Source: Aquaticitalea lipolytica (GTDB taxonomy: Bacteria > Bacteroidota > Bacteroidia > Flavobacteriales > Flavobacteriaceae). From it: 64,000 nt of DNA. The translations under genes were made by a program, and so were the position numbers. The stretch is from positions 434,001-498,000 of the forward strand of contig NZ_BMIC01000001.1 in assembly GCF_014641635.1 (NCBI RefSeq), in the 5' to 3' direction. A model generated the notes under the pieces. The model was not told where the DNA came from, did not search any database, and worked only from the letters and a program-made list of their open reading frames with translations. Every line of letters begins with the position of its first letter. Positions within the stretch are counted from its first letter, which is position 1. Below are positions 1-64,000 of this stretch, one piece after another.

Positions 1-1
1 A

Positions 2-391
2 TCAGATTTAGAAGCTTCAAAAGCGTTATTAAATGTATTAAGAGATAGAGATATCATCTCAATACCTCTTGGAGGACAAGGTAATTTTGCTAATACTTAT
101 GCAAAGGTATATTGGGATAGAAAAACTAATAGTATTTATTTAGATGCTCAAGGACTTCCTGAAGCACCAGAAGGCAAAGTATATCAAGTTTGGTCATTAA
201 CATTAAACCCATTAACACCTACAAGTTTAGGTACTATAGATAATTTTAACACAGACGACAACAAGATATTTGAAATAACTAATGCTAACGAAAGTCAGGC
301 ATTTGGTATTACATTAGAGCCAGCTGGAGGAAGTGAAACTCCAACGATGGAACAGTTATATACATTAGGAGTTGTAACAAGCTCACCTTAA
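2..391 (+). CDS. Anti-sigma factor, C-terminal part (RskA-like), 5' truncated by window edge
   Basis: An open frame enters at the left edge and ends at TAA 389-391 (about 129 residues visible). It contains AKVYWDRKTNSIYLDAQGLP, then YQVWSL, and near the end LEPAGGSETPT. This pattern (YQVW, then EPxGGSxxPT) is that of the periplasmic C-terminal domain of anti-sigma-K factor RskA-type proteins, which hold an ECF sigma factor at the membrane through an N-terminal domain lying outside the window. The partner sigma factor is presumably further left. Which sigma factor it controls cannot be seen. A strong hairpin terminator follows 30 bp after the stop. Confidence 0.75.
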   Translation, partial: SDLEASKALLNVLRDRDIISIPLGGQGNFANTYAKVYWDRKTNSIYLDAQGLPEAPEGKVYQVWSLTLNPLTPTSLGTIDNFNTDDNKIFEITNANESQAFGITLEPAGGSETPTMEQLYTLGVVTSSP

Positions 392-418
392 TAGAAGAAA
401 CATTATTTACATAAATAT

Positions 419-449
419 AAAAAGCATCAACTTGAGTTGATGCTTTTTT
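419..449 (+). terminator. Rho-independent terminator after the anti-sigma gene
   Basis: A perfect 11-bp stem pairs 421-431 with 436-446 around a TTGA loop and is followed by a T run. Flanking A/T pairs lengthen the stem to about 13 bp. It closes the first transcription unit. Confidence 0.85.
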
Positions 450-629
450 ATTTGACATACTTAAATAATTTTTTGCACAGAAATCATTCATCAAAAAAAT
501 AAAATAAACATACGTAAATCTTTTTAAAATATCATTATCATATTTTTATTTTTTTATGAAATTATTTAAAAGTTTTATAATAAAATTGCCAATTATTTAA
601 ATATAACTTTTAACTTAACCTTAACCATT

Positions 630-1592
630 ATGAAAAAAACATTTTTACTAGCATCAGCTTTATTAATGATTTTTGCTTGTAGCAAAGATGAATTGTCTAA
701 CACTAATGATTCTCAAGGAACATCTGTATCACTAACAGGTCGTCATTGTGCTTCTCAAGATGTATTAGAAAGACAAATTAAAGAAAACCCAAATTTAGTT
801 AAACAAATGGAGTTGTTTGAAACTCTTACAGAGAGAGCAATTTCTGAAGGACGATTAGTAAATGGGCAAATACAAATTCCTGTAGTTGTAAACGTTTTAT
901 ATAAAACTGCTGCAGAAAACATTTCATTAGCACAAATTCAATCTCAAATTGATATTTTAAATGAAGACTTTAATGCACAAAACTCTGATTTTAATCAAGT
1001 ACCATCAGCATTTTCTGGCGTAAAAGCAAATGTTGGAGTTACATTTGTTTTAGATGCTGTTTACAGAAAATCTACAAATAAAAAATCTTGGGGAACAAAT
1101 GATGCTATGAAAAAAACATCTACTGGAGGACTAAATCCTACTTCACCTACAACAAAACTTAACCTATGGGTATGTACAATTGGAGGTGGAATTCTTGGTT
1201 ATGCTCAGTTTCCTGGAGGTTCTTCTGCAACAGATGGCGTTGTGATTGACTCTCGCTATTTAGGAGATACAGGTACAGCTACTGCTCCATTTAACAAAGG
1301 TAGAACTGCAACTCATGAAGTTGGTCACTGGATGAATTTACGTCATATTTGGGGAGATACTACTTGCGGAACCGACTATGTTAACGACACACCAACTCAC
1401 AATACTGCAAACTATGGTATTCCTTCTTATCCACATTATTCAACTTGCTCAGGCAACCCAATTGAAATGACAATGAATTATATGGATTATACTGATGATG
1501 CAGGAATGTATATGTTCTCTAATGGGCAAAAAAGCAGAATGTTAGCAATATTCTCTGCTGGTGGTCCAAGAGTATCATTTGCTCAGCCATAA
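630..1592 (+). CDS. M43-family zinc metalloprotease, lipoprotein
   Basis: This 320-residue protein has a lipoprotein signal peptide with Cys17 in FACSKDE, so it is probably tethered to an envelope membrane. The catalytic signature HEVGHWMNLRH lies at residues 229-239: H229, H233 and H239 are the expected zinc ligands and E230 the catalytic base. The Met-turn region MNYMDY is at 282-287. This is the pattern of pappalysin/cytophagalysin (M43) peptidases, which cleave extracellular proteins. The glycine usual in HExxHxxGxxH is Asn236. There is no C-terminal type IX sorting domain: the protein ends soon after the catalytic core. It is monocistronic, with a hairpin terminator 29 bp downstream. Substrate unknown. 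Confidence 0.88.
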   Translation: MKKTFLLASALLMIFACSKDELSNTNDSQGTSVSLTGRHCASQDVLERQIKENPNLVKQMELFETLTERAISEGRLVNGQIQIPVVVNVLYKTAAENISLAQIQSQIDILNEDFNAQNSDFNQVPSAFSGVKANVGVTFVLDAVYRKSTNKKSWGTNDAMKKTSTGGLNPTSPTTKLNLWVCTIGGGILGYAQFPGGSSATDGVVIDSRYLGDTGTATAPFNKGRTATHEVGHWMNLRHIWGDTTCGTDYVNDTPTHNTANYGIPSYPHYSTCSGNPIEMTMNYMDYTDDAGMYMFSNGQKSRMLAIFSAGGPRVSFAQP

Positions 1593-1620
1593 AAAAATCT
1601 AGATTAATAGCTTAAATCTG

Positions 1621-1657
1621 TGCAGCTGTAAATTAATTTTACAGCTGCATTTTTTTA
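1621..1657 (+). terminator. Rho-independent terminator after the M43 protease gene
   Basis: A 12-bp perfect inverted repeat (1621-1632 with 1638-1649, loop TTAAT) is followed by seven or more T residues. Confidence 0.85.
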
Positions 1658-1658
1658 A

Positions 1659-1702
1659 TAAAAAGAAAGCACCTAACCACATTGCTGTAATTAGGCACTT
1701 TC
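1659..1702 (-). terminator. Probable terminator of the DUF4331 operon
   Basis: An imperfect hairpin pairs 1665-1676 with 1691-1702 (two internal mismatches). Read on the minus strand it ends in a T-rich stretch. It lies downstream of the last minus-strand gene of the 1.8-4.9 kb operon and back to back with the protease terminator. Confidence 0.5.
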
Positions 1703-1830
1703 CACTAACAAAAAACTCTAAAAAACTACCACAACTCACGTGGTTTCTTTACTAATAAAACTCTATTTGTTTCTTATTAGCTTATCGTTACTAATTCCCT
1801 CAAATTAATATCAACTGTTTTCTCTCTTTT

Positions 1831-2310
1831 TTAAAAACTATAAATTATCGCTGTCTGTATACTAAAATTTGGTTCGTGCGAAAAATAAACTGAATCAATT
1901 ACATTATTTCTTTCTAAAACTGGCTCTATAGCAAAATCTGAGTTGTTAAAATTAAATACATTCAAAATTGAAAAAGACATTTCAATAGCACCAATTTGAT
2001 ACCCAAAACACAGATCAAAAAATGTGATTTCTTTAATAGAGCTATAATCAATCATATAAGACAACCCATCATCTAATCTAAAATTGAAGTTTAATGACAA
2101 CTTATCCAATTCGTGCGAGAATACATCAATAGTATATTCATCTTCAGAAAAATCAATTAGTGATATTTTACTTTTCTCATCTTCTTCAGCTAAAGACATA
2201 ATTGGTAATAGTCCAGAATTAGATTTTGAAAACCAATCTTGTGATTGACAATTAAAACCAAATAAGACTGTAATCACAGCAATTAATATATTTAATTTAA
2301 CATTAGCCAT
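1831..2310 (-). CDS. Small exported protein with TonB-receptor-like C-terminus
   Basis: This 159-residue protein has a hydrophobic signal peptide (about residues 1-23, ending near CQSQD). The C-terminal 60 residues (FDLCFGYQIG, then LNVFNFNNSDFAIEP, then SIQTAIIYSF) resemble the last strands of Bacteroidota TonB-dependent receptors, which typically end in an aromatic residue and carry an ENLFN...E-type loop. The protein is far too short for a receptor and no plug is visible. It is the last gene of the operon, 11 bp after the TPR gene. It could be a small beta-barrel or barrel-derived outer-membrane protein, or a degenerate receptor remnant. Function unknown. Confidence 0.55.
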   Translation of the reverse strand: MANVKLNILIAVITVLFGFNCQSQDWFSKSNSGLLPIMSLAEEDEKSKISLIDFSEDEYTIDVFSHELDKLSLNFNFRLDDGLSYMIDYSSIKEITFFDLCFGYQIGAIEMSFSILNVFNFNNSDFAIEPVLERNNVIDSVYFSHEPNFSIQTAIIYSF

Positions 2311-2321
2311 TATTACTAATT

Positions 2322-3614
2322 TTATAATTGATTAACCTTTTCTGCAACTAATGGACCTAATTCATAAGCGCTTTCTAGTAGCTCTTTTTTTAGCGCATTA
2401 GCTTTTTCTGTTTCACCTGCTGCTTTATAAATCTCTGCGCTATGATACAATGCTGATGGCTCATAGGTATGACCAACAATATGTTGATTAACAATATTTA
2501 ATGCATCGTCAATATTTCCATTACTATAATAAGCCCATGCTAGTAACACATACGATTGTGGTGTTGGCCTGTGCTCAACTTCAATTTTTGCAATAGCTAT
2601 AGCTTCGTCAATTTTTTTATTCTCGTCTGTATATAAGAACACATTGTATTTGTTGTACATATCTCCATAAAGCGTATCTGCAACTGCCTTTTCGTATAGC
2701 TTAAGTTGCTCGTTTTTAGAAACGACATCTCCTTTGTATTCAAATATTTCTGCTTTTAGTAGGTAATAGTCTGGGGCAAAAAAGGTTGTTGTTATTGAAT
2801 TTAGAATTCGTAATGCTTCATCAGGATTTTTTTCATAAGAATATATAATCCAAGCAATACCTTTTTTTGCATAAGCATCATTTGGGTCTATTTCTAGAGC
2901 TTTTAAAAAGTGATTATAAGATGCTTTAATATCTCCTGAATGACCATAAAAATCTGCTAGATTAGTATACGTCCATTGTTTAATACTCGAAAGGTTTGAT
3001 GATTCAGCAATAACTCTTGCTTTCTCTAAATACTTTATAGCCGAATCTAAATCGCCTTGATGGTCACTCCATTTAGCAAGGCGAATGAGATAATCAAAAT
3101 CGTTCATGTTTTTAATTTTCTCTAAATACAGTTTAGCTAAATCGTTGTTACCTAGCTCTAAATGCACATCGAACAACATTTTTTGAACATCTGATAAACG
3201 ATCTCCTATAAGCTCTGCTTTTGTAAGTAATTCTAGTGACTCTTTAAACTTATGTTGGGAGATATAGTTTACAGATAAACTCATTAAAAAACTTGGGTTA
3301 TTATAACCAGTAATTTCATTTACTTTAATGAGTTCTTCCTCTGCCTTTTTTAAGTACTCTATTTTGCCTGTTGCTGCAAATAAATGAGAGTAAGTCGCTG
3401 CAATTTTACTTATGTATGGAAATTGATTTGGTGCTTTTTCAAGTTTATGTTTCCAAAATTCATTATCAATCATTGCATTTTGCAGCGTCTTATTCTCGGC
3501 TAATTCAATGTAGGTATCATAATCACTAGTATTAGTGATTTTTTCTGGTGATGTATTGCAACTGCTTAATATAAGCGTGATGCAAACTATTAGTATATAT
3601 TTTTGTGAGTTCAT
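2322..3614 (-). CDS. TPR-repeat lipoprotein
   Basis: This 430-residue protein has a lipobox LSSC with Cys19. Most of the mature part (about 60-410) is helical tetratricopeptide repeats. A clear one is at about 230-270, with HFLKALEIDPNDAYAKKG followed by NPDEALRIL. TPR arrays are protein-binding scaffolds, and a periplasmic or outer-membrane location follows from the signal. It lies 78 bp downstream of the DUF4331 C-half gene and just before the small barrel-like gene. Co-occurrence of DUF4331 and TPR genes is familiar in Bacteroidota, but the process is not characterised. Confidence 0.8.
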   Translation of the reverse strand: MNSQKYILIVCITLILSSCNTSPEKITNTSDYDTYIELAENKTLQNAMIDNEFWKHKLEKAPNQFPYISKIAATYSHLFAATGKIEYLKKAEEELIKVNEITGYNNPSFLMSLSVNYISQHKFKESLELLTKAELIGDRLSDVQKMLFDVHLELGNNDLAKLYLEKIKNMNDFDYLIRLAKWSDHQGDLDSAIKYLEKARVIAESSNLSSIKQWTYTNLADFYGHSGDIKASYNHFLKALEIDPNDAYAKKGIAWIIYSYEKNPDEALRILNSITTTFFAPDYYLLKAEIFEYKGDVVSKNEQLKLYEKAVADTLYGDMYNKYNVFLYTDENKKIDEAIAIAKIEVEHRPTPQSYVLLAWAYYSNGNIDDALNIVNQHIVGHTYEPSALYHSAEIYKAAGETEKANALKKELLESAYELGPLVAEKVNQL

Positions 3615-3692
3615 TGTGTAGTGTTTTTATGAGTTTTTTTGTTTTAAATAACTCTGAAACAAGCATACACTTGTTTCAGAGTATAGTTTATT

Positions 3693-4250
3693 TTACCATG
3701 GCGAAGCCAAGTAAGGAAACGATGCTAAAAATGGTTTATCATTTGCATCAACATGATCATCACTAAATGCTGGATTTTCAGAAAAATCTTCACCTCCAAA
3801 TATTAAAAGTAATTCTACAGTGATTACATCATCTGCAAGAGTACGACCTGTTAATACATTAGTACCATCATAAAAAGTAGTGGTTCCATCTAAAGACACA
3901 TTTAAAACATCTGTAGCTAAAAACCCTGAAAATTGAGCAGAAGTTAAGCCTAATGCATTAGCATCTGTTGGTGTATTATACGCAGGACTTAAAGCTTCTA
4001 AATTAGTTTGAAACATAGCTTGGTAAGCTGCATTTTGTTGTGATGGAATTGTAGTATTAAACATATCTTTACTACCTGAAGACACAAAAACAGTATTTAC
4101 TGCTGGTCGTCCCATTTGGTCTTGTTGTACATATGTTCCTGTAAAGTTTGGACCAGTTGGTCCTGTTGGAGCATCATCATCACTACAGTTATAAGCTGTA
4201 AGAGAAATTAGTACTGCTATTGCTATTAATTTTATATTATTAAATTTCAT
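3693..4250 (-). CDS. DUF4331 family protein, C-terminal half, lipoprotein
   Basis: This 185-residue protein has a signal peptide ending at Cys22 (TAYNCSDDD), so it is a probable lipoprotein with an acidic linker after the cysteine. DQMGRPAVNTVF at about 44-55 is typical of the second half of DUF4331 proteins, and the final third (DDVITVELLLIFGG, then DDHVDANDKP, then FPYLASPW) also fits the C-terminal part. The N-terminal half is encoded by the gene immediately upstream (18 bp gap), so the two proteins may assemble into one DUF4331 unit. The biochemical function of DUF4331 is not established. Confidence 0.75.
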   Translation of the reverse strand: MKFNNIKLIAIAVLISLTAYNCSDDDAPTGPTGPNFTGTYVQQDQMGRPAVNTVFVSSGSKDMFNTTIPSQQNAAYQAMFQTNLEALSPAYNTPTDANALGLTSAQFSGFLATDVLNVSLDGTTTFYDGTNVLTGRTLADDVITVELLLIFGGEDFSENPAFSDDHVDANDKPFLASFPYLASPW

Positions 4251-4268
4251 AATTAAAGTTTTTAAAGA

Positions 4269-4919
4269 TTATTGTTTTCTTTTTGATTCTACCCAAGTGT
4301 TGATAGTTCCAGTACCACCTATCATAGATTTTGGTACTTCTACTACCACTGACATTACATTGCTTCCTGCAAAGGTGTCAGAACCTGGATTGTTAAACCC
4401 TGAAGCTGTTCCTCCAATAATTGCACTGTATTGCGCAAAATCGAAGAAGAAAGGATCATCACGTGGTCCAGCAAAAAAGCTCATACCTGCATTTGTTGCA
4501 ACAACTGCACTACTACCATAAGCTGTAATATCTACACTATTTGGTGTAACACCAGTTAAAAATGTACTATTCAAGCCTGTTTGGTTTGGAGCTGCAGGAC
4601 CGAAGAAATACATTTTACCATCTCTTGCAGTTGCTTGAATAACTAAGTCTTCAACATTGTCACCAGTAGTGTCTATGTTAAACTCAATCATAGTATTTTC
4701 ATCAAATGCTGCTCCAGCTGTTGCTGTTGGGCTCAATAATCCCTGAACGTTGGCAACAAAAACTAAGTTGTTTGAGTTTTGACCTTGAAAAGCATAGAAG
4801 TCTGTGATATCATTTGTACCACCTTGCACTGCAGGAGCATCGATGTGATCGGCTGCAATTGTAAAGAATCCTGCAATTGCAACAATTGCAATTCCTAAAT
4901 AAATTTTTGATTTTTTCAT
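4269..4919 (-). CDS. DUF4331 family protein, N-terminal half, exported
   Basis: This 216-residue protein is the first gene of the operon. A signal peptide of about 22 residues is followed directly by ADHIDAPAVQGG (about 23-34) and NDITDFYAFQ, the hallmark start of DUF4331 proteins. The mature protein starts right at the family motif and has no lipobox cysteine. It stops after VVVEVPKSMIGG and a Lys/Arg-rich tail, where full-length family members would go on into the QMGRPAxN half that here is a separate downstream gene. Upstream lie three TTGTTAA heptads at 11-bp multiples (4988-5027). Confidence 0.78.
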   Translation of the reverse strand: MKKSKIYLGIAIVAIAGFFTIAADHIDAPAVQGGTNDITDFYAFQGQNSNNLVFVANVQGLLSPTATAGAAFDENTMIEFNIDTTGDNVEDLVIQATARDGKMYFFGPAAPNQTGLNSTFLTGVTPNSVDITAYGSSAVVATNAGMSFFAGPRDDPFFFDFAQYSAIIGGTASGFNNPGSDTFAGSNVMSVVVEVPKSMIGGTGTINTWVESKRKQ

Positions 4920-4985
4920 AATAATGAGATTTTTGTTAATTATTAAATTGTCTCTGCACTACCTACGAAAAAATGTAAAACACGG

Positions 4986-5027
4986 TTTTGTTAAAGTTTT
5001 GTTAACGAAATAATTTACACTTGTTAA
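4986..5027. promoter_or_regulatory. Helically phased TTGTTAA heptads, candidate operator
   Basis: TTGTTAA occurs at 4988-4994, 4999-5005 and 5021-5027, so starts are separated by 11 and 22 bp, that is, on one face of the helix. They lie between the divergent DUF4331 operon and the LETM1-like gene. A similar pair with the same 11-bp spacing (TTGTCAA 11809, TTGTTAA 11820) lies upstream of the M1 aminopeptidase gene. The binding protein is unknown. Confidence 0.35.
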
Positions 5028-5037
5028 GATTAAAAAT

Positions 5038-5045
5038 TATCTTTG
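5038..5045 (+). promoter_or_regulatory. -7 promoter element TATCTTTG of the LETM1-like gene
   Basis: TATCTTTG matches the Bacteroidota primary sigma -7 consensus TAnnTTTG exactly and lies 19 bp before the ATG at 5064. It overlaps a TTG at 5043 that could be mistaken for the start codon, which argues that translation starts at 5064. No good -33 TTTG is seen at the usual distance. Confidence 0.6.
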
Positions 5046-5063
5046 CAGTTAAATACCATAATC

Positions 5064-6236
5064 ATGAATCCATCTTCAAGTGGTTGGATAAAAAAACTAC
5101 TTAAAATTGCTTCTACTAATGATGCATATTTAAAACTTTCGGAAAAGGCTTTCTATAACGAATTAAAACTTAGCGGCTTTATTTATGGAAGTAATTTAAG
5201 TGTTGTAAATAATGTTGTAGACAAAGGTGACTTAACTGATGAAGAGTTATGTAAAGTAAATTTATTACTGGCTCTTCATTACATATATAATGCAAAACCG
5301 TCTAAAGAATCTTTTGCTGACAGTGTCATTAATTTTTATAAAAACTTTGACCAACCAAAATCTTCATTTTTTGATGGGCTTTTGGGTGAAAAAAAATCGC
5401 ATGCTCAAGTTGAAGTTATCATTAATAAAAGGATTCATATTGATGATAATATTTTAACAAAAAACTTTAGTTACTTTATTACCAATGCTCTTTTATATAT
5501 TGATGTATTAGCATATCAAAAATTCTTAATTACCAACACAATATCAGAAAAGTATATTCAACAATTAGAAATAGCTATTGAGACAATAACTCTAAATGTT
5601 TTTGATTCGAAGGTTAAAAAAACAAAATACGACGAGAGTCTTATTAAACTGTTTGAAGCTTCAAGACGTTATCAAAGCACAGTTTCATACCACTATAATG
5701 ATGTTTTAAAATATCTTAAAAAGCCCTTAGAAAAGCAATATATTATAGATATAGCATGTATAGCATCATGGAGTGATAAAATTATTGATATAGACGAACA
5801 TAAATTTTTAGTTCAGCTATCAAAAGATTTACACATAAAACCAGAGGTTGTTGAACAATCTATAAAAGATATAAATACATTTTACATTTTAAACAGCGAC
5901 CAAATTCCGTTGTTGAGTTCTAAAAATATGGCCAAAAGTTTTTATGATAACTCAAGTAAAATGGTTAGTAAACTTATTAGTAGAAATAGCAAGCGACTAA
6001 TGAAAGAACTGAGAGAAAGCAAGGAACTTATGGTACTGCTATCTCAATCTACATCTAGAGAACTTACCGAAGAGGAGCAAAAGAAAATGCAAGAACAACT
6101 AATGGATATTATTAAATCTATACCTAGTTTAGCAATATTTATGCTTCCTGGTGGTGGCATTTTGTTGCCACTATTTGTGAAGTTTATCCCAAAACTATTG
6201 CCATCTGCTTTTGATGAAAACAGAATTGAAGAGTAA
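5064..6236 (+). CDS. LETM1-like protein
   Basis: This 390-residue protein starts at ATG 5064. An in-frame TTG at 5043 is part of the promoter -7 box and would sit upstream of the expected transcript start. The long N-terminal part is helical and has no signal peptide. The C-terminal 80 residues contain TSRELTEEEQKKMQEQL followed by a hydrophobic FMLPGGGILLPLFVKFIPKL and LLPSAF. This is the pattern of the LETM1 ribosome-binding-like domain, known from the mitochondrial cation-exchanger LETM1 and from Bacteroidota proteins sometimes annotated as LETM1-related and biofilm-associated. Only the C-terminal segment is clearly hydrophobic, so it may be a peripheral or single-hairpin membrane protein. 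Bacterial function is unproven. Confidence 0.75.
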   Translation: MNPSSSGWIKKLLKIASTNDAYLKLSEKAFYNELKLSGFIYGSNLSVVNNVVDKGDLTDEELCKVNLLLALHYIYNAKPSKESFADSVINFYKNFDQPKSSFFDGLLGEKKSHAQVEVIINKRIHIDDNILTKNFSYFITNALLYIDVLAYQKFLITNTISEKYIQQLEIAIETITLNVFDSKVKKTKYDESLIKLFEASRRYQSTVSYHYNDVLKYLKKPLEKQYIIDIACIASWSDKIIDIDEHKFLVQLSKDLHIKPEVVEQSIKDINTFYILNSDQIPLLSSKNMAKSFYDNSSKMVSKLISRNSKRLMKELRESKELMVLLSQSTSRELTEEEQKKMQEQLMDIIKSIPSLAIFMLPGGGILLPLFVKFIPKLLPSAFDENRIEE

Positions 6237-6992
6237 TTATTCTAACCAATCTTTAAAGTCTTTTACACGCTCTCTTGCAACTATAATGTCTTGCTCGTTA
6301 AACGTGTTAAGCTTTACTTGCAATCTAGAGTTGGTATAGCTAATCATATCTTTAATAGCATTAATATTTACAAAAAACTTACGACTAACTCTAAAGAAAG
6401 TTTTTGGTTCTAGCTCAGCCTCTATTTGCTCTAAAGTAGAGTCTAACAAGTAGTTTCTACCTTCATTTGTAAACACATAAGTACCTTTGTTTTCGCTATA
6501 AAAACACTCAATATCATCACTATTAATAAGTTTTAAATGCTGACCAACTTTTACAGAAAATCGCTTTTTATATTCGCGCTCAATTGGATTCACTAAAAGC
6601 TTTTTTATATCATTAAAATCTAGAGTAACCGATTGTTGCTTCGGCATTCGTTCATTAAACTTTTCAACTGCTTTTTTAAGATCATCTTCGTCAATAGGCT
6701 TTAATAAATAATCAATACTATTAAGCTTAAACGCTTGTAACGCATACTCATCATAAGCTGTTGTGAATATCACTGAAGATTTAATATCGATAGCTTCAAA
6801 AATCTCAAACGACAAGCCATCACTTAATTGTATATCTAAAAAAATAAGTTCTGGATGTTTATTATTTTTAAACCAATCTATAGACTCTTCAACAGAATGC
6901 AGCATAACATCAGTCTCAATATTTAAAGCACTTAACATACGTTGCAAGCGTCTTGCAGATGGTTTTTCATCTTCAATAATAATGATATTCAT
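6237..6992 (-). CDS. LytTR-family response regulator
   Basis: This 251-residue protein has an N-terminal receiver domain with acidic residues E7/D8/E9, the phospho-acceptor D53 in IFLDIQLSDG, and the conserved lysine K98 in LLKPID. A LytTR DNA-binding domain occupies about 140-250 (SVKVGQHLKLINSDDIECFY, then FFRVSRKFFVNINAI). Its partner is the upstream LytS/YehU-type kinase gene, two genes away in the same operon. As last gene of the operon it follows the free 2TM gene by 37 bp. Targets are unknown; LytTR regulators bind short direct repeats. Confidence 0.93.
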   Translation of the reverse strand: MNIIIIEDEKPSARRLQRMLSALNIETDVMLHSVEESIDWFKNNKHPELIFLDIQLSDGLSFEIFEAIDIKSSVIFTTAYDEYALQAFKLNSIDYLLKPIDEDDLKKAVEKFNERMPKQQSVTLDFNDIKKLLVNPIEREYKKRFSVKVGQHLKLINSDDIECFYSENKGTYVFTNEGRNYLLDSTLEQIEAELEPKTFFRVSRKFFVNINAIKDMISYTNSRLQVKLNTFNEQDIIVARERVKDFKDWLE

Positions 6993-7029
6993 GTTTGGTT
7001 ATTTTTTTAATTTATAACTTATGGTTTTT

Positions 7030-7344
7030 CTATTCCCAACGATTACCTTTTTCTTTATCTAAAAACTCTTTTATTTTTCGTTCTTCCCAGTTTTTTCCTA
7101 GTAAAAAATCAGGCATAAACACAGTCATACCATGAGCTAACAAACCTATTCCCCAAAAACCAAGAGTTGTAAAATTATGCCACTGAAAATAGCTTTCACC
7201 TGGATTTAGATTCTGAATATTAATAGCAACAATCATCAAGTTAATAACCACATAAATTAATGCATGTGTATAAAAACCTTTAATAGATTTCACCTTCTTC
7301 TGAGCTCTTAAATAACGCTCTTGTTCCATTTGATTATTTTCCAT
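7030..7344 (-). CDS. 2TM domain protein
   Basis: This 104-residue protein consists of an N-terminal charged helix (RYLRAQKKVKSIKGFY), two membrane segments (about 27-47 and 58-78) and the conserved tail KNWEERKIKEFLDKE. This is the 2TM domain, common in flavobacterial LytTR kinase operons. The ATG overlaps the stop of the kinase gene (TAATG at 7342-7346), indicating translational coupling. The same domain is fused to the C-terminus of that kinase, so the operon encodes two copies. It may help localise or modulate the kinase; its actual role is unknown. Confidence 0.85.
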   Translation of the reverse strand: MENNQMEQERYLRAQKKVKSIKGFYTHALIYVVINLMIVAINIQNLNPGESYFQWHNFTTLGFWGIGLLAHGMTVFMPDFLLGKNWEERKIKEFLDKEKGNRWE

Positions 7345-8681
7345 TATTTCCAGGTATTATTATTTTGTTGTTGTTCTTTTTCTAATAGTTCTTTAATTTT
7401 TCGTTCTTCCCATGTTTTACCATATCCAAACACACTAAAGCCATGAAAAATTATTCCCATTCCCCAACCTAACATTGGAAACCAAAACCACTGAAAATCC
7501 CAATAGGTTTTGTAATTAATAAAAATTAAAAAAGGAATGACTAAACAATATGATATTAAATTACCATAAAAGCCTTTAATTTCTTCTACATGTTTTTTAG
7601 CTCTGTAGTAAGCGTCTTGTTCGTTAAATTGATACTTTGTTTCCATAATTGTGATTTGTTTTGTGAGCATTGGTATTGCAACTGCAAAACTGTCTGCTTG
7701 TTGATTGATGTTTACTATTCTTGTTGTGAGTAATTGATAGCGTTGTTTAATATTTTCTAAACCTACTCCACTACTCTTTTTTACTATTTGTTTTGTTTGA
7801 AGGTTGTTTTCTACAACCAAATTTCCGTTATGTTCATATATTTTAATATGCAACGGTTTACTTGTTGTTACCATATTGTGCTTTACTGCATTTTCTAACA
7901 ATAATTGTAACGATAATGGCACTACTTTACTTTCTGGATCGTTTGCTTTCTCAGGAATTTCAAAAACTATGCTGTCTTCAAATCGCATTTTTAAAAGCGA
8001 CATATATGTTCTGGCAAAATCTAACTCCTCGTCTACAGTTACCAAGTCTTTGTTTTTTTGTTCTAAAACATAACGATACACTTTAGATAGTGATGTTGTA
8101 AATTTTTGAGCACTATCTGGGTTTTCTTCAATAAGACTCGTTAATACATTTAAGCTATTGAACAAAAAATGTGGGTCTAATTGATTTTTTAAAGCATCAA
8201 ACTTTGCACTTGCAGTACCAGCAATAACCTTTTGTTCTTTTATCTTGTTTTTCTGGTATCTGTTGTAGAAATAGGCAACATGAAAAATAACAACTATAGT
8301 TAAGGTTACCCATAAGCCAAATTGATAATTTCTTATCCCTTCGTTTGCAATAAAATCTTTAAATGTTACACCATAATAAAAAACAGAAGTAACTACACGT
8401 AAAATAAATAAGCCTATTAAAGTAATTACAACAGAACCTATCATTCCTAAAACTATACGTTTTATGGTATCGTTTGCTTTCCAATCTTTCTTTTCCATAT
8501 AATCAAAAAAGAACATGTTAGAATACCCTAAAACAAATGCATACAGCTGATAGAATAAAAAGTCTTCCAAAAATTCATTACTACTGCTAAAATTAAAACC
8601 ACCTGAAAGCAAGGTTCCAATTACAAAAACAACACATCCTATTATAAAAGTAATAATGATATTTTTAGTATTATCTGTCAT
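7344..8681 (-). CDS. LytS/YehU-type sensor histidine kinase fused to a C-terminal 2TM domain
   Basis: This 445-residue protein has four membrane segments in residues 7-140. The histidine box NQLDPHFLFNSLN carries the phospho-acceptor H171, the N-box is ENAVKHN (263-269) and the G-box region is SGVGLENIKQRY (304-315). All are typical of the His_kinase family that pairs with LytTR regulators. The kinase core ends near residue 340. Then, beginning at an internal methionine M346, comes a complete 2TM domain (to about 437) with tail KTWEERKIKELLEKE. This looks like an in-frame fusion of two originally separate genes. It probably phosphorylates the LytTR regulator at 6237-6992. The signal sensed is unknown. 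Confidence 0.9.
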   Translation of the reverse strand: MTDNTKNIIITFIIGCVVFVIGTLLSGGFNFSSSNEFLEDFLFYQLYAFVLGYSNMFFFDYMEKKDWKANDTIKRIVLGMIGSVVITLIGLFILRVVTSVFYYGVTFKDFIANEGIRNYQFGLWVTLTIVVIFHVAYFYNRYQKNKIKEQKVIAGTASAKFDALKNQLDPHFLFNSLNVLTSLIEENPDSAQKFTTSLSKVYRYVLEQKNKDLVTVDEELDFARTYMSLLKMRFEDSIVFEIPEKANDPESKVVPLSLQLLLENAVKHNMVTTSKPLHIKIYEHNGNLVVENNLQTKQIVKKSSGVGLENIKQRYQLLTTRIVNINQQADSFAVAIPMLTKQITIMETKYQFNEQDAYYRAKKHVEEIKGFYGNLISYCLVIPFLIFINYKTYWDFQWFWFPMLGWGMGIIFHGFSVFGYGKTWEERKIKELLEKEQQQNNNTWK

Positions 8682-8702
8682 AATTATTGTTTTACTATTG
8701 TA

Positions 8703-9326
8703 TTAGTTATTGCAAGATTTTAGCACCTCTTCTGCACGCTCTTTTCCCCAATTTGGATGAAATGCGCTTTCAGGTTTAAAGTTAGGAAAAAGTTCAATGG
8801 CTTTCTCTATGTCTTTACAAAATGGCTTTGTATCCTGTCCGAAATAACGAGCACTTCCCATATTCCATTCAGCTCTAGACAATAACACCATTGGGTTATC
8901 AGGAGCTAGTCTGTAAGCTGTATTGTAAAGATCCGTAATTTTTGCTGAGTATTTCATACCATAAGTCATACCATCAAAAGCAACCCAATTAGTATAAATT
9001 TGAGCTTGTAAAACCAATACATCTACATTATCTTTTGTTAATCCTATAGCAGAGTTTAGGTATTCTTGTGCTTTATCTAACTGAGCTTTTACAATTTTAG
9101 GGTCTTTTTCTTCCCAAGTTTTTAAGCTATTCATTTGTGCAATGTAATAGTTTGGCAACCATTCATTTGGTTCAGCAGCTGCTATACGCTCAAATAGTTG
9201 TTCGGCTTCTGTCCAATTATTTTGTCCCCAAAGTTCGAATGCTTTTTGCATTCCTTTTTCAAAATTGGTTTGTGCATTTGTAATTGCTGAAACCAATAGT
9301 ACTGCAATGATGATTAAATGTTTCAT
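8703..9326 (-). CDS. Exported TPR-like protein
   Basis: This 207-residue protein has a signal peptide of about 19 residues (ITNAQ cleavage region). The mature part has TPR-like helical pairs: GQNNWTEAEQLFERIAAAEP near the start, and NTAYRLAPDNPMVLLSRAEW around 135-155. The end is Pro/Trp-rich (FHPNWGKERAEEVL). It lies second in the operon, 5 bp after the DUF2141 gene and 21 bp before the kinase gene, so it may act as a periplasmic partner of the sensor system. Family common in Flavobacteriaceae, function undefined. Confidence 0.75.
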   Translation of the reverse strand: MKHLIIIAVLLVSAITNAQTNFEKGMQKAFELWGQNNWTEAEQLFERIAAAEPNEWLPNYYIAQMNSLKTWEEKDPKIVKAQLDKAQEYLNSAIGLTKDNVDVLVLQAQIYTNWVAFDGMTYGMKYSAKITDLYNTAYRLAPDNPMVLLSRAEWNMGSARYFGQDTKPFCKDIEKAIELFPNFKPESAFHPNWGKERAEEVLKSCNN

Positions 9327-9331
9327 AGTTT

Positions 9332-9757
9332 TTATATTTTAATAGTTTGATTAATAGTTTCGTTTTTAACTTCAAATTTTGCGTCTTCCCATTTAGGTGG
9401 TCCCATAAAACCTTTTGCATTATTAGAACATGCATAATCTTCCTTTGGAATACCTAAAAAATTACTATCCATTTTGTTATTTCCGTTTTCATCATGAAAA
9501 AGCGAAATAGCATAAATACCTTGAGGCACATCTTTAAATGTAACTGTACACGCATTATTTTCAATTGATGTAATTATAGATTTAAAACCTGTTCCTAAAA
9601 AAGAAGTCTCCGAATTATAAAGAGCAATAAACACTTTGCCTTTATTAGTATCAAAATTTGTGACTTTTACCACAACATCTTGAGCAGTTGTTTCTTGAGC
9701 ATTAACATTTGTAATACTCATAAGAAGTAGTAAAATTAATTTAGCGATTATTTTCAT
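9332..9757 (-). CDS. DUF2141 family exported protein
   Basis: This 141-residue protein has a signal peptide of about 20 residues (ITNVNAQ). The mature part is a small beta-rich domain with GKVFIALYNSETSFL, FKDVPQGIYAISLFHDENGN and a GFMGPPKWEDAKFEV end, all characteristic of DUF2141. These domains have a transthyretin- or carboxypeptidase-regulatory-like fold by family knowledge. It is the first gene of the operon DUF2141 - TPR - kinase/2TM - 2TM - LytTR. Role unknown; candidate periplasmic component linked to the two-component system. Confidence 0.85.
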   Translation of the reverse strand: MKIIAKLILLLLMSITNVNAQETTAQDVVVKVTNFDTNKGKVFIALYNSETSFLGTGFKSIITSIENNACTVTFKDVPQGIYAISLFHDENGNNKMDSNFLGIPKEDYACSNNAKGFMGPPKWEDAKFEVKNETINQTIKI

Positions 9758-9860
9758 GATGATTATGTTTTAATTGATGAAGCAAATATCTATTGAAAGA
9801 CTTGATTTATAAAAACCAACTTACCGAACTGTAAAATATTTAGGATGAATTGTTAATTTG

Positions 9861-9868
9861 CTATCTTA
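9861..9868 (+). promoter_or_regulatory. Candidate -7 element TATCTTAG
   Basis: TATCTTAG differs from TAnnTTTG at one position and lies about 22-23 bp upstream of the ATG of the small membrane protein gene. No convincing -33 box. Confidence 0.4.
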
Positions 9869-9890
9869 GTTTTTTATTTTGAAAAAAATA

Positions 9891-10304
9891 ATGGAATTAG
9901 AAACTGAAGTCATTTTATTTCTTATTGGAATTGCCCTAACATTTTATGGTGTTAATAAATATTTTAAAGGCAAATCACTATTAAGTAAAGGCATTATAGC
10001 AAAAGGAGTTGTTTTTAAAAAAGAGCGAGAACTTAATATGAGTGGTGAATATGAAACTGTTGAGACTATTAGATTTTTAACTAAAAAGGATGAATGGATT
10101 ACCGAAAAACTTAATCCATCTTTATTGAGTTTAAGAAATGAAGGCGATAAAATTGAGGTTATTTACAAGCCTGAAGACCCAAGAGAGTTTGATATAAATT
10201 CTTCAATTTCACTTGTGTTAATTCCATTAGCTTCAATTGCAATTGGTTTAACATTAATATTGTTTAGTGTGAGTAAATATTTTAATTTAAATATTCACTT
10301 TTAA
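9891..10304 (+). CDS. DUF3592-like small membrane protein
   Basis: This is a protein of about 137 residues starting at ATG 9891. A TTG four codons upstream is also in frame, but it sits very close to the putative -7 box, so I prefer the ATG. It has one membrane helix at each end (about 6-22 and 108-130) with a beta-rich soluble middle containing GIIAKGVVFKKERE and EGDKIEVIYKPEDPREFDIN. This layout (TM - beta domain with VxYxPxxP - TM) is that of DUF3592 proteins. Its stop is one base before the ATG of the sulfurtransferase gene, so the two are cotranscribed. Function unknown. Confidence 0.65.
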   Translation: MELETEVILFLIGIALTFYGVNKYFKGKSLLSKGIIAKGVVFKKERELNMSGEYETVETIRFLTKKDEWITEKLNPSLLSLRNEGDKIEVIYKPEDPREFDINSSISLVLIPLASIAIGLTLILFSVSKYFNLNIHF

Positions 10305-10305
10305 A

Positions 10306-11121
10306 ATGCACAACACAATTGTAACATCACAATGGTTAAAGGATAATTTTAATAATCCAAACTTAATTATTTTAGATGCTAGCCAAGACTCCAATAAAGC
10401 AGGATTAGTTTCAGATGTGACTTCAATTCAAATAAAAAATGCTAGACCCATTAATTTAAAAGCGTTTAGCAATAGCAATAGTCGTTTTCCAAATACATTT
10501 CCAAGCATACAGCAATTTGAAACCGAATGCCAAAAATTAGGCATAAACAACTCAAGTATAATCGTAGTTTATGATAATTTAGGAATTTACACAAGCCCAA
10601 GAGTTTGGTGGATGTTTAAAACCATGGGACACCAACATATTGCAGTATTAGATGGTGGACTTCCAGATTGGGCAAATAATGGTTTTGAAACCGAAACAAT
10701 TACTAAAAAAGACTATAAAACTGGAGCCTTTAAAGCGACTTTAAACCCAGAAATGATTAAAGATTTTAAATTTATAAAAGATAATACAATAACTCAAAAC
10801 AGCTTGCTTATTGATGCTCGCTCATCAGGCAGATTTAAAGGATTAGCTCCAGAACCAAGAAAAGAACTTAAAAGTGGACATATACCAAACTCAATAAATA
10901 TTCCTTTTGAAGATGTATTAGACAACGGAAAATTAAAATCTAAAAACGAATTAAACTCAATTTTTAAATCTTTAAAAACTGAAAATCGACCTTTAGTTTT
11001 TAGCTGTGGCTCTGGAATTACAGCCTGTATTGTACTATTAGCTAGCGAAAAAATATTAAACAATAAAACCTCAGTTTATGATGGTTCTTGGACAGAATGG
11101 GCTACTTTAGAGCCTCAATAA
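10306..11121 (+). CDS. sseA: 3-mercaptopyruvate/thiosulfate sulfurtransferase
   Basis: This 271-residue protein has two rhodanese domains: an inactive N-terminal one (about 5-130, with VVYDN and VLDGGLPDW) and a catalytic C-terminal one. The active-site loop is SCGSGITAC with the persulfide-forming Cys234. A CGSG(I/V)T loop is typical of 3-mercaptopyruvate sulfurtransferases rather than classical thiosulfate rhodaneses. DARSSGRFKG (170-179) and SGHIPNSINIPF are also conserved. It transfers sulfur to cyanide or thiol acceptors in the cytoplasm. It follows the small membrane protein gene directly. Confidence 0.9.
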   Translation: MHNTIVTSQWLKDNFNNPNLIILDASQDSNKAGLVSDVTSIQIKNARPINLKAFSNSNSRFPNTFPSIQQFETECQKLGINNSSIIVVYDNLGIYTSPRVWWMFKTMGHQHIAVLDGGLPDWANNGFETETITKKDYKTGAFKATLNPEMIKDFKFIKDNTITQNSLLIDARSSGRFKGLAPEPRKELKSGHIPNSINIPFEDVLDNGKLKSKNELNSIFKSLKTENRPLVFSCGSGITACIVLLASEKILNNKTSVYDGSWTEWATLEPQ

Positions 11122-11132
11122 AAACAAACTCA

Positions 11133-11795
11133 ATGAAAAAAATTGCATTCTTATTACTCCTTTTTATATCAAACTTTACTTTCTCGCAAACTCCTAAAGA
11201 AATAGATTCTGTATCAATGGAACTATGCGACTATTTAAAAACGCTAAGCAACATAAAAAACGACACTTTAAAAATCACAACATTATATCAAGACAAACTA
11301 TATCCTTATTTAGGCACTTTTGAAGAGTCTAAAATAGATGCTGCTGGTCAACGCGTGTATTACAGATTACAAAGAAACTGTGTTGGGTTTCGTGAGTTAT
11401 TAGATAGACTAGAACCACCTAAAGAAAAAATTGTAAGAATTACTACAAAACCAGTTACCAAACTGAATAAAAAGCAATTAGCCGAATTTAAAAAACGCAC
11501 ACAATTTAAATATAAGGAGTTTGATGGCAGCGATACTTATGTAGAAATGAAAGACAACAAATGGACAGACACTTTTACAAATAACACCTACTCAAAACTT
11601 ACTTACAAATGGTTAAGTGATGATGAGTTTCAGCTCACCTTTATTGAAAGCAATAATGAAACGCGCTCAAACTTTAGTTTTGAAGGCGATAAGTTTAACT
11701 ACATTGTTCTCGATATAAAAGACGACCATTATTTAGTAAGCGTAAATATTGAAGGACAAAATATTTATGAAGAATTTAAGCTATTCTTCGAGTAA
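11133..11795 (+). CDS. Exported protein of unknown function
   Basis: The protein is 220 residues from ATG 11133. A longer frame from 11088 would run through the sulfurtransferase gene, whereas ATG 11133 gives a signal peptide immediately (MKKIAFLLLLFISNFTFSQ). The mature protein is charged. Its N-terminal half is helical (ELCDYLKTLSNIKND). Its C-terminal half is beta-rich (YVEMKDNKWTDTF, then YKWLSDDEFQLTFIESNNE) and resembles lipocalin-like strands in style only. It sits 11 bp after the sulfurtransferase stop and is probably cotranscribed. No family recognised. Confidence 0.7.
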   Translation: MKKIAFLLLLFISNFTFSQTPKEIDSVSMELCDYLKTLSNIKNDTLKITTLYQDKLYPYLGTFEESKIDAAGQRVYYRLQRNCVGFRELLDRLEPPKEKIVRITTKPVTKLNKKQLAEFKKRTQFKYKEFDGSDTYVEMKDNKWTDTFTNNTYSKLTYKWLSDDEFQLTFIESNNETRSNFSFEGDKFNYIVLDIKDDHYLVSVNIEGQNIYEEFKLFFE

Positions 11796-11808
11796 GTAAA
11801 CTACAACC

Positions 11809-11826
11809 TTGTCAAAATTTTGTTAA
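11809..11826 (+). promoter_or_regulatory. TTGTYAA pair with 11-bp spacing, candidate operator
   Basis: TTGTCAA (11809-11815) and TTGTTAA (11820-11826) repeat the motif and the one-helical-turn spacing seen at 4988-5027. They are placed about 39 bp upstream of a -7-like box of the M1 peptidase gene. Confidence 0.3.
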
Positions 11827-11864
11827 GCCTTGTGTTTAGCACCAATCACTTTTAAAGATTTAAT

Positions 11865-11872
11865 TACCTTAG
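11865..11872 (+). promoter_or_regulatory. Candidate -7 element TACCTTAG of the M1 peptidase gene
   Basis: TACCTTAG is one mismatch from TAnnTTTG and ends 19 bp before the ATG at 11892. Confidence 0.4.
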
Positions 11873-11891
11873 CCATTCATAAAAACATAAA

Positions 11892-13745
11892 ATGAAAAAA
11901 ACACTAATTATAGCATTAAGCACACTTTTTATAGTATCAAATTGTGCAGAAAAAAAAGAAGAACAAAAAATGCAAACCTATGTAAATGAGCCTCACTCTT
12001 ACGCAAAACCTAATGAGGCTGTAATTACACACTTAAATTTAGATATCGATGTCGATTTCGATAAAAAAATAATTTCAGGAACAGCTACTTACGATATACG
12101 AAACAATAATGCTACCGAAATTGTATTAGACACCAAACATTTAAACATTATAAATGTGCAAGCTGATGGCAAAGGCACTCCTTTTAAACTTGGCGAAATA
12201 GACGAGCAATTAGGAAGACCATTAACCATCACTATAAACGAAGGCACACAAAAAATATCGGTATTATATAAAACAACCGATAAAACTGAAGCATTACAAT
12301 GGCTAAGCGCTCAGCAAACAGCAGATAAAACACATCCTTTTTTATTCACTCAAGGACAAGCAATATTAACCAGAACATGGATTCCTATTCAAGATAGTCC
12401 GCAAATTAGAGTTACTTATAATGCAACCGTTAAAGTGCCTAAAGATTTAATGGCAGTAATGAGTGCCGAAAATCCAAAAGCTAAAACAGCAGATGGCGTT
12501 TATAATTTTAAAATGCAACAACCAATATCTGCTTATTTAATAGCATTAGCAGTTGGAGATATTGAGTATAAAGCCATAAGCGACAGAACAGGAGTTTATG
12601 CAGAAAAATCGTTGATAAACAAAGCTCATACCGAGTTTTCTGATATGGAAAAAATGGTTGTAGCTGCCGAAAACCTTTATGGCGCTTACGATTGGGATCA
12701 GTTTGATGTTATTGTATTACCTCCTAGCTTTCCGTTTGGTGGTATGGAAAACCCTCGATTAACCTTTGCGACACCTACAATTATTGCTGGCGATAAAAGT
12801 TTAACAACACTTATTGCACACGAGTTAGCACACTCTTGGTCTGGTAATTTGGTAACCAATGCAACTTGGGACGACTTTTGGCTAAACGAAGGTTTTACGG
12901 TGTATTTTGAAATTAGAATCATGGAAGCTTTATACGGAAAAGAGCGTGCTAATATGTTAGCGCTTATTGGCAGACAAGATTTAGATGATGTACTAAAAAC
13001 ACTTAAAGATTCGCCAAACGACACCAAACTAAAACTCGATTTAGATGGCAGAAATCCTGACGATGGTATGAATAGTATTGCTTACGATAAAGGCTATTTG
13101 TTTTTAAGAACACTTGAAGAAACTGTAGGTCGTAAACGATTTGATGTGTTTTTAAAAGCGTATTTTAAAGAGCATGCATTTTCAACAACAAATACTGAAG
13201 ATTTTGTAGCCTATTTAAATAAAAACCTATTAGAAAAGCACAACATTTCGTTTAATACCAAAGAGTGGATTTACAGTCCAGGAATACCAACCAACCAATC
13301 TATTATACAATCTGATGCTTTTGAAAATGTAGAAAACACCTTAAAGGCGTTTATAAATACCAATACAATTGATGCACAAAGCACTAATGATTGGACACCA
13401 CATGAATGGGTTCATTTTGTTCGTAATTTCCCAGAAACTATTACTGTAGAGCAAATGGAAACGTTAGACAACACTTTTAATTTTACTAACTCAACCAACT
13501 CATATATTACAATGGTTTGGTATGAGCAAGCTGTAACCCATAATTACCATGGGCAAGAGGTTGATGCTAAAATTGCAGAGTTTTTAACCACAGTTGGCAG
13601 ACGTTGGTATGTAACTACCATTTTTAAAGCCTATAAAAAAAGTGATAGAGTTGAAGAAGCATTAGAAATTTACAAAAAAGCAAGACCAAACTATCACTCT
13701 GTAACAGCAAATACAATAGACGAACTTTTAGGTTATAAAGAGTAA
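11892..13745 (+). CDS. M1-family aminopeptidase lipoprotein (leukotriene A4 hydrolase-like)
   Basis: This 617-residue protein has a signal peptide with Cys18 (VSNCAEKKEE), so it is a probable lipoprotein. The exopeptidase motif GGMEN is at 283-287. The zinc site is HELAHSW, with H310, E311 and H314, plus E333 in WLNEGFTVYFE. The N-terminal beta domain (about 40-225) and the C-terminal helical domain (about 480-617) match the layout of leukotriene A4 hydrolase/aminopeptidase M1 enzymes. It removes N-terminal residues from peptides, here likely in the periplasm or at the outer membrane. It is the last ordinary gene before the cassette array: the first degenerate repeat starts at its stop codon. 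Confidence 0.93.
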   Translation: MKKTLIIALSTLFIVSNCAEKKEEQKMQTYVNEPHSYAKPNEAVITHLNLDIDVDFDKKIISGTATYDIRNNNATEIVLDTKHLNIINVQADGKGTPFKLGEIDEQLGRPLTITINEGTQKISVLYKTTDKTEALQWLSAQQTADKTHPFLFTQGQAILTRTWIPIQDSPQIRVTYNATVKVPKDLMAVMSAENPKAKTADGVYNFKMQQPISAYLIALAVGDIEYKAISDRTGVYAEKSLINKAHTEFSDMEKMVVAAENLYGAYDWDQFDVIVLPPSFPFGGMENPRLTFATPTIIAGDKSLTTLIAHELAHSWSGNLVTNATWDDFWLNEGFTVYFEIRIMEALYGKERANMLALIGRQDLDDVLKTLKDSPNDTKLKLDLDGRNPDDGMNSIAYDKGYLFLRTLEETVGRKRFDVFLKAYFKEHAFSTTNTEDFVAYLNKNLLEKHNISFNTKEWIYSPGIPTNQSIIQSDAFENVENTLKAFINTNTIDAQSTNDWTPHEWVHFVRNFPETITVEQMETLDNTFNFTNSTNSYITMVWYEQAVTHNYHGQEVDAKIAEFLTTVGRRWYVTTIFKAYKKSDRVEEALEIYKKARPNYHSVTANTIDELLGYKE

Positions 13746-13746
13746 A

Positions 13747-13887
13747 ATTACGTAGTTATACGTATTGGAAATCTAGAAAGTTTAATTTAGTTTTATGTTT
13801 AATAATAAGGCTAATAATTCCTGTTATCCCTTTATTAAAATATAAATATAGGAACATTAGTCCACATATAACCAGTTGTGTGTAAGC
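13747..13887 (+). repeat. attC-like site 0, degenerate left end of array
   Basis: Remnant arms GTTATACGTATTGG (left, about 13756) and TCCACATATAACCAG (right, 13860-13874) are roughly complementary. The right arm ends with GTTGTGTGTAAGC at 13875-13887, which pairs 12/13 with GCCTACACACAAC at 14739-14751 at the end of cassette 1. The left part resembles site 1 (AGCTATACGTAATGCGG). Confidence 0.5.
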
Positions 13888-13900
13888 AAAAAAAGACAAT

Positions 13901-14734
13901 ATGGCAATTAACAGCATATCAGATTTTGTAAGAGAACTTCAGAAAATTCCAAGATTAAGAGAATCTGAATTGTTCTTTCGTGGGCATTCTGACTTTGAAT
14001 ACAAATTAGAACCCAGTATTTATAGAAACAAAAGACTGATTTCCAATGAAAGTAAGCTGTTCAAAGAATTTATTCTCCGAACACCAACAGACTTCTTAAA
14101 TGAAAAAAGTGCACTAGAAAAGCTAGTGAAAATGCAACACTATGGACTTCCAACTCGACTCTTAGATTTGACTACAAATGCGTTGGTTGCTCTATATTTT
14201 GCTTGTAGTAGCAAAGGAAAGAGAGACGGAAATGTAGTAGTATTTAGAATCCCAAGTGATGACATTAAATACTATGACAGCGATACAGTAAGTATTCTAT
14301 CAAATATTGCGAAAAGACCTAGCTCTTTCAGTGTTGAGAAACTAAGAAATCTTGAAATTGTTGCTTTTAATGAGCAAGGAGATATTGCTTACTTACTTCA
14401 TGAAATCAAAGAAGAGAAATCTTATTTCCAATCTATTATTAACCCAAAAGACATTGAACGAGTTGTTGCTGTAAAAGTGAAACAAAGCAACAATCGAATA
14501 ATTAAGCAAAGTGGTGCATTTCTCATTTTCGGAATCAACGGAAGAAAGAACCAACCAGCAAAAATCCCAAATGAATGGATACTAAACCTAGACATGAAGG
14601 GAGTTGATTTTAGAATTGACAACGAGAGTAAAGATAAAATAATTGATGAACTGAATGCAGTTGGAATTAATGAATCAACTCTCTTTCCTGAATTGGAAAA
14701 TCAGGCTAAATATTTAAAAAAACACTTTGGATAA
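13901..14734 (+). CDS. FRG-domain protein (cassette 1)
   Basis: This 277-residue protein carries an FRG domain, named for the motif seen here at residues 26-28 in LFFRGHSDFEYKLEPSIYR. The second signature, QHYGLPTRLLDLTTNALVAL followed by YFA, is at 79-101. The region after about 110 (VVVFRIPSDD, then VVAVKVKQSNNRIIKQSG, then FLIFG) is also family-like. FRG proteins occur in prophages and defence or toxin-like settings, but the biochemical activity is not established. There is no signal peptide, so it is cytosolic. The ATG lies 14 bp after the left cassette arm, and the stop lies 4 bp before the right arm. Confidence 0.85.
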   Translation: MAINSISDFVRELQKIPRLRESELFFRGHSDFEYKLEPSIYRNKRLISNESKLFKEFILRTPTDFLNEKSALEKLVKMQHYGLPTRLLDLTTNALVALYFACSSKGKRDGNVVVFRIPSDDIKYYDSDTVSILSNIAKRPSSFSVEKLRNLEIVAFNEQGDIAYLLHEIKEEKSYFQSIINPKDIERVVAVKVKQSNNRIIKQSGAFLIFGINGRKNQPAKIPNEWILNLDMKGVDFRIDNESKDKIIDELNAVGINESTLFPELENQAKYLKKHFG

Positions 14735-14738
14735 AAAA

Positions 14739-14887
14739 GCCTACACACAACAATAGCTATACGTAATGCGGGTTTAGTCTGTGTTTCAAATTATTGTCTT
14801 GCTATTCCGCTCGCTTTGGTTCGGGCGAGAGCCAAAGTTTCGGCTTTTGAATCCCGCACTACGCATAGCTGGACCGTTGTGCGTAAT
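14739..14887 (+). repeat. attC-like site 1 (long, distinct inner sequence)
   Basis: The left arm GCCTACACACAAC is followed by AATAGCTATACGTAATGCGGG. The right arm is CCCGCACTACGCATAGCTGG, then ACC, then GTTGTGCGTAAT (14876-14887). The two arms pair over about 25 positions with a few mismatches and bulges. The centre holds another pairable stretch (CTTTGG...CCAAAG). The inner sequence differs from the other sites but the boundary logic is the same. Confidence 0.7.
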
Positions 14888-14986
14888 TTGAGAAATCTCG
14901 TTACTCGACCAAATCCATAGTTCACTCATTATGACTTTTCTCTTCAAAAGTAGAGAATTATTTTCGAGAAACTAAAAACTAAACTA

Positions 14987-15892
14987 TTGAAAATTTTAAA
15001 ATACATATTACTATTTCTGATTTTAAGTAGTTGTTCTGCAAGCAAAAATAGAGCTTGGAATTGTTTGCAAATCGATGAAGGGAATTTAGCGTTTAACGAA
15101 ATGCTCGAATTAATTGGAAAAACTAAAATAGACACAAACAAAATTAAATCTGTCAAAATCTATTCCTATGAGTTCAAGAAAAATGGAAATATTAAAGACA
15201 GTACTTTAATCGAACATCAAAATTTAAATTATTTTTCCACATTTAAAGACCATACGAATTACGAAATCAAATACGATAGTTTAGGTAGAGATTTTGAGCG
15301 ATATGCTACTCGAATTGAAACTGGCGAAACTCATTTGAATTATAAAAAAATATATGATTCAAAATCAAAAATAACCGAGTGGATTGTTTACAATCGTGAC
15401 GGACAAGTAAACTCAAAAACATTTTACTATTATGACAATTTGGAACGCTTAATAAAAACTGAAAAATACTATGGCTATTTCTTATACGAAAAGCCAATTC
15501 TTCAACGAAAAAAAGTGTTGGAATATAAATCTGAAACTTTAATTAAAGAAACTGAATATTCTTCAGTCGTTTCTTCTGACCAATTTGATTCTAAACTTAT
15601 AAAGGAATACAATAAAAAAGGTCAACAAATTGATTATCGTAGCGAAACTTTAGAGAATGACATAACAGTAAGTTTTTGGGGTTTTAAGTCTTTCTATAAA
15701 GGGGAAAAGCTAATCAAAAAAGAAAGTTATGGTTCTGATAATAGAGATATTTTAACTGAATTCAAATACAACTCTTTGAATTTACCAATCGAAAATTATT
15801 CAACAGATTTGAATTTAAAGAAACCAACAAGACTGACTAAATATTATTATCTGGAAAACAAAAAAACTACGCACAACAACGTGTATAATTAA
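14987..15892 (+). CDS. Lipoprotein of unknown function with repeat-like strands (cassette 2)
   Basis: This 301-residue protein starts with TTG at 14987; no ATG is available, and the frame gives at once a lipoprotein signal MKILKYILLFLILSSCSAS with Cys16. The mature part is beta-rich with loosely repeating KxYxYDNLERLIKTEKYY-like segments (for example ITEWIVYNRDGQVNSKTFYY at about 125-145), reminiscent of YD/MORN-style strand repeats. The reading frame runs into the following attC-like site: the last residues HNNVYN and the stop are encoded by the site itself. No family assigned. Confidence 0.7.
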   Translation: MKILKYILLFLILSSCSASKNRAWNCLQIDEGNLAFNEMLELIGKTKIDTNKIKSVKIYSYEFKKNGNIKDSTLIEHQNLNYFSTFKDHTNYEIKYDSLGRDFERYATRIETGETHLNYKKIYDSKSKITEWIVYNRDGQVNSKTFYYYDNLERLIKTEKYYGYFLYEKPILQRKKVLEYKSETLIKETEYSSVVSSDQFDSKLIKEYNKKGQQIDYRSETLENDITVSFWGFKSFYKGEKLIKKESYGSDNRDILTEFKYNSLNLPIENYSTDLNLKKPTRLTKYYYLENKKTTHNNVYN

Positions 15893-15970
15893 TTGCTTGG
15901 TCACTGCCGACTTACGAAAATTCCGCACATAAACCGACAACTATTCTTATAAGTAAACGTTGTTATACAA
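15866..15970 (+). repeat. attC-like site 2
   Basis: The left outer arm ACTACGCACAAC (15866-15877) pairs 11/12 with GTTGTGCGTAAT at the start of the same cassette (14876). Then come AACGTGTATAATTAATTGC, a variable centre of about 55 bp, and the right end GTTGTTATACAA (15959-15970). The stop codon of the upstream gene (15890-15892) is inside the site. Confidence 0.75.
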
Positions 15971-16007
15971 TTTTAACTAGCACTAAAAAACTTTACAACT
16001 AACATTT

Positions 16008-16015
16008 CATCTTTG
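16008..16015 (+). promoter_or_regulatory. Candidate -7 element CATCTTTG inside cassette 3
   Basis: CATCTTTG is one mismatch from TAnnTTTG and lies 42 bp before the ATG at 16058. If real, this cassette carries its own promoter. The same octamer precedes the PorV-like gene at 31630. Confidence 0.35.
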
Positions 16016-16057
16016 AAATTATGGTATAGTTTTGGATTATACACTCGAAACATTCTA

Positions 16058-16609
16058 ATGAAAAACTATATTAAAATTATAATACTAGCATTAGTATTAA
16101 ATTCCTGTGGCAAAGCCATAAGTAATATTGCTGTTGAGGACAGATTGGAACATACTGAAACTTTAAAACTCTATAAAGGTGATAAAATAAAATTTTGGAC
16201 AAAAATAAAATATAGATACGAAAATGCTATAGAGATTGGGTATTCCGTGAAAATTTATAAAGATGGTGAGTTTTACACACAATATAATTATAACCCATTA
16301 AGTACAAATCCAAAATATTTATCTTCTACTGCAATGTGGATTATTTCAAAAAAGAGAAATCCAGATTGGATAAGACATAATGAGAATCGATTTACAATAT
16401 TTGGATGGAAAAAAAATGAAGATGAAAGAGAAGATTATCAAAAAGAGAAGCATATTATAAAATATGGAATCAAGAAAAATGTAAAAGGGAAAAACAATCC
16501 AATTTTTACTGTTAAAGAAGATGGTGTTTACACTTTTAAAGCAAAACTAAATGTTGATACTGAAGATTCATTTAAGATAATTAAGGCCGAAATAATCTTA
16601 AGAAAGTAA
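16058..16609 (+). CDS. Lipoprotein of unknown function (cassette 3)
   Basis: The protein is 183 residues from ATG 16058, chosen because it opens a lipoprotein signal MKNYIKIIILALVLNSCGKA with Cys17. An upstream in-frame TTG at 16013 would add a non-signal extension overlapping a putative promoter box. The mature protein has beta-rich, charged stretches (LKLYKGDKIKFWTKIKYRYE, then EDGVYTFKAKLNVDTEDSF) that look like a small ligand- or domain-binding sandwich. No recognised family. Unit boundaries: 15960 to about 16723. Confidence 0.65.
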   Translation: MKNYIKIIILALVLNSCGKAISNIAVEDRLEHTETLKLYKGDKIKFWTKIKYRYENAIEIGYSVKIYKDGEFYTQYNYNPLSTNPKYLSSTAMWIISKKRNPDWIRHNENRFTIFGWKKNEDEREDYQKEKHIIKYGIKKNVKGKNNPIFTVKEDGVYTFKAKLNVDTEDSFKIIKAEIILRK

Positions 16610-16645
16610 ATACTGCGAATAAAAACCAAAACACTTATTTAAAAC

Positions 16646-16737
16646 AAACTGGTACACAACAACGTGTGTAATTAATTACTAAATTAGTTGCTTAAACACG
16701 TAACGAAATCATACACGAACAAGTTGGCATTAATTTT
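16646..16737 (+). repeat. attC-like site 3
   Basis: The left arm is AACTGGTACACAAC. It pairs 10/15 ungapped with the start of its own cassette. It is followed by AACGTGTGTAATTAATTAC, the CTAAATTAG centre, GTAACGAAATCATACACG and the right end GTTGGCATTAATTTT (16723-16737). This is a short-type site. Confidence 0.7.
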
Positions 16738-16741
16738 AGAA

Positions 16742-17563
16742 ATGACTAAATACATTCAAATTTTATTAATCCTATTAACACTATCTGCTTGCGGACAAAA
16801 TGCAACTGAAATGAAAACACCAGAAAATGCGAATGAAAAGTTTTTAGAATTCATTTCAAAGAAAAAGTTTGTTGAACAACCATATCCGAATTACTATCCA
16901 GGTATTGCAGACGAAAAAATGCGACCAATTTTCACGGAAAAAATAAACAAAGTTGCAATTGATTTTAAAGCTGTTGCTGAATCTAAAAATCCGACTGACA
17001 AAAAATATCAAGAAAAAATCGGAATTGGGCTTTCAAGGTTTGAGGATATTTATCTGGAATTAGATACCGAAGACAGAGAAAGAGTATGTATGTATTTTGA
17101 GGAATTAATGGATATTGTCGGACTGGAAAGCTCTAATGGTCAACTCAATAAATTTATGTACGGTTTTGACCCAATGGAAAAGCCAAAAGAAAAAAAGTGG
17201 ACAGATGAACACGGAAACGTATTTATCGAAAAAGGAACTGAAGTTTCAATAATTCCAGCGAAATACAATAAAACAGGAAAAAAATATAAGGTTTTCCTTT
17301 ACAACGAAACCACGGAAAATATTGGAATTATAAAAGACTTAGTTATAAAACCAAGAGAATTTAAAGTATTCAACGTTTCAGATACTGATACTCTTAAATT
17401 AGATAATGGAGTTAAGTTTATGTTCGGAGAAACATATGGACTTGAAGTTGAGGACAAAAAATCTCAAGTTAGTGGGCTTGGAGGAAAATATCTAACTGAT
17501 TATGGAGCCCCTAATGAAATTGATTTTGCTTTTGTTATAGTTCCAGTCGGAAAAGGAGATTAA
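16742..17563 (+). CDS. Lipoprotein, DUF4844-like (cassette 4)
   Basis: The protein is 273 residues from ATG 16742, which opens a lipoprotein signal ending LTLSACGQN (Cys17). A longer frame from 16688 would run through the attC-like site and is unlikely. Residues about 30-150 (KFVEQPYPNYYPGIADEKMR, then NPTDKKYQEKIGIGLSRF, then LDTEDRERVCMYFEELMDIV, then YGFDP) resemble DUF4844 proteins as I remember them. The C-terminal part is beta-rich. The ATG is 5 bp after the left arm of the cassette. Function unknown. Confidence 0.6.
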   Translation: MTKYIQILLILLTLSACGQNATEMKTPENANEKFLEFISKKKFVEQPYPNYYPGIADEKMRPIFTEKINKVAIDFKAVAESKNPTDKKYQEKIGIGLSRFEDIYLELDTEDRERVCMYFEELMDIVGLESSNGQLNKFMYGFDPMEKPKEKKWTDEHGNVFIEKGTEVSIIPAKYNKTGKKYKVFLYNETTENIGIIKDLVIKPREFKVFNVSDTDTLKLDNGVKFMFGETYGLEVEDKKSQVSGLGGKYLTDYGAPNEIDFAFVIVPVGKGD

Positions 17564-17572
17564 GAATAAAAA

Positions 17573-17657
17573 CTTTGCCTTACAACGTGTATAATCAATT
17601 GCTAAATTAGGTGCTGAAACACGCAACTAAATCATACTCATACACGTCGTATGCAAG
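17573..17657 (+). repeat. attC-like site 4
   Basis: The left arm is CTTTGCCTTACAAC, then GTGTATAATCAATTGC, CTAAATTAGGTGCTG, CGCAACTAAATCATAC, and the right end GTCGTATGCAAG (17646-17657). The left arm matches its own cassette start only partly (TGCC with GGCA). Confidence 0.65.
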
Positions 17658-17676
17658 TTAAAATCAGAACGTAAAA

Positions 17677-18039
17677 ATGACAGAAATTGTTGTATTAAGG
17701 AATAAACCTGAACTGAGAATAATTCTGAATAACGACGAATTTGAAATCGTTGATGCTTCTGAACCGAAAAACAATGGAATTTACTCATTTGGAGAACTGA
17801 AAAACGTGGAGTTGAATGCGGAACGGACGAATTGGTTAATTTCTATTTTAAGTGTTATAACTGACTTTATAACAGGAATTGGAAATGGTGCAAGATTTAA
17901 AGACAAATCGAACCTGAATATTGAAATGGAAAATCGTAATTTGAAATTATGGCTGATAAATGCAGATTTTGGAAAAGCGGAAAAGTTAACTGAATTAATA
18001 AAAAGTAAAAAAACTATACACAACACCGTGTATAATTAA
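17677..18039 (+). CDS. Small cytosolic protein of unknown function (cassette 5)
   Basis: This 120-residue protein starts at ATG 17677 and has no signal peptide. A beta-rich start (IVVLRNKPELRIILNNDEFE) is followed by a hydrophobic stretch at about 53-68 (WLISILSVITDFITGIGNG) and an amphipathic end. It may be a PH-like or small membrane-associated domain; no family assigned. As in cassette 2, the frame enters the attC-like site, so the final residues HNTVYN and the stop come from the site. Cassette unit 17647 to about 18086. Confidence 0.6.
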   Translation: MTEIVVLRNKPELRIILNNDEFEIVDASEPKNNGIYSFGELKNVELNAERTNWLISILSVITDFITGIGNGARFKDKSNLNIEMENRNLKLWLINADFGKAEKLTELIKSKKTIHNTVYN

Positions 18040-18098
18040 TTACTAAATTAGGTACTCAAACACGCAACTAACCAAACACAAACACGTGGCAACAAGCT
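18012..18098 (+). repeat. attC-like site 5
   Basis: The left arm is AACTATACACAAC, then ACCGTGTATAATTAATTAC, CTAAATTAGGTACTC, CGCAACTAACCAAACAC, and the right end GTGGCAACAAGC from 18086, with one T missing in the usual GTTGG core. The stop of the upstream gene lies inside. Confidence 0.72.
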
Positions 18099-18116
18099 AA
18101 AAACATTACGTCAAAA

Positions 18117-18629
18117 ATGAACCGAATTACAAAAAGCATAATTTTATTTCTGATTTTAGTGAGTATTTCTTGCGATAAAAAGAAACCCAAAAAAACGTAT
18201 TTAGCAAACTATATTGACTCATTGAAAACGGAATATTCGCTAACCGAAAATCCTCTTTTAGTAATTGATGGAGTTGCAGCTCATTATGAATCAATGAATG
18301 ACGGATGGTTTCTAATAAAAGAAGAAGATATTTCCAGCCTCAAGTATATTAAAAAAGGTGAAACTAAAATATATGGAAGTAAAGATGTTAATGGTGTTGT
18401 TTTATTAACAACAATGTTAAGTGAAAGACAAAGAGCAAATACGAAATTGGAAAAGAAAACTATTTATGTTCTTGATGGAGAAATAATATCTTTAGCTGAA
18501 TACAAAAAAATCGACCAAAGTAAAATAATCGGAACAGCAACAATAACGGAACAAAGCGTAATAAAGGAATTTACATCTGACAAATATGATGAACTGATTT
18601 ACGTGACGACAAAAATGCCGACTGAATAA
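18117..18629 (+). CDS. Lipoprotein with TonB-plug-like segment (cassette 6)
   Basis: This 170-residue protein has a lipoprotein signal ending VSISCDKKK (Cys19). The middle part, NPLLVIDGV, then IKEEDISSLKYIKKGETKIY, then GSKDVNGVVLLTT (about 42-102), closely follows the plug-domain pattern of Bacteroidota TonB-dependent receptors (IDG, then DIxSIxVLK, then YGxxxxxGVVxITT). No barrel follows. It could be a free plug-like module binding a receptor or a peptidase-regulator-like fold. The second half repeats the theme weakly (IYVLDGEIISLAEYKKID). Function unknown. Confidence 0.7.
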   Translation: MNRITKSIILFLILVSISCDKKKPKKTYLANYIDSLKTEYSLTENPLLVIDGVAAHYESMNDGWFLIKEEDISSLKYIKKGETKIYGSKDVNGVVLLTTMLSERQRANTKLEKKTIYVLDGEIISLAEYKKIDQSKIIGTATITEQSVIKEFTSDKYDELIYVTTKMPTE

Positions 18630-18631
18630 AT

Positions 18632-18780
18632 AAAAGCTAGTTGCCAACACCGTGTATAAAAATTTGCTAGTTTTATACTAAACCAATGTCAGTTGCTTTG
18701 CTTGCTTCTGATTTTCCTTCGGAAAATCCTAGCACACAAACACGCAACTTTCCATATACAACAACTTTGTAAAACATTTG
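18632..18780 (+). repeat. attC-like site 6 (long)
   Basis: The left arm AAAGCTAGTTGCCAAC pairs 12/13 (with one gap) with GTGGCAACAAGCTAA at its own cassette start. The arms GTGTATAAAAATTTGC and GCAACTTTCCATATAC surround an expanded centre. The centre holds a perfect 8-bp hairpin GATTTTCC-TTC-GGAAAATC at 18710-18728. The right end is CTTTGTAAAACATTTG (18765-18780). Confidence 0.72.
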
Positions 18781-18781
18781 A

Positions 18782-19384
18782 ATGAAAATCTTGCTAACTA
18801 TTTTACTACTATTGAATTTTGGAGTTTCTAACTCTCAAAACTTCATTGATGAAATAATTTCTTGTGCAGAACATCATGCAAATGAAAAATTGAAATTTAT
18901 AGTTGATAAAGATATACTCAAAACAAACTTTGTATTTAAAGAATCCAAAACTATAGTTGAAATTCATAATCCCGAAAAAGGACTCGAACGAATAAGTTTG
19001 GCGGAATTTAAAGAATCTGAATATCCAGCGATACAATTTTGGCTGAAATATAAAATCACTTCTCAAAATCTTGAGTTGACAGAATTATCAATTCCATTTA
19101 ATTTAAATTGTACAACACCTTGGAGTAAAAAAGACACTCAAGAAATTTTAGAACCCTATTTAAAAGTTTTAGATAATAAGACTAAAATTGACTTGAAAAA
19201 AGCACTTGAAATCGGAAATGAAAATGGACTGAATGAAATATACTTTTGGAACATTGATTATGAGAAAAGAAAACTGATTTGGACATTAAAAAGTAAACTG
19301 AAAAATAACCAATCGAAAGTGATTAAAATAAACTCAAAAAACGGTAAAGTGATTTCGGAATTTATTGAAATACCTACTGATTAA
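18782..19384 (+). CDS. Exported PepSY-like protein (cassette 7)
   Basis: This 200-residue protein starts at ATG 18782, directly after the left cassette arm. A signal peptide of about 18 residues (NFGVSNSQN) is seen. The C-terminal 60 residues (LKKALEIGNENGLNEIYFWN, then KRKLIWTLKSKL, then KVIKINSKNGKVISEF) follow the pattern of PepSY-like domains, where a helix precedes strands ending in IDxxTGKVI. Family assignment is by pattern only. Probably periplasmic. Function unknown. Confidence 0.65.
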   Translation: MKILLTILLLLNFGVSNSQNFIDEIISCAEHHANEKLKFIVDKDILKTNFVFKESKTIVEIHNPEKGLERISLAEFKESEYPAIQFWLKYKITSQNLELTELSIPFNLNCTTPWSKKDTQEILEPYLKVLDNKTKIDLKKALEIGNENGLNEIYFWNIDYEKRKLIWTLKSKLKNNQSKVIKINSKNGKVISEFIEIPTD

Positions 19385-19385
19385 A

Positions 19386-19476
19386 AAACGTTTTACAACA
19401 ACGTGTATAATTAATTGCTAAATTAGGTGCTCAAACTCGCAACTAACCAAACACAAACACGTTGTACAGCATTAAG
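19386..19476 (+). repeat. attC-like site 7
   Basis: The left arm AAACGTTTTACAAC pairs 12/13 with TTGTAAAACATTT at its own cassette start. It is followed by the shared short core (GTGTATAATTAATTGC, CTAAATTAGGTGCTC, CGCAACTAACCAAACAC) and the right end GTTGTACAGCATTAAG (19461-19476). Confidence 0.78.
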
Positions 19477-19488
19477 AAATTGTTGAGA

Positions 19489-20064
19489 ATGAGAAGATTT
19501 ATTATCATTTTTTGGACTTTATTTTTGGTCGGATATTCAGCGATATCTCAATCGGTTATTAACGGACAGGTCGTTTCAGAAATAAACTATCAAAAACCAA
19601 ACGTTGCGGTTTATGTTTTTGAAAATGGAACAAATAACGGTGTTTTAACTGACAGTTTAGGCTATTTCAAAATAATCACTGAGAACAAAGGAGATGTACA
19701 CTTATTTGAGGTTTCAGCCGTAGGATATTTGAAAACCGTTTTTAAGATTGATTTAAGGGACAAGCCATTAAACAATACTTTCGTTTTAAAAGCCGAGTGT
19801 TCTATAAATGGAAAAAAAGCTATCGAGGACTTAAAAGCTGGAAACGCTAAACTTTACTTAATTGGAGGTATTGTCCCTGTTGCAAATTCAGACTCTGACA
19901 ATAAATTTGAGGAGAAGTACGGAATAAAATACTTTGACTTTGGCTGTGAACCATCTATTCACGAATGTATTATGGAATATAACCAAATCGTTGCCAAATA
20001 TTTAGACCAGAAATATGGTGTTAAGTGGAGAAAAAAATCCAGAACGGACATTATATTAAAATAA
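19489..20064 (+). CDS. Exported carboxypeptidase-regulatory-like domain protein (cassette 8)
   Basis: The protein is 191 residues from ATG 19489. An in-frame TTG at 19462 is the crossover region of the site and would give a non-signal start. A signal peptide (FLVGYSAISQ) is followed by VINGQVVSEINYQKPNVAVY, TDSLGYFKIIT and VSAVGYLKTVFKIDL, the pattern of a carboxypeptidase-D-regulatory-like beta sandwich found in Bacteroidota surface proteins. The C-terminal part with KYGIKYFDFGCEPSIHECI and a KYGVKWRKKSRTDI end is a region often attached to it. Likely periplasmic or membrane-associated. Function unknown. Confidence 0.7.
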   Translation: MRRFIIIFWTLFLVGYSAISQSVINGQVVSEINYQKPNVAVYVFENGTNNGVLTDSLGYFKIITENKGDVHLFEVSAVGYLKTVFKIDLRDKPLNNTFVLKAECSINGKKAIEDLKAGNAKLYLIGGIVPVANSDSDNKFEEKYGIKYFDFGCEPSIHECIMEYNQIVAKYLDQKYGVKWRKKSRTDIILK

Positions 20065-20208
20065 CGCTGTACAACAACGTGTATAATTAATTGCTTTGGT
20101 CGTTGCCTACTCGGAAAATCCTGCGGATTTCCCTCTGGTTCGTTTTCTATTTAATAACTTAGTGCCAGCCAACGTAACTAGCCATATACAAACACGTTAG
20201 CCACAAGC
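20061..20208 (+). repeat. attC-like site 8 (long)
   Basis: The left arm ATAACGCTGTACAAC pairs 13/14 with GTTGTACAGCATTA at its own cassette start, the best match in the array. GTGTATAATTAATTGC is followed by an expanded centre of about 85 bp containing GGAAAATCC...GGATTTCCC. Then come CGTAACTAGCCATATAC and the right end GTTAGCCACAAGC (20196-20208). Confidence 0.78.
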
Positions 20209-20230
20209 AAAAAAAAAAAAAAAAAAAAAA
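20209..20230 (+). repeat. Poly(A) tract of 22
   Basis: An uninterrupted run of 22 A lies between the left arm of cassette 9 and the OsmC-like ATG at 20237. It sits in the 5' leader, so length changes could alter spacing or expression but not the reading frame. Confidence 0.9.
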
Positions 20231-20236
20231 TGATTT

Positions 20237-20641
20237 ATGAAATATTTTAGTCAAGCAAGTTCATCTTCAAAAAACAATGCTTCAATAAAAATTAAAGAAT
20301 CTAAAATTAGTTTTGGAATCACCCCAGAATCTGCTGACAGTTTACCAAATCCAGCCGAATTATTTTTAGGATCATTTTCATCTTGTATTCTTAAAAATGT
20401 TGAACGGTTTTCTATTTTAATGAATTTTAAATACACAAATGCTGAAATAGTGGTCAACGCAACTCGTCTAGAAAAACCTCCAAGAATGGACGAAATAAAT
20501 TATGAATTAAGAATTTACAGTAATGACAACAATTTGAATATTGATTTGCTCAAAAAAAACATAGAGAATTTTGGAACGATTTTTAACACAGTCAAGTTGT
20601 CCTGCTCAATAATTGGTGAAATTAAAATAATATCTAGCTAA
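20237..20641 (+). CDS. OsmC-like protein (cassette 9)
   Basis: This 134-residue protein has no signal peptide. NPAELFLGSFSSCILKNVER (about 36-55) contains the Cys of the OsmC core helix, and LKYTNAEIVV-like strands and KPPRMDEINYELRIYS follow. A second Cys occurs near the end in KLSCSIIGEI, in the position expected for the peroxidatic pair. Its length is typical. OsmC/Ohr proteins reduce organic hydroperoxides; whether this one does so depends on the two cysteines being close in space. It is the only cassette gene here with a clear enzymatic family. Confidence 0.82.
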   Translation: MKYFSQASSSSKNNASIKIKESKISFGITPESADSLPNPAELFLGSFSSCILKNVERFSILMNFKYTNAEIVVNATRLEKPPRMDEINYELRIYSNDNNLNIDLLKKNIENFGTIFNTVKLSCSIIGEIKIISS

Positions 20642-20660
20642 AATTCTGAACTGAATAATG

Positions 20661-20748
20661 GCCTGTGGCTAACAATGTGTATAATTAATTACTAAATTAG
20701 GTGCTCAAACACGCAACTAACCATACACAAACACGTTGGCAACAAGTT
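20661..20748 (+). repeat. attC-like site 9
   Basis: The left arm GCCTGTGGCTAAC pairs 12/13 with GTTAGCCACAAGC at its own cassette start. The shared core has AATGTGTATAATTAATTAC and CGCAACTAACCATACAC. The right end is GTTGGCAACAAGTT (20735-20748). Confidence 0.78.
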
Positions 20749-20804
20749 ATACAAATCAATAAAAACCTTACTTACATTCAAATATTAGGATATTAACAAA
20801 CGAA

Positions 20805-21248
20805 ATGAAAACTAAATTTAAAATATCACTTCTGATTTTAATAATCGGAATCTCGAATTTGACTTTCGGACAGGAAACTCAAAAACTGCCGAATAATGAA
20901 TTGCGTGAAATAATTGAATTAGCTTTAAATCTTCCTGAATTGCAACAATATTTTCATATTGACACAAATCCAGAAAGGTTACCATTAAAACTTAAAGAAT
21001 TTGGGGAAATTAACTCAACTAATTTGAGCGGAGTTGAAAAATTCGGAACTGAAATTCTGATATTAAAAAAAGAAGAACTTAAACAAAAAAATATAACTGA
21101 TTATCTAAACGTTGGAGATTGGACTTATGTTGGTAATACACTAAGACTTCAATTGGAATATCAGATAGAAGGAATTACTGCGAACTTTATGTTTGAACGA
21201 ATTGACTCGAAATGGAAAATTAAATCGACTGAATTATGGGAAGAATAA
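20805..21248 (+). CDS. Exported protein of unknown function (cassette 10)
   Basis: This 147-residue protein starts at ATG 20805 and has a signal peptide of about 22 residues (IGISNLTFGQE). The mature part begins with a helix (LREIIELALNLPELQQYFHI), then has beta strands (NVGDWTYVGNTLRLQLEYQI, then GITANFMFERIDSKWKIK). The latter half resembles small NTF2-like or lipid-binding sandwiches in pattern only. No family assigned. The stop is directly followed by the left arm of site 10. Confidence 0.62.
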   Translation: MKTKFKISLLILIIGISNLTFGQETQKLPNNELREIIELALNLPELQQYFHIDTNPERLPLKLKEFGEINSTNLSGVEKFGTEILILKKEELKQKNITDYLNVGDWTYVGNTLRLQLEYQIEGITANFMFERIDSKWKIKSTELWEE

Positions 21249-21338
21249 AAACCAGTTGCCAACAACGTGTATAATTAATTACTAAATTAGGTGCTTAAAA
21301 CATGTAAATATCATAGACAAACACGTTGGCATTAATTT
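21249..21338 (+). repeat. attC-like site 10
   Basis: The left arm AACCAGTTGCCAAC pairs 12/14 with GTTGGCAACAAGTT at its own cassette start. GTGTATAATTAATTAC and CTAAATTAGGTGCTT are followed by a partly diverged right half (CATGTAAATATCATAGAC). The right end is GTTGGCATTAATTT (21325-21338), identical to the start of cassette 4. Confidence 0.75.
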
Positions 21339-21792
21339 GAAAAAAACAGTTGAGATACAATTCAAAAATCGCTTCTTATCGAATAAAATCGGAAATGTAC
21401 TCTTTGGAATCATTGCAGTTTTGGTTTTTGTCTATTTCTTCGCTGCTTGGTTTGATCAATGGAATAAAGAACAAAACTTCTTATTTTTTTTAATAATACT
21501 AATCGGAATTGTAATTGCTGGTTCTCTCTCCTACTACAGAACTTTTGAAAAAGCCGAGTTGAATTTTATTCCTGAGGGAATTATAATTGAATCAAAAATT
21601 GGTTTCATACCTATTAAATACAATAATATAGAATATTTCAAAAGTGACGGAATTCCAGATTCGGAAAATAATACAATTGAATTTATAATTCAGACAACTG
21701 ATAAAAAATCATACCGAATTAAATCGAAATTTGAAGTTTATGAAGGCCTTATTCAAACCTTTCCCCATAAAAACGGAAAATATACTTGGTAA
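21337..21792 (+). CDS. Membrane protein with PH-like C-terminal domain (cassette 11)
   Basis: The protein is 151 residues from TTG 21337; no ATG exists upstream within the cassette. The first two bases of the start codon overlap the left arm. Two membrane helices lie at about 19-38 and 48-66. The rest is a small beta domain (AELNFIPEGIIIESKIGFIP, then IEYFKSDGIPDSE, then EFIIQTTDKKSYRI), similar in layout to bacterial PH-like domains attached to TM pairs. Function unknown. Confidence 0.6.
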   Translation: MKKTVEIQFKNRFLSNKIGNVLFGIIAVLVFVYFFAAWFDQWNKEQNFLFFLIILIGIVIAGSLSYYRTFEKAELNFIPEGIIIESKIGFIPIKYNNIEYFKSDGIPDSENNTIEFIIQTTDKKSYRIKSKFEVYEGLIQTFPHKNGKYTW

Positions 21793-21850
21793 AACTTTGG
21801 GTAGCAACACATATAATTAATTGCTTATTAAACACATATAAAAAATACCT
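21793..21850 (+). repeat. attC-like site 11, truncated right end of array
   Basis: AACTTTGGGTAGCAACAC followed by ATATAATTAATTGCTTATTA and AACACATATA keeps the left arm and a remnant of the core. It has no right arm and no GTT end, so the array decays here. Confidence 0.5.
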
Positions 21851-21860
21851 TAAAATTAAT

Positions 21861-21868
21861 TACTTTAG
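21861..21868 (+). promoter_or_regulatory. Candidate -7 element TACTTTAG
   Basis: One mismatch from TAnnTTTG, 25 bp upstream of the SRPBCC ATG at 21893. Confidence 0.4.
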
Positions 21869-21892
21869 TATTACAAATTAATCTGCTAACAA

Positions 21893-22339
21893 ATGGCTTC
21901 AAACTCTAGTATTATAATATCTAGCTCTAGAGCACTTAATGCGCCTTTAAGCATTGTATATCATGCATTTGAAAACCCTAAACATCTTGCCAATTGGTGG
22001 GGACCAGAAGGGTTTACAAATACGTTTCATGAATTTAATTTACAACCAGGTGGGAAATGGATACTTACAATGCATGGTCCTGAAAAAGGTAATTATGAAA
22101 ACGCATCAGTATTTAAAACCATTGAGCCACTAAAATTAATTACTTGGGAAAGGGTTTCAAAACCATTATTTAATATGGAAGTTGCATTTGAAAAACTCTC
22201 AAACACAAAAACTAAAATATCATTTAAAATGATTTTTGAGTCAGCTGAAGAATGTAACAAACTAAAGCCTTTTGTAATTCCAAAAAACGAAGAAAACTTT
22301 GATAGATTAGAAAGAGAGCTTTTAAAAGTTATAGTTTAG
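21893..22339 (+). CDS. SRPBCC/AHSA1-like protein
   Basis: This 148-residue protein has the pattern of the activator-of-Hsp90-like START fold: SRALNAPLSIVYHAFENPKH near the start, then LANWWGPEGFTNTFHEFNLQ, PGGKWILTMHGP, EPLKLITWERVSKPLFNMEV and FDRLERELLK at the end. These domains bind hydrophobic ligands; a specific ligand is not predictable. It is the first normal gene after the cassette array, with its own promoter candidate and no repeat after it. Its 3' end overlaps the convergent TPR lipoprotein gene by 11 bp. Confidence 0.88.
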   Translation: MASNSSIIISSSRALNAPLSIVYHAFENPKHLANWWGPEGFTNTFHEFNLQPGGKWILTMHGPEKGNYENASVFKTIEPLKLITWERVSKPLFNMEVAFEKLSNTKTKISFKMIFESAEECNKLKPFVIPKNEENFDRLERELLKVIV

Positions 22340-23021
22340 TTTTATAACTCTCTACAAATCGTTTTGCACGTCTGTTACCTGTATTAAGTTCTAGTGCCTT
22401 TTTATAATTTGTATAGGCTTGTGTGCTATCGCCTTTTCGCAAATAAGCATCTGCCAAACTATCATATACATTATCGCTATTTGGATACAAGACTACATTA
22501 ATTTTAAATACAGAAATGGCATCATTAAAAGCCTTTTCATTTAGCAAATTATAGCCTAAGCGGTTAAAACTTGCTTCTTCTAAAAACACACTTGTTGAGT
22601 CTTGTTGTTTTATTGCCAAATAGCCTGCTAATGCTTTATCATACTCTTTATCTTTTAAATACATTCGTGGTGTTTTAAATGTATCTGCCACTTTTAAGTA
22701 AGCATAATCTACCTTGTTATCATCATTTTCAGATACAATACCTAAATACGCTTCTTTAGTTTGTGGATGTTTTACAAAACGTAACTTTTTATACATTTCT
22801 GCAACAAAAAAAGTATGTTCATCAAAAGCAACAGTTTCTATTTTATCTGCACCTTTCCATTTTAAATACAGCTTGTTATTATCATAATATACATCTATAA
22901 CTTCTTCTTGACTATAAACATAACGTCCTGAGGTTTCTTTAATAATTTCTGGAGTATAGTTTACATTTTTAGAACAGCTAAAAATAATTAGGGCAAAAAG
23001 TAATATTGCTTTAATCTTCAT
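22329..23021 (-). CDS. TPR lipoprotein
   Basis: This 230-residue protein has a lipoprotein signal with Cys16 in IIFSCSKN. After a beta-rich N-terminal part (GRYVYSQEEVIDVYYDNNKL, about 30-110) come TPR-like repeats from about 125, clearest in NVYDSLADAYLRKGDSTQAY and NYKKALELNTGNRRA. The combination of a beta module and C-terminal TPR resembles the tail of Bacteroidota serine hydrolases, but no hydrolase domain is present. It overlaps the convergent SRPBCC gene by 11 bp. Function unknown. Confidence 0.75.
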   Translation of the reverse strand: MKIKAILLFALIIFSCSKNVNYTPEIIKETSGRYVYSQEEVIDVYYDNNKLYLKWKGADKIETVAFDEHTFFVAEMYKKLRFVKHPQTKEAYLGIVSENDDNKVDYAYLKVADTFKTPRMYLKDKEYDKALAGYLAIKQQDSTSVFLEEASFNRLGYNLLNEKAFNDAISVFKINVVLYPNSDNVYDSLADAYLRKGDSTQAYTNYKKALELNTGNRRAKRFVESYKTKL

Positions 23022-23058
23022 TTTAATTGGTTTGATTGATTGACGTTATAATATAAGC

Positions 23059-23090
23059 AAAAAAAAAGTCTCATTATAAATGAGACGATT
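23059..23090 (-). terminator. Rho-independent terminator of the cyclophilin-FKBP gene
   Basis: A GTCTCAT/ATGAGAC stem (23068-23074 with 23080-23086) is followed on the minus strand by a run of nine T (23059-23067). It lies 45 bp downstream of the minus-strand stop. Confidence 0.8.
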
Positions 23091-23130
23091 TTTCTAATTA
23101 TTTGTTACTCTCTATGGAGTAAATATGTTA

Positions 23131-24063
23131 TTAATTAACGTTTACTAGTTCTACATCGAACACTAATGTAGCGTTAGGAGGAATTACTCCACCAGCTCCT
23201 GATGATCCGTAACCTAAATCGCTAGGTATTACCAAACGTGCTTTATCACCAACATTAAGTAAACAAATACCTTCATCCCAACCAGCAATTACTTGTCCTA
23301 CTCCTACTTGAAAAGCTATAGGCTCATTACGTTTGTATGACGAATCGAAAACTGTACCATCAGCCAATTGACCTTTATAATGTACAGAAACCATATTACC
23401 TTTTTCGGCTTTTTTACCATTTCCTTTTTGGATTATTTGGTAACGTAAACCGCTTTTTGTTTTTTCAAAACCAGCAGCAAGTTTGTCTAACTCTCCTTCT
23501 TTAGCAGCACGCTCTTCAGCAATACGTTTTTCGCGAGCTCCTTCAAAAGTTCTAAAAGCCTCAACAGCATTAAATTTTTCAGCTTCTGCTCCTACTCTTA
23601 CTATTTCTAAGGTTGTAATCTCGTCGCCTTGTGCAATAGCATCAACAACATCTTGCCCTTGTTGTACTTTTCCAAATACTGTGTGCATGTTATCTAACCA
23701 AGGTGTTTCAATATGTGTAATGAAAAACTGACTTCCATTAGTACCTGGACCTGCATTTGCCATAGATAACACTCCTGGACCATCGTGTTTTAAATCTGGA
23801 TGAAACTCATCATCAAACTTATAACCTGGATTTCCTGTTCCTGTTCCTTGTGGACAACCACCTTGAATCATAAAATCTGGTATTACTCTATGAAATTTTA
23901 AACCATCATAATATGGTGTTCCTTGAGCTTTAGCAGAGTTTTCTAAATTTCCTTCAGCTAATGCTACAAAATTACCAACAGTTCCTGGTGTTTTTTTGTA
24001 CTCTAAAGCAACTAATATTTCGCCTTTGCTTGTATTAAATTTGGCGTATAATCCGTCTTGCAT
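23131..24063 (-). CDS. Dual-family peptidyl-prolyl isomerase (cyclophilin-FKBP fusion)
   Basis: This 310-residue protein has no signal peptide. Residues about 5-160 form a cyclophilin domain ([13 protein letters not shown], then [16 protein letters not shown], then [12 protein letters not shown]). After a charged helical linker (about 165-200), residues 205-310 form an FKBP domain ([18 protein letters not shown], then [20 protein letters not shown], then [20 protein letters not shown]). Both active-site signatures look intact. Such cyclophilin-FKBP dual immunophilins are described in Flavobacterium. It isomerises proline peptide bonds and may act as a chaperone in the cytosol. It is monocistronic, with a good -7 box and its own terminator. 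Confidence 0.93.
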
Positions 24064-24089
24064 TGTTCTTGTTTTTTATTTTGAAGCTG

Positions 24090-24097
24090 CAAAGATA
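24090..24097 (-). promoter_or_regulatory. -7 element TATCTTTG of the cyclophilin-FKBP gene
   Basis: On the minus strand TATCTTTG matches TAnnTTTG perfectly, 26 bp before the ATG. The octamer and the following GCAG are identical to those before the LETM1-like gene. Confidence 0.6.
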
Positions 24098-24165
24098 AGG
24101 AATGAATTATGAAATATGAATTTGTAGTTTGCTTTTATAAAGTTAGTTTTACAAAAATTTATAAG

Positions 24166-24624
24166 ATGAAATTTTCTTTAACAAAACTAAGAGCTGCTTT
24201 TGGTGATATTAGAGCCATGGAAAAACTTCATGTAGATACTTATACTGAAGATATTATTAATGATATTGAAAATGAGCCTTTTGCTTTATCTGAAACTAAT
24301 GTGATGTATGCTGGATTGAGCGAATTAGCAGGTTACCATTATTTAAACACAGTAATTGTTGGCTCTTTTAATATTAAAACCATAAATGGAGCTCAGTTAA
24401 AAATTGAAGGTGACGATTATAGTCTTCAATTAAAATCTGATATGGTTGAACTAGAATCAGATTTTTCTAATGTATCTAACAGAAGTATGACCAAAATAGA
24501 TTTTGAAATTGAAGCTGAAGATGTTCCTAAAATTGTGAAATCTAAAATTAAATCATTAACGCTTACTGCTAAAAAGAATAAAGCAATTTTTACAATAGTT
24601 GAAATTAAAACTGAAGAAAATTAA
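24166..24624 (+). CDS. Conserved cytosolic protein of unknown function
   Basis: The protein is 152 residues from ATG 24166; the longer frame from 24109 has no plausible signal and overlaps the divergent promoter region. It is mixed alpha/beta: KFSLTKLRAAFGDIRAMEKL at the start, a middle with AGYHYLNTVIVGSFNI, and an end rich in charged strands (KIDFEIEAEDVPKIVKSKIK). There is no signal peptide or membrane segment. It is convergent with recQ: the stop codons overlap by 4 bases (24621-24624). No family recognised. Confidence 0.65.
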   Translation: MKFSLTKLRAAFGDIRAMEKLHVDTYTEDIINDIENEPFALSETNVMYAGLSELAGYHYLNTVIVGSFNIKTINGAQLKIEGDDYSLQLKSDMVELESDFSNVSNRSMTKIDFEIEAEDVPKIVKSKIKSLTLTAKKNKAIFTIVEIKTEEN

Positions 24625-26822
24625 TTTGCTACTTCGCTTATAAACTTAATTCTATATAATCGAAGCTCTTCATCATCATAGTCGCCATCAAATTCTTTAA
24701 TAGCATCGTCTATTTTATCAGAAGACGACTCCATAAAATAATCATGAATTTCTTCTTGTTGGTCTTCATCAAGAATATCATCAATCCAATAGTTAATATT
24801 CAGTTTCGTTCCTGAATATACTATAGCTTCTAACTCTTTGATAAATTCTTTCATTTTCATTCCTTTAGCTTTAGCAATATCATCTAAAGGCAATTTTCTG
24901 TCTATATTTTGAATTATATATAACTTTAATGATGAGTTTGAACCTGTAGTTTTTACAACAAAATCGTCTGGTCTGTCAATATCATTATCTTCAACATATT
25001 GTGCAATGAGCTCAATAAAATCTTTACCATATTTTTTGGCTTTACCATCTCCAACACCATGAACATTGCTTAACTCATCTAATGTAATTGGGTATTTTAA
25101 TGCCATATCCTCTAATGAAGGATCTTGAAAAATAACAAATGGAGGCACACCAAGCCTTTTAGCGTTTCGTTTACGTAAATCTTTAAGCATACTCATAAGT
25201 TGCTCATCAGCGACTGCGCCATCACCTTTTGATGCTGTAATTATACTATCGTCATCATCTACATCAAACACATGGTCTTCTGTCATCATAAAAGACTTAG
25301 GTGATTTTATAAACTCGCGTCCTTCTTCAGATAATCGTAATACACCATAAGTTTCTATATCTTTTTTTAATAAACCAGCAACTAATAACTGACGTATTAA
25401 TGCCATCCAAAAGCGTTTATCTTTTGCATTGCCAACACCAAAAAACTCTTGAGCATCAGTTTTGTGTGAAGAAATTAATGCGTTAGACTTACCTGTAATA
25501 ACGTGTACAAGGTCTTTAGATTTATATTTTTCGTTGGTTTTATCGACAGTTTCTAACACAATAGAAGCATTTTCTTTAGCTTCATGCTGTTTTTTTGGAT
25601 GACGAATATTATCATCCATATCACCACCTTCGCCAGTTTCATTATCAAACTCTTCACCAAAATAATGCAATATAAACTTACGTCTAGACACAGAACTTTC
25701 AGCAAAAGCTACAACTTCTTGTAATAAGGCATGACCAATTTCTTGTTCTGCAACTGGCTTACCAGACATAAATTTTTCTAACTTCTCTATATCTTTATAA
25801 GCATAATAGGCAATACAGTGACCTTCGCCACCATCTCTACCTGCCCTACCAGTTTCTTGATAGTAACTTTCTATACTTTTTGGAATATCATGATGTATTA
25901 CAAAACGAACATCTGGTTTGTCTATTCCCATACCAAAGGCAATAGTTGCAACTACAACATCAACATCTTCCATTAGGAACATGTCTTGGTGTTTTACTCT
26001 AGTTTTAGCATCTAATCCTGCGTGGTAAGGCACAGCTTTTACACCATTTACTTGTAATACTTGTGCTAATTCTTCAACACGCTTACGACTTAAACAGTAT
26101 ACGATACCTGATTTTCCTTGGTTTTGTTTTACAAAACGGATAATATCACTATCAACACTTTTTGTTTTTGGTCGTACTTCGTAGTATAAATTTGGTCTGT
26201 TAAATGATGCTTTAAAAGTATTAGCATCAGTTATATCTAAACTTTTTAAAATATCTTCCTGTACTTTAGGAGTTGCAGTAGCAGTCAAGCCTATTATCGG
26301 AATATTATCTCCTATACGCTTAATAATATGTTTTAAATTTCTGTACTCAGGCCTAAAATCGTGTCCCCATTCACTAATACAGTGAGCTTCATCAACTGCC
26401 ATAAAAGAAATTGTTACTGATCTTAAAAAATCAACATATTCTTCTTTTGTTAGCGATTCTGGTGCTACATATAATAATTTAGTGATACCATTTGTGATAT
26501 CATCTTTTACTTGCTTTACTTCTGTTTTGTTTAATGACGAATTAAGCACATGCGCAACACCATCGTTTTGCGATACTGCACGAATAGCATCAACCTGATT
26601 TTTCATTAAGGCTATTAAAGGTGATACAATAATTGCAGTTCCATCTTTAATTAAGGCTGGTAGTTGATAACATAACGATTTACCACCACCTGTAGGCATA
26701 ATCACAAAGGTGTTATGACCTGCAACTAAACTTTTAATAACATCTTCTTGAAGACCCTTAAACTTTGAAAAACCAAAGTAAGTTTTAAGTGCTGAATGTA
26801 AGTCAATTTCTTTAATACTCAT
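24621..26822 (-). CDS. recQ: ATP-dependent DNA helicase RecQ
   Basis: This 733-residue protein has a superfamily 2 helicase core with Walker A TGGGKS (44-49), DEAH (144-147), the aromatic-rich loop after it (CISEWGHDFRPEY), ATATP and the motif VI region (SYYQETGRAGRDG). After HYFGEEF the usual zinc-binding cysteines of RecQ are not visible: the stretch is acidic and Lys-rich (ETGEGGDMDDN, then HPKKQHEAKEN). A winged-helix part follows, then an HRDC domain (about 550-620), then an extra C-terminal HTH-like tail (IIQNIDRKLPLDDIAKAKGM). Larger than the roughly 600-residue E. coli enzyme. Acts in recombination and fork repair. Confidence 0.95.
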   Translation of the reverse strand: MSIKEIDLHSALKTYFGFSKFKGLQEDVIKSLVAGHNTFVIMPTGGGKSLCYQLPALIKDGTAIIVSPLIALMKNQVDAIRAVSQNDGVAHVLNSSLNKTEVKQVKDDITNGITKLLYVAPESLTKEEYVDFLRSVTISFMAVDEAHCISEWGHDFRPEYRNLKHIIKRIGDNIPIIGLTATATPKVQEDILKSLDITDANTFKASFNRPNLYYEVRPKTKSVDSDIIRFVKQNQGKSGIVYCLSRKRVEELAQVLQVNGVKAVPYHAGLDAKTRVKHQDMFLMEDVDVVVATIAFGMGIDKPDVRFVIHHDIPKSIESYYQETGRAGRDGGEGHCIAYYAYKDIEKLEKFMSGKPVAEQEIGHALLQEVVAFAESSVSRRKFILHYFGEEFDNETGEGGDMDDNIRHPKKQHEAKENASIVLETVDKTNEKYKSKDLVHVITGKSNALISSHKTDAQEFFGVGNAKDKRFWMALIRQLLVAGLLKKDIETYGVLRLSEEGREFIKSPKSFMMTEDHVFDVDDDDSIITASKGDGAVADEQLMSMLKDLRKRNAKRLGVPPFVIFQDPSLEDMALKYPITLDELSNVHGVGDGKAKKYGKDFIELIAQYVEDNDIDRPDDFVVKTTGSNSSLKLYIIQNIDRKLPLDDIAKAKGMKMKEFIKELEAIVYSGTKLNINYWIDDILDEDQQEEIHDYFMESSSDKIDDAIKEFDGDYDDEELRLYRIKFISEVAN

Positions 26823-26844
26823 TAATCCCTATTAGTATTTTATA

Positions 26845-26852
26845 TACATTTG
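26845..26852 (+). promoter_or_regulatory. -7 element TACATTTG of the kdsD operon
   Basis: TACATTTG matches TAnnTTTG exactly and ends 57 bp before the TTG start of kdsD in the region shared with recQ. Confidence 0.5.
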
Positions 26853-26860
26853 CATAAGTT

Positions 26861-26891
26861 TAAAGATAACAATTTCTTTAGATGCTACAAA
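26861..26891 (-). promoter_or_regulatory. recQ promoter (TTTG-N19-TATCTTTA)
   Basis: On the minus strand, TTTG (26888-26891) and TATCTTTA (26861-26868) are separated by 19 bp, the spacing typical of Bacteroidota -33/-7 promoters. The -7 box ends 38 bp before the recQ ATG. Confidence 0.55.
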
Positions 26892-26909
26892 CCCAAAAAT
26901 TAATAAATT

Positions 26910-27875
26910 TTGAACAATAAAAATTCTATCCTCAATATCGCTAAGAAAACCATTGATTTAGAAAGTAATGCCATTGCTAACTTAGCTACTCTACTTACTA
27001 ATGATTTTTCTGAAAGTGTTGAACTTATATATAATTCGAAAGGTAGAGTCATTATTACAGGAATAGGAAAAAGTGCTATTATAGCTAGTAAAATTGTTGC
27101 TACACTAAACTCAACAGGAACACCTTCTGTATTTATGCATGCTGCAGACGCTATTCATGGTGATTTAGGTTTAATTTTAGAAGATGATGTGGTGATTTGT
27201 ATTTCTAAAAGTGGAAACACTCCAGAAATTAAAGTACTTGTTCCTTTAATAAAAAGTGCAAATAACAAAATGATTGCTATTACTGGAAACGTAAAATCGT
27301 TTTTAGGTCAGCAAGCAGATTATGTACTCAATACATTTGTTGAACAAGAAGCTTGTCCAAATAATTTAGCTCCAACAACAAGTACAACTGCTCAATTAGT
27401 TATGGGAGATGCGCTTGCAGTATGTTTATTAGAGTTAAGAGGATTCTCAAGTAGAGATTTTGCTAAATACCATCCTGGTGGTGCTTTAGGAAAACGTCTA
27501 TACTTAAGAGTAAACGATTTATCTTCTGTTAATGAAAAACCACAAGTACAATTAAACACTAACATAAAGCAAGTTATTATTGAGATTTCTGAAAAAATGC
27601 TTGGTGTAACTGCTGTTGTTGAAAATGATAAAATTGTAGGTATAATTACTGATGGTGATTTACGTAGAATGTTATCTAAAAATGATTCGTTTACCAATTT
27701 AACTGCAAAAGATATTATGAGTAGCAATCCAAAGCGTATTGATGAAAATGCAATGGCTATTGATGCTATGGAGCTTATGGAAACTAATGGGATTTCACAA
27801 TTACTAGTTGAGAATAATGGTAAATATGCTGGTGTTGTACATATTCACGACTTGATTAAAGAAGGTATTATCTAA
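26910..27875 (+). CDS. kdsD: D-arabinose 5-phosphate isomerase (KpsF/GutQ family)
   Basis: This 321-residue protein starts with TTG at 26910; the family's N-terminal helix (NIAKKTIDLESNAIANL) begins right after it and no ATG is available. The SIS domain (about 35-180) has ITGIGKSAIIASKIVATLNS, ISKSGNTPE and EACPNNLAPTTSTTA, followed by KYHPGGALGKRL. Two CBS domains occupy about 205-320 (IITDGDLRRML, then ISQLLVENNGKYAGVVHIHD). It converts ribulose 5-phosphate to arabinose 5-phosphate for Kdo synthesis, hence lipopolysaccharide. It overlaps tatC at TAATG. Confidence 0.93.
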   Translation: MNNKNSILNIAKKTIDLESNAIANLATLLTNDFSESVELIYNSKGRVIITGIGKSAIIASKIVATLNSTGTPSVFMHAADAIHGDLGLILEDDVVICISKSGNTPEIKVLVPLIKSANNKMIAITGNVKSFLGQQADYVLNTFVEQEACPNNLAPTTSTTAQLVMGDALAVCLLELRGFSSRDFAKYHPGGALGKRLYLRVNDLSSVNEKPQVQLNTNIKQVIIEISEKMLGVTAVVENDKIVGIITDGDLRRMLSKNDSFTNLTAKDIMSSNPKRIDENAMAIDAMELMETNGISQLLVENNGKYAGVVHIHDLIKEGII

Positions 27876-28699
27876 TGGCAAAAAAACAAAAAAGTGAGAT
27901 GTCTTTTTTAGATCATCTCGAAGATTTACGTTGGCATTTAATACGTGCAACTTTAGCCATTTTAATTGCAGGAACTGGAGCTTTTATATTTTCAAGATTC
28001 ATTTTTGACACTATTATTTTTGGTCCAAAACACATGAGTTTTCCGACCTATAAGTATTTGTGTAAAATTTCTAATTATTTTAATGTAGACAGTACTTTTT
28101 GCTTAGATGCTTTTCCATTTACAATTCAAAACCGAACTATGGGAGGTCAATTTTCGGCAGATATCTGGACAGCCATTTATGCTGGTTTTGTGATTGCATT
28201 CCCATACGTTGTTTATCAATTCTGGAAATTTATTAGTCCAGGCTTGCTACCAAACGAACGCAAACATTCAAGAGGGTTTATTATTGTTACTACCTTATTG
28301 TTTTTTATTGGAGTTCTTTTTGGATATTATGTTATTACACCATTATCTATAAACTTTTTAGGAACTTATAGTGTGAGTTCTGAAATTACAAACGAAATAG
28401 ATTTAGGCTCTTATATATCATTAGTAAGGTCATCATCATTAGCTGCTGGTTTTGTATTTGAGCTTCCTATTATAATTTATTTTTTAACTAAAATAGGATT
28501 GGTAACACCAGAATATTTAAGAAAGTACAGGAAATATGCTCTAGTAATTGTATTAATTCTTTCAGCAATTATTACACCTCCAGATGTAGCAAGTCAGGTA
28601 ATTGTAGCTATTCCTATTTTAATTTTATACCAACTAAGTATATATATTTCTGCAATTGTTGTTAGAAATCAAAAACGTAAAGAGAAAAAAAATGTCTGA
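27875..28699 (+). CDS. tatC: Sec-independent translocase subunit TatC
   Basis: This 274-residue membrane protein has about six transmembrane helices. The conserved start MSFLDHLEDLRWHLIR is at about residues 9-24, and later come FWKFISPGLLPNERK (near 115-130) and the conserved region PPDVASQVIVAIPILILYQL. It binds twin-arginine signal peptides of folded proteins. The start overlaps the kdsD stop, and the end overlaps the AhpD-like gene by 8 bp, so the three are cotranscribed. It is larger than E. coli TatC mainly through an insertion after the first helix. No tatA is nearby. Confidence 0.95.
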   Translation: MAKKQKSEMSFLDHLEDLRWHLIRATLAILIAGTGAFIFSRFIFDTIIFGPKHMSFPTYKYLCKISNYFNVDSTFCLDAFPFTIQNRTMGGQFSADIWTAIYAGFVIAFPYVVYQFWKFISPGLLPNERKHSRGFIIVTTLLFFIGVLFGYYVITPLSINFLGTYSVSSEITNEIDLGSYISLVRSSSLAAGFVFELPIIIYFLTKIGLVTPEYLRKYRKYALVIVLILSAIITPPDVASQVIVAIPILILYQLSIYISAIVVRNQKRKEKKNV

Positions 28700-29039
28700 T
28701 ATAGTAAAAGAATTTAATGACTATCGTTCTAAAATGAATGATAAGCTTTTAGCAGATAACAATAAAATTGTTAAACGCATTTTTAACTTAGATACTAATG
28801 CTTATGCTGAAGGTGCTTTAGATATAAAAACTAAAGAATTGCTAGGACTAGTAGCTTCTGCTGTGTTACGCTGTGATGATTGTATTAAGTATCATTTAGA
28901 AACAGCTCACAAAAATGGCGTAACAAAAGAAGAAATGATGGAGTCTATGGGAATTGCCACTCTAGTAGGTGGAACTATTGTTATTCCTCATTTAAGAAGA
29001 GCTTATGAGTTTTGGGAAGCCTTAGAAGAACAGCGTTAA
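28692..29039 (+). CDS. AhpD-like carboxymuconolactone decarboxylase family protein
   Basis: The protein is 115 residues from ATG 28692 (an upstream in-frame ATG at 28656 lies deep inside tatC). The core motif LRCDDCIKYHLETAHKNG has a CxxC pair C61/C64 and H68, as in AhpD-like alkylhydroperoxidase-type proteins. EEMMESMGIATLVGGTIVIP follows. It probably works as a thiol redox protein in the cytosol, with no decarboxylase activity implied. It overlaps tatC by 8 bp. Confidence 0.9.
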   Translation: MSDIVKEFNDYRSKMNDKLLADNNKIVKRIFNLDTNAYAEGALDIKTKELLGLVASAVLRCDDCIKYHLETAHKNGVTKEEMMESMGIATLVGGTIVIPHLRRAYEFWEALEEQR

Positions 29040-29113
29040 ACTTTTAATAAATAAATAGCGTTTTTATAGTAGTCAATATGATTTTACTATTTTTAGCGTT
29101 CAGTACATAACTT

Positions 29114-29854
29114 ATGAAGTTAAGAGCAGATAATTTAATGAAGTCCTACAGTGGACGAAAAGTTGTAAAAGACGTTTCACTTGAAGTAAATCAAGGTGAG
29201 ATTGTTGGTTTATTAGGTCCTAATGGAGCTGGTAAAACCACATCTTTTTATATGATTGTTGGACTTATAAAACCTAATGGTGGCACTATTCATTTAGAAG
29301 GTAAAGAGATTACAAATTATCCAATGTACAAACGTGCTCAAAACGGAATTGGTTATTTAGCTCAAGAAGCCTCTGTGTTTCGTAAATTAAGTATTGAAGA
29401 TAATATTTTGAGCGTGCTGCAAATGACTAAATTGAGCAAAAAAGAGCAACACGACAAAATGGAATCGCTTATTGAGGAGTTTAGCCTTGGCCATATTCGT
29501 AAAAGTCGTGGCGATTTATTATCTGGTGGTGAGCGTCGACGTACAGAAATTGCTCGTGCTTTAGCAACAGACCCAAACTTTATTTTATTAGATGAACCTT
29601 TTGCAGGAGTTGATCCAGTTGCTGTTGAAGATATTCAACGTATTGTAGCGCAATTAACTAAAAAGAATATTGGTATTTTAATAACTGACCACAACGTTCA
29701 AGAAACACTAGCAATTACAGATAGAACCTATTTAATGTTTGAAGGTAGTATTCTAAAAGCTGGTAAGCCTGAAGAGTTAGCAAATGATGAAATGGTTAGA
29801 AAAGTGTATTTAGGTCAAAACTTTGAGCTACGTAAAAAGAAACTAACGTTTTAG
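29114..29854 (+). CDS. lptB: LPS export ABC transporter ATPase LptB
   Basis: This 246-residue ATPase has Walker A GPNGAGKT (35-42), Q-loop region [15 protein letters not shown], signature LSGGERRR (136-143), Walker B ILLDEP (157-162) and switch [25 protein letters not shown] and [13 protein letters not shown] are specific for LptB among ABC ATPases. It powers extraction of lipopolysaccharide from the inner membrane with LptFG. Here it follows the kdsD-tatC-ahpD-like group after 74 bp. Its 3' end overlaps the convergent DUF808 gene by 4 bases. Confidence 0.95.
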
Positions 29855-30732
29855 TGTTTTCCTTTAATGATTGAAATAATTTTTTTCAATCCCATAACAA
29901 TAAGCAAAACCACTACTCCAACTAATAATCCAACAACAAAGTCTCTGATTATTGAAGGTAATACTTCAAGAAAATGATGTAGTTGTTCAATGTTGTGAAT
30001 AAAAATTCCGCCAGCAACTAATAACAAAGCAATTGTACCAATAACCGAAAGGCTTTTTATTACCAATGGCAATGCATTTACCAATAGCTTTCCAAAAAAA
30101 TCTGAAACACTTTTATCTTCAGGATTTAGTTTAATTAATCTGTACCCAAAATCATCCATTCTTACAATTAGTGCTACAATTCCATAAACACCAACTGTAG
30201 CAATTAGCGCTACAAATGAAACAACTAAAATTTGAGTTAGCAAAGGCTGTCCAATAACTGTTCCTAATGCAATGATTACAATTTCTACAGATAAAATAAA
30301 ATCTGTAATAATCGCAGATTTTATTTTGGACTTCTCTATATCTAAAATTTCAGACTTAGTGAGTTCTACTTCAGTTATACTAACTTGATCGTGATTATGA
30401 GGAACAAAATATTCATATATTTTTTCAGCACCTTCATAAGCTAAATAAAGACCACCTAGAACTAAAATAATAGGCACAATCCATGGTAAAAAAGCACTAA
30501 GCAAAAAAGCGATAGGTAATATAATTACTTTATTTAAAAATGAACCTTTGGTAATTGCCCACAAAACAGGAATCTCTCTTGAAGCTACAAAACCTGAAGC
30601 TTTTTCAGCATTTACAGCCAAATCATCACCCAATATTCCTGCAGTTTTCTTGGTGCTTACTTTTGCCATTGTAGCCACATCATCCATAAGACTAGCAATA
30701 TCATCGAGTAATGCAAAAAATCCTGATGCCAT
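29851..30732 (-). CDS. yedI: DUF808 inner membrane protein (YedI-like)
   Basis: This 293-residue protein starts [20 protein letters not shown], then [20 protein letters not shown], both diagnostic of DUF808. It has about six membrane helices (from about residue 68 onward, for example [20 protein letters not shown]). A soluble loop with PHNHD lies near 117. Conserved in many bacteria without known function; sometimes suggested to be a transporter. Gene order after it, toward lower coordinates, is convergent lptB. Confidence 0.92.
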
Positions 30733-30765
30733 GTTTTAGTGTTTTAAGATTGAAATTATTGTTAA

Positions 30766-31530
30766 CTACTCTTTAGAAGTTAATGTTTTAGAAAACAACG
30801 ATAGTAAAATATAAAAAAGTATAACTATTGGAATGGCTGCAAAATGAAACATTACTATAAAAACAAGTGTTAGAATAATAAATATATAACGTACAGCATT
30901 AGTTTTAAAACTCCAGTCCTTAAACTTTAACGCAAATAATTTAATGTTAGAATTAAGTAAGTAGCAGCTCACTAATGTTAACACGATTAATATCCATTTG
31001 TTTAAAATCATTGAGTTCATTATATCATTATTCTGAAACTCTAAAATTAAAGGCAACGATACAATTAATAACGTATTTGCAGGAGTTGGAAGTCCTTTAA
31101 AATAGCTTTGTTGGTCTTCGTCTATATTAAATTTAGCCAAACGATATGCTGATGCCAATGTTATTAATAAACCTAAAAGTGGTAGCCATGAAAACTTAAA
31201 ACCAATCCAATGCATTTCTGACGACCATTCATCAGTTGCATTAAAAAACAAAGGTGTATCGATTGATAATGACAAGAGTTTAAACATTATAATTCCTGGC
31301 ACTAATCCACTAGTAACCATATCAGCAAGCGAATCTAACTGAACACCTAATGGGCTTTGAACATTTAATTTACGAGCCAATAAACCATCAAAAAAATCGA
31401 AAAAAATACCTAAAAACACAAATATAGAAGCAGCTACAAAATTATTGTGAACAGCAAAAATCACAGCTATCGATCCGCAAAATAAATTAAGGAGAGTAAC
31501 TATGTTTGGAATATGCCTTTTAATCATCAT
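30766..31530 (-). CDS. pssA: CDP-diacylglycerol-serine O-phosphatidyltransferase
   Basis: This 254-residue membrane protein has the CDP-alcohol phosphotransferase signature: D45, D48-G49, A52-R53, G62, D66 and D70 (FFDGLLARKLN, then GVQLDSLADMVTSG). Start IPNIVTLLNLFCGSIAV is typical of the short PssA type in Bacteroidota and Gram-positives. It makes phosphatidylserine, the precursor of phosphatidylethanolamine, in the inner membrane. The DUF808 gene follows 33 bp downstream. The promoter region is shared with the divergent PorV-like gene. Confidence 0.9.
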   Translation of the reverse strand: MMIKRHIPNIVTLLNLFCGSIAVIFAVHNNFVAASIFVFLGIFFDFFDGLLARKLNVQSPLGVQLDSLADMVTSGLVPGIIMFKLLSLSIDTPLFFNATDEWSSEMHWIGFKFSWLPLLGLLITLASAYRLAKFNIDEDQQSYFKGLPTPANTLLIVSLPLILEFQNNDIMNSMILNKWILIVLTLVSCYLLNSNIKLFALKFKDWSFKTNAVRYIFIILTLVFIVMFHFAAIPIVILFYILLSLFSKTLTSKE

Positions 31531-31580
31531 TTATAAAGTTTCTGTAAAAATAGCAAACTATTTTCGTCTTATACAAGTAT

Positions 31581-31631
31581 TGCACAATAACTGAATGATT
31601 TTGAAGTTTAATAGATTAAAAATATTGTGCA
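31581..31631. promoter_or_regulatory. Inverted repeat TGCACAATA / TATTGTGCA in divergent promoter region
   Basis: A perfect 9-bp inverted repeat has arms at 31581-31589 and 31623-31631, the second arm touching the -7-like box of the PorV-like gene. The spacing (33 bp) suits a looping or two-site operator better than a terminator. The binding protein is unknown. Confidence 0.3.
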
Positions 31632-31637
31632 TCTTTG
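31630..31637 (+). promoter_or_regulatory. -7-like element CATCTTTG of the porV-like gene
   Basis: One mismatch from TAnnTTTG. It ends 15 bp before the preferred TTG start at 31653. Same octamer as inside cassette 3. Confidence 0.45.
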
Positions 31638-31652
31638 TAAAAAATTTTGCTA

Positions 31653-32723
31653 TTGAAAACTAAACTACTTATTGCTTTTCTAGTAGGCTCTATATTTTGT
31701 TCCGCTCAAACCACTCGTAAATATTCTAATGAGTTTATGAATATTGGTGTTGATGCAGCTGCATTAGGAATGAGTAATGCTGTAGTTTCTCAAACTGGAG
31801 ATGTTAATTCTGGCTACTGGAATCCTGCTGGATTAGTTGTTTTAGAAGACAACCAAATAGCACTTATGCACTCTAGCTATTTTGCCAATATTGCCAATTA
31901 TAATTATGCTGCATTTGCAATGCCTTTAGATGACAGAAGTGCTGTAGCACTTTCATTAATTCGATTTGGTGTTGATGATATATTAGATACTACACAACTT
32001 ATAGACGATCAGGGAAACATTAATTACGACCGAATAAAATTATTCTCTACAGCAGATTATGGCTTAACATTTTCGTATGCTCGTCGTTTGCCTTTAGATG
32101 GATTAAGTTATGGTGTAAATGCTAAAGTAATACGTAGAATTATTGGTGATTTTGCTTCATCTTGGGGATTTGGTTTAGATTTAGGTATCCAGTTTGAATC
32201 AGACAACGATTGGAAATTTGGTATAATGGCTCGTGATATAACAACCACATTTAATGCTTGGACGTTTGATGATGAAAAATTGGCTGACATACAAAATGCT
32301 ATAGAAGGCCAAAACCAAGAAGTACCAGAATCTACAGAGTTAACTATTCCTAAATTACAAATAGGAATGTCCAAAAAATTTATTTTCCATTACGATTATT
32401 CACTTGTAACAGCTTTAGATTTAAATGTTCGTTTTGAGCAAAACAACGATGTTATTTCAACATCATTTGCTAGTATAACTCCATCTTTAGGTTTTGAATT
32501 TGGTTATACTGATTTGGTTTTTTTAAGAGCTGGAGTTGGGAATTTTCAAAATGAAAGACAATTTGATGATTCTGAAAACTTAACCTTTCAGCCAAATTTT
32601 GGTGTTGGTTTTAAATACAGAGGTATTCAAATAGATTACGCTTTTACTGATATTGGTGACCAAAGCGCAGCTTTATACAGCAATGTGTTTTCATTGAAAC
32701 TAGATTTAAGTATCTTTAGATAG
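31653..32723 (+). CDS. PorV/PorQ-like outer membrane beta-barrel protein
   Basis: The protein is about 356 residues. Two in-frame TTG codons (31647 and 31653) are possible starts; the second gives KTKLLIAFLVGSIFCSAQT, a standard signal peptide. After it comes EFMNIGVDAAALGMSNAVVS and DVNSGYWNPAGL, the hallmark of PorV/UPF0164 barrels. Many alternating strands follow, ending FSLKLDLSIFR. Family members act in type IX secretion as shuttle or attachment barrels, or in related outer-membrane roles; this copy may be a PorV paralogue. Its stop TAG overlaps the GTG start of lnt. Confidence 0.82.
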   Translation: MKTKLLIAFLVGSIFCSAQTTRKYSNEFMNIGVDAAALGMSNAVVSQTGDVNSGYWNPAGLVVLEDNQIALMHSSYFANIANYNYAAFAMPLDDRSAVALSLIRFGVDDILDTTQLIDDQGNINYDRIKLFSTADYGLTFSYARRLPLDGLSYGVNAKVIRRIIGDFASSWGFGLDLGIQFESDNDWKFGIMARDITTTFNAWTFDDEKLADIQNAIEGQNQEVPESTELTIPKLQIGMSKKFIFHYDYSLVTALDLNVRFEQNNDVISTSFASITPSLGFEFGYTDLVFLRAGVGNFQNERQFDDSENLTFQPNFGVGFKYRGIQIDYAFTDIGDQSAALYSNVFSLKLDLSIFR

Positions 32724-34312
32724 TGAGACAACTTTTATTAGCCATAGCTTCAGGACTTTTACTTGCATTAGGTTGGCCAACTTACGGATTTCCTTTATTG
32801 TTATTTTTCGGTTTTGTACCTTTACTTTTTGTAGAGCATTCCATTAGAAATTCAGCTTTAAAAAGAAAAAAACTTACTCTTTTTGGGTATTCATATTTAA
32901 CATTTGTTATATGGAATTTTATTACAACCAATTGGTTACAATATGCAGATGTATTTGGAGCCAGCTTTGCTATTTTAGTAAATTCTCTACTAATGGCATT
33001 GGTTATTATTATTTACCACACTGTTGCTAATAGAACATCACAAAACAGAAGCCTTTTATTTTTAATAGCGCTATGGATTTGCTTCGAAAAACTACATTTA
33101 GGTTGGGAGTTTTCATGGCCTTGGTTAAACCTAGGTAATGGCTTTTCAGAATATATTACTTGGATACAATGGTATGAATACACAGGTACTTTTGGTGGTA
33201 CACTTTGGGTTTTACTAACAAATACTTTAGTGTTTACAAGTATTTTAAAATTTAATCAGGAAAAGAGTAAACAGATTATAAAAGTAGCAGTATTAAAAAC
33301 CAGTTTACTTATAAGCATCCCTATTTTAGTGTCATTTATTATTTTTAAGACCTATAAGATTGAAGGTGAAAAAATAAATGTTATTGCACTACAGCCTAAT
33401 ATAGACCCTTACAGTGAAAAGTATAACACTTCAAATATTCAAATAGCTGATTTGTTATTTGAATTGTCTAATACAAAAATCACAGATTCTACCGATTATA
33501 TTTTAGCTCCTGAAACTGTTTTTGCTGATAATTTAAAGATTGATGAATTTGATATATCATTATTAAAATTCAAGCTTAAATCTTATATAAATGAGCACCC
33601 AAACGTTAATTTATTAACTGGTGTTTCGTTTATAAAGTTTATTTATGATGAAAAAGATGTTAAGTCTGAAACTAACTACCTAAAGAACAATATTTGGTAT
33701 AATGACTATAACTCTGCAATGCTTATTAATACAAATAACAATGTGCAACTATATCATAAATCTAAACTAGTAGTAGGTATTGAAAACTTTCCTTATCAAG
33801 GTGTATTAAAACCTATTTTAGGCGATGCAATGATTGATTTGGGTGGTACAGTTGCAATGAAAACTACCCAAAGCAATAGAGATGTTTTTACAGCTTCAAA
33901 CGGAAAATCTAAAGCTGCACCTATAATTTGCTATGAATCTGTTTATGGTGAATTTGTAACTGGTTATGTTAGGAATGGAGCAGATTTTCTAGCCATTGTA
34001 ACAAATGATGCTTGGTGGAACAACACACAAGGACACAAACAGCATTTAAGCTATGCTCGCTTGAGAGCTATTGAAACGCGTCGTGATATTGCCAGAAGTG
34101 CTAATACTGGTATTTCTGCATTTATTAATGCCAAAGGAGAGATTACAAAATCGTTAGTTTACGATACTCAAGGTGCTTTAGCAGGTAGTGTTACCCTAAA
34201 CAAAAAACAGACTTTTTATGTTTTAGCAGGCGATTATATAGCAAGAATAGCAATGTTTATTGCCTTGTTTGTATTTTTAATTACATTTTTTAGAAGAAAG
34301 AAAACAGCATAA
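32723..34312 (+). CDS. lnt: Apolipoprotein N-acyltransferase
   Basis: This 529-residue protein starts at GTG 32723, overlapping the preceding stop (TAGTG). Six to eight membrane helices occupy about 1-210, followed by a nitrilase-like periplasmic domain. The catalytic triad can be placed at E264 (LAPETVF), K346 (YHKSKLVV) and C403 (IICYESVYG). GENFP-like IENFPYQ and NDAWWNNTQGHKQHL are also conserved. It adds the third acyl chain to lipoproteins, fitting the many lipoproteins in this window. It is convergent with the phosphoglycosyl transferase gene with only 3 bp between. Confidence 0.94.
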   Translation: MRQLLLAIASGLLLALGWPTYGFPLLLFFGFVPLLFVEHSIRNSALKRKKLTLFGYSYLTFVIWNFITTNWLQYADVFGASFAILVNSLLMALVIIIYHTVANRTSQNRSLLFLIALWICFEKLHLGWEFSWPWLNLGNGFSEYITWIQWYEYTGTFGGTLWVLLTNTLVFTSILKFNQEKSKQIIKVAVLKTSLLISIPILVSFIIFKTYKIEGEKINVIALQPNIDPYSEKYNTSNIQIADLLFELSNTKITDSTDYILAPETVFADNLKIDEFDISLLKFKLKSYINEHPNVNLLTGVSFIKFIYDEKDVKSETNYLKNNIWYNDYNSAMLINTNNNVQLYHKSKLVVGIENFPYQGVLKPILGDAMIDLGGTVAMKTTQSNRDVFTASNGKSKAAPIICYESVYGEFVTGYVRNGADFLAIVTNDAWWNNTQGHKQHLSYARLRAIETRRDIARSANTGISAFINAKGEITKSLVYDTQGALAGSVTLNKKQTFYVLAGDYIARIAMFIALFVFLITFFRRKKTA

Positions 34313-34315
34313 AAT

Positions 34316-35710
34316 TTACTGCCCACGATAGTACAAAATAGTACTCAAGGTTTTTACTATAATATTAATATCTAAAAACAAACTTCGGTGTTTTATATAA
34401 TACAAATCGTATTGAAGCTTGGTTAAACTATCATCAACTGAAGAACCATATCTGGTATTAACTTGTGCCCAACCTGTTAAACCAGGTTTTATAATATTTC
34501 GTGTTTCATAAAAAGGGATAACTCTTGATAATTCATTTACAAAAAATGGACGCTCAGGTCTTGGCCCAATTATACTCATATCACCTTTTAACACATTAAT
34601 AAATTGCGGAATTTCATCAATTCTGGAGCGTCTCAAAAAACGCCCAAATGCTGTTACTCTTAAATCGTTTTTCTGAGCCCATTTTGCACCATTTACTTCA
34701 GCATTAATTACCATACTTCTTAGCTTAACAATCTTAAAAGGTTTACCGTTTTTTCCTATACGTTCCTGTATATAAAACAATGGACCTCTATTGCCTATAA
34801 GGTTTCCTATTAGGATTAGTGGTAAAATTAGGATTCCAAAAACAAGTCCTGAAACTGAAAAAATCACATCAAACAAACGATGAAAAAATAGATAAAGTGT
34901 ATTCTGGTTACTTCGACTAAAAGGGAAATATTTATAAAAATCTTTACCCACAAACTGTATTGGCACTCTATAAGTAATTTCTTCATAAACCTGCGTGTAT
35001 TCGCGAATAGTAAATCCTTTTTCCAGCAGTGTAATAAGGTCATGATAAATATCCTGTGTAATAGTTTCTGAATTGTAACTAGCTACTAATACTTCAGAAA
35101 TTTTAAATTTTGAAATAACATTAAGTAACTGTTCTGGTTCAAACTCTTTTAAGCCCTTAAATTTAATAGGATCTAAGGCTTCTTTTTCACAGTTTATAAA
35201 GCCTATTATTTTATAATTAGGGTCTGATTGATTTAATACTTTTACTATATGCTCAACATGAGAAATTTCTCCAACCAGTAAAACTCTTTTATAGAATCTA
35301 GGTGAAGAAATAAAAGTCATATATGCAACTCTCCATAAAAAAATGGATAAGATTATGGTTAGGAAAAAGTATACTATTTGTAATCTGTTTTCTGGTAAAA
35401 AGGGAGTTAAAACAGGTGTAAGTAAATAGAATAATACTGTAGTTGAAGATGCTAAAACAATGTTTCTAAACGTAACATCTATTTTACTCGATTTTTGAAG
35501 ATCATATAACTCGAATATTGTACCAAATAGTGCTAAATAAATAACAAGAACTAATATTGGTAAATAATTAGTTTTTTCTATAACTAAGTATTCAAAGTCA
35601 AAAAACAATCCTAAAACATATAGTCCTAATAAAACAACAAAGATATCAAATACACGAAGCAGAACTTTACGCTCAGAAATCTCAAAATGGATACCCTTTT
35701 TTCTGTTCAT
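34316..35710 (-). CDS. Initiating polyprenyl glycosylphosphotransferase (WcaJ/WbaP-like)
   Basis: This 464-residue protein has four to five N-terminal membrane helices (to about 140), a nucleotide-binding-like middle domain (VLLVGEISHVEHIVKVL) and a C-terminal bacterial sugar transferase domain. The last includes LFHRLFDVIFSVSGL, LFYIQERIGKNGKPFKIVKL, RSRIDEIPQFINVLKGDMS, IGPRPERP and PGLTGWAQVN. It transfers a sugar phosphate to undecaprenyl phosphate, the first step of polysaccharide assembly. It is the last gene of the minus-strand cluster and has its own strong -7 box upstream. Confidence 0.93.
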   Translation of the reverse strand: MNRKKGIHFEISERKVLLRVFDIFVVLLGLYVLGLFFDFEYLVIEKTNYLPILVLVIYLALFGTIFELYDLQKSSKIDVTFRNIVLASSTTVLFYLLTPVLTPFLPENRLQIVYFFLTIILSIFLWRVAYMTFISSPRFYKRVLLVGEISHVEHIVKVLNQSDPNYKIIGFINCEKEALDPIKFKGLKEFEPEQLLNVISKFKISEVLVASYNSETITQDIYHDLITLLEKGFTIREYTQVYEEITYRVPIQFVGKDFYKYFPFSRSNQNTLYLFFHRLFDVIFSVSGLVFGILILPLILIGNLIGNRGPLFYIQERIGKNGKPFKIVKLRSMVINAEVNGAKWAQKNDLRVTAFGRFLRRSRIDEIPQFINVLKGDMSIIGPRPERPFFVNELSRVIPFYETRNIIKPGLTGWAQVNTRYGSSVDDSLTKLQYDLYYIKHRSLFLDINIIVKTLSTILYYRGQ

Positions 35711-35742
35711 GTTTGAAGTTTTCAGACTTATATTATGTTACA

Positions 35743-35750
35743 CAAATATA
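35743..35750 (-). promoter_or_regulatory. -7 element TATATTTG upstream of the sugar transferase gene
   Basis: A perfect TAnnTTTG match on the minus strand, 33 bp before the ATG. The gap to the previous gene (72 bp) is long for this cluster, so an internal promoter is plausible. Confidence 0.5.
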
Positions 35751-35782
35751 ACAAGTTATAAATAGTGTTAGATATAATTTAG

Positions 35783-36787
35783 TTATAACACATCAAACCA
35801 AAGTTGTTTTACATTATTCCAACTAAATTGCTCAACATTCTGTCTTGCATTCTTGACAATGTCTTCTGTTTTTGATTTATTATCAATAAGATATTTAATA
35901 GCATTAGCCATTTCTTGCTCATTATTTTGCTCAACTAAAATACCTTGTTTTTCATGCTTAATAAGAAATGGAATTCCACCTACATTAGTTGATACTACTG
36001 GTAATGCTAAAGCCATTGCCTCGATAACACTAATAGGCATATTATCAAAATTAGTTGTGTTTATAAACACGTTGTAATCTTTAGATAAATTAATCCATTC
36101 AGCTTTTGTTAGTTTCCCTGTAAATTTCACATTTACCTGCAATTGTTCTGCCAACTGTTTTACTTCTTTTAACAAGCCACCATCTGGTCCAACCATACAC
36201 AACGAAGCGTCAATTCCATCATTTTTTAAGTTTTTTAATACTCGTATTGCCATTTGAGGGTTATAAATCTCTTTAAAAGATCGAACCCATAATATTTTTG
36301 GCGTTTGAATAATCCTATTATTGAAGCTATATTTTTCAATTTCAATAGCATTAGGAATGTAAGTTGTATTTGTATAACCAAAATCTTCAAATGCCTTTTT
36401 AAGATATAATGAAGGTGAAATATTTATGTATGATTTACTAAAAATTAGTCTGCTTAATTTTGGATTGTTTTTTAATCGGTTAGGTAAATTCCCACCATGA
36501 AGTATTGGTATATATTTCAATTTAAAAAATCTACATAACTGACTAACAACAAGCGCATAATAAAAGTTTTGCGTGCTATATGCATCAATTAATACGACAT
36601 CTACTTTACTTCTAGATTTAATAACACTAAAAATCATATCAAAAAATCGAACAAATTTGTTCTGATAACTAGACGAATAAGCAACAGTATATTTCTCATT
36701 CTCTAACAATCTTCCTAGAACCTCAATACTTGTTGTATTTGTTTTAGTAGAATTTAATTTATTACCTATGTACAAAATATGCTTCAT
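35783..36787 (-). CDS. Glycosyltransferase family 4
   Basis: This 334-residue protein has a GT-B fold. The N-terminal start MKHILYIGNKLNSTKTNT contains the loop near the acceptor side. ILHGGNLPNRLKNNP and YINISPSLYLKKAFEDFG follow. The C-terminal donor domain has PKILWVRSFKEIYNPQMAIR, VNVKFTGKLTK and the GT4 signature NMPISVIEAMALALPVVSTN with VGGIPFLI. It transfers a nucleotide-activated sugar to the growing repeat unit in the cytosol; donor and acceptor are unknown. It overlaps the upstream membrane protein gene by 4 bp. Confidence 0.9.
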   Translation of the reverse strand: MKHILYIGNKLNSTKTNTTSIEVLGRLLENEKYTVAYSSSYQNKFVRFFDMIFSVIKSRSKVDVVLIDAYSTQNFYYALVVSQLCRFFKLKYIPILHGGNLPNRLKNNPKLSRLIFSKSYINISPSLYLKKAFEDFGYTNTTYIPNAIEIEKYSFNNRIIQTPKILWVRSFKEIYNPQMAIRVLKNLKNDGIDASLCMVGPDGGLLKEVKQLAEQLQVNVKFTGKLTKAEWINLSKDYNVFINTTNFDNMPISVIEAMALALPVVSTNVGGIPFLIKHEKQGILVEQNNEQEMANAIKYLIDNKSKTEDIVKNARQNVEQFSWNNVKQLWFDVL

Positions 36788-38376
36788 TCTATTTTATAAA
36801 GTTTTAAAGCATGTTCGCTATGTATAACGCTTAATGTTTGGTAGGTTTTAGTTGTGATTATATGAGTAACTTTTAACTGCTTTAAAAATTGAATTTTTTC
36901 TTCTTCAGTAGTCAACTCTTCAAGTTTTATAACGTCTTCATACCATTTTATAAATTGAATTGGGTTTCCTTCAATTATCATTGAAGCTCCTTTTGAATCT
37001 AATACAACTGCTCTTTTTGTAGCTCCTCTAAAAAAATGACTGCCATAAATAACTGCATTTGCAGGTATGTTTTTTGAGACAAATTCTGCCATATTATCAT
37101 AATCACTCAACCTCTTCTCATCAATTGAACCTACACTAATATTGTTTGGTAAAATGCATCGCATTAAATCATCACCTACAAATGGTATTTTATTAAACAT
37201 TGGAGCTTTACAAATTACCAATAGGCTAATAAAAAAGACAAAAACATAAGGCAATAAGGTTTTTAGCTTTTGTGATTTTGATAGTACAAAAACGAGTAAA
37301 AATGCTATAGCAAAATAACTTGGTACAATAGCAACTTTTTGCATTCTTATAAGCTGGAATGACATTCTTAAGTTTAAACCAAAAGTAGAGTTTATAAAGT
37401 TTTCAATATAAACACTTAATGAAGGAATTATTATTAATAAAAGTGTGCATAAAGCTAGTGTTTTAGCTTTTTTAAAATGTTCAATATCATTTCTAGACAC
37501 AAACAAATAGCCAAAAAGAGGTAGTAAAAAAAACAATGTTTTTAATTGCAGCCATTGTTTTAAAAACTGAATAGGTTCACTAAAAACCAATGGTATTCTT
37601 TCATTAAAAGCGTTGTTATATAATTGTAAATCGTAAGTAAGCGAACTTTCTGTTTTTCCAAAATATGAATATATAAATGGCAACATCCCAATACCTATTG
37701 CGATAAAAACAAAGAATATATTCTTAACTGTAACTAATTCTTTTTCGTTATAAAAAACAGCAATACATAAAAGTAAAACACAAAATAAAAGTATACCTCC
37801 TAATCCTGTAATTGGGTGAAAATTAAATATCAAACCTGCAAAAAAAGCACCAAGTAACAAGCTTCTAAACTTGTTGGAAAGAAACAAAAATGGTAAAGGC
37901 ATTAATGCTATATATAAAGTTCTTGGCATTATTGACCAAAGTCCAGTAATACCCCAAATCTCATATCCAGGAAGCCAAATTAGTCCACGAATTAAAATTG
38001 ATATAATGAGTGATACCCAAAAATTGTCTGTAAACTTATAAAGCAAGAAAAACCATAAAACACCAAATAGAATATGAAAAATAAAACCAATAACATTTAA
38101 AGCTTGAACATAATCCTGATTTGTAAAATTTGCTACAAAACGTAAAGATTGCACATAAAAAGGTGTATAGTACCTAACATTATCTATACTATTGAGGTAT
38201 AAATCGTTTTTAAAAAGTTCTTGATTATCAAACTTTTGTGCAACTGGGATTATATTTTGAATATCAGAAGACAACATACTATATGTAGCATCTGAATAGT
38301 TTAAATAGTATGCAAAACCTATAATTAGATTTATAATACATACAAATAATACTTTATGCTTAAATGTGTTTAGCAT
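36784..38376 (-). CDS. Polytopic membrane protein, candidate GT-C-type glycosyltransferase
   Basis: This 530-residue protein has about eleven transmembrane helices. A large loop follows the first helix (YLNYSDATYSMLSSDIQNII, then NVRYYTPFYVQSLRF). A soluble C-terminal part of about 110 residues contains NMAEFVSKNIPANAVIYGSH and THIITTKTYQTLSV. Polytopic proteins with an acidic first loop and a soluble tail in glycan clusters are often GT-C transferases using polyprenyl-linked sugars, but I see no decisive motif. It could instead be a polymerase-associated protein. It starts one base before the GT2 stop region, in tight linkage with its neighbours. Confidence 0.6.
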   Translation of the reverse strand: MLNTFKHKVLFVCIINLIIGFAYYLNYSDATYSMLSSDIQNIIPVAQKFDNQELFKNDLYLNSIDNVRYYTPFYVQSLRFVANFTNQDYVQALNVIGFIFHILFGVLWFFLLYKFTDNFWVSLIISILIRGLIWLPGYEIWGITGLWSIMPRTLYIALMPLPFLFLSNKFRSLLLGAFFAGLIFNFHPITGLGGILLFCVLLLCIAVFYNEKELVTVKNIFFVFIAIGIGMLPFIYSYFGKTESSLTYDLQLYNNAFNERIPLVFSEPIQFLKQWLQLKTLFFLLPLFGYLFVSRNDIEHFKKAKTLALCTLLLIIIPSLSVYIENFINSTFGLNLRMSFQLIRMQKVAIVPSYFAIAFLLVFVLSKSQKLKTLLPYVFVFFISLLVICKAPMFNKIPFVGDDLMRCILPNNISVGSIDEKRLSDYDNMAEFVSKNIPANAVIYGSHFFRGATKRAVVLDSKGASMIIEGNPIQFIKWYEDVIKLEELTTEEEKIQFLKQLKVTHIITTKTYQTLSVIHSEHALKLYKIE

Positions 38377-39333
38377 CTAGTCTGCTTTAGGAGCTCTTAA
38401 AATATCATAATGAATTGCTTGCAACAATAATTGAAACCCTAATATAATGCTTAATGTTACTAGCATTATTGTTCCTGTTGGAGCTAAAATAGAATGTGAA
38501 GCATAAAACCACCAATTATATAAACCATAAACTACACCAAATACAAACAAAGGCAAGCCTAAAAGCAAGTAAATTGAAGACATACTAAAATCGTATAAGA
38601 AATAGGTTTTTAAAAGTCGTTTATAAAAGGTTTTACAGAGCTTAGGAAAAAACACAAAAGGCATTTTCCAAACCTTCATATTAGATTGTTCATCTCCATA
38701 AATTGCTGGCATAGCAATATCTTTTATTCGAGCATTTTGGAAATATAATTCAGATATTAATGACGTTTCAAAATAATATCTGTCTGAAATATTCTTAAAA
38801 TCTAGCATCTTAAGCACATCAACTTTCACCGCAAAAAAACCGTTAGTAGGATCAAAATTATTCCAATATCCTGTTGCTGCTTTTGTTAAAAATGAAAGGA
38901 TAAGATTACCAAGTTTTCTAATAAAAGGCATTTGTTTTAAGGCATTAAAATCTCTAAACCTATTACCTTTGGCATACTCAGCTTGGCTCTGTATTAAAGG
39001 ATTTATAAGATCCTTAATATAGTTAGAGTCCATTTGGTCATCTGCATCAACTTTAACAACAAAATCCATTTTGTCTTCTATTGCCATTAAAAAACCAACT
39101 TTTGAAGCACCTCCAACTCCAAGGTTTTTAGTGTTTGTTATTAACTTTATTTTTTCAACATTATTAACTTTTCCTAAGCTTTGCAGAGTTATTGATTGAC
39201 TACTACAATCATCAATAAGATAAATTTTAGAAACAAAATCTGGAAGTTTATCAACCACCTTTGCTATATGACCATCTGCATTATAGTAAGGTATAACAAC
39301 TGCTATTTTATAATTTTTAATATGATCTGTCAT
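38377..39333 (-). CDS. Glycosyltransferase family 2 (DPM1/GtrB-like) with C-terminal membrane helices
   Basis: This 318-residue protein has a GT-A domain: VVIPYYNADGHIAKVVDKLP, then IYLIDDCSS, NLGVGGASKVGF and the metal-binding FVVKVDADDQMD. Two membrane helices follow at about 250-300 (SMSSIYLLLGLPLFVFG, then IMLVTLSIILGFQLL). This layout is that of dolichol/undecaprenyl-phosphate sugar synthases, which would make the lipid-linked sugar that a neighbouring GT-C-like protein could use. The start overlaps the polymerase gene by 4 bp. Confidence 0.88.
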   Translation of the reverse strand: MTDHIKNYKIAVVIPYYNADGHIAKVVDKLPDFVSKIYLIDDCSSQSITLQSLGKVNNVEKIKLITNTKNLGVGGASKVGFLMAIEDKMDFVVKVDADDQMDSNYIKDLINPLIQSQAEYAKGNRFRDFNALKQMPFIRKLGNLILSFLTKAATGYWNNFDPTNGFFAVKVDVLKMLDFKNISDRYYFETSLISELYFQNARIKDIAMPAIYGDEQSNMKVWKMPFVFFPKLCKTFYKRLLKTYFLYDFSMSSIYLLLGLPLFVFGVVYGLYNWWFYASHSILAPTGTIMLVTLSIILGFQLLLQAIHYDILRAPKAD

Positions 39334-40649
39334 TTTTTATAATAAAATCTAGGTGCTGTTAATAAAACTGTTGCCAATAAAAAGAATCCTAATAATCCAA
39401 ATAATGGTCTGTATACATACAAATGTTCACCAAAATAAAGCGTTACTAACATGGCTAACACCAATCCATGTAAAGCCATTTTTAAGTATTTTGTTCTGTT
39501 TAAATTTAATAAAAAATAAGAGGCCAACCACCTTAAATACAAGATAAGACCTAGCAGACCAACTTCATTGATTAAACTTAAATAAATGTTGTGTGCAGAA
39601 AACCCAATAAGTAACCTATTGTTAAACCCAATACCTAAAGGAATTATATATGGTCGCTCTATTAAATATTTAGTATATGATGCTGCTAATTCCTTTCTTC
39701 CTGAACCCAAATCTTCATACAATTGGTCCACATCAACAGAGTTCTCACTCAATACAGTAGGATCACTTATTTTATTTGTAATTCTATCATCAAACACTTT
39801 TTGAGCCATTTCAACAACTTCTAAATTTAAAGATATAGCTGTCATGACAATAATTAAAAACACTACAGAAACTGAAATAAATTTTCGAGTATTTGCTATT
39901 AAAAAATAAGCTGCAAAAACTATAAGTGCTAAATAAGATGTTCTAGACCCAGTAATAACTAGTACTGTTCCACTTAACGTTATTGCTGAAAGCAATAAAA
40001 TTTTATTAATCTTAAGCTGCTTTTGCAAATATATACCCAGACTTACTGCAAAAGATATAAACATAGTCATTCCTAACACAATCTTATTTGGTCCGAGTGT
40101 ACCAGATAGAAATCCTAAATAAGACATTTTATATCTGTCATTCCATAAAAAAGGGACAATACCAGAGTTTTGTGCAATAACTAACAATGACTCACCAATA
40201 ATTAGAATTAAAAGTATATAAACAATAGCTTTAAAATTTTTGTATTTCATCACAAAAACTGAAACTAAAACTGCATATAAGAAAAAAACAAAAAAGTGAT
40301 AATAATACAATATAGACTGCAACAGCCACATAGGACGATTTAAAAAAATGCTAAACAACCCTGTGAAAATTAAAGTAATAGCCGACCAAATAAGAAAGTG
40401 ATTTAAGAACTTAAAATTAAGCTTCTGCTTTATGTAGTAATTTAAAACGCCAAAATTCTTGATATACAAATAACAAATTATAATCCCTAAAACATCATAT
40501 AACCTAATCTCATTTGATCCTTTTAAACTATAATTTGTAACAGGTAAATTATAAAAAAAAGAAACTACCATTAAATACATAGTTACCTTAACATATAAAG
40601 GCCCTATGATTAAATTTAATCTCTTATTTAATAATTCCTGCTTATCCAT
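39330..40649 (-). CDS. O-antigen polymerase/ligase-like membrane protein (Wzy/WaaL)
   Basis: This 439-residue protein has about eleven transmembrane helices and the Wzy_C/O-antigen ligase pattern: LGFLSGTLGPNKIVLGMTMF, then ITGSRTSYLALIVFAAYFLI (short Arg-containing turn at the helix start), then a long periplasmic loop around residues 270-335 (GSGRKELAASYTKYLIERP, then GFSAHNIYLSLINEVGLLGL). The SxHNxYLxxxxExGxxG motif is typical. It polymerises or ligates polysaccharide repeat units in the inner membrane. The cluster lacks a visible Wzx in this window. Confidence 0.88.
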   Translation of the reverse strand: MDKQELLNKRLNLIIGPLYVKVTMYLMVVSFFYNLPVTNYSLKGSNEIRLYDVLGIIICYLYIKNFGVLNYYIKQKLNFKFLNHFLIWSAITLIFTGLFSIFLNRPMWLLQSILYYYHFFVFFLYAVLVSVFVMKYKNFKAIVYILLILIIGESLLVIAQNSGIVPFLWNDRYKMSYLGFLSGTLGPNKIVLGMTMFISFAVSLGIYLQKQLKINKILLLSAITLSGTVLVITGSRTSYLALIVFAAYFLIANTRKFISVSVVFLIIVMTAISLNLEVVEMAQKVFDDRITNKISDPTVLSENSVDVDQLYEDLGSGRKELAASYTKYLIERPYIIPLGIGFNNRLLIGFSAHNIYLSLINEVGLLGLILYLRWLASYFLLNLNRTKYLKMALHGLVLAMLVTLYFGEHLYVYRPLFGLLGFFLLATVLLTAPRFYYKK

Positions 40650-40663
40650 TATGCGGTCTTACT

Positions 40664-41737
40664 CTAAATGTTTGAGTAAATATCAACTAATTTTTTACTT
40701 ATTTGGTTTGATGAAAATTCGTTTACAATTCTTTGGTGCAATTCACTTGCTGATTTTTTTCTAATTTCAATGTTTTCTATAAAGCAAAGTAATCCTTTTT
40801 TTAAAGTCACATAATTATTTGCTTCTACTAAAATGCCAACTTTGTCATTGTTTATAACTTCATCACAATTACCAACATTAGTAGCTACAACAGCTAATGA
40901 TGCTAAACCATACTCTAATAATGAAAGTGGTAATCCTTCAGATTTTGACGAAAGCACACCTATTTCTGCTTGGCTAAGTATATATTGCACATCTTTTTTA
41001 CTTCCATATATAAAAACCGAAGTATTTAAATTTAAATCTTGAATAGCTTGTTTTATACCAATAGAATAATCGTCTTCAAAATCTTTACCAACTAAATGCA
41101 ATGTCCATTTTGGTTGTTCTTTTACAATATCATTAAATGCTTTTAACAGTGTGAAGTGGTCTTTTTGAGGCCTTAAATTTGCTAAACACACTATTCTATA
41201 GCCACTCTCACCTTCTAATTGTGTTACTTTATCATTTGTTTTCTCATTAACTACAAAGTTGCTTATATAAGAAACCTTCTTGCAATTAAGATGAGATTCT
41301 GACCATTGTTTCAAGGTTTGATTTACGCTAATAACATGGCTAAAATAAATAGAACAAAACTGTAATACCTTATGCTTACGTTGTTGTAAAAACTCACTGT
41401 TTCCATAATGATCATGCCAAACAATTTTTACATTCTTATTAAACATTTTAATTATTGTTGCCAAGAAAAATGATGTAGAATGTGCGTGAATAACATCTAT
41501 ATTGTTGTCTTTTACAAATCTCATTAATGTTCTAATTGCTCTAACATCTAGCTTGTTTTTTTTATTTAAAAACAAATAACCTACACGATTATCAATAGCA
41601 TTAAATAGTATTCCTTCAGCTCTTGTGGCACACAAAAAAGACCCTTGAGTATGGTCAACCATAATATTGGCAATGTTAACAGCCATACGCTCTGCACCAC
41701 CAGCTTCTAATGAATCTATTAATTGCAGAACTTTCAT
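40664..41737 (-). CDS. Glycosyltransferase family 4
   Basis: This 357-residue protein starts KVLQLIDSLEAGGAERMAVN, the classical GT4 loop. The middle has DVIHAHSTSFFLA and WHDHYGNSEF. The C-terminal part has CLANLRPQKDHFTLLKAFN, LHLVGKDFEDDY, VFIYGSKKDVQ and SKSEGLPLSLLEYGLASLAV. It transfers an unknown sugar with retention of configuration, by family knowledge. It overlaps the next upstream GT4 gene by 4 bp (ATGA type). Confidence 0.92.
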   Translation of the reverse strand: MKVLQLIDSLEAGGAERMAVNIANIMVDHTQGSFLCATRAEGILFNAIDNRVGYLFLNKKNKLDVRAIRTLMRFVKDNNIDVIHAHSTSFFLATIIKMFNKNVKIVWHDHYGNSEFLQQRKHKVLQFCSIYFSHVISVNQTLKQWSESHLNCKKVSYISNFVVNEKTNDKVTQLEGESGYRIVCLANLRPQKDHFTLLKAFNDIVKEQPKWTLHLVGKDFEDDYSIGIKQAIQDLNLNTSVFIYGSKKDVQYILSQAEIGVLSSKSEGLPLSLLEYGLASLAVVATNVGNCDEVINNDKVGILVEANNYVTLKKGLLCFIENIEIRKKSASELHQRIVNEFSSNQISKKLVDIYSNI

Positions 41738-42849
41738 ATCTTTAAAATTTTAATAATTTCCGATTCAAATCGTTCTAAAGTATATTCTTGAGACCATTTT
41801 GAAGCTAATTTAGCCATTGCATTTAAATCTACATCCTGTATAGTTTTTGATATTGTTTTAACTGCTTCATCAATATCGTCAGAAATTAAAATGCCTCTAT
41901 TACCATAATCTAACATGTAAGGTACACAAGAGATATTAGTTGAAACTGGTATTGTGCCAAAAAACATAGCTTCTGCAATCACTTTTGGCCAGCCTTCAGA
42001 TTTTGATGGTAAAATTAAAAAATGTGATTTTTGCATTGCTTGTTTCACATTGCTTAATTCAACGTTACCTTTAAAATTAATTATATCACTAATGTTTTTA
42101 CTACTCAGATATGTTTCTAAATCTTGTCGTAATGCACCATCTCCATATACATCTAAAGTTACTTTATAACCTTGTGAATATAATTTTTCGATAATTTTTA
42201 TAGCCACATCTGGTTGCTTTCCTTCAACTAAATTACCTACAAACAAAAACTTTAAATCATTTTTATAGTCTCTATCTAAAGGCATATTTATTTCTGAATC
42301 ACTAAAAGAAGCTGTAAAAAAAGGTTTTATATTTTTTGATTGGCCTTTCCATTCACCATAAACTAATACTTCAATGTTTTTGGATAAAAACGTATTACTT
42401 AATAGCCATTTTTGGAATTTATAACTCAAAGGTTGTTTTGCCTTTGGGTCCCAGTTTCCTGCATATTTTACTGACTTAGGTTTTGAAGGAAATGCTATTT
42501 GAACCATACATCCTAACAAACTTATATTTCCTGGACAACGCAAATGAATGTGATCTGCTCTTTTGCACGATTTATAAATTTGAATCATCACCTTAGGGAT
42601 TTTAACAACCGATTTTATCACATTAAAAAAAGTTGTGAAATTAAGTGCAGAAATAGCACTAAATTCAATATTAGGATGCTGATATGCTATATCTGTACCC
42701 ATCTTCGTTTGAAGACTAATTGGCGCAACAACCTCTAGCTCATCAACGTGTTTTAACCATAGGTTCATTTCTCTTACATAAGGTTCGTAAGCATAATATA
42801 AATTATCCTTTTCATGGTGTTGTATATATGAAATAATTAGAAACCTCAT
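41734..42849 (-). CDS. Glycosyltransferase family 4
   Basis: This 371-residue protein has an N-terminal half with EVVAPISLQTKMGTD, RADHIHLRCPGNISLLG and YAGNWDPKAKQPLSYKFQKW. The C-terminal donor half has LKFLFVGNLVEGKQPDVAIK, LDVYGDGALRQDLE, INFKGNVELSNVKQAMQKSH and SKSEGWPKVIAEAMFFGTIP. The HxRCPGN region is seen in several capsule GT4 enzymes. The specific sugar is unknown. It overlaps both neighbours by 4 bp. Confidence 0.9.
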   Translation of the reverse strand: MRFLIISYIQHHEKDNLYYAYEPYVREMNLWLKHVDELEVVAPISLQTKMGTDIAYQHPNIEFSAISALNFTTFFNVIKSVVKIPKVMIQIYKSCKRADHIHLRCPGNISLLGCMVQIAFPSKPKSVKYAGNWDPKAKQPLSYKFQKWLLSNTFLSKNIEVLVYGEWKGQSKNIKPFFTASFSDSEINMPLDRDYKNDLKFLFVGNLVEGKQPDVAIKIIEKLYSQGYKVTLDVYGDGALRQDLETYLSSKNISDIINFKGNVELSNVKQAMQKSHFLILPSKSEGWPKVIAEAMFFGTIPVSTNISCVPYMLDYGNRGILISDDIDEAVKTISKTIQDVDLNAMAKLASKWSQEYTLERFESEIIKILKI

Positions 42850-43844
42850 CGTGCAATTTTAGGCTTATTTGTTAGTAAAGATAACCAACCGTAAACTCTT
42901 CCAATACCTTCAAAAAATGCATCTTTTTTATTTGATGAATTTAATACGTTGCTAAATCTTATTAAGGTTAAAAGTAGAGCAGTTAAATTCCATTTTAGTC
43001 TCGCTTTTAAATCAGGTTTATGATATTTAACTCGCCAAACATACCAACCGTTTCTTATTACCATTTTACCATACTTAAACATATTTGGTCGACCCAAAGC
43101 ATTATGATAATGCTCACATTTAGCAGATGTGTTTACATAGAGTTTTCCATACTTTGATAACCTTAAACAAAAATCAGCATCTTCGTAAAGTCCGTAACCC
43201 TCAAAATAAGATGAAAACTTAATATCTTCGAATACTTCTTTTTTATATGAAGAAACACCTCCCATAAATAATTCTACTTCATATGTTTTATCTGATGGAG
43301 GTAAAAACCCAACTGATCGACCATGAGAGTAGTCAGGCATAAATGCTGGTTTATCATCAGCAACCAACCCTAATTTTTGTCTTATTTTAAATCGACTAGG
43401 TTCGTCTCTACACCAATTATCATAACAAAATTGAACAGCTTTTGTATTATTACTATTTGCTTTATACCATTTCACTTCATTAGTTATATAGCCACCTACT
43501 CCAACAGTTTGAGGATTTTCAGTATAAGTATTTATTAAGTTTTTAAAGTAATTGGCTTCTAGAATAATGTCATCATCTAAAAAACAAACAACATTAATGA
43601 CTTTGTTCACTTTAGATATTCCAAAATTGCGTTGTTTGGTTAAACCTCTTTGAGTTTCATCAACCTTAAAATAGATTAAATTTTCAAAAATATTTTGCTC
43701 TAAAATGTATTTTGTTTCATCATTAGTAGAGCCATCAACGATAATAATTTGATTTGGATACAACGACTGCTCTTTTACTGAATTTAATAAATCCAATAGA
43801 GGTTTTGGTCGCATATATGTACAAACTATTAATGTAAATGTCAT
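42846..43844 (-). CDS. Glycosyltransferase family 2
   Basis: This 332-residue protein has a GT-A fold: TLIVCTYMRPKPLLDLLNSV, then IIIVDGSTNDETKYIL, RGLTKQRNFGI and VCFLDDDIILEANYF (DDD as metal/UDP site). FMGGVSSYKKEVFEDIKFSS followed by FEGYGLYEDADFCLRLSKYG provides the acceptor-side ED motif. The middle insertion with DEPSRFKIRQKLGL and DYSHGRSVGFLPP is characteristic of a family subset whose products often use N-acetylated sugars. Overlaps both neighbours by 4 bp. Confidence 0.9.
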   Translation of the reverse strand: MTFTLIVCTYMRPKPLLDLLNSVKEQSLYPNQIIIVDGSTNDETKYILEQNIFENLIYFKVDETQRGLTKQRNFGISKVNKVINVVCFLDDDIILEANYFKNLINTYTENPQTVGVGGYITNEVKWYKANSNNTKAVQFCYDNWCRDEPSRFKIRQKLGLVADDKPAFMPDYSHGRSVGFLPPSDKTYEVELFMGGVSSYKKEVFEDIKFSSYFEGYGLYEDADFCLRLSKYGKLYVNTSAKCEHYHNALGRPNMFKYGKMVIRNGWYVWRVKYHKPDLKARLKWNLTALLLTLIRFSNVLNSSNKKDAFFEGIGRVYGWLSLLTNKPKIAR

Positions 43845-45388
43845 ATACTAGTTTTAGCTTTTAATTGATTTGCCCACTTCTCACTAGATTTCCATCTTTC
43901 TCTCATTTGAGAAAAGTAAGAAACAATGTTTTTATTACTCTGCAATTTAAAATATTTAAAAAACAGTAATGTCTTATAGCCTTTAATTTGAAAATCGGTT
44001 TGGTGTTTCAAATTGTATAGCATAATAGTTGGTGAAGGTTTTGGCTGAACTTCATCATTCTGCCAAGGTTGAATAAAAGGTGCTCTAAAACCTCCTATTG
44101 GCGCTTTTAAGTGTACTAAATGCACTTGAGGAAGATATGCTATATCGTCTCCAAGATTTCGTAGTTGCATTCCGAAATCGCCATCTTCTCCAAAACCGTG
44201 TTCGTAGGCAATATCAAATGCTATTCGCTTTGCAATTTCATTACAAATAATACTACATCCAGAGCCAAATGTATGCCACTGCTTAATAGTAGTATTCTTC
44301 TCTTTTTCTCCTTCTTTTAAGCAGCTTAAAGTTGCTGCGTTAACACCTAAAACACTAATAGAATTTAAAGCTTTCTCTATAGTTAGGTTATCAAAACGAA
44401 TATCATCATCTGCCAAAAACACCCATTCAGACTCTACTTGTTTTAAAGCTGTATTTCTAGCATTACAAGCACCTGTTTGATGAATAAAACTGTGCTTAAT
44501 TTTAAATGGCCATGCTTTGGTAGTTAAAAAATCTAGTTCTGATTTACTATTAGCATCAGGGTTTTGCTCTACAATAATTACATTTTTAGGCAATAGTGTT
44601 TGACTTGCTAAATCTTGTAACACATCGTATAAAAAAGTTGCTCTTCCAATTGTTGGAATTACGACATCTATATCAAAATTAGGATTGTACCTTTTAGCTG
44701 AAACAACCTCAACATCCTTAAAATTTGGGTTAGATATACTACCAGAAGTAAAAAAAGATGATAAATATGGTAGTATCAAAAAACGTTTTTCATAAATCAT
44801 ACTATTGAATAACGTTAATAATGCCCAACGAGATCTATAATGCCATTTTATAAACTTAAACAACTCATAAGTTGAAGGTTTTATAGACTCTAAAACAACT
44901 GAATTAGGCTTTAAAAGTTTTGGTGAAGAGTAACAAAACAATCCGTTTTTTATTCCTGATTTGGCGATTGAATTTAACACAAAATCAAAAGTTTGATGTT
45001 TAAAATCTTTGTGTTTGAATTGTAATAACGCTTCTGCATAAATGCCTCCAATACAACTACTCATTAACCATGTTGGATAATTAACATTCTTATTCACTTT
45101 TATAAAAGGTGACGATTCTACATAACCTATTCGTTTATCAATGCAATATGAATTTCTGACCTCAAACGAAGCCATAATAAGTTTATGATGAAAAACAGCA
45201 ATGATTTCTTCTTCATTTATTGCTACTTTCAAATCATCATGACACCAAACAATGAGCCTGTTATAATTAGCTTTTGCTACTTCAAAAAAAGCCTCAACCA
45301 ACTTACTTGTTGAGATATTTATAGTCTTTTTTGAAGTATAATCTAAAACACTAACAACTTTATTCTGTTTATGTGTAATTACAATCAT
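43841..45388 (-). CDS. Glycosyltransferase family 2 with large unassigned N-terminal domain
   Basis: This 515-residue protein has its GT-A domain only from about residue 240: DIDVVIPTIGRATFLYDVLQ, then NVIIVEQNPDAN, GACNARNTALK, WVFLADDDIRF and GFGEDGDFGMQLRNLGDD. The first 240 residues contain a start (MIVITHKQNKVVSVLDYTSK), LIVWCHDDLK and YPTWLMSSCIGGIYAEALL, which resemble pieces of a second, degenerate GT-A-like domain. Two-domain transferases sometimes add two sugars. It overlaps its neighbours by 4 bp. Confidence 0.8.
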   Translation of the reverse strand: MIVITHKQNKVVSVLDYTSKKTINISTSKLVEAFFEVAKANYNRLIVWCHDDLKVAINEEEIIAVFHHKLIMASFEVRNSYCIDKRIGYVESSPFIKVNKNVNYPTWLMSSCIGGIYAEALLQFKHKDFKHQTFDFVLNSIAKSGIKNGLFCYSSPKLLKPNSVVLESIKPSTYELFKFIKWHYRSRWALLTLFNSMIYEKRFLILPYLSSFFTSGSISNPNFKDVEVVSAKRYNPNFDIDVVIPTIGRATFLYDVLQDLASQTLLPKNVIIVEQNPDANSKSELDFLTTKAWPFKIKHSFIHQTGACNARNTALKQVESEWVFLADDDIRFDNLTIEKALNSISVLGVNAATLSCLKEGEKEKNTTIKQWHTFGSGCSIICNEIAKRIAFDIAYEHGFGEDGDFGMQLRNLGDDIAYLPQVHLVHLKAPIGGFRAPFIQPWQNDEVQPKPSPTIMLYNLKHQTDFQIKGYKTLLFFKYFKLQSNKNIVSYFSQMRERWKSSEKWANQLKAKTSI

Positions 45389-46524
45389 TTATTAATTACA
45401 GCTTTATAAAATTCTATATTCTGATTTGTGATTTTTTCAGCAGAAAATTTTTCGATAACGCGTTGTCTTCCTGCTTTGCCAAAAGATTCACATAATTGCT
45501 TATCATTTAATAACTCAATAATTCTTTCAGCAAACTCTTTATGGTTTTTTGGACTTACAGTAAAACCAGTTTTATTATCAACCATAAGTTCATTTGCCCA
45601 ACCAATATTTGAAGACACTAAAGCTTTTTCCATCGCTAATGTCTCTAACCAAGTCATCGGAAACGCTTCAGCAAAACTTGGTAAAACCACAATATTTGCC
45701 TTGCTTATATAGTTTTTAATCTCGTGATATGGCACTTCTTTTATGTGTTTTACTTTTGTTTTAGCTTCAGGAGTTAAAAGATTATAAAACAACTCTATTG
45801 TAGATGTTTTGGTGAATACATCAATGGCATCTTTACCCAATAAAAGCAAATTTGCTTTTTCATTTTTTATAACTACTAAATTAAATGCTTCTGCTAATTC
45901 TAAAACTCCTTTTTTGCGAATAATAGTTCCGAAGTAAAGCAATTGACCTTCATTAATATGGGATTCAATAGGTGAAAATTGATTGGCATCAATTCCGTTA
46001 TGAATTGTTTTTATATGATGCTTTAAACTAAATATCTTTTTGGTTAACTCTCCAGTAAACGTACTTACAGACACTACTTCTTGCGCACTTGTTAACGCTG
46101 TTTTTTCTAATACAAAATTTTTAAATTTTTGTGTTCTGCCATCAAGTTTACAAAAGTAAGCATCGCTTCCATTAAGGCGTATAACTATAGGAACTGTAAA
46201 TTTCATAAAAGCAGAAATACCAGTCCAATCTGGCGCTTCAATTAGCTGAATTCTTTCTTTATCTATTTCTTTTTGAATAATTTTCTGAATTCGTTTACGC
46301 TCGTTATACCATCCAAAAATAGCATGCTTAACAGCTTTAATGCTCACAATTTTAACATCTTGGTCATTATAAATATCATCTTGATTTTGATATGCTACAA
46401 ACACAGTCACTTTAACTCCAGAATTAGACAAACCAACAGCCAAATTTTTTATGCTAGTCCCTAAACCTCCTGAAGGTTTTAAATTAGCATGTGGATATTC
46501 AGATGTTAAAAAACCTATGTGCAT
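45385..46524 (-). CDS. Glycosyltransferase family 4
   Basis: This 379-residue protein starts HIGFLTSEYPHANLKPSGGL and GTSIKNLAVGLSNSGVKVTV, the glycogen-synthase-like GT4 N-terminal loop. IQLIEAPDWTGISAFM and IHNGIDANQFSPIE follow. The donor domain has LLYFGTIIRKKGVLELAEAF, LLLLGKDAIDV and VVLPSFAEAFPMTWLETLAM with EKALVSSNIG. The FxxxFPxTxLE form is typical of this subfamily. Specific sugar unknown. Its stop overlaps the next gene's start by 4 bp. Confidence 0.92.
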   Translation of the reverse strand: MHIGFLTSEYPHANLKPSGGLGTSIKNLAVGLSNSGVKVTVFVAYQNQDDIYNDQDVKIVSIKAVKHAIFGWYNERKRIQKIIQKEIDKERIQLIEAPDWTGISAFMKFTVPIVIRLNGSDAYFCKLDGRTQKFKNFVLEKTALTSAQEVVSVSTFTGELTKKIFSLKHHIKTIHNGIDANQFSPIESHINEGQLLYFGTIIRKKGVLELAEAFNLVVIKNEKANLLLLGKDAIDVFTKTSTIELFYNLLTPEAKTKVKHIKEVPYHEIKNYISKANIVVLPSFAEAFPMTWLETLAMEKALVSSNIGWANELMVDNKTGFTVSPKNHKEFAERIIELLNDKQLCESFGKAGRQRVIEKFSAEKITNQNIEFYKAVINK

Positions 46525-47612
46525 TATACGAGTTTTAAATAATTATCAACCATTGTTTTTAAGGCATATTGCTCTCTAATTTTTGATGAAAACGAATTGT
46601 TTAACAAACTAATTTTATCATTACAAATTTGAGTTATTATGCTTTGAAGTGCATTAACATCTTTAGCTTTAAACAAATAGCCATTAGTACCATCTTTTAC
46701 AATTTCTACATTTCCACCAACTGTTGTAGTAATTACAGGCACATTACAACACAAACTTTCTAATATTGATAAACTAAAGGCTTCCATATATGTTGGTTGA
46801 ATCATATAATCGTACGCTTTATACAAAGCATACAAATTATCTACACTTCCTTTAAAATTAATTGTGCTTTCTAAATTATATTTATGTACTAAATCTGTTA
46901 ATGTAGATTTATAAATACCTTCTCCAAAAACATCAATTGTAATGTTTTCTAAAGTAGTTTTATTTAGTTTGGTTAGCGCTAAAATTAAATCTTGAATTCC
47001 TTTTTCATACACTAAATGAGAAACTACAATAAATCTATAACTAACTAGATTATCTCTTTTTTCTTGTTCTCTTACTTGGTATAATTCTGTTTGGATTCCG
47101 TTATAAATGACGTCTGTTCTATTTTCTAAATTAGAGCTATAATCTTTTAAATTTTGATTTTTTATATACTCACTTACAGCTATAATCTTATCAATACTTT
47201 TATTGTTAATTAAATATTTTAATTTTCTTTTTATCCTTTTTTTTAATGGAAATCCATCTAATGGTCTAGACATGTGGTCTACAGCAAATACTTTACAATT
47301 AAGTTCGCTTTTTACTGTTTTATAAAAGGAAGTAAATAATTCAATGAAATGTGTATACACATAATCATATTCGACCTTATTGCTATATATGTGATTCAAA
47401 AAAAGACCTTCAATATTACTTTTATCGTCTGAAAAAACACTCACACTATTATAAATCTCTAATTGTTCAGACTTCGGAAAAAACCAATCAACAGTATAAC
47501 CTCTTTTTTTACAAGCCTCATCAAAAGCTAAAAAAAAGCGATCCATACTACCAATTCTATTTGCTTTTAATTGATAGTTACAAATTACTGCTATACGTTT
47601 TACTTTATGCAT
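46524..47612 (-). CDS. Glycosyltransferase family 4
   Basis: This 362-residue protein has VKRIAVICNYQLKANRIGSM at the start and DYVYTHFIELFTSFYK in the middle. SEYIKNQNLKDYS and DVIYNGIQTELYQV precede the donor domain with RFIVVSHLVYEKGIQDLILA, ITIDVFGEGIYKSTL, INFKGSVDNLYALYKAYDYM and PTYMEAFSLSILESLCCNVP. Arrangement as in other GT4 enzymes of surface glycan clusters. The next upstream gene overlaps its start by 13 bp and the downstream gene starts within its stop (1-bp overlap). Confidence 0.9.
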   Translation of the reverse strand: MHKVKRIAVICNYQLKANRIGSMDRFFLAFDEACKKRGYTVDWFFPKSEQLEIYNSVSVFSDDKSNIEGLFLNHIYSNKVEYDYVYTHFIELFTSFYKTVKSELNCKVFAVDHMSRPLDGFPLKKRIKRKLKYLINNKSIDKIIAVSEYIKNQNLKDYSSNLENRTDVIYNGIQTELYQVREQEKRDNLVSYRFIVVSHLVYEKGIQDLILALTKLNKTTLENITIDVFGEGIYKSTLTDLVHKYNLESTINFKGSVDNLYALYKAYDYMIQPTYMEAFSLSILESLCCNVPVITTTVGGNVEIVKDGTNGYLFKAKDVNALQSIITQICNDKISLLNNSFSSKIREQYALKTMVDNYLKLV

Positions 47613-49012
47613 TCTTTAATTATTGTGGCTATACGTTTTCCTGTGTTTTTTAATGGATGGCTAATTTGTAAATCGAGCAATTGCTTTTGAGCTTCTAGTC
47701 GCTTATTAGGGTTTTGCAATGAAGAATTAATCTCATTTATTAAAGATACAGCATCTTTTACAATGGCAACTGCTCCACTTTCAGCAACACGCTTATAATG
47801 TTGAAATTTTAAAAATCGCTGATCGTCGTATAATCCATTCTCTTTATTTCCAAAAACAGGGTTAATTACTGGTTTATCAAAAAACATAGCATCTAAACTC
47901 ATAGTTGAGCACATATTTATTGAAATATCTGTATATTCCAACACACTTTTTAAATCTGTAATATCTTCAATTGTAGGAATACGTTGCGACCACGTTTCTT
48001 GATGTCCATCGCGTGTTAACTTCCATTTAGGGCAGTTCCATTTAATAAAAGGATACTCTTCTTTTAAATGCATAAAACGAGTAGGTTCTTCAGCAGGTGA
48101 TGTTCGCACTAATAAATTAACAGGTCTTTTTATTGTATTTTGTTTAATAGCTTCAGCTATGGTTTTTATGTATAAATCATCATTTTTACTTGTAGACACA
48201 TCTCCACAGCTATAACAGATAGTCTGTTTAGTTTCATCTAAATCAAACTTTTCAAAAAAAGTCTTTTTTGTTGAGTTATATCTATCTAAAACGTAAGGCT
48301 CAAACTGTGGTGTACCAACTACCTTAATCTGATTTTCAGTAATGGTTTTATAAAACTCTAAAAGTTCCGATTTCATTAAATGACTCCAAACAAAATAGTA
48401 ATTAAAATTACCACTCATTCGACCTTTTGAAGCCAAATTATCCCAACTAAAAATAAATGTTGCAGTATTAGTATGTGTTTGCTCTGAAGCATAAATTAAT
48501 GGAGCAATATATGGTGGACGTTGGTGTGTAAAGTAAACTATATCTGGACTATGCGTTTTTAAAAGTGCTATATAACGTTTTGTGGTTACATTATTTTTAA
48601 ATGTTTTTTGTTGACATCTATTATAGATATTTATCCAATTTTCTGAATGAAAAAAGTAAGTCCAAGCAAAAATTAGTTTTGTTAAAACACCTCTTTTGCT
48701 ATTAGATTTTGGATAGTTTCCTCTTAAATTATCTCGTATTCCGAAATTATTTTTTTTATGATTTTGCAAATGAGCTACTTCTTTTAACTTCCTGAAAAAC
48801 CATGTTTTTGAAGGTTCTCTAAAGTCTTCAAGCTCTTCAATAGTGCAATTATCTACATTAAATCCTTCAAAACATGATTTTGGTAATCCAGAAAAAATGA
48901 TGATGTCTTGAAATTGGTGTTTTGCTTCTTGTAAAAAATCACTCATTATGTAATTTCTAAAGCCTACACCATCTGTAATGACCAATGCTATTTTAGATGT
49001 TTTTACTTGCAA
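47600..49012 (-). CDS. GT-B-like capsule/surface polysaccharide transferase
   Basis: This 470-residue protein starts at TTG 49012: it is the only start after an in-frame stop that keeps the first strand KIALVITDGVGFRNYI. The C-terminal half looks like a donor-binding Rossmann domain (QTICYSCGDVSTSKNDDLYI, then NLLVRTSPAEEP, then SINMCSTMSLDAMFFDKPVI). The second half, with its SxMSLDAxxFxxPVI motif, resembles CDP-glycerol glycerophosphotransferase/capsule Kps-type enzymes. IVYFTHQRPPYIAPLIYASE in the middle is part of the acceptor domain. Activity uncertain. A promoter-like box precedes it. Confidence 0.7.
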   Translation of the reverse strand: MQVKTSKIALVITDGVGFRNYIMSDFLQEAKHQFQDIIIFSGLPKSCFEGFNVDNCTIEELEDFREPSKTWFFRKLKEVAHLQNHKKNNFGIRDNLRGNYPKSNSKRGVLTKLIFAWTYFFHSENWINIYNRCQQKTFKNNVTTKRYIALLKTHSPDIVYFTHQRPPYIAPLIYASEQTHTNTATFIFSWDNLASKGRMSGNFNYYFVWSHLMKSELLEFYKTITENQIKVVGTPQFEPYVLDRYNSTKKTFFEKFDLDETKQTICYSCGDVSTSKNDDLYIKTIAEAIKQNTIKRPVNLLVRTSPAEEPTRFMHLKEEYPFIKWNCPKWKLTRDGHQETWSQRIPTIEDITDLKSVLEYTDISINMCSTMSLDAMFFDKPVINPVFGNKENGLYDDQRFLKFQHYKRVAESGAVAIVKDAVSLINEINSSLQNPNKRLEAQKQLLDLQISHPLKNTGKRIATIIKECIK

Positions 49013-49057
49013 ATTTTGGATGCTTTATAATTATAATTTCAACAGCTTTTAAAAATT

Positions 49058-49065
49058 TAAAGATA
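49058..49065 (-). promoter_or_regulatory. -7 element TATCTTTA, internal promoter of the glycan cluster
   Basis: TATCTTTA on the minus strand has a TTTG 23 bp upstream. It lies in the 81-bp gap between asnB and the next gene, one of the few gaps in the cluster. Confidence 0.45.
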
Positions 49066-49093
49066 CTGTTTTTAACTACATTTTAAAGCAAAA

Positions 49094-50800
49094 TCAGGAC
49101 AATAACAGTGAGAAATTTACCAATTGCCATATATGAAAACTAGACTGATTGTTTCCTTTTAAATATGAGTTCCACTCTTTATCAATCTCACCCATATTAA
49201 ACCATGACGCATAGTTACTAGATTTGATTTTATTTATATGCATCTCAACAAACTCTTTTAAGTCTTCAGACAGCCATTCACGTTGTGGCGTTTGCAATGG
49301 TCGTTTTGGCGCATAAGATATAGATTGCGGCACATATTTAGATATCACATCACGTAAAATGCGTTTATTTTGTTGGCCTTTTATTTTGAATTCTATTGGA
49401 AGTGAAAAACCAAATTCTACCAATCGGTAATCTAAAAATGGTTCTCTTAACTCTGTAGAATATGCCATAGAAACTCTATCGTTAAAACGTAATGCTCTCG
49501 GAATTTTAGTATAAAATAAATCTCTATACTGTAAATTCTGTACGTTATTATTAAATGGCTTTGGGTATTGATGTTTTACAATCTCATCACTACTTGTTAC
49601 ATTAATAATTTGAGGCTTGAATGGGCTTTCAGTAACTCCTTGAATAGTTGCTTGTAAATTTGATGAATAGTAATCATAACCTGCTAATTGCTCATCCATA
49701 CCTTGACCATCTAGCAATACTTTTATGCCTTTATTCTTGGCAGTTTTAAATAATTTGGAATACGCTAAAGTTGGGATTCCGCCAAAAGGTTCATCTTGAA
49801 AATCACTTATAAAGTTTGATAATTCTGGAACTTCTTTAGCTACTAATAATACTTCATTTAATGGATTGTTATAATGACTTATCATTTGTTTTACCCAAGG
49901 CAACTCATCATATCGTTCATCATTAGTATAAAAAGTAAATGCTTCAATTTTATTAGTGTTAACCTGTGATTGATTAACTAAAGCCAATAAAGCCGAACTA
50001 TCTAATCCTCCACTTATATTAAATCCGACAGGAACATCTGCTCTAAAACGTAATTTTACGCTATCAAAAAGCAAACTGCTATATATTTCTTTAGCTTCGC
50101 TGTAGTTGTTTATCTGTGGATGTTTTGCGATTTGATCAACAAAATCATACCATTCTGTAATGGTTAAATCTCCGTTTTTAAGTTCTAAAAAATGCCCTGC
50201 AGGAAGTTGATATATATCTTCCCAGAACGTTTCATTTGGTAAACCATAACTGCCATTTATAAAATAATGATTCCAAATATTTTGATTTGGCTTTTTATTT
50301 ACACCGCTTTTATGAATGGCTTTTATCTCACTTGAAAAAACAAATGTACTTGCATTGTGATGGTAATAAAACGGCTTAACACCAAAACGGTCTCTAACTG
50401 CAAATAAAGTTTTCTCTTTAGTATCCCAAATAGCAAACGAGAACATACCATTTAACATGTTTAAACACGATTTGCCGTATTTAATATATAATGCCAGGAG
50501 TACTTCTGTATCAGATTGAGTTTTAAAATCATACTCGTTTTTTAATGTTTCCTTTAATTCGAGATAATTATAAATTTCACCATTAAAAACGATATAATAC
50601 CGTTTTGAATAATCTGTAAAGGGTTGGTTTGCTTGTGAAGATAAATCTATAATTGACAATCGGTTATGACCAAGTGCTGCAAAATTTTTATCATAGTAAA
50701 TACCTGTGAAATCTGGACCTCTATGCACTTGTGATTGCAACATAGCTTGCAGTGGAAACTCATAATTTTCATGACCTACAAGTCCTGCAATGCCACACAT
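49094..50800 (-). CDS. asnB: Asparagine synthetase (glutamine-hydrolysing)-type amidotransferase
   Basis: This 568-residue protein starts MCGIAGLVGHENYE; Cys2 is the glutaminase nucleophile. RGPDFTG, FNGEIYNYLELK and KTQSDTEVLLALY are typical of the class II amidotransferase domain. The synthase domain carries the PP-loop ISGGLDSSALLAL (about 263-275) and KVLLDGQGMDEQLAGY. In surface-glycan clusters such enzymes may amidate a sugar carboxylate, for example a uronic acid or an amino-acid substituent, rather than make free asparagine. It sits 1 bp downstream of the CMP-sugar synthetase gene, which supports a glycan role here. Confidence 0.9.
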   Translation of the reverse strand: MCGIAGLVGHENYEFPLQAMLQSQVHRGPDFTGIYYDKNFAALGHNRLSIIDLSSQANQPFTDYSKRYYIVFNGEIYNYLELKETLKNEYDFKTQSDTEVLLALYIKYGKSCLNMLNGMFSFAIWDTKEKTLFAVRDRFGVKPFYYHHNASTFVFSSEIKAIHKSGVNKKPNQNIWNHYFINGSYGLPNETFWEDIYQLPAGHFLELKNGDLTITEWYDFVDQIAKHPQINNYSEAKEIYSSLLFDSVKLRFRADVPVGFNISGGLDSSALLALVNQSQVNTNKIEAFTFYTNDERYDELPWVKQMISHYNNPLNEVLLVAKEVPELSNFISDFQDEPFGGIPTLAYSKLFKTAKNKGIKVLLDGQGMDEQLAGYDYYSSNLQATIQGVTESPFKPQIINVTSSDEIVKHQYPKPFNNNVQNLQYRDLFYTKIPRALRFNDRVSMAYSTELREPFLDYRLVEFGFSLPIEFKIKGQQNKRILRDVISKYVPQSISYAPKRPLQTPQREWLSEDLKEFVEMHINKIKSSNYASWFNMGEIDKEWNSYLKGNNQSSFHIWQLVNFSLLLS

Positions 50801-50801
50801 A

Positions 50802-51500
50802 TTATTTCTGTTTAGATTTCAAATAAGCTTCAGCTTTATGCCAATCGTCCATAGTATCTATATTGATTTGACCTTCTTCAGGCGACTCAATATATGCTAT
50901 TTTATTTCCGTAGATTGAATTTTGTTCTAATAAAACGCTAGTTTTTGTAATATAAATTAATCCATCTCTGTGATAAACCGTTGGTAAATCTTGACGTCTA
51001 CTAATAATTTGCTTATCGTTGGTTGTTAAGTTTAAAAACCCTTCTTCATTAGCTTTAAAAGTCCAATGAGGATTATATTCGGCTGGTACTTTTTGAACAG
51101 AAATCAAAGCATCACAATCACTTTCAATAAATTTTTTTATAGAAGCATCAATAAAATCACCTGTTTTAAAAGGGCTGGTAACTTGCAATAAACAAACAGC
51201 ATCAAAATGAATGTTTTGAAATTTAAAAAACTGAAGTGCATGTTGAATAACTGGTAACGTTGGTGAAGCATCTTCAGCGAGATGCGAAGGCCTTTTAAAA
51301 GGAACATCTACTTTTAAGTTTTTAGCAATAGAAATAATCTCATCATCATCAGAACTTAAAATAACTCGAGATAATAATTTAGAATTGTTAGTAGCTTCTA
51401 AAGTATATTGCAATAAAGGTTTTCCATCTAACTCCTTAATGTTTTTTTTAGGAATCGATTTTGAACCTCCTCTTGCTGGTATAATGCCTAAAATGGTCAT
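50802..51500 (-). CDS. neuA: Acylneuraminate cytidylyltransferase (NeuA/PseF/LegF-like)
   Basis: This 232-residue protein starts ILGIIPARGGSKSIPKKN, the CTP-binding signature of CMP-nonulosonate synthetases. VILSSDDDEIISIAKNL, ASPTLPVIQHAL, CLLQVTSPFKTGDFID and YHRDGLIYITKT are also conserved. It activates a nine-carbon sugar as the CMP derivative for transfer. It stands last in the set NeuB - NeuC - NeuA, and its start overlaps the NeuC stop by one base. Whether the sugar is Neu5Ac, legionaminic acid or another nonulosonate cannot be read from this gene. Confidence 0.9.
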   Translation of the reverse strand: MTILGIIPARGGSKSIPKKNIKELDGKPLLQYTLEATNNSKLLSRVILSSDDDEIISIAKNLKVDVPFKRPSHLAEDASPTLPVIQHALQFFKFQNIHFDAVCLLQVTSPFKTGDFIDASIKKFIESDCDALISVQKVPAEYNPHWTFKANEEGFLNLTTNDKQIISRRQDLPTVYHRDGLIYITKTSVLLEQNSIYGNKIAYIESPEEGQINIDTMDDWHKAEAYLKSKQK

Positions 51501-52660
51501 TAATACATAATGGTTTTATGATACCTCAACTCTATAGTTGCTAAAATATCTGCTATTTTTTCACCTGAATCACCATTACCATAAATAGTGTCTTTTGCAA
51601 TTCTATTTTCTGTTTGTATTCTGTTTAGTATTCCATTTTTAATGGCATCTTTTTCATAAGACACATCTATAACATTTTCACCACGAGCTCTTCCGTGTTG
51701 TCGTGTACCAATATTCACTACAGGCACACCTAAAAAAGCACATTCCCTAATACCAACGCTAGAATTTCCTACTAAACATTTACTGTTACAAAGCAAACGC
51801 AAAAAATCTTCTGGAATCATATTTTTGAAAAAATGAATGTTTTCTGGCTGATATTCTTCTCGGTAAGACCGAATTCCGTTTGAAGTTCCATCAGCTCCTG
51901 AATCTACATTAGGCCAAAACCAAAATGCAGGAATTCCTAATTCGTGAACTACTTTTAAAGTATTATAAACGTTCTCGCGTGCTTGGTCATATTCAGTGGT
52001 TACAGGATGTTGCATTACAACAATATAACCGTCTTGCCAATTTATCTTTTTACCAACGCCCCCATATTTATCAATAGGGTTGAAATCTAATTTCGGATTA
52101 CGACTCACTTCATAAGCTATATCGATAGAAGGACATCCAGTATTAAATACAAAATCTTCGTCTTCTCCCATTTTTAAAACACGTGTTTTTGCTTCTTCTG
52201 AAGCAACAAGATGTATATCAGCTAATTTTGTATTTGCATGACGTACTTTCTCATCAATATTACCAGTTACTTCTCCTCCTTGAATATGCACTAATGGTAT
52301 ATTTTGATAAGACGCTGCAATAGATACTGCAATGGTTTCAAAACGATCAGCAATAGCCACAACAGCATCTGGTTTTAGATTATAAAAGGTATTTGAAAGC
52401 TCCATAACTCCTAATCCAGTGGTTTTAGCCATTGAGGTTTTGTTCTCGCCTTCTAACACAATAAACACCTTTTCATTAATCACAAAACCATCATCTTCAA
52501 TATAATTTACTGCATTACCATAGCGATCTAACAAAGCAGAACCAGCTACCACGAGTTGCAATTCTAGTTTTGGATGCGCTTGAATAGCTTTTAAAGCAGT
52601 TTTTACTCTACTGTAAGAAGGTCTTGCAGTTATAACCACACAAATTTTACGTTTATTCAT
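51500..52660 (-). CDS. neuC: UDP-N-acetylhexosamine 2-epimerase, hydrolysing (NeuC/LegG-like)
   Basis: This 386-residue protein has VVITARPSYSRVKTALKAIQ at the start, then VVAIADRFETIAVSIAASYQ and the signature HIQGGEVTGNIDEKVRHANT with KLADIHLVAS. FNTGCPSIDIAY, VMQHPVTTEY and CLVGNSSVGIRECAFLGVPV follow. It releases UDP and gives the free 2-epimer (ManNAc for NeuC, a 2,4-diacetamido sugar for LegG), the substrate for NeuB. The GGE motif and the neighbours support the hydrolysing type. It overlaps neuB by 8 bp. Confidence 0.9.
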   Translation of the reverse strand: MNKRKICVVITARPSYSRVKTALKAIQAHPKLELQLVVAGSALLDRYGNAVNYIEDDGFVINEKVFIVLEGENKTSMAKTTGLGVMELSNTFYNLKPDAVVAIADRFETIAVSIAASYQNIPLVHIQGGEVTGNIDEKVRHANTKLADIHLVASEEAKTRVLKMGEDEDFVFNTGCPSIDIAYEVSRNPKLDFNPIDKYGGVGKKINWQDGYIVVMQHPVTTEYDQARENVYNTLKVVHELGIPAFWFWPNVDSGADGTSNGIRSYREEYQPENIHFFKNMIPEDFLRLLCNSKCLVGNSSVGIRECAFLGVPVVNIGTRQHGRARGENVIDVSYEKDAIKNGILNRIQTENRIAKDTIYGNGDSGEKIADILATIELRYHKTIMY

Positions 52661-53654
52661 TTAAATCTTGTTGTGTTAAAAAATCCCATTGCTGCAGATC
52701 TCTATTAATTTTTTTACCAATAATAGAATTAAAATAAGTTGCAGCAATGCCTTTATCAGCTGGTTTTTTTGCTTCTAAATCTTCAAAAGTAAGCACATGT
52801 CCTTTTTTTAAATCTTTATTTATAGCTAACGATTTCTCAAAAATAGACTTTAAGTCTTTAAATGATGAATTATCGTTTTTATTAACTGGATGCTGTAATG
52901 CTTTTTCAATATTATTTACAGAAGTTACCAATGCACTTATATCGTCTATAGTTAACGATGATGTTACATCTGGTCCAAATTGCTGTTTATTAAATACTGC
53001 ATGAAACTCAAGTATTTCTGCTCCTAAAGCAACTGCAGCAACACAAGTCTCTAGTTTAGCAGAATGATCTGAAAAACCAACAGGAACATTATATCTTTTT
53101 TTTAATTCACAAATAACATTAAGTCCGTATTGTTCTGGTTGTGTTGGATATGAAGTTGTACATTGCAAAATAGAATACTCAACATCCTTTAATTTTAAAA
53201 AGTCTACAGCATTATCTAGTTCTTTATATGAACTCATGCCTGAAGATAAAATTACAGGTTTTTTGGTTTGTGCAATTTTTTCTAATAGTAAAAAATTAGT
53301 GACTTCGCCAGAACCTATTTTATATCTATCTACGCCAACTTCTTCCAACACATCAACAGCAGCATTACTAAAGGGAGAGCTCATAAACTCTAATCCTACT
53401 TCATTGCAATGTGCTTTTAATTCTTTCCACTGCTCTAAGGTAAATTCCATACGCTTCCAGTAGTCAAAACGTGTTTTATCTTGCTTTGAAAATTTAACTC
53501 TAAAAGGTTCATAAATGCTGCTTTCTGCTTCAGCAATATGCGTTTGAAACTTTATAGCATGCACACCTGTTTTAGACAATGCATCAATATATGCATGAGC
53601 AGTACCTAAACTACCATCATGTGCTTGAGCTATTTCAGCAATAATAAAAGGCAT
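52653..53654 (-). CDS. neuB: Nonulosonic acid synthase (NeuB family)
   Basis: This 333-residue protein starts FIIAEIAQAHDGSLGTAHAY with IDALSKTGVHAIKFQTH, the NeuB TIM barrel. FMSSPFSNAAVDVLEEVGVD, RYKIGSGEVTNFLLLEKIA, PVILSSGMSSYKELDNAV, LQCTTSYPTQPEQYGLNVI and VGFSDHSAKLETCVAAVALG follow, including barrel residues that bind PEP and metal. The last 60 residues (LKKGHVLTFEDLEAKKPADK, then GIAATYFNSIIGKKINRD) are the SAF/antifreeze-like domain. It condenses phosphoenolpyruvate with an N-acylated hexosamine. It heads the NeuB - NeuC - NeuA set; the GT2 genes upstream follow 2 bp away. Confidence 0.92.
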   Translation of the reverse strand: MPFIIAEIAQAHDGSLGTAHAYIDALSKTGVHAIKFQTHIAEAESSIYEPFRVKFSKQDKTRFDYWKRMEFTLEQWKELKAHCNEVGLEFMSSPFSNAAVDVLEEVGVDRYKIGSGEVTNFLLLEKIAQTKKPVILSSGMSSYKELDNAVDFLKLKDVEYSILQCTTSYPTQPEQYGLNVICELKKRYNVPVGFSDHSAKLETCVAAVALGAEILEFHAVFNKQQFGPDVTSSLTIDDISALVTSVNNIEKALQHPVNKNDNSSFKDLKSIFEKSLAINKDLKKGHVLTFEDLEAKKPADKGIAATYFNSIIGKKINRDLQQWDFLTQQDLNE

Positions 53655-53656
53655 AT

Positions 53657-54574
53657 CTAATGTTTTGTGTTATTTGGTTTCCAATAGAGCTTTACATCTG
53701 GCAATTTACTGAATTCTTTAAACTCTTTTAAAGATAATCTATTACTATTTGCTATTAATTTTGGTGTATTTAAAACCACATCTCCTAAAGCTTGAACAAT
53801 TGCCACTAATGTTTTAAACTGACCTTTAAACACTTTCAACTTCAACTGCATCCATAAAGAATAGGCGAATTTTTGAGGTATTAATTTTATAGGGTAAAAT
53901 AATAAGTACAAATACCAACCTGCTCTTAAAGAGCGTCTTTGACGTAATATATAATCGTGGTTGTTTTTACGCTCAATTAAATCTACACGATGGTGACATA
54001 AAATATCTGGAGCGTAAAGCACTTGCTTATTGTTCTTAAAAAGGTTGAAACTCGCAAAGTCTTCTTCACCATAAAAAATAAACCATTCTGGATAATCAGG
54101 CAACTGTTTCCAATCATTCATTCTCCAAACATGTGCTCCACCTGCAAAGTTCTTAACTCGCTCTAGTTGTTGATTATGTTCAGTGGTCTCTGGATTCGAA
54201 GTACTCCAAAAAATCCTGAAACTAATAACTGCGCATGCATTATTCTGGCTAAAAACAGCCTCAATAACCTCTAGAGGTTGTTGCGTAATAAAATGCAAAT
54301 CATCATCAATTGATATGGCATAAACAGCTTTTGTTTTTTCTAAAAGTCGGTTCCTACTATAAATTAAGCCTTTTGAAGTTTCGTTTTTAAATATCTGAAT
54401 TTCTGGATGATTGTTTTTTATATAATCATAAGTATTGTCACTTGAGCCATCATCCCAAATAATACATTCAACATCTGGACGATGTATTAAATGACTTATT
54501 TTACTTAATGTAAATTTTAAGTCTTCTATCCTATTTTTAGTAGTTATTAATATGCCGAATTTTGGTTGTGTCAT
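53657..54574 (-). CDS. Glycosyltransferase family 2
   Basis: This 305-residue protein has a GT-A domain: FGILITTKNRIEDLKFTLSK, then CIIWDDGSSDNTYDYI, SKGLIYSRNRLL and AISIDDDLHFI. FAGGAHVWRMNDWKQLPDYP and WFIFYGEEDFASFNLFKNNK provide the ED motif. HHRVDLIERKNNHDYILRQR and a partly hydrophobic stretch (AGWYLYLLFYPIKLIPQKF) suggest membrane association. Sugar unknown. It starts a run of five tightly packed GT2 genes (53.6-58.1 kb), overlapping the next upstream one by 4 bp. Confidence 0.9.
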   Translation of the reverse strand: MTQPKFGILITTKNRIEDLKFTLSKISHLIHRPDVECIIWDDGSSDNTYDYIKNNHPEIQIFKNETSKGLIYSRNRLLEKTKAVYAISIDDDLHFITQQPLEVIEAVFSQNNACAVISFRIFWSTSNPETTEHNQQLERVKNFAGGAHVWRMNDWKQLPDYPEWFIFYGEEDFASFNLFKNNKQVLYAPDILCHHRVDLIERKNNHDYILRQRRSLRAGWYLYLLFYPIKLIPQKFAYSLWMQLKLKVFKGQFKTLVAIVQALGDVVLNTPKLIANSNRLSLKEFKEFSKLPDVKLYWKPNNTKH

Positions 54575-55545
54575 TTCTCTTTTATTTTAAAAAATAACAA
54601 TCCCTTTTTGAATAGGATAACGCTATAAATTCCAATACTTATTTTAAACTTCTCAAAGGTAGATATTGATTTATGATCTATAATATTTTGAATACTTTGC
54701 TTGTGTGTTTTATTAATTGAAAATCGTTCTTTTATTGACGCTCCATGCATCAAAATTCTGTAAATAATTAGCAATAATTTTGAAACAATATAGTTGGACA
54801 CCTCATTTTTTGATGCTTCAGGAATAAGATTCAAGCTATTAAAAACCAAGTAATGATATCTGAAAATTGAATCTAATAAAGGTAATGTAGTTTGCGATGA
54901 AATTCTCTCATTATCAACTCTTATATAAAATAAAGATTCATCAATAAAACTAAACTTCATTGGTTCTAAAAGCATTCTGAAATGAAACTCTGTATCTTGT
55001 AATTTGTGAAGTGTTTCATCAAAAAGAGTTTTATTAATTAAAAATTCTTTTTTCCAAAGTGGTCCTAAAGTAGAGAAAAAAGTCTTGTTTAAAATGAAGT
55101 TAGCTAAAGCATTTTTAGATTCTAATACAACTGGCCTTTGCACATTGGTAATTTCAAACGACTCTTTAAATGTTTCGCCATAAGCTATACAGCAATCTAA
55201 ATCTGTATGTTGTAAGAGGTAGTTAATTTGCTTTTTTAATAGCTCTGGTTTCATTATGTCATCACTATCAAACCATTTTACAAAACTGCCTTTACTTTGC
55301 TTAAAACCATAATTTCTACAAGCGTTAGCGCCTTTATTTAAGTTTGGAGGCCTTTCATGATATTTAAACCTGCTATCCTTAGTAGTATAATTTTCTACAA
55401 CTTGTTTTGTATTATCAGAAGAACCATCATCAACAATAATACATTCCCATTGCTCATAAGTTTGCTTCATAACCGAATCTAAAGTTTCTTTCAGCAATTC
55501 GGCTCTGTTGTAGGTAGGAATGATTATAGAAATTGTTGGATTCAT
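54571..55545 (-). CDS. Glycosyltransferase family 2
   Basis: This 324-residue protein has the start ISIIIPTYNRAELLKETLDS, then CIIVDDGSSDNTKQVV, NKGANACRNYGFKQS and VKWFDSDDIMKPELL (DSDD, metal/UDP site). LGPLWKKEFLINKTLFDETL and QDTEFHFRMLLEP form the acceptor region. A Lys-rich C-terminus (KKGLLFFKIKEK) suggests contact with the membrane. Specific sugar unknown. It lies directly after the 55.5-56.4 kb GT2 gene with no gap. Confidence 0.9.
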   Translation of the reverse strand: MNPTISIIIPTYNRAELLKETLDSVMKQTYEQWECIIVDDGSSDNTKQVVENYTTKDSRFKYHERPPNLNKGANACRNYGFKQSKGSFVKWFDSDDIMKPELLKKQINYLLQHTDLDCCIAYGETFKESFEITNVQRPVVLESKNALANFILNKTFFSTLGPLWKKEFLINKTLFDETLHKLQDTEFHFRMLLEPMKFSFIDESLFYIRVDNERISSQTTLPLLDSIFRYHYLVFNSLNLIPEASKNEVSNYIVSKLLLIIYRILMHGASIKERFSINKTHKQSIQNIIDHKSISTFEKFKISIGIYSVILFKKGLLFFKIKEK

Positions 55546-56454
55546 TTATAAATAATGTCGACCTTTTGTCATGTTTATAGCTCTACTATTTAGTATTTCT
55601 GATTTATGCTTTTTTATGAGTTGAATTTCTTTACCTACACCTGAAAATAGTTTAAAATCAAGTTTTAATAGGGCTTTAATTCTTCTTTTTTGAAGCTCCC
55701 ATAATTTTGGTTTAAAACTATAATTGCTTTCTAAAATATTAGACCAACGAAGTTTATAATCTTTCTCTTTTGTTTTATAGTATTGTGATGAATATATTTC
55801 AACTTTTTTAGGTGTTCTATTTTCTCTGTCGTGATTAATTATTGCATCAGTTACAACACCTATTTTAAGGCCATGAAACAATATACGTTGGCAATAGTTA
55901 TCATCTTCTCCATAATGAAAAAAAATAGGATCAAAACCACCAACAATTTCTAATGTTTGTTTTGGTAGCAACCAAGCTGCTGCATTAACAAATGGCAACT
56001 CATAAACCGAATTTAACTTTTGTGCTTTAAAATTATCATTAAAATGTTCTAGTCCAGAATTAGTTATAGCATTTAAAAAACCAACATCTAAATTATCACC
56101 ATTCCCATTTAAATGCAACGGACTTATAATTCCTAATTGTGGATTTGATTTGTGAGCATCTAAAAGCTTTTCAATAGTTGTAGGATGTAAATAAGCATCT
56201 TGGTTTAGCAAAAAAACATAGTCAGCTCCTTTATTTAAAGCATAAGAAATTCCCAGATTATTTGCTTTACCAAATCCTAAATTTTCACTTTGAGATAAAA
56301 CCGTTATTTGTTGATAATTGTTATTTATAAAATCTAGCGTTTTGTCGGATGAATTATTATCTACAATAACTACAGAAAATTCAGCAGGAATACTCGACAA
56401 GGTTTTTGACAACCATTGCATTGCATTGTATGTAACAATAATAATATATACCAT
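55546..56454 (-). CDS. Glycosyltransferase family 2 (rhamnosyltransferase-like)
   Basis: This 302-residue protein starts VYIIIVTYNAMQWLSKTLSS, then SVVIVDNNSSDKTLDFI, LSQSENLGFGKANNLGI and VFLLNQDAYLHPTTIEKL (NQD in place of DxD). VNAAAWLLPKQTLEIVGGFD and FFHYGEDDNYCQRILFHGLK follow. The DNNS...NxGFGxANNxG...NQD pattern is that of rhamnosyltransferase-like GT2 enzymes, though donor identity is not certain. The start overlaps the preceding gene's stop by one base. Confidence 0.9.
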   Translation of the reverse strand: MVYIIIVTYNAMQWLSKTLSSIPAEFSVVIVDNNSSDKTLDFINNNYQQITVLSQSENLGFGKANNLGISYALNKGADYVFLLNQDAYLHPTTIEKLLDAHKSNPQLGIISPLHLNGNGDNLDVGFLNAITNSGLEHFNDNFKAQKLNSVYELPFVNAAAWLLPKQTLEIVGGFDPIFFHYGEDDNYCQRILFHGLKIGVVTDAIINHDRENRTPKKVEIYSSQYYKTKEKDYKLRWSNILESNYSFKPKLWELQKRRIKALLKLDFKLFSGVGKEIQLIKKHKSEILNSRAINMTKGRHYL

Positions 56455-57335
56455 TATTTAGCTTTAAACTTATCTACAACCCAATAATACACTTTGTAAA
56501 ACAAATTATACTTCCGCAATAACCTTTTTTGAACTTCTGGATGAAGAAGTTTGAGGTATTGACTATATAAAATTTTATTGTAAGCATGATAATCTGTTAT
56601 TGCGTTTTGGTTATTAACATTTGTTGCTTGGTTTGCATGCAACCTGAATGATGCCAGATTTTTATGTATCACAGCAATATCTTTATACTTTAGTATTCTA
56701 TACCAATATTCACAATCTAAAATTTGTTTTAAATTTTCATCAAACAATCCTATTTTATCAACTAAATCTTTTCTAAACATCACTATAGATGGCTCTCCAA
56801 CTTTATTTCTAGGTGGATTTAAAAACTCTGCTGACTTCAATAAAGATTTGTCTATAATGCTTATGTTATTTTCGACTTTTAAATCTAATGTTCGCTGTAG
56901 GTTACCACAAGTCTCAATCCAAGTTTCAACCTCTTTACTTGCATGAGCTTTATCAACAATAAAATCGCGTTTTGAGGTTACTAATCCTATATGAGGATTG
57001 GTTTCTAAAACCTCAACCATTTCTTCAACACATGTAGGTGAAAGCACATCGTCCTGAAACAAAAATTTTATGTATTTGCCATTAGCTTTAAGTAAACAAT
57101 TGTTCCAATTGGCTCCAATCCCATTTGGCTTGTGATTAAATATATGTATTGGAGTTTGAGTTTTTGAAGTATAGTTTTTTATAATGCTTAAAGTATCATC
57201 TTTAGATGCATCATCAGATACAATAATCTCTAAATTTTTATAGGTTTGAGCCAAAGCAGAACTTATGGCTTCAGCTATAAATTGCTGTCCGTTATACGTT
57301 GGAATACAAATTGAAACTAAAGGTGAGTTATGCAT
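56454..57335 (-). CDS. Glycosyltransferase family 2
   Basis: This 293-residue protein starts VSICIPTYNGQQFIAEAISS, then IIVSDDASKDDTLSII, PNGIGANWNNCLLKANGKYI and KFLFQDDVLSPTCVEEMVE (QDD instead of DxD). GEPSIVMFRKDLVDKIGLFD and LKQILDCEYWYRILKY form the acceptor side. Length and layout are normal for a single-domain GT2. Specific sugar unknown. It overlaps the upstream WcaE-like gene by 8 bp and the downstream gene by one base. Confidence 0.9.
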   Translation of the reverse strand: MHNSPLVSICIPTYNGQQFIAEAISSALAQTYKNLEIIVSDDASKDDTLSIIKNYTSKTQTPIHIFNHKPNGIGANWNNCLLKANGKYIKFLFQDDVLSPTCVEEMVEVLETNPHIGLVTSKRDFIVDKAHASKEVETWIETCGNLQRTLDLKVENNISIIDKSLLKSAEFLNPPRNKVGEPSIVMFRKDLVDKIGLFDENLKQILDCEYWYRILKYKDIAVIHKNLASFRLHANQATNVNNQNAITDYHAYNKILYSQYLKLLHPEVQKRLLRKYNLFYKVYYWVVDKFKAK

Positions 57336-58086
57336 TATTAGTATTTACTAGATTTAATCTTCGTCTAATTTCTCTTTTAAATATAGTTCTGTATTGATAG
57401 AATGACAATTTACCAATTCCTTTAATAAGAAGCGATCGGTTTTTATTCTTTTCGAATTCTAAATCTTTATTAAGAGAGCTATAACCTCCATCGGCATAAT
57501 TAGCAATTAAAATATCTATAAATTGTTTTGAAATTTTTGACGAAAAAAACCAACGTATATTATGATCCCAATCTGCATGTGATTTGTATTTTAAATTGAA
57601 TAAACCGATGGTTTCAAAAACACTTTTTTTAAAAAAAATGGCTTGATGGCATATGTTTTTTTTACTCAATTTATAATAAGAAAACTCACCATCATAAACA
57701 CCATTAAATCTTTGTGACATTACATTTCCGTAAAAAACATCTGCTGTATTAATAACATTAGCTTTAGAAACGTTTTCTAAAGTTGTTGATTTATACAACG
57801 TATCATCACTTCCTAAAAACAGTAAATACTCACCTGTAGCAACCTTTACTCCTTTATTCATGGCATCATAAATACCTTTATCTGGTTCTGAAATTAATTT
57901 AAGGTTTTCAATCTTACCAGAATATTGTTTTATAATATTTAAAGTACTGTCAGTAGATTTTCCATCAATAATTACAACTTCATAGTTTTTAAATGTTTGA
58001 CAATAAATACTATTTAAGCAGTTCTCTAAAAATGCTTCAGAGTTGAAGGTGGGAAGAATAATAGAAAACAAACTCTTATTTGACAT
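57328..58086 (-). CDS. Glycosyltransferase family 2 (WcaE/WcaA-like)
   Basis: This 252-residue protein starts FSIILPTFNSEAFLENCLNS, then VVIIDGKSTDSTLNII, ISEPDKGIYDAMNKGVKVAT and YLLFLGSDDTLYKSTTLENV. The DGxSTDxT...EPDxGIYDAMNKG...GSDD pattern is typical of a compact GT2 group found in colanic acid-type clusters. CHQAIFFKKSVFETIGLFN and YKSHADWDHNIRWF follow. Specific sugar unknown. A 34-bp gap separates it from the GT4 gene upstream. Confidence 0.9.
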   Translation of the reverse strand: MSNKSLFSIILPTFNSEAFLENCLNSIYCQTFKNYEVVIIDGKSTDSTLNIIKQYSGKIENLKLISEPDKGIYDAMNKGVKVATGEYLLFLGSDDTLYKSTTLENVSKANVINTADVFYGNVMSQRFNGVYDGEFSYYKLSKKNICHQAIFFKKSVFETIGLFNLKYKSHADWDHNIRWFFSSKISKQFIDILIANYADGGYSSLNKDLEFEKNKNRSLLIKGIGKLSFYQYRTIFKREIRRRLNLVNTNNA

Positions 58087-58120
58087 GGAGTTATTTAAAG
58101 TAATTAATTATAAAACAAAA

Positions 58121-59404
58121 CTAAAGAATTTCCTTTTTCAATATTTCACTATATAATTTAATATAAGCGTTTGCTTGAATTGATAAATCATATTTCTCTT
58201 TAGCGGCAAGACTAATTTCAGCATTATTAAAAGAACTCTTAATTTTTAAAAATTGCTCTAAGCTCTCCAATAATGATTGACTACTTATAGATTTTGCCAA
58301 CAATCCGTTTTGTTCATTTTTAATCATATCTGTAATTCCTCCAACTGGGAAACCTATAACTGGTGTACCACACATAAGTGATTCTAAAACCGTATTAGGC
58401 AAGTTATCCATTAATGACGGAATAACAAATACATCAGCAGCAGAATATGCAATACTCATTAAAAGTTCATCATTAATAGTACCTAACTCTATTATGTTTT
58501 TAAAAGAATCTAAACCACTATTTTTACTACCAACTGCACATAAAACCACATCATCATTTTGCATCATCTTTAAGGCTTTTTTTAAATAAGCATAACCTTT
58601 TCTATGATTATCAATTGAGTCGGCTACAAACAAAATAACTGTTTTATCTTTAGGAATATTTAAAATATTACGAGAATAGTTTTGATCTCTAGGCTGAAAT
58701 ATTTCTGAATTAATTCCATAAGGAATACAATGTACGTCTAGAGTTTTAAAAACAGTACTATTTTTTGCTACTTGACATAGCCATTTTGAAGGTGCAACAA
58801 TATTAATGTTTGAAGAGTATTCAATAGCTTTTTGTTTTAATATGAGGTTTTTATTTGCTACTAGTTGTTCTTCATTAGTAAGTATTCTCGGAATAGGATT
58901 TCCTGATGCATCTATGCCTAAAAAAGTTTCTAAATAATGTTCACCTCCAGTAAACGGATTCATATCGTGCAGAGTCCAAACAATTGGTTTAGTATTATTT
59001 CTAAAAAACGAGTCGTAATCTAAAAAATTAGATACCCAATGCAAATTTATAATATCAGCTTCTTTGTAAAGTGGTGAACTGGTAATATCTAAACTAGATT
59101 CCGGAAAACTAAATAACTCTAAACCTAGTTGTCTGTGTTTAAAAAACTGTTGCTTTGGAGTTTCTTTAGATTTTTTAATAAGGCCTATTACACGTAAAAA
59201 ACTCAAGCATTTATGCTTTATTAATTGAAACTTACTTTTAGGTTTATTTATTTGATTAAACTCATAGGTTTGCTGTAATGATTTTTGCTTATGTTTTAAA
59301 AGTACTTTTGATTCGACACCTTGTTGCAATAACCCTTCATGCAAACGCAAACAAGCATTGGCAGCACCACCTTTATCGAATGTATTGACGATTAATACTT
59401 TCAT
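58121..59404 (-). CDS. Glycosyltransferase family 4
   Basis: This 427-residue protein starts KVLIVNTFDKGGAANACLRL (GT4 glycine loop). WTLHDMNPFTGGEHYLETFL and INIVAPSKWLCQVAKNSTVF follow in the middle. The donor domain has IPYGINSEIFQPRDQNYSRN, VILFVADSIDNHRKGYAYLK, VVLCAVGSKNSGL, AYSAADVFVIPSLMDNLPNT and SLMCGTPVIGFPVGGITDMI. The HDMxxxTGGxHY motif marks a GT4 subfamily common in Bacteroidota capsule clusters. Specific sugar unknown. It overlaps the methyltransferase gene by 4 bp. Confidence 0.92.
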   Translation of the reverse strand: MKVLIVNTFDKGGAANACLRLHEGLLQQGVESKVLLKHKQKSLQQTYEFNQINKPKSKFQLIKHKCLSFLRVIGLIKKSKETPKQQFFKHRQLGLELFSFPESSLDITSSPLYKEADIINLHWVSNFLDYDSFFRNNTKPIVWTLHDMNPFTGGEHYLETFLGIDASGNPIPRILTNEEQLVANKNLILKQKAIEYSSNINIVAPSKWLCQVAKNSTVFKTLDVHCIPYGINSEIFQPRDQNYSRNILNIPKDKTVILFVADSIDNHRKGYAYLKKALKMMQNDDVVLCAVGSKNSGLDSFKNIIELGTINDELLMSIAYSAADVFVIPSLMDNLPNTVLESLMCGTPVIGFPVGGITDMIKNEQNGLLAKSISSQSLLESLEQFLKIKSSFNNAEISLAAKEKYDLSIQANAYIKLYSEILKKEIL

Positions 59405-60243
59405 TGTTTTATTGCTTCAATAAATAAAGAATCGGGCTTTCTTATTTCTCCATCAATTGCATCTAATTGATATTTATCCCAATCAGGAATATTGCTTTTA
59501 TAAGCTGAACATATTGTTATTTGTTGAAATCCAACTGTCTTTAATAACTCTGATAATGAATATCTATCATACATCCATTGATGAATTTCTCCCCCAAGTC
59601 TAAATTGCCCTATTTTTATTGCTTTTTTTTCTCTATCTGTTAATTTTGGCTGAGATTGTTTCACCTTTATTATATTCCATATTTTCCTAACTAATTGTTT
59701 AACTTTTTTTAAAAAAGAGCTAGATTTAATTTTTGTATTTTGAAGGTTTTGTGGTCGACTTAAAAAGTCCTTTCTTATTTTTTTACCTTCCATACCAATA
59801 CGACTAAACACATAGCCTTCATTAGGTATTGTGTCTTGACATAAATAGGCTTTCATATTCCCACCACTTTCATTTCTAACCATTTGGTCAAGAAGTTCTA
59901 AAACTATCCAATTATAATTTTGTTGAGCTTCAGTTTGTCCTGAAGTTGCCATTTCAATATTTTTTAAATATTCTTTAGCAATTGTTTCTAAATCAGGTAC
60001 AGCAATTCTAATAACTCCTTGTGGTTTTAACACACGAAAACACTCATTGATAAATTTAACACCATCTGCTTTAGAAAAATGTTCCAAAACATGCGAATGA
60101 TAAATCACATCCATGCTTTGAGATTCAAATGGAATGCCATCTAATAGATTATGAGCTTGTACATGCTCCGAATTAGATACAAAATCTATGTTAATCCAAT
60201 CCTTATGAAACGTGTTACCACAGCCTAAATTGAGTAAATTCAT
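59401..60243 (-). CDS. Class I SAM-dependent methyltransferase
   Basis: This 280-residue protein starts NLLNLGCGNTFHKDWINIDF, a SAM-binding motif I of the short Methyltransf_11 type. FESQSMDVIYHSHVLEHFSK and FRVLKPQGVIRIAVPDLETI complete the fold. A long middle insertion (about 105-220) contains GGNMKAYLCQDTIPNEGYVF. The C-terminal YSLSELLKTVGFQQITICSA is typical. It may methylate a sugar or lipid-linked glycan. It overlaps the FkbM gene by one base and the GT4 gene by four. Confidence 0.88.
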   Translation of the reverse strand: MNLLNLGCGNTFHKDWINIDFVSNSEHVQAHNLLDGIPFESQSMDVIYHSHVLEHFSKADGVKFINECFRVLKPQGVIRIAVPDLETIAKEYLKNIEMATSGQTEAQQNYNWIVLELLDQMVRNESGGNMKAYLCQDTIPNEGYVFSRIGMEGKKIRKDFLSRPQNLQNTKIKSSSFLKKVKQLVRKIWNIIKVKQSQPKLTDREKKAIKIGQFRLGGEIHQWMYDRYSLSELLKTVGFQQITICSAYKSNIPDWDKYQLDAIDGEIRKPDSLFIEAIKQ

Positions 60244-61064
60244 TAATTACAATCTTGTTTGAATCCAAATATATTTAACTGAAAATCCATGTTGTTATAA
60301 TTGCTCAATCCCATGAAAGGAGATTTTAAAGCATCATTTCCTGGTATTGACATATATATTCTAAATTTTGCTTCAGTTAAAATGTTTATAAGCTCATTCA
60401 ACGTTTGTTGTTGTCCTACAAATGAATGGTATTCAACAAAAATACGGTCTACCTTATCTAAATCTTCGGCTATATCTTTTAACACAACTGTTTCAGCACC
60501 TTCAATGTCTAACTTTAATAAATCAACTTTACTTTTAATATAAGGTCTTAAAGATGTCATAGGAACACTTTTACTATTTGCCTTATAATTACTTTTATTG
60601 TAAGTTTCTAAAATTCCAGCATCTGCACCTTCCGACTGAAACTTCAAGCTTGTATTTTCATTCCATAACCCTTTATTTATGAGTTTTACATCATCAAGAC
60701 CATGACTTTTTATATTTGCCTCTAAAATATCAAATATGAATGGGTCTGGCTCAAAAGCTACAATTTCTGCACTTGGGTATAATTGTTTAAAATAAATTGA
60801 AGCTAAACCTATATTAGCTCCTCCATCTATAATATATGGAGACTTGTTTTTAGTTTTAAATTTATAGATTTCGGTTTTAAAAATTTCATCGTACATAAAT
60901 AAAAATGATGCACTGTCTGGTATTTGTAACTCTTTACCATGTATTATAGCAGATGTTTTTACATACCTAGGCACCAATTTTAATCTATCAAATTCAGATA
61001 CAGATTTTGAAGTTTTTAAATTGAGTTTTCTTTTTATATATGCTTTTAATTCTGGTGCTATCAA
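60243..61064 (-). CDS. FkbM-family methyltransferase
   Basis: The protein is 273 residues from TTG 61064 (LIAPELKAYIKRKLN region). The frame stays open upstream for about 20 codons without an ATG, so a slightly longer product is possible. The fold has PYIIDGGANIGLASIYFKQL, IVAFEPDPFIFDILEANI, TYNKSNYKANSKSVPMTSLR, VDLLKLDIEGAETVVLKDIA and IFVEYHSFVG. This is the FkbM pattern (DxGANxG...FEP...LDIEGAE), O-methyltransferases often acting on sugars. It starts 97 bp downstream of the acetyltransferase gene. Confidence 0.9.
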   Translation of the reverse strand: MIAPELKAYIKRKLNLKTSKSVSEFDRLKLVPRYVKTSAIIHGKELQIPDSASFLFMYDEIFKTEIYKFKTKNKSPYIIDGGANIGLASIYFKQLYPSAEIVAFEPDPFIFDILEANIKSHGLDDVKLINKGLWNENTSLKFQSEGADAGILETYNKSNYKANSKSVPMTSLRPYIKSKVDLLKLDIEGAETVVLKDIAEDLDKVDRIFVEYHSFVGQQQTLNELINILTEAKFRIYMSIPGNDALKSPFMGLSNYNNMDFQLNIFGFKQDCN

Positions 61065-61161
61065 ACTAAAAAGTTTTAGTATTAAATTAATTTTAAATGT
61101 TTCTGTATCAAATAAACTAATTCAAAAGTTATAATTTTATAAATGAGTCATTTTTTTATTT

Positions 61162-61803
61162 TTAATTTAAATCTTTAACTGTTTTAGCTGGATTACCAGC
61201 AACCATTGTAAAATCAGGCACATCTTTTGTCACTACTGCATTTGCCGATACTATTGCTCCTCTTCCAATTGTAACGCCCTTTAAAATTGTAGCTCCAAAA
61301 CTAATCCATGCATAATCTTTAATTGTTATTGGACTTGTGTCTATGTTCTTTTTCTCAATCCAACTTCCTGAATCTATCATCTCTCTAAACCTTTGTGCTC
61401 TTTCCAAATAATCAATTTCATGAGAATTTGTATCAATTATATTGACGTTATGTGATATTAAAACATTGTTTCCAATTCTTAATGAATCTCCAGACCAAAT
61501 TCTACTATCTTTACCTATAAAACAATTGTCACCTACACTAATTTCTCCACCATATTTAAAAACTAATAGTTGACCTCTAATATGTGTGTTTTTACCTATA
61601 GTAATTTTTGTAACATCTTCTTGAAGATTATTAACTTCTGCTTCAGCATAGAAATTTGTACCTTGACCAGATAAAACTTGTGATTTGCATTTAGTGCTAT
61701 TATAATTTGCAATTCTAATATTTAATTCCTCTAAATCAATAGCATATGTTAAATTTTTTTTACCTATAATCTTAAGGAAAAATTTCATTATTAACTTTTT
61801 CAT
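61162..61803 (-). CDS. Hexapeptide-repeat acyltransferase (WbbJ/CysE-like)
   Basis: This 213-residue protein has left-handed beta-helix repeats: TKITIGKNTHIRGQLLVFK, ISVGDNCFIGKDSRIWSGD, LRIGNNVLISHNVNIIDTNS, then PITIKDYAWISFGATILKGV and TIGRGAIVSANAVVTKDVPD. FTMVAGNPAKTVKDL is the standard end. NSHE has the catalytic His typical of O-acetyltransferases. It would acetylate a sugar hydroxyl or amine. The 97-bp gap after it holds no clear feature. Confidence 0.9.
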   Translation of the reverse strand: MKKLIMKFFLKIIGKKNLTYAIDLEELNIRIANYNSTKCKSQVLSGQGTNFYAEAEVNNLQEDVTKITIGKNTHIRGQLLVFKYGGEISVGDNCFIGKDSRIWSGDSLRIGNNVLISHNVNIIDTNSHEIDYLERAQRFREMIDSGSWIEKKNIDTSPITIKDYAWISFGATILKGVTIGRGAIVSANAVVTKDVPDFTMVAGNPAKTVKDLN

Positions 61804-61840
61804 CTATTCAAATTTTAAAATATTTAGCACTTCGGTTATT

Positions 61841-62773
61841 TTAAAAGTTAAGAAAAATTCTACGTTTAATCTTTTGAAAGTATCTTTTAATTTTACTTTT
61901 TAATGAAACCCTTAATACGTTATTTTCTTTTTTAACCAATTTCTCATTAGTAAAATAATCTAACATTTGTGTATACCTTTTAAGGTTAATTTTATCCTCT
62001 AATTTTATAAAAAAAATTTCTTTAGATAAATTTTGATTTACATCTTCTATACCACAGTTTTCTCCACTACCATCTAATCCAATATTAATTACCAGACTTT
62101 TAGTTACAAATAAACCTAGCCCATTCTTTATAAATACTGAGTAGTACCATTTAATTGCCCAAGATTTTGGGTTGTTAATCATAGATGCAAAATCATAATT
62201 AGCAAAGTTGAATCTATTCATTAAAAAATTATGGTTTTGAATTAAATCTTTATACTCGATGTCATGCTGAAAACAATCCCATTTTTCTTTCCAAGTTGCC
62301 CATCCCCATGAACTCGTAGCAAGAGGACATAAAAATGTATCTGAAATATTGAAATCAATTGGAAATTGATATCCATTTATTGAATATACATTTGAAGCAT
62401 TTTTATAGATCTCTAACCCTTCATTACAATAGGTTAAAAATTGAGGTGAAGTAATTAAATCGTCCTCTAAAACAATAATGCGTCCATATTTATTAATTAC
62501 AGTTGTTATTCCATCTATAACATTTTTGGCTAAGCCTAAATTATCATCTCTTTGAATAACCACAACTTCTTTACACCATTGTTTAGATTTAACTAGCTGA
62601 CTAATTTCATTTATTTTTTTTAAATCCTCTTCTGAAGCATCTTTTTTCGGTCCATCGCAATATATATAAAGCACACTTTTATCTGCAAGATTATTTAATG
62701 CTAGCGCATTTAAAGTTTGCTCGGTATGCCAAGGACGATTATAAACAAAAAGAACTATTGGTGCTAGGTTCAT
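61841..62773 (-). CDS. Glycosyltransferase, GT-A fold (GNT-I/GT13-like)
   Basis: This 310-residue protein starts APIVLFVYNRPWHTEQTLNA and SVLYIYCDGPKKDA. VVVIQRDDNLGLAKNVIDGI and RIIVLEDDLITSPQFLTYCN (EDD as metal site) follow. SSWGWATWKEKWDCFQHDI and SWAIKWYYSVFIKNGLGLF are characteristic of this bacterial group, which resembles the N-acetylglucosaminyltransferase I fold. The C-terminus is Lys/Arg-rich (LKSKIKRYFQKIKRRIFLNF), suggesting contact with the inner membrane. Sugar unknown. It abuts the FkbM gene without a gap. Confidence 0.85.
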   Translation of the reverse strand: MNLAPIVLFVYNRPWHTEQTLNALALNNLADKSVLYIYCDGPKKDASEEDLKKINEISQLVKSKQWCKEVVVIQRDDNLGLAKNVIDGITTVINKYGRIIVLEDDLITSPQFLTYCNEGLEIYKNASNVYSINGYQFPIDFNISDTFLCPLATSSWGWATWKEKWDCFQHDIEYKDLIQNHNFLMNRFNFANYDFASMINNPKSWAIKWYYSVFIKNGLGLFVTKSLVINIGLDGSGENCGIEDVNQNLSKEIFFIKLEDKINLKRYTQMLDYFTNEKLVKKENNVLRVSLKSKIKRYFQKIKRRIFLNF

Positions 62774-63520
62774 TTACTTTTTATTGTCTTTAAAGAAAAG
62801 TGTGTTAAATGTTTTAGCCACTAAAATATAGTCATTAATAATCAAAAATTTATACAAATCACTCTTAGAAGGCAAATCGGCAAGTGAATTTTTATTTAAA
62901 TCTTCAACTAAAAGAAAAGAAGGTCTGTATTTTTTCCAATCATTAGATTCTACGACTTCTAAATCAAACCCTTCGACATCAATTGTCATAAAATCAATAT
63001 TTTGATTTTTACCTAAATGTTTATCAAGTACTTGCTTTAATGGATAAGTATTAACCTTCCTCTTTTCTATTATTCTATAGTTTTGCAATCCATCCTTTTT
63101 TAAGGCTTCAGTTTCAGAAAAAGTATTTAATGCAGGTTCGTTAAACATATAATACAATAATTCACTTTCTTTTTTAGAGATGCCTATTTCAAGATTTATA
63201 TCATTTGGTCTTTCTTTATTAAATGCAACCATACTTCCTGGCAAAGCATCTATATTAATACCTCGCCAATCTTTTTTATAAAAACTATATGTATTTGAAA
63301 ATCGTCTAGGATGGTGTGCACCAACATCTACATAAAACCCATTTTCTTTATTGCTAAAAAAACGATTTAAAATTAAATCTTCACCTTCTTGAGAGTATGA
63401 TAAATTAGAAAACGCTAAACTATTTTCATATTGATTAATAGCTTGCTGTCTAAAATAGTTTTTTACTTTTTTAGGTGTTAATACATTTAAAAGTTTCTTT
63501 AAAATCTTCATTAAAAACAA
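62774..63520 (-). CDS. FkbM-family methyltransferase
   Basis: This 248-residue protein has two possible starts, ATG 63520 and ATG 63511 (fourth codon); the second gives the usual MKILKK start. LSYSQEGEDLILNRFF and GFYVDVGAHHPRRFSNTYSF then GWRGINID-like DWRGINIDALPGSMVAFNKE mark the SQEGEDLIL-type FkbM group. NIDFMTIDVEGFDLEVVESN is the DVEG motif. It may methylate a sugar or be a non-classical transferase. It lies 2 bp downstream of the partial methyltransferase gene. Confidence 0.88.
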   Translation of the reverse strand: MFLMKILKKLLNVLTPKKVKNYFRQQAINQYENSLAFSNLSYSQEGEDLILNRFFSNKENGFYVDVGAHHPRRFSNTYSFYKKDWRGINIDALPGSMVAFNKERPNDINLEIGISKKESELLYYMFNEPALNTFSETEALKKDGLQNYRIIEKRKVNTYPLKQVLDKHLGKNQNIDFMTIDVEGFDLEVVESNDWKKYRPSFLLVEDLNKNSLADLPSKSDLYKFLIINDYILVAKTFNTLFFKDNKK

Positions 63521-63522
63521 CG

Positions 63523-63999
63523 TTAAAAACCTCCACCAATTGGTATTGTTGGCTGAATAGTTATTGGATTAAAATTAAACTCACGATGCATAAAAATACT
63601 TGTCGTCCAAGTATAATCGTTAATTGGACCTAAGCCATGAAAGTCTACTTCTATAAATCCTAGATCTCTAAATGTGTTAGCTATTTCTGGGTGTCGATCA
63701 CTATTATCTAAAATAATTAAACCTCCATTATTTAGCATTTTAGTAGCCTCTTTTGAGCAAGCCTCTCTTTTAACTCCATCAATCAATATTATATCAAATT
63801 TCACATTAAACTCTTTAGGTTTAAGTTCATAATCAGTGTCAGCAAAAACTAATGTTTGGTTTTTAATTTTAAACTGTTTAACTTTTTCATACCATTCTAT
63901 ATTGTGATCTATTGAATATAATTCTTTTACTCTTTGAGCAAAAAACAATGATGAATTACCTGAACCCCATTCTAACATGATTTTATTAGATAAGTCTAA
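63523..63999 (-). CDS. Class I SAM-dependent methyltransferase, 5' truncated by window edge
   Basis: The frame is open to the right edge: upstream of the ATG at 63978 seven more codons (LDLSNKI) are in frame and fit the strand before motif I, so the real start is outside. IMLEWGSGNSSLFFAQRVKE is motif I. LYSIDHNIEWYEKVKQF, FDIILIDGVKREACSKEATK and GGLIILDNSDRHPEIANTF follow. It is a Methyltransf_24-like O-methyltransferase by pattern. The glycan cluster therefore continues to the right. Confidence 0.85.
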   Translation of the reverse strand, partial: LDLSNKIMLEWGSGNSSLFFAQRVKELYSIDHNIEWYEKVKQFKIKNQTLVFADTDYELKPKEFNVKFDIILIDGVKREACSKEATKMLNNGGLIILDNSDRHPEIANTFRDLGFIEVDFHGLGPINDYTWTTSIFMHREFNFNPITIQPTIPIGGGF

Positions 64000-64000
64000 C

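Follow-up and report, generated by a model that had tools for sequence, protein, structure and literature searches.

Three consecutive genes of the window (the whole stretch of DNA analyzed, 64,000 nucleotides from Aquaticitalea lipolytica) encode homologs of NeuB, NeuC, and NeuA. We consider it rather probable that they serve a surface-polysaccharide locus as the module that makes its sugar donor, that this cassette is exchangeable and belongs to a distinct Bacteroidota class, and that a neighboring protein without a Pfam family (hereafter GTx) is the probable adding enzyme. In the proposed route, NeuC would hydrolyze and 2-epimerize a UDP-N-acetylhexosamine, NeuB would combine the freed sugar with phosphoenolpyruvate to give a nine-carbon acid, NeuA would activate this acid as a CMP sugar, and GTx would most likely add the activated sugar to the growing glycan. 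By sequence, the NeuB/NeuC pair (hereafter type i) represents a Bacteroidota class of its own, separate from each of the Neu, Leg, and Pse sets used for comparison.

All three genes lie on the minus strand in the order read in an earlier note on this DNA, with overlaps of 8 bp (NeuB/NeuC) and 1 bp (NeuC/NeuA). The NeuB-family nonulosonate synthase (52653–53654, 333 amino acids) has a TIM barrel and a SAF domain (PF03102 and PF08666); the NeuC-like hydrolyzing UDP-HexNAc 2-epimerase (51500–52660) has 386 amino acids, and the NeuA-like CMP-nonulosonate cytidylyltransferase (50802–51500, PF02348) has 232, with NeuA and CMP-NeuAc synthetases as its best PDB entries. The Pfam E-values (1.5e-70 for NeuB, which also matched the SAF domain, 6.4e-69 for Epimerase_2, and 4.4e-22 for CTP_transf_3) put the family assignments far beyond chance, and the alignments of NeuB and NeuC showed intact catalytic residues. 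The CTP_transf_3 domain, together with NeuA proteins as the closest solved relatives, places the third protein among the CMP-nonulosonate cytidylyltransferases (NeuA/PseF/LegF). Its best NCBIfam score was for PseF (183.1 bits), and because this lies under the equivalog cutoff of 205.7, the score does not fix the sugar that is activated. A Pfam scan of the 28 genes counted at 34–64 kb of the window (27 directly and the 28th, at 63523–63978 and cut at the window end, via its full-length copy in locus L052) matched no sialyltransferase family and neither a DegT-type aminotransferase nor a sugar dehydratase, in agreement with the earlier note; no kinase was found among the cluster proteins scanned. 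Outside the window, the same genome encodes a dehydratase similar to PglF and an aminotransferase similar to LegC, both under their model cutoffs, and what the window contains is therefore not decisive by itself. In a plasmid search, nothing matched the cassette at the DNA level.

A sialic acid or related nine-carbon sugar had been proposed for the glycan, with a phylogeny of the synthase as a check. In a tree built by a quick method and flagged for long branches, as were the NeuC and GTx trees below, the type i NeuBs formed a clade of their own (16 rows, SH-aLRT 100), apart from the Neu clade, two Leg groups, and the Pse clade. The Neu clade (8 rows, SH-aLRT 100) contains the characterized Neisseria meningitidis NeuB (NmNeuB), which is the closest PDB match of the window NeuB and does not group with it in this tree; the Pse clade includes PDB 8h2c. 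The only structures among the tree references are NmNeuB, 8h2c, GNE, and 5xvs, and reference rows without names take their Leg, Pse, or Neu labels from neighbor genes by similarity, not from biochemistry. Tree, alignment, and locus rows are related to one another, and all counts are to be read as not independent. Since the synthase falls among the nonulosonate enzymes, though in its own clade, the proposal stands, and on the sequence evidence "related" appears to describe the sugar at least as well as "classical Neu5Ac".

The best NCBIfam match of the window NeuB was NeuB_NnaB (TIGR03569), at 316.3 bits against a cutoff of 399.65; a Neu-type row (L141) also missed this cutoff narrowly, at 396.0. 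The PEP and metal residues E25, K53, K129, E134, H215, H236, and D247 were invariant in 44/44 type i rows, which places these proteins in the NeuB superfamily, and R314K, N184T, and R235F were fixed in the aligned rows (44/44). NmNeuB labels such as E25, K53, H215, H236, and R314 were put onto the rows through the alignment and are assumed to correspond; Arg314 of NmNeuB presumably comes from the partner subunit. Other long NeuBs (a 47-row mixed group including Leg-set rows) had Arg at 314 in 46 rows and Asn at 184 in 43. A passage of PMC7371886 names Asn or Tyr at 184 for N-acetylneuraminate synthases, and its section 7 ties Phe at the C2-specificity position to Pse synthases. All 44 type i NeuBs have Gly, not Phe, at the latter position. 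With this Gly and a NeuB in its own clade outside the Pse clade, a pseudaminic pathway was rejected; the PseB match in the same genome scored 215.1 bits against a cutoff of 407.75.

NeuC scored above the cutoff of its equivalog (TIGR03568, 396.6 bits against 235.9), and in the quick tree with its long-branch warning, type i was again a clade of its own, distinct from the Neu, Leg, and Pse rows included. In GNE numbering, D112, R113, D143, S301, and S302 were kept in 46/46 aligned type i rows. Arg113 and Ser302 are linked to the hydrolyzing reaction in a passage of PMC4793188, and together with the TIGR03568 score they point to a hydrolyzing epimerase. D21S, H49A, G111A, and E134Q were fixed in 46/46 rows (one type ii row of this alignment is without the N-terminal positions), and E134 of human GNE is the proposed contact of the 4-OH (C4). 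These changes in every member, together with those at R314 and N184 of NeuB, the separate clades of both enzymes, and a NeuB score under the N-acetylneuraminate synthase cutoff, argue against a plain Neu5Ac pathway, in which NeuC converts UDP-GlcNAc to ManNAc, NeuB gives Neu5Ac, NeuA gives CMP-Neu5Ac, and the class differences are drift. Nevertheless, this pathway has a nearly even chance of being correct: the closest PDB match of NeuC is the epimerase domain of human GNE (4zht, 228.7 bits versus 185 for 5xvs), the NeuC loop has the length of GNE in 46/46 type i rows, like 44/44 Neu-type rows, and in sister strains the type i set and a Neu-type set replace one another at the same position, as though one product could stand in for the other. 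The fixed changes in NeuB and NeuC could represent a different way of handling the same substrates, UDP-GlcNAc and ManNAc.

The dehydratase and aminotransferase encoded elsewhere in the genome (G000:C2:235–238 kb) could supply UDP-diNAcBac to NeuC in trans, which would lead to a legionaminic-type sugar. We regard this as very improbable. The pair scored under the LegC and PseB cutoffs, no LegB or LegC was found among the cluster proteins scanned, and the type i NeuB and NeuC lie outside the Leg groups; NeuC has Gln at 134, where 7/7 Leg-context rows have His, and is without the one-residue-longer loop of those rows. PDB 5xvs, which has both features, is titled UDP-GlcNAc 2-epimerase, and His134 and the longer loop are thus not proven Leg marks. 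This entry is named a diNAcBac 2-epimerase in one listing and a UDP-GlcNAc 2-epimerase NeuC in another. In favor of supply in trans, the two models matched in 15/16 genomes with a type i NeuB; against it, G056 (type i, 86% complete) shows neither gene. Because they match in nearly every type i genome, the LegC- and PseB-like genes say little and were dropped as a discriminator.

The cassette occupies an exchangeable slot of a Flavobacteriaceae polysaccharide locus. A Neu-type set replaces type i in four sister pairs, and a KDN-like set fills the slot beside GTx in four relatives. Between L090 (Flavobacterium segetis DSM 19741, type i with AsnB) and L075 (Flavobacterium micromati DSM 17659, Neu-type), the flanking genes on both sides agree at 74–99% and the cassette genes at 29–32%, and AsnB is absent from one of the two. 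An upstream gene is also conserved in three pairs (L090/L075, 75%; L085/L093, 68%; L064/L059, 59–60%) and not in L079/L074, and some downstream genes are replaced too, so that the four pairs differ in how clean the exchange is. The type i class occurs in the family of the window, Flavobacteriaceae according to its nearest named loci, and within the sample in four further families of Bacteroidota.

One base past NeuA lies a gene for an AsnB-like glutamine amidotransferase (49094–50800, minus strand; PF13537 and PF00733), followed by that for GTx; neither appears in the earlier note. The AsnB translation has the motifs MCGI, at the N terminus, and SGGLDSS, and scored above the cutoff of TIGR01536 and under that of TIGR03108. 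The enzyme would amidate a carboxylate, and its target could be the nonulosonate or a uronic acid of the same glycan. Its amidotransferase and synthetase domains in a polysaccharide locus are those of a WbpS-type uronamide synthase, and a passage of PMC7468200 reports that a glucuronamide requires Porphyromonas gingivalis PGN_1234 (WbpS) and that a uronamide requires WbqG. A WbpS-like amidation of a hexuronic acid, such as GalNAcA from the TviB/TviC-like pair whose genes lie in the same cluster just beyond the window (L052), would be unrelated to the nonulosonate, and we rate its likelihood only a little under one-half. AsnB was found with 17/30 type i cassettes versus 0/43 cassettes of the Neu-type set (type ii) in this locus (Fisher p 7e-9, with non-independent rows); two further AsnB loci end before any cassette is visible. 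In one locus table, L143 is entered as lacking AsnB, yet has a homolog further along the same stretch. AsnB also came and went with the cassette in all four sister pairs compared. This linkage speaks against a uronic acid target, whereas TviB occurs in 21/22 genomes tested whatever the cassette and was therefore of no use as a discriminator.

GTx (47600–49012, minus strand) had no Pfam match at 0.001. Its AlphaFold2 model (pLDDT 93.6) matched GT-B folds in fold searches, the closest solved folds being UDP-GlcNAc 2-epimerases and other GT-B enzymes; no sialyltransferase was among the best 50 matches listed per fold search, which excludes nothing. A profile search against PDB sequences gave two matches at chance level. 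GTx is present in 21/99 relatives, and NeuB (at 1e-20) was found in 19 of these 21 versus 18 of the 78 without GTx (Fisher p 2e-8); a looser look, which covered the GTx genomes only, found a KDN-like set next to GTx in the other two and in two of the 19. In all 21, GTx has a cassette, or at least part of one, within about 20 kb on its own contig. When 80 loci were fetched via GTx alone, the flank contained a cassette in 73; of the remaining seven, five have a contig that extends no more than 2.2 kb upstream, and the genomes of the last two both have NeuB elsewhere. Among 395 Bacteroidota genomes, GTx was found in 14/17 with a type i NeuB versus 19/378 without, in searches that scored only about 4–5 candidates per genome, with misses possible; the NeuB and GTx searches are taken to cover the same 395 genomes because their handles agree. 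A type i NeuB stood without GTx in 1/16 relatives (G056) and in 3/17 genomes of the phylum sample.

On the quick GTx tree, which has a long-branch warning, the cassette types required 39 label changes, compared with 49.4 in shuffles (0/200 as low) and a least possible number of 4. Types ii, i without AsnB, and iii were more clustered than shuffles (3, 0, and 0 of 500 as low), and type i with AsnB was not clustered (443/500 as low), so that donor-specific co-evolution of GTx is at best weak. Between sister strains, GTx proteins that are 80–88% alike accompany type i with AsnB on one side and type ii on the other. This mixed pairing fits a tolerant enzyme or equivalent donors, but it would fit just as well if GTx did not use the nonulosonate. 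The flanking glycosyltransferases, all on the minus strand, are syntenic with the cassette too, and linkage alone thus does not single out GTx. They comprise a GT2 protein upstream of NeuB that is often syntenic (53657–54574, PF00535); GT4-type proteins (PF00534) at 46524–47612, downstream of GTx, at 45385–46524, and at 41734–42849; a GT2 protein (43841–45388) with PF00535 at residues 242–372 only and an N-terminal part of approximately 240 residues without a Pfam family; and GT2_332 (42846–43844, PF00535), which is conserved in the locus. That one of these neighbors or a transferase encoded elsewhere transfers the nonulosonate, with GTx adding another sugar of the shared backbone, is a tentative alternative, clearly short of an even chance. 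It would account for the mixed cassette types on the GTx tree, the shared synteny, and fold matches listed without a known CMP-sugar sialyltransferase, which excludes nothing, but the neighbors belong to GT2 and GT4 Pfam families, which are not known to contain a CMP-nonulosonate transferase. Moreover, GTx lies near a nonulosonate set in five relatives (G013, G034, G040, G043, and G065) without a GT2_332 match at 1e-60. GT2_332 was discarded as a control for cluster-level linkage: it occurs in 17/99 relatives, and because 16 of these 17 also have GTx, it could hardly separate the two linkages. We regard GTx as the best candidate for the missing transferase, with a tree that follows the cassette type only weakly.

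An O-antigen ligase or Wzy-like membrane protein (39330–40649, PF04932) and, at the other end of the cluster, a sugar-phosphate transferase (34316–35710, PF02397) are encoded on the minus strand. The export genes encode a Wzt with a Wzt_C domain, an ABC-2 membrane protein, a Poly_export (Wza-like) protein, and a Wzc-like AAA_31 protein. The glycan would probably leave the cell via this ABC exporter and the Wza/Wzc-like proteins, which are encoded just outside the window.

A slot with interchanging nonulosonate sets offers a natural experiment on the role of the sugar. Sialic-acid-like sugars on bacterial surfaces are usually read from gene names, and type i can be recognized by several fixed residues. 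GTx is a specific candidate for a family of transferases that Pfam does not yet include. An unlikely but broader reading is a further Bacteroidota nonulosonate class, with the epimerase and synthase tuned to a substrate unlike those for Neu, Leg, Pse, and KDN, AsnB amidating the carboxylate of the product to a less acidic nonulosonamide, and the non-Pfam GTx accepting this and other CMP-nonulosonates; strains would then change their surface identity by exchanging the donor cassette and retaining the transferase. If the nonulosonate is the target of AsnB, enzymatic neutralization of a nonulosonic acid would be possible; an open-license literature search (titles and abstract starts) found no report of this, and none on Flavobacteriaceae neuBCA-AsnB loci or a GTx-type transferase.

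Nonulosonates in such bacteria are not new, since, according to a passage of PMC3210612, Cellulophaga fucicola has pseudaminic acid and Flexibacter maritimus a different nonulosonate. The bacterial and animal N-acetylneuraminate pathway (NeuC/GNE, NeuB, and NeuA) shares with the window the three enzyme families, overlapping genes, a GNE-length NeuC loop, and Arg113 and Ser302, whereas the type i NeuB and NeuC stand in separate clades with fixed changes on the substrate side, NeuB is under the equivalog cutoff, and no kinase was among the window cluster proteins scanned. The legionaminic and pseudaminic pathways likewise use a synthase of the NeuB family, and the Leg pathway also an epimerase of the NeuC family; by contrast, the window cluster has no dedicated dehydratase or aminotransferase among the proteins scanned, its NeuB has Gly instead of the Phe of Pse synthases (a section of PMC7371886), and its NeuC has neither the longer loop nor the His134 of the seven Leg-context rows. 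The KDN-like set of Bacteroidota beside GTx (L138, L139, L140, and L142) has a short NeuB and a NeuA fused to a domain that scored 142.6 bits for KDN-9-phosphatase (below the cutoff of 180) and above the cutoff for KdsC; the window synthase falls in a different clade, and its cassette has no phosphatase domain. WbpS, WbqG, and PGN_1234 are also AsnB-like enzymes of surface-polysaccharide loci that, according to a passage of PMC7468200, act on uronic acids, whereas the window AsnB goes with one nonulosonate cassette class. Finally, GTx resembles GT-B enzymes (UDP-GlcNAc 2-epimerases, GT4 enzymes, and TarL/TagF) in overall fold at 9–18% identity in the rows listed, with Z scores in VIA of 23.5 to the NeuC 5xvs (rmsd 3.4, 323 aligned), 20.2 to TarL (3.8, 318), and 19.1 to TagF (4.3, 327).

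The genes for NeuB (52653-53654), NeuC (51500-52660) and NeuA (50802-51500) lie in this order on the minus strand, and the gene calls showed overlaps of 8 bp between NeuB and NeuC and 1 bp between NeuC and NeuA, matching the 1-8 bp of the earlier note. An AsnB-like gene (49094-50800, minus strand) lies one base beyond NeuA and is followed by the gene for a 470-residue protein (47600-49012, minus strand; hereafter GTx), beyond which the cluster continues with a series of GT2/GT4 glycosyltransferase genes and with genes for an O-antigen-ligase-like protein and a sugar-phosphate transferase. The GT2 glycosyltransferase at 43841-45388 carries approximately 240 N-terminal residues of no Pfam family, and its full-length relatives were found in many related loci. 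Outside the window, the extended locus contains a weak methyltransferase match and genes for a Wzt_C-containing ABC transporter ATPase and an ABC-2 membrane protein. TviC- and TviB-like genes, which fell short of the cut-offs of those two models, are also present there, together with another sugar-phosphate transferase gene and genes for Wzc-like (AAA_31) and Wza-like (Poly_export) proteins. The genome has one NeuB match and two Epimerase_2 matches in total; a second surface-glycan locus (G000:C2:228000-244000, L137) encodes a PglF-like dehydratase, a LegC-like aminotransferase, and Wza-like and Wzc-like proteins.

Family models and solved relatives concurred on the three enzyme functions. NeuC scored above its equivalog cut-off, and NeuB and NeuA scored below the cut-offs of their best-scoring models; the best solved relatives were Neisseria meningitidis NeuB (NmNeuB), the human GNE epimerase domain, and NeuA-type CMP-sialate synthetases for NeuB, NeuC, and NeuA, respectively. 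Among 99 relatives searched at 1e-20, NeuB of the window's class (type i) occurred once each in 16 genomes, its own included, at 58-100% identity, sharply split from the remaining matches listed (30-37%). A quick NeuB tree of 44 rows, with reference labels assigned from neighboring genes, separated type i (16) from Neu with NmNeuB (8), Pse with PDB entry 8h2c (5), KDN-like (6), and two Leg groups (7 and 2). The NeuC tree likewise kept type i (16 rows, SH-aLRT 99) and Neu (7 rows, SH-aLRT 100) apart; seven Leg-context rows grouped with PDB entry 5xvs (8 rows, support 99; 75 without 5xvs), and GNE was unplaced near the base. Lys314, Thr184, and Phe235 of NeuB were fixed in all 44 type i rows. 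The gene trio of the earlier note was confirmed, and the inference that the glycan may contain a sialic acid or related nine-carbon sugar was supported; the best description of the trio is a distinct class of nonulosonate cassette rather than an established Neu5Ac pathway. A candidate transferase, cassette exchange, and a link to AsnB raise its interest above that of a bare gene trio.

GTx of the window matched no Pfam family at 0.001, and other members gave weak matches to CDP-glycerol transferase, MGDG synthase, and GT4 models. Its AlphaFold2 model (48 rows; mean pLDDT 93.6) has a predicted GT-B fold whose nearest matches are UDP-GlcNAc 2-epimerases (several tied at Z 23.5), with TarL (Z 20.2) and TagF (Z 19.1) also close. 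GTx was present in 21 of the 99 relatives, and NeuB was detected at 1e-20 in 19 of these versus 18 of the 78 without GTx; in the remaining two (G007 and G050), a KDN-like synthase that fell below the threshold adjoins GTx. Across 395 Bacteroidota genomes, GTx occurred in 14/17 with type i versus 19/378 without it. It is possible, if somewhat doubtful, that another transferase performs the nonulosonate step and GTx adds a different backbone sugar: the GTx tree follows cassette type only weakly, and neighboring glycosyltransferases share the synteny with the cassette. We retain GTx as the candidate nonulosonate transferase. GTx on contigs titled Bdellovibrio and Bifidobacterium (metagenome-assembled genomes; L068 and L077) grouped with Flavobacteriaceae rows, and these contigs are probably mis-binned.

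With GTx as the sole query, we fetched 80 named loci, nearly all titled Flavobacteriaceae or Bacteroidetes, of which 43 had a Neu-type set (type ii), 30 had type i, and seven had no cassette in view. Five of the seven had at most 2.2 kb of upstream contig, with AsnB there in two, and both genomes of the other two had NeuB elsewhere. Adding the window, ten loci found via NeuB, and ten via GTx brought the GTx rows to 101, with type i in 44, type ii in 45, a KDN-like set in 5, and no cassette in view in 7. We compared four sister pairs gene by gene (L079/L074, L090/L075, L085/L093, and L064/L059): GTx was 80-88% identical and the downstream genes were mostly conserved, as was the upstream side in three pairs, whereas NeuB, NeuC, and NeuA were 29-35% alike, and one partner of each pair lacked AsnB. 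We interpret this pattern as in-place cassette exchange. The slightly higher GC of the cassette (0.32 versus 0.28-0.30 nearby) fits such exchange but proves nothing. In G043, the cassette is split, with type i NeuB on one contig and NeuC, NeuA, and GTx on another (L045 and L145). At L039:1989-4848 and L042:1329-4952, each near the nonulosonate cassette, an approximately 510-residue aldolase-like protein, a cytidylyltransferase, and a HAD protein lie side by side, perhaps another ulosonate route, judging by sequence inspection. A polysaccharide pyruvyl transferase family protein (L138:9283-10104) lies between a KDN-like set and GTx, with genes of equal length at this position in L139 and L140.

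AsnB was found in 17 of the 30 type i loci versus none of the 43 type ii loci, and was missing from 21 of the 44 type i rows, where the interval between NeuA and GTx was empty in some and held other genes in others. Eleven of these rows had a gene of 312-336 residues beside a NeuA of lower similarity (34-42% identity); the five scanned all encode a D-2-hydroxyacid dehydrogenase between NeuA and GTx (L054:9061-10005, L087:8971-9912, L096:8024-9007, L044:11360-12331, and L039:8174-9112). PMC7468200 describes uronamides as products of known AsnB-like enzymes in polysaccharide loci, and the TviB/TviC-like pair of this cluster could be a source of GalNAcA. TviB was present in 21/22 genomes tested and therefore does not explain the tie of AsnB to type i. 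The nonulosonate and a uronic acid both remain candidates for the AsnB target.

In NeuC (GNE numbering), D112, R113, H132, D143, R147, H220, N253, S301, S302, E307, and R321 were retained, and S21, A49, A111, and Q134 were fixed, in all 46 type i rows. According to Chen and colleagues (PMC4793188), Glu134 is the proposed contact of the 4-OH, with Gln (43/500) and His (17/500) counted as rarer equivalents. Position 134 was Glu in the Neu-type set (44/44) and GNE, and His in the seven Leg-context rows and 5xvs, which also have a one-residue longer loop found in 0/46 type i and 0/44 Neu-type rows. Type i NeuC could act on a different substrate; if 5xvs uses UDP-GlcNAc, as its title states, position 134 would be a weaker indicator of the substrate. 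Because it combines Gln134 with a loop of GNE length, type i NeuC has neither the Neu-type nor the Leg-context pattern.
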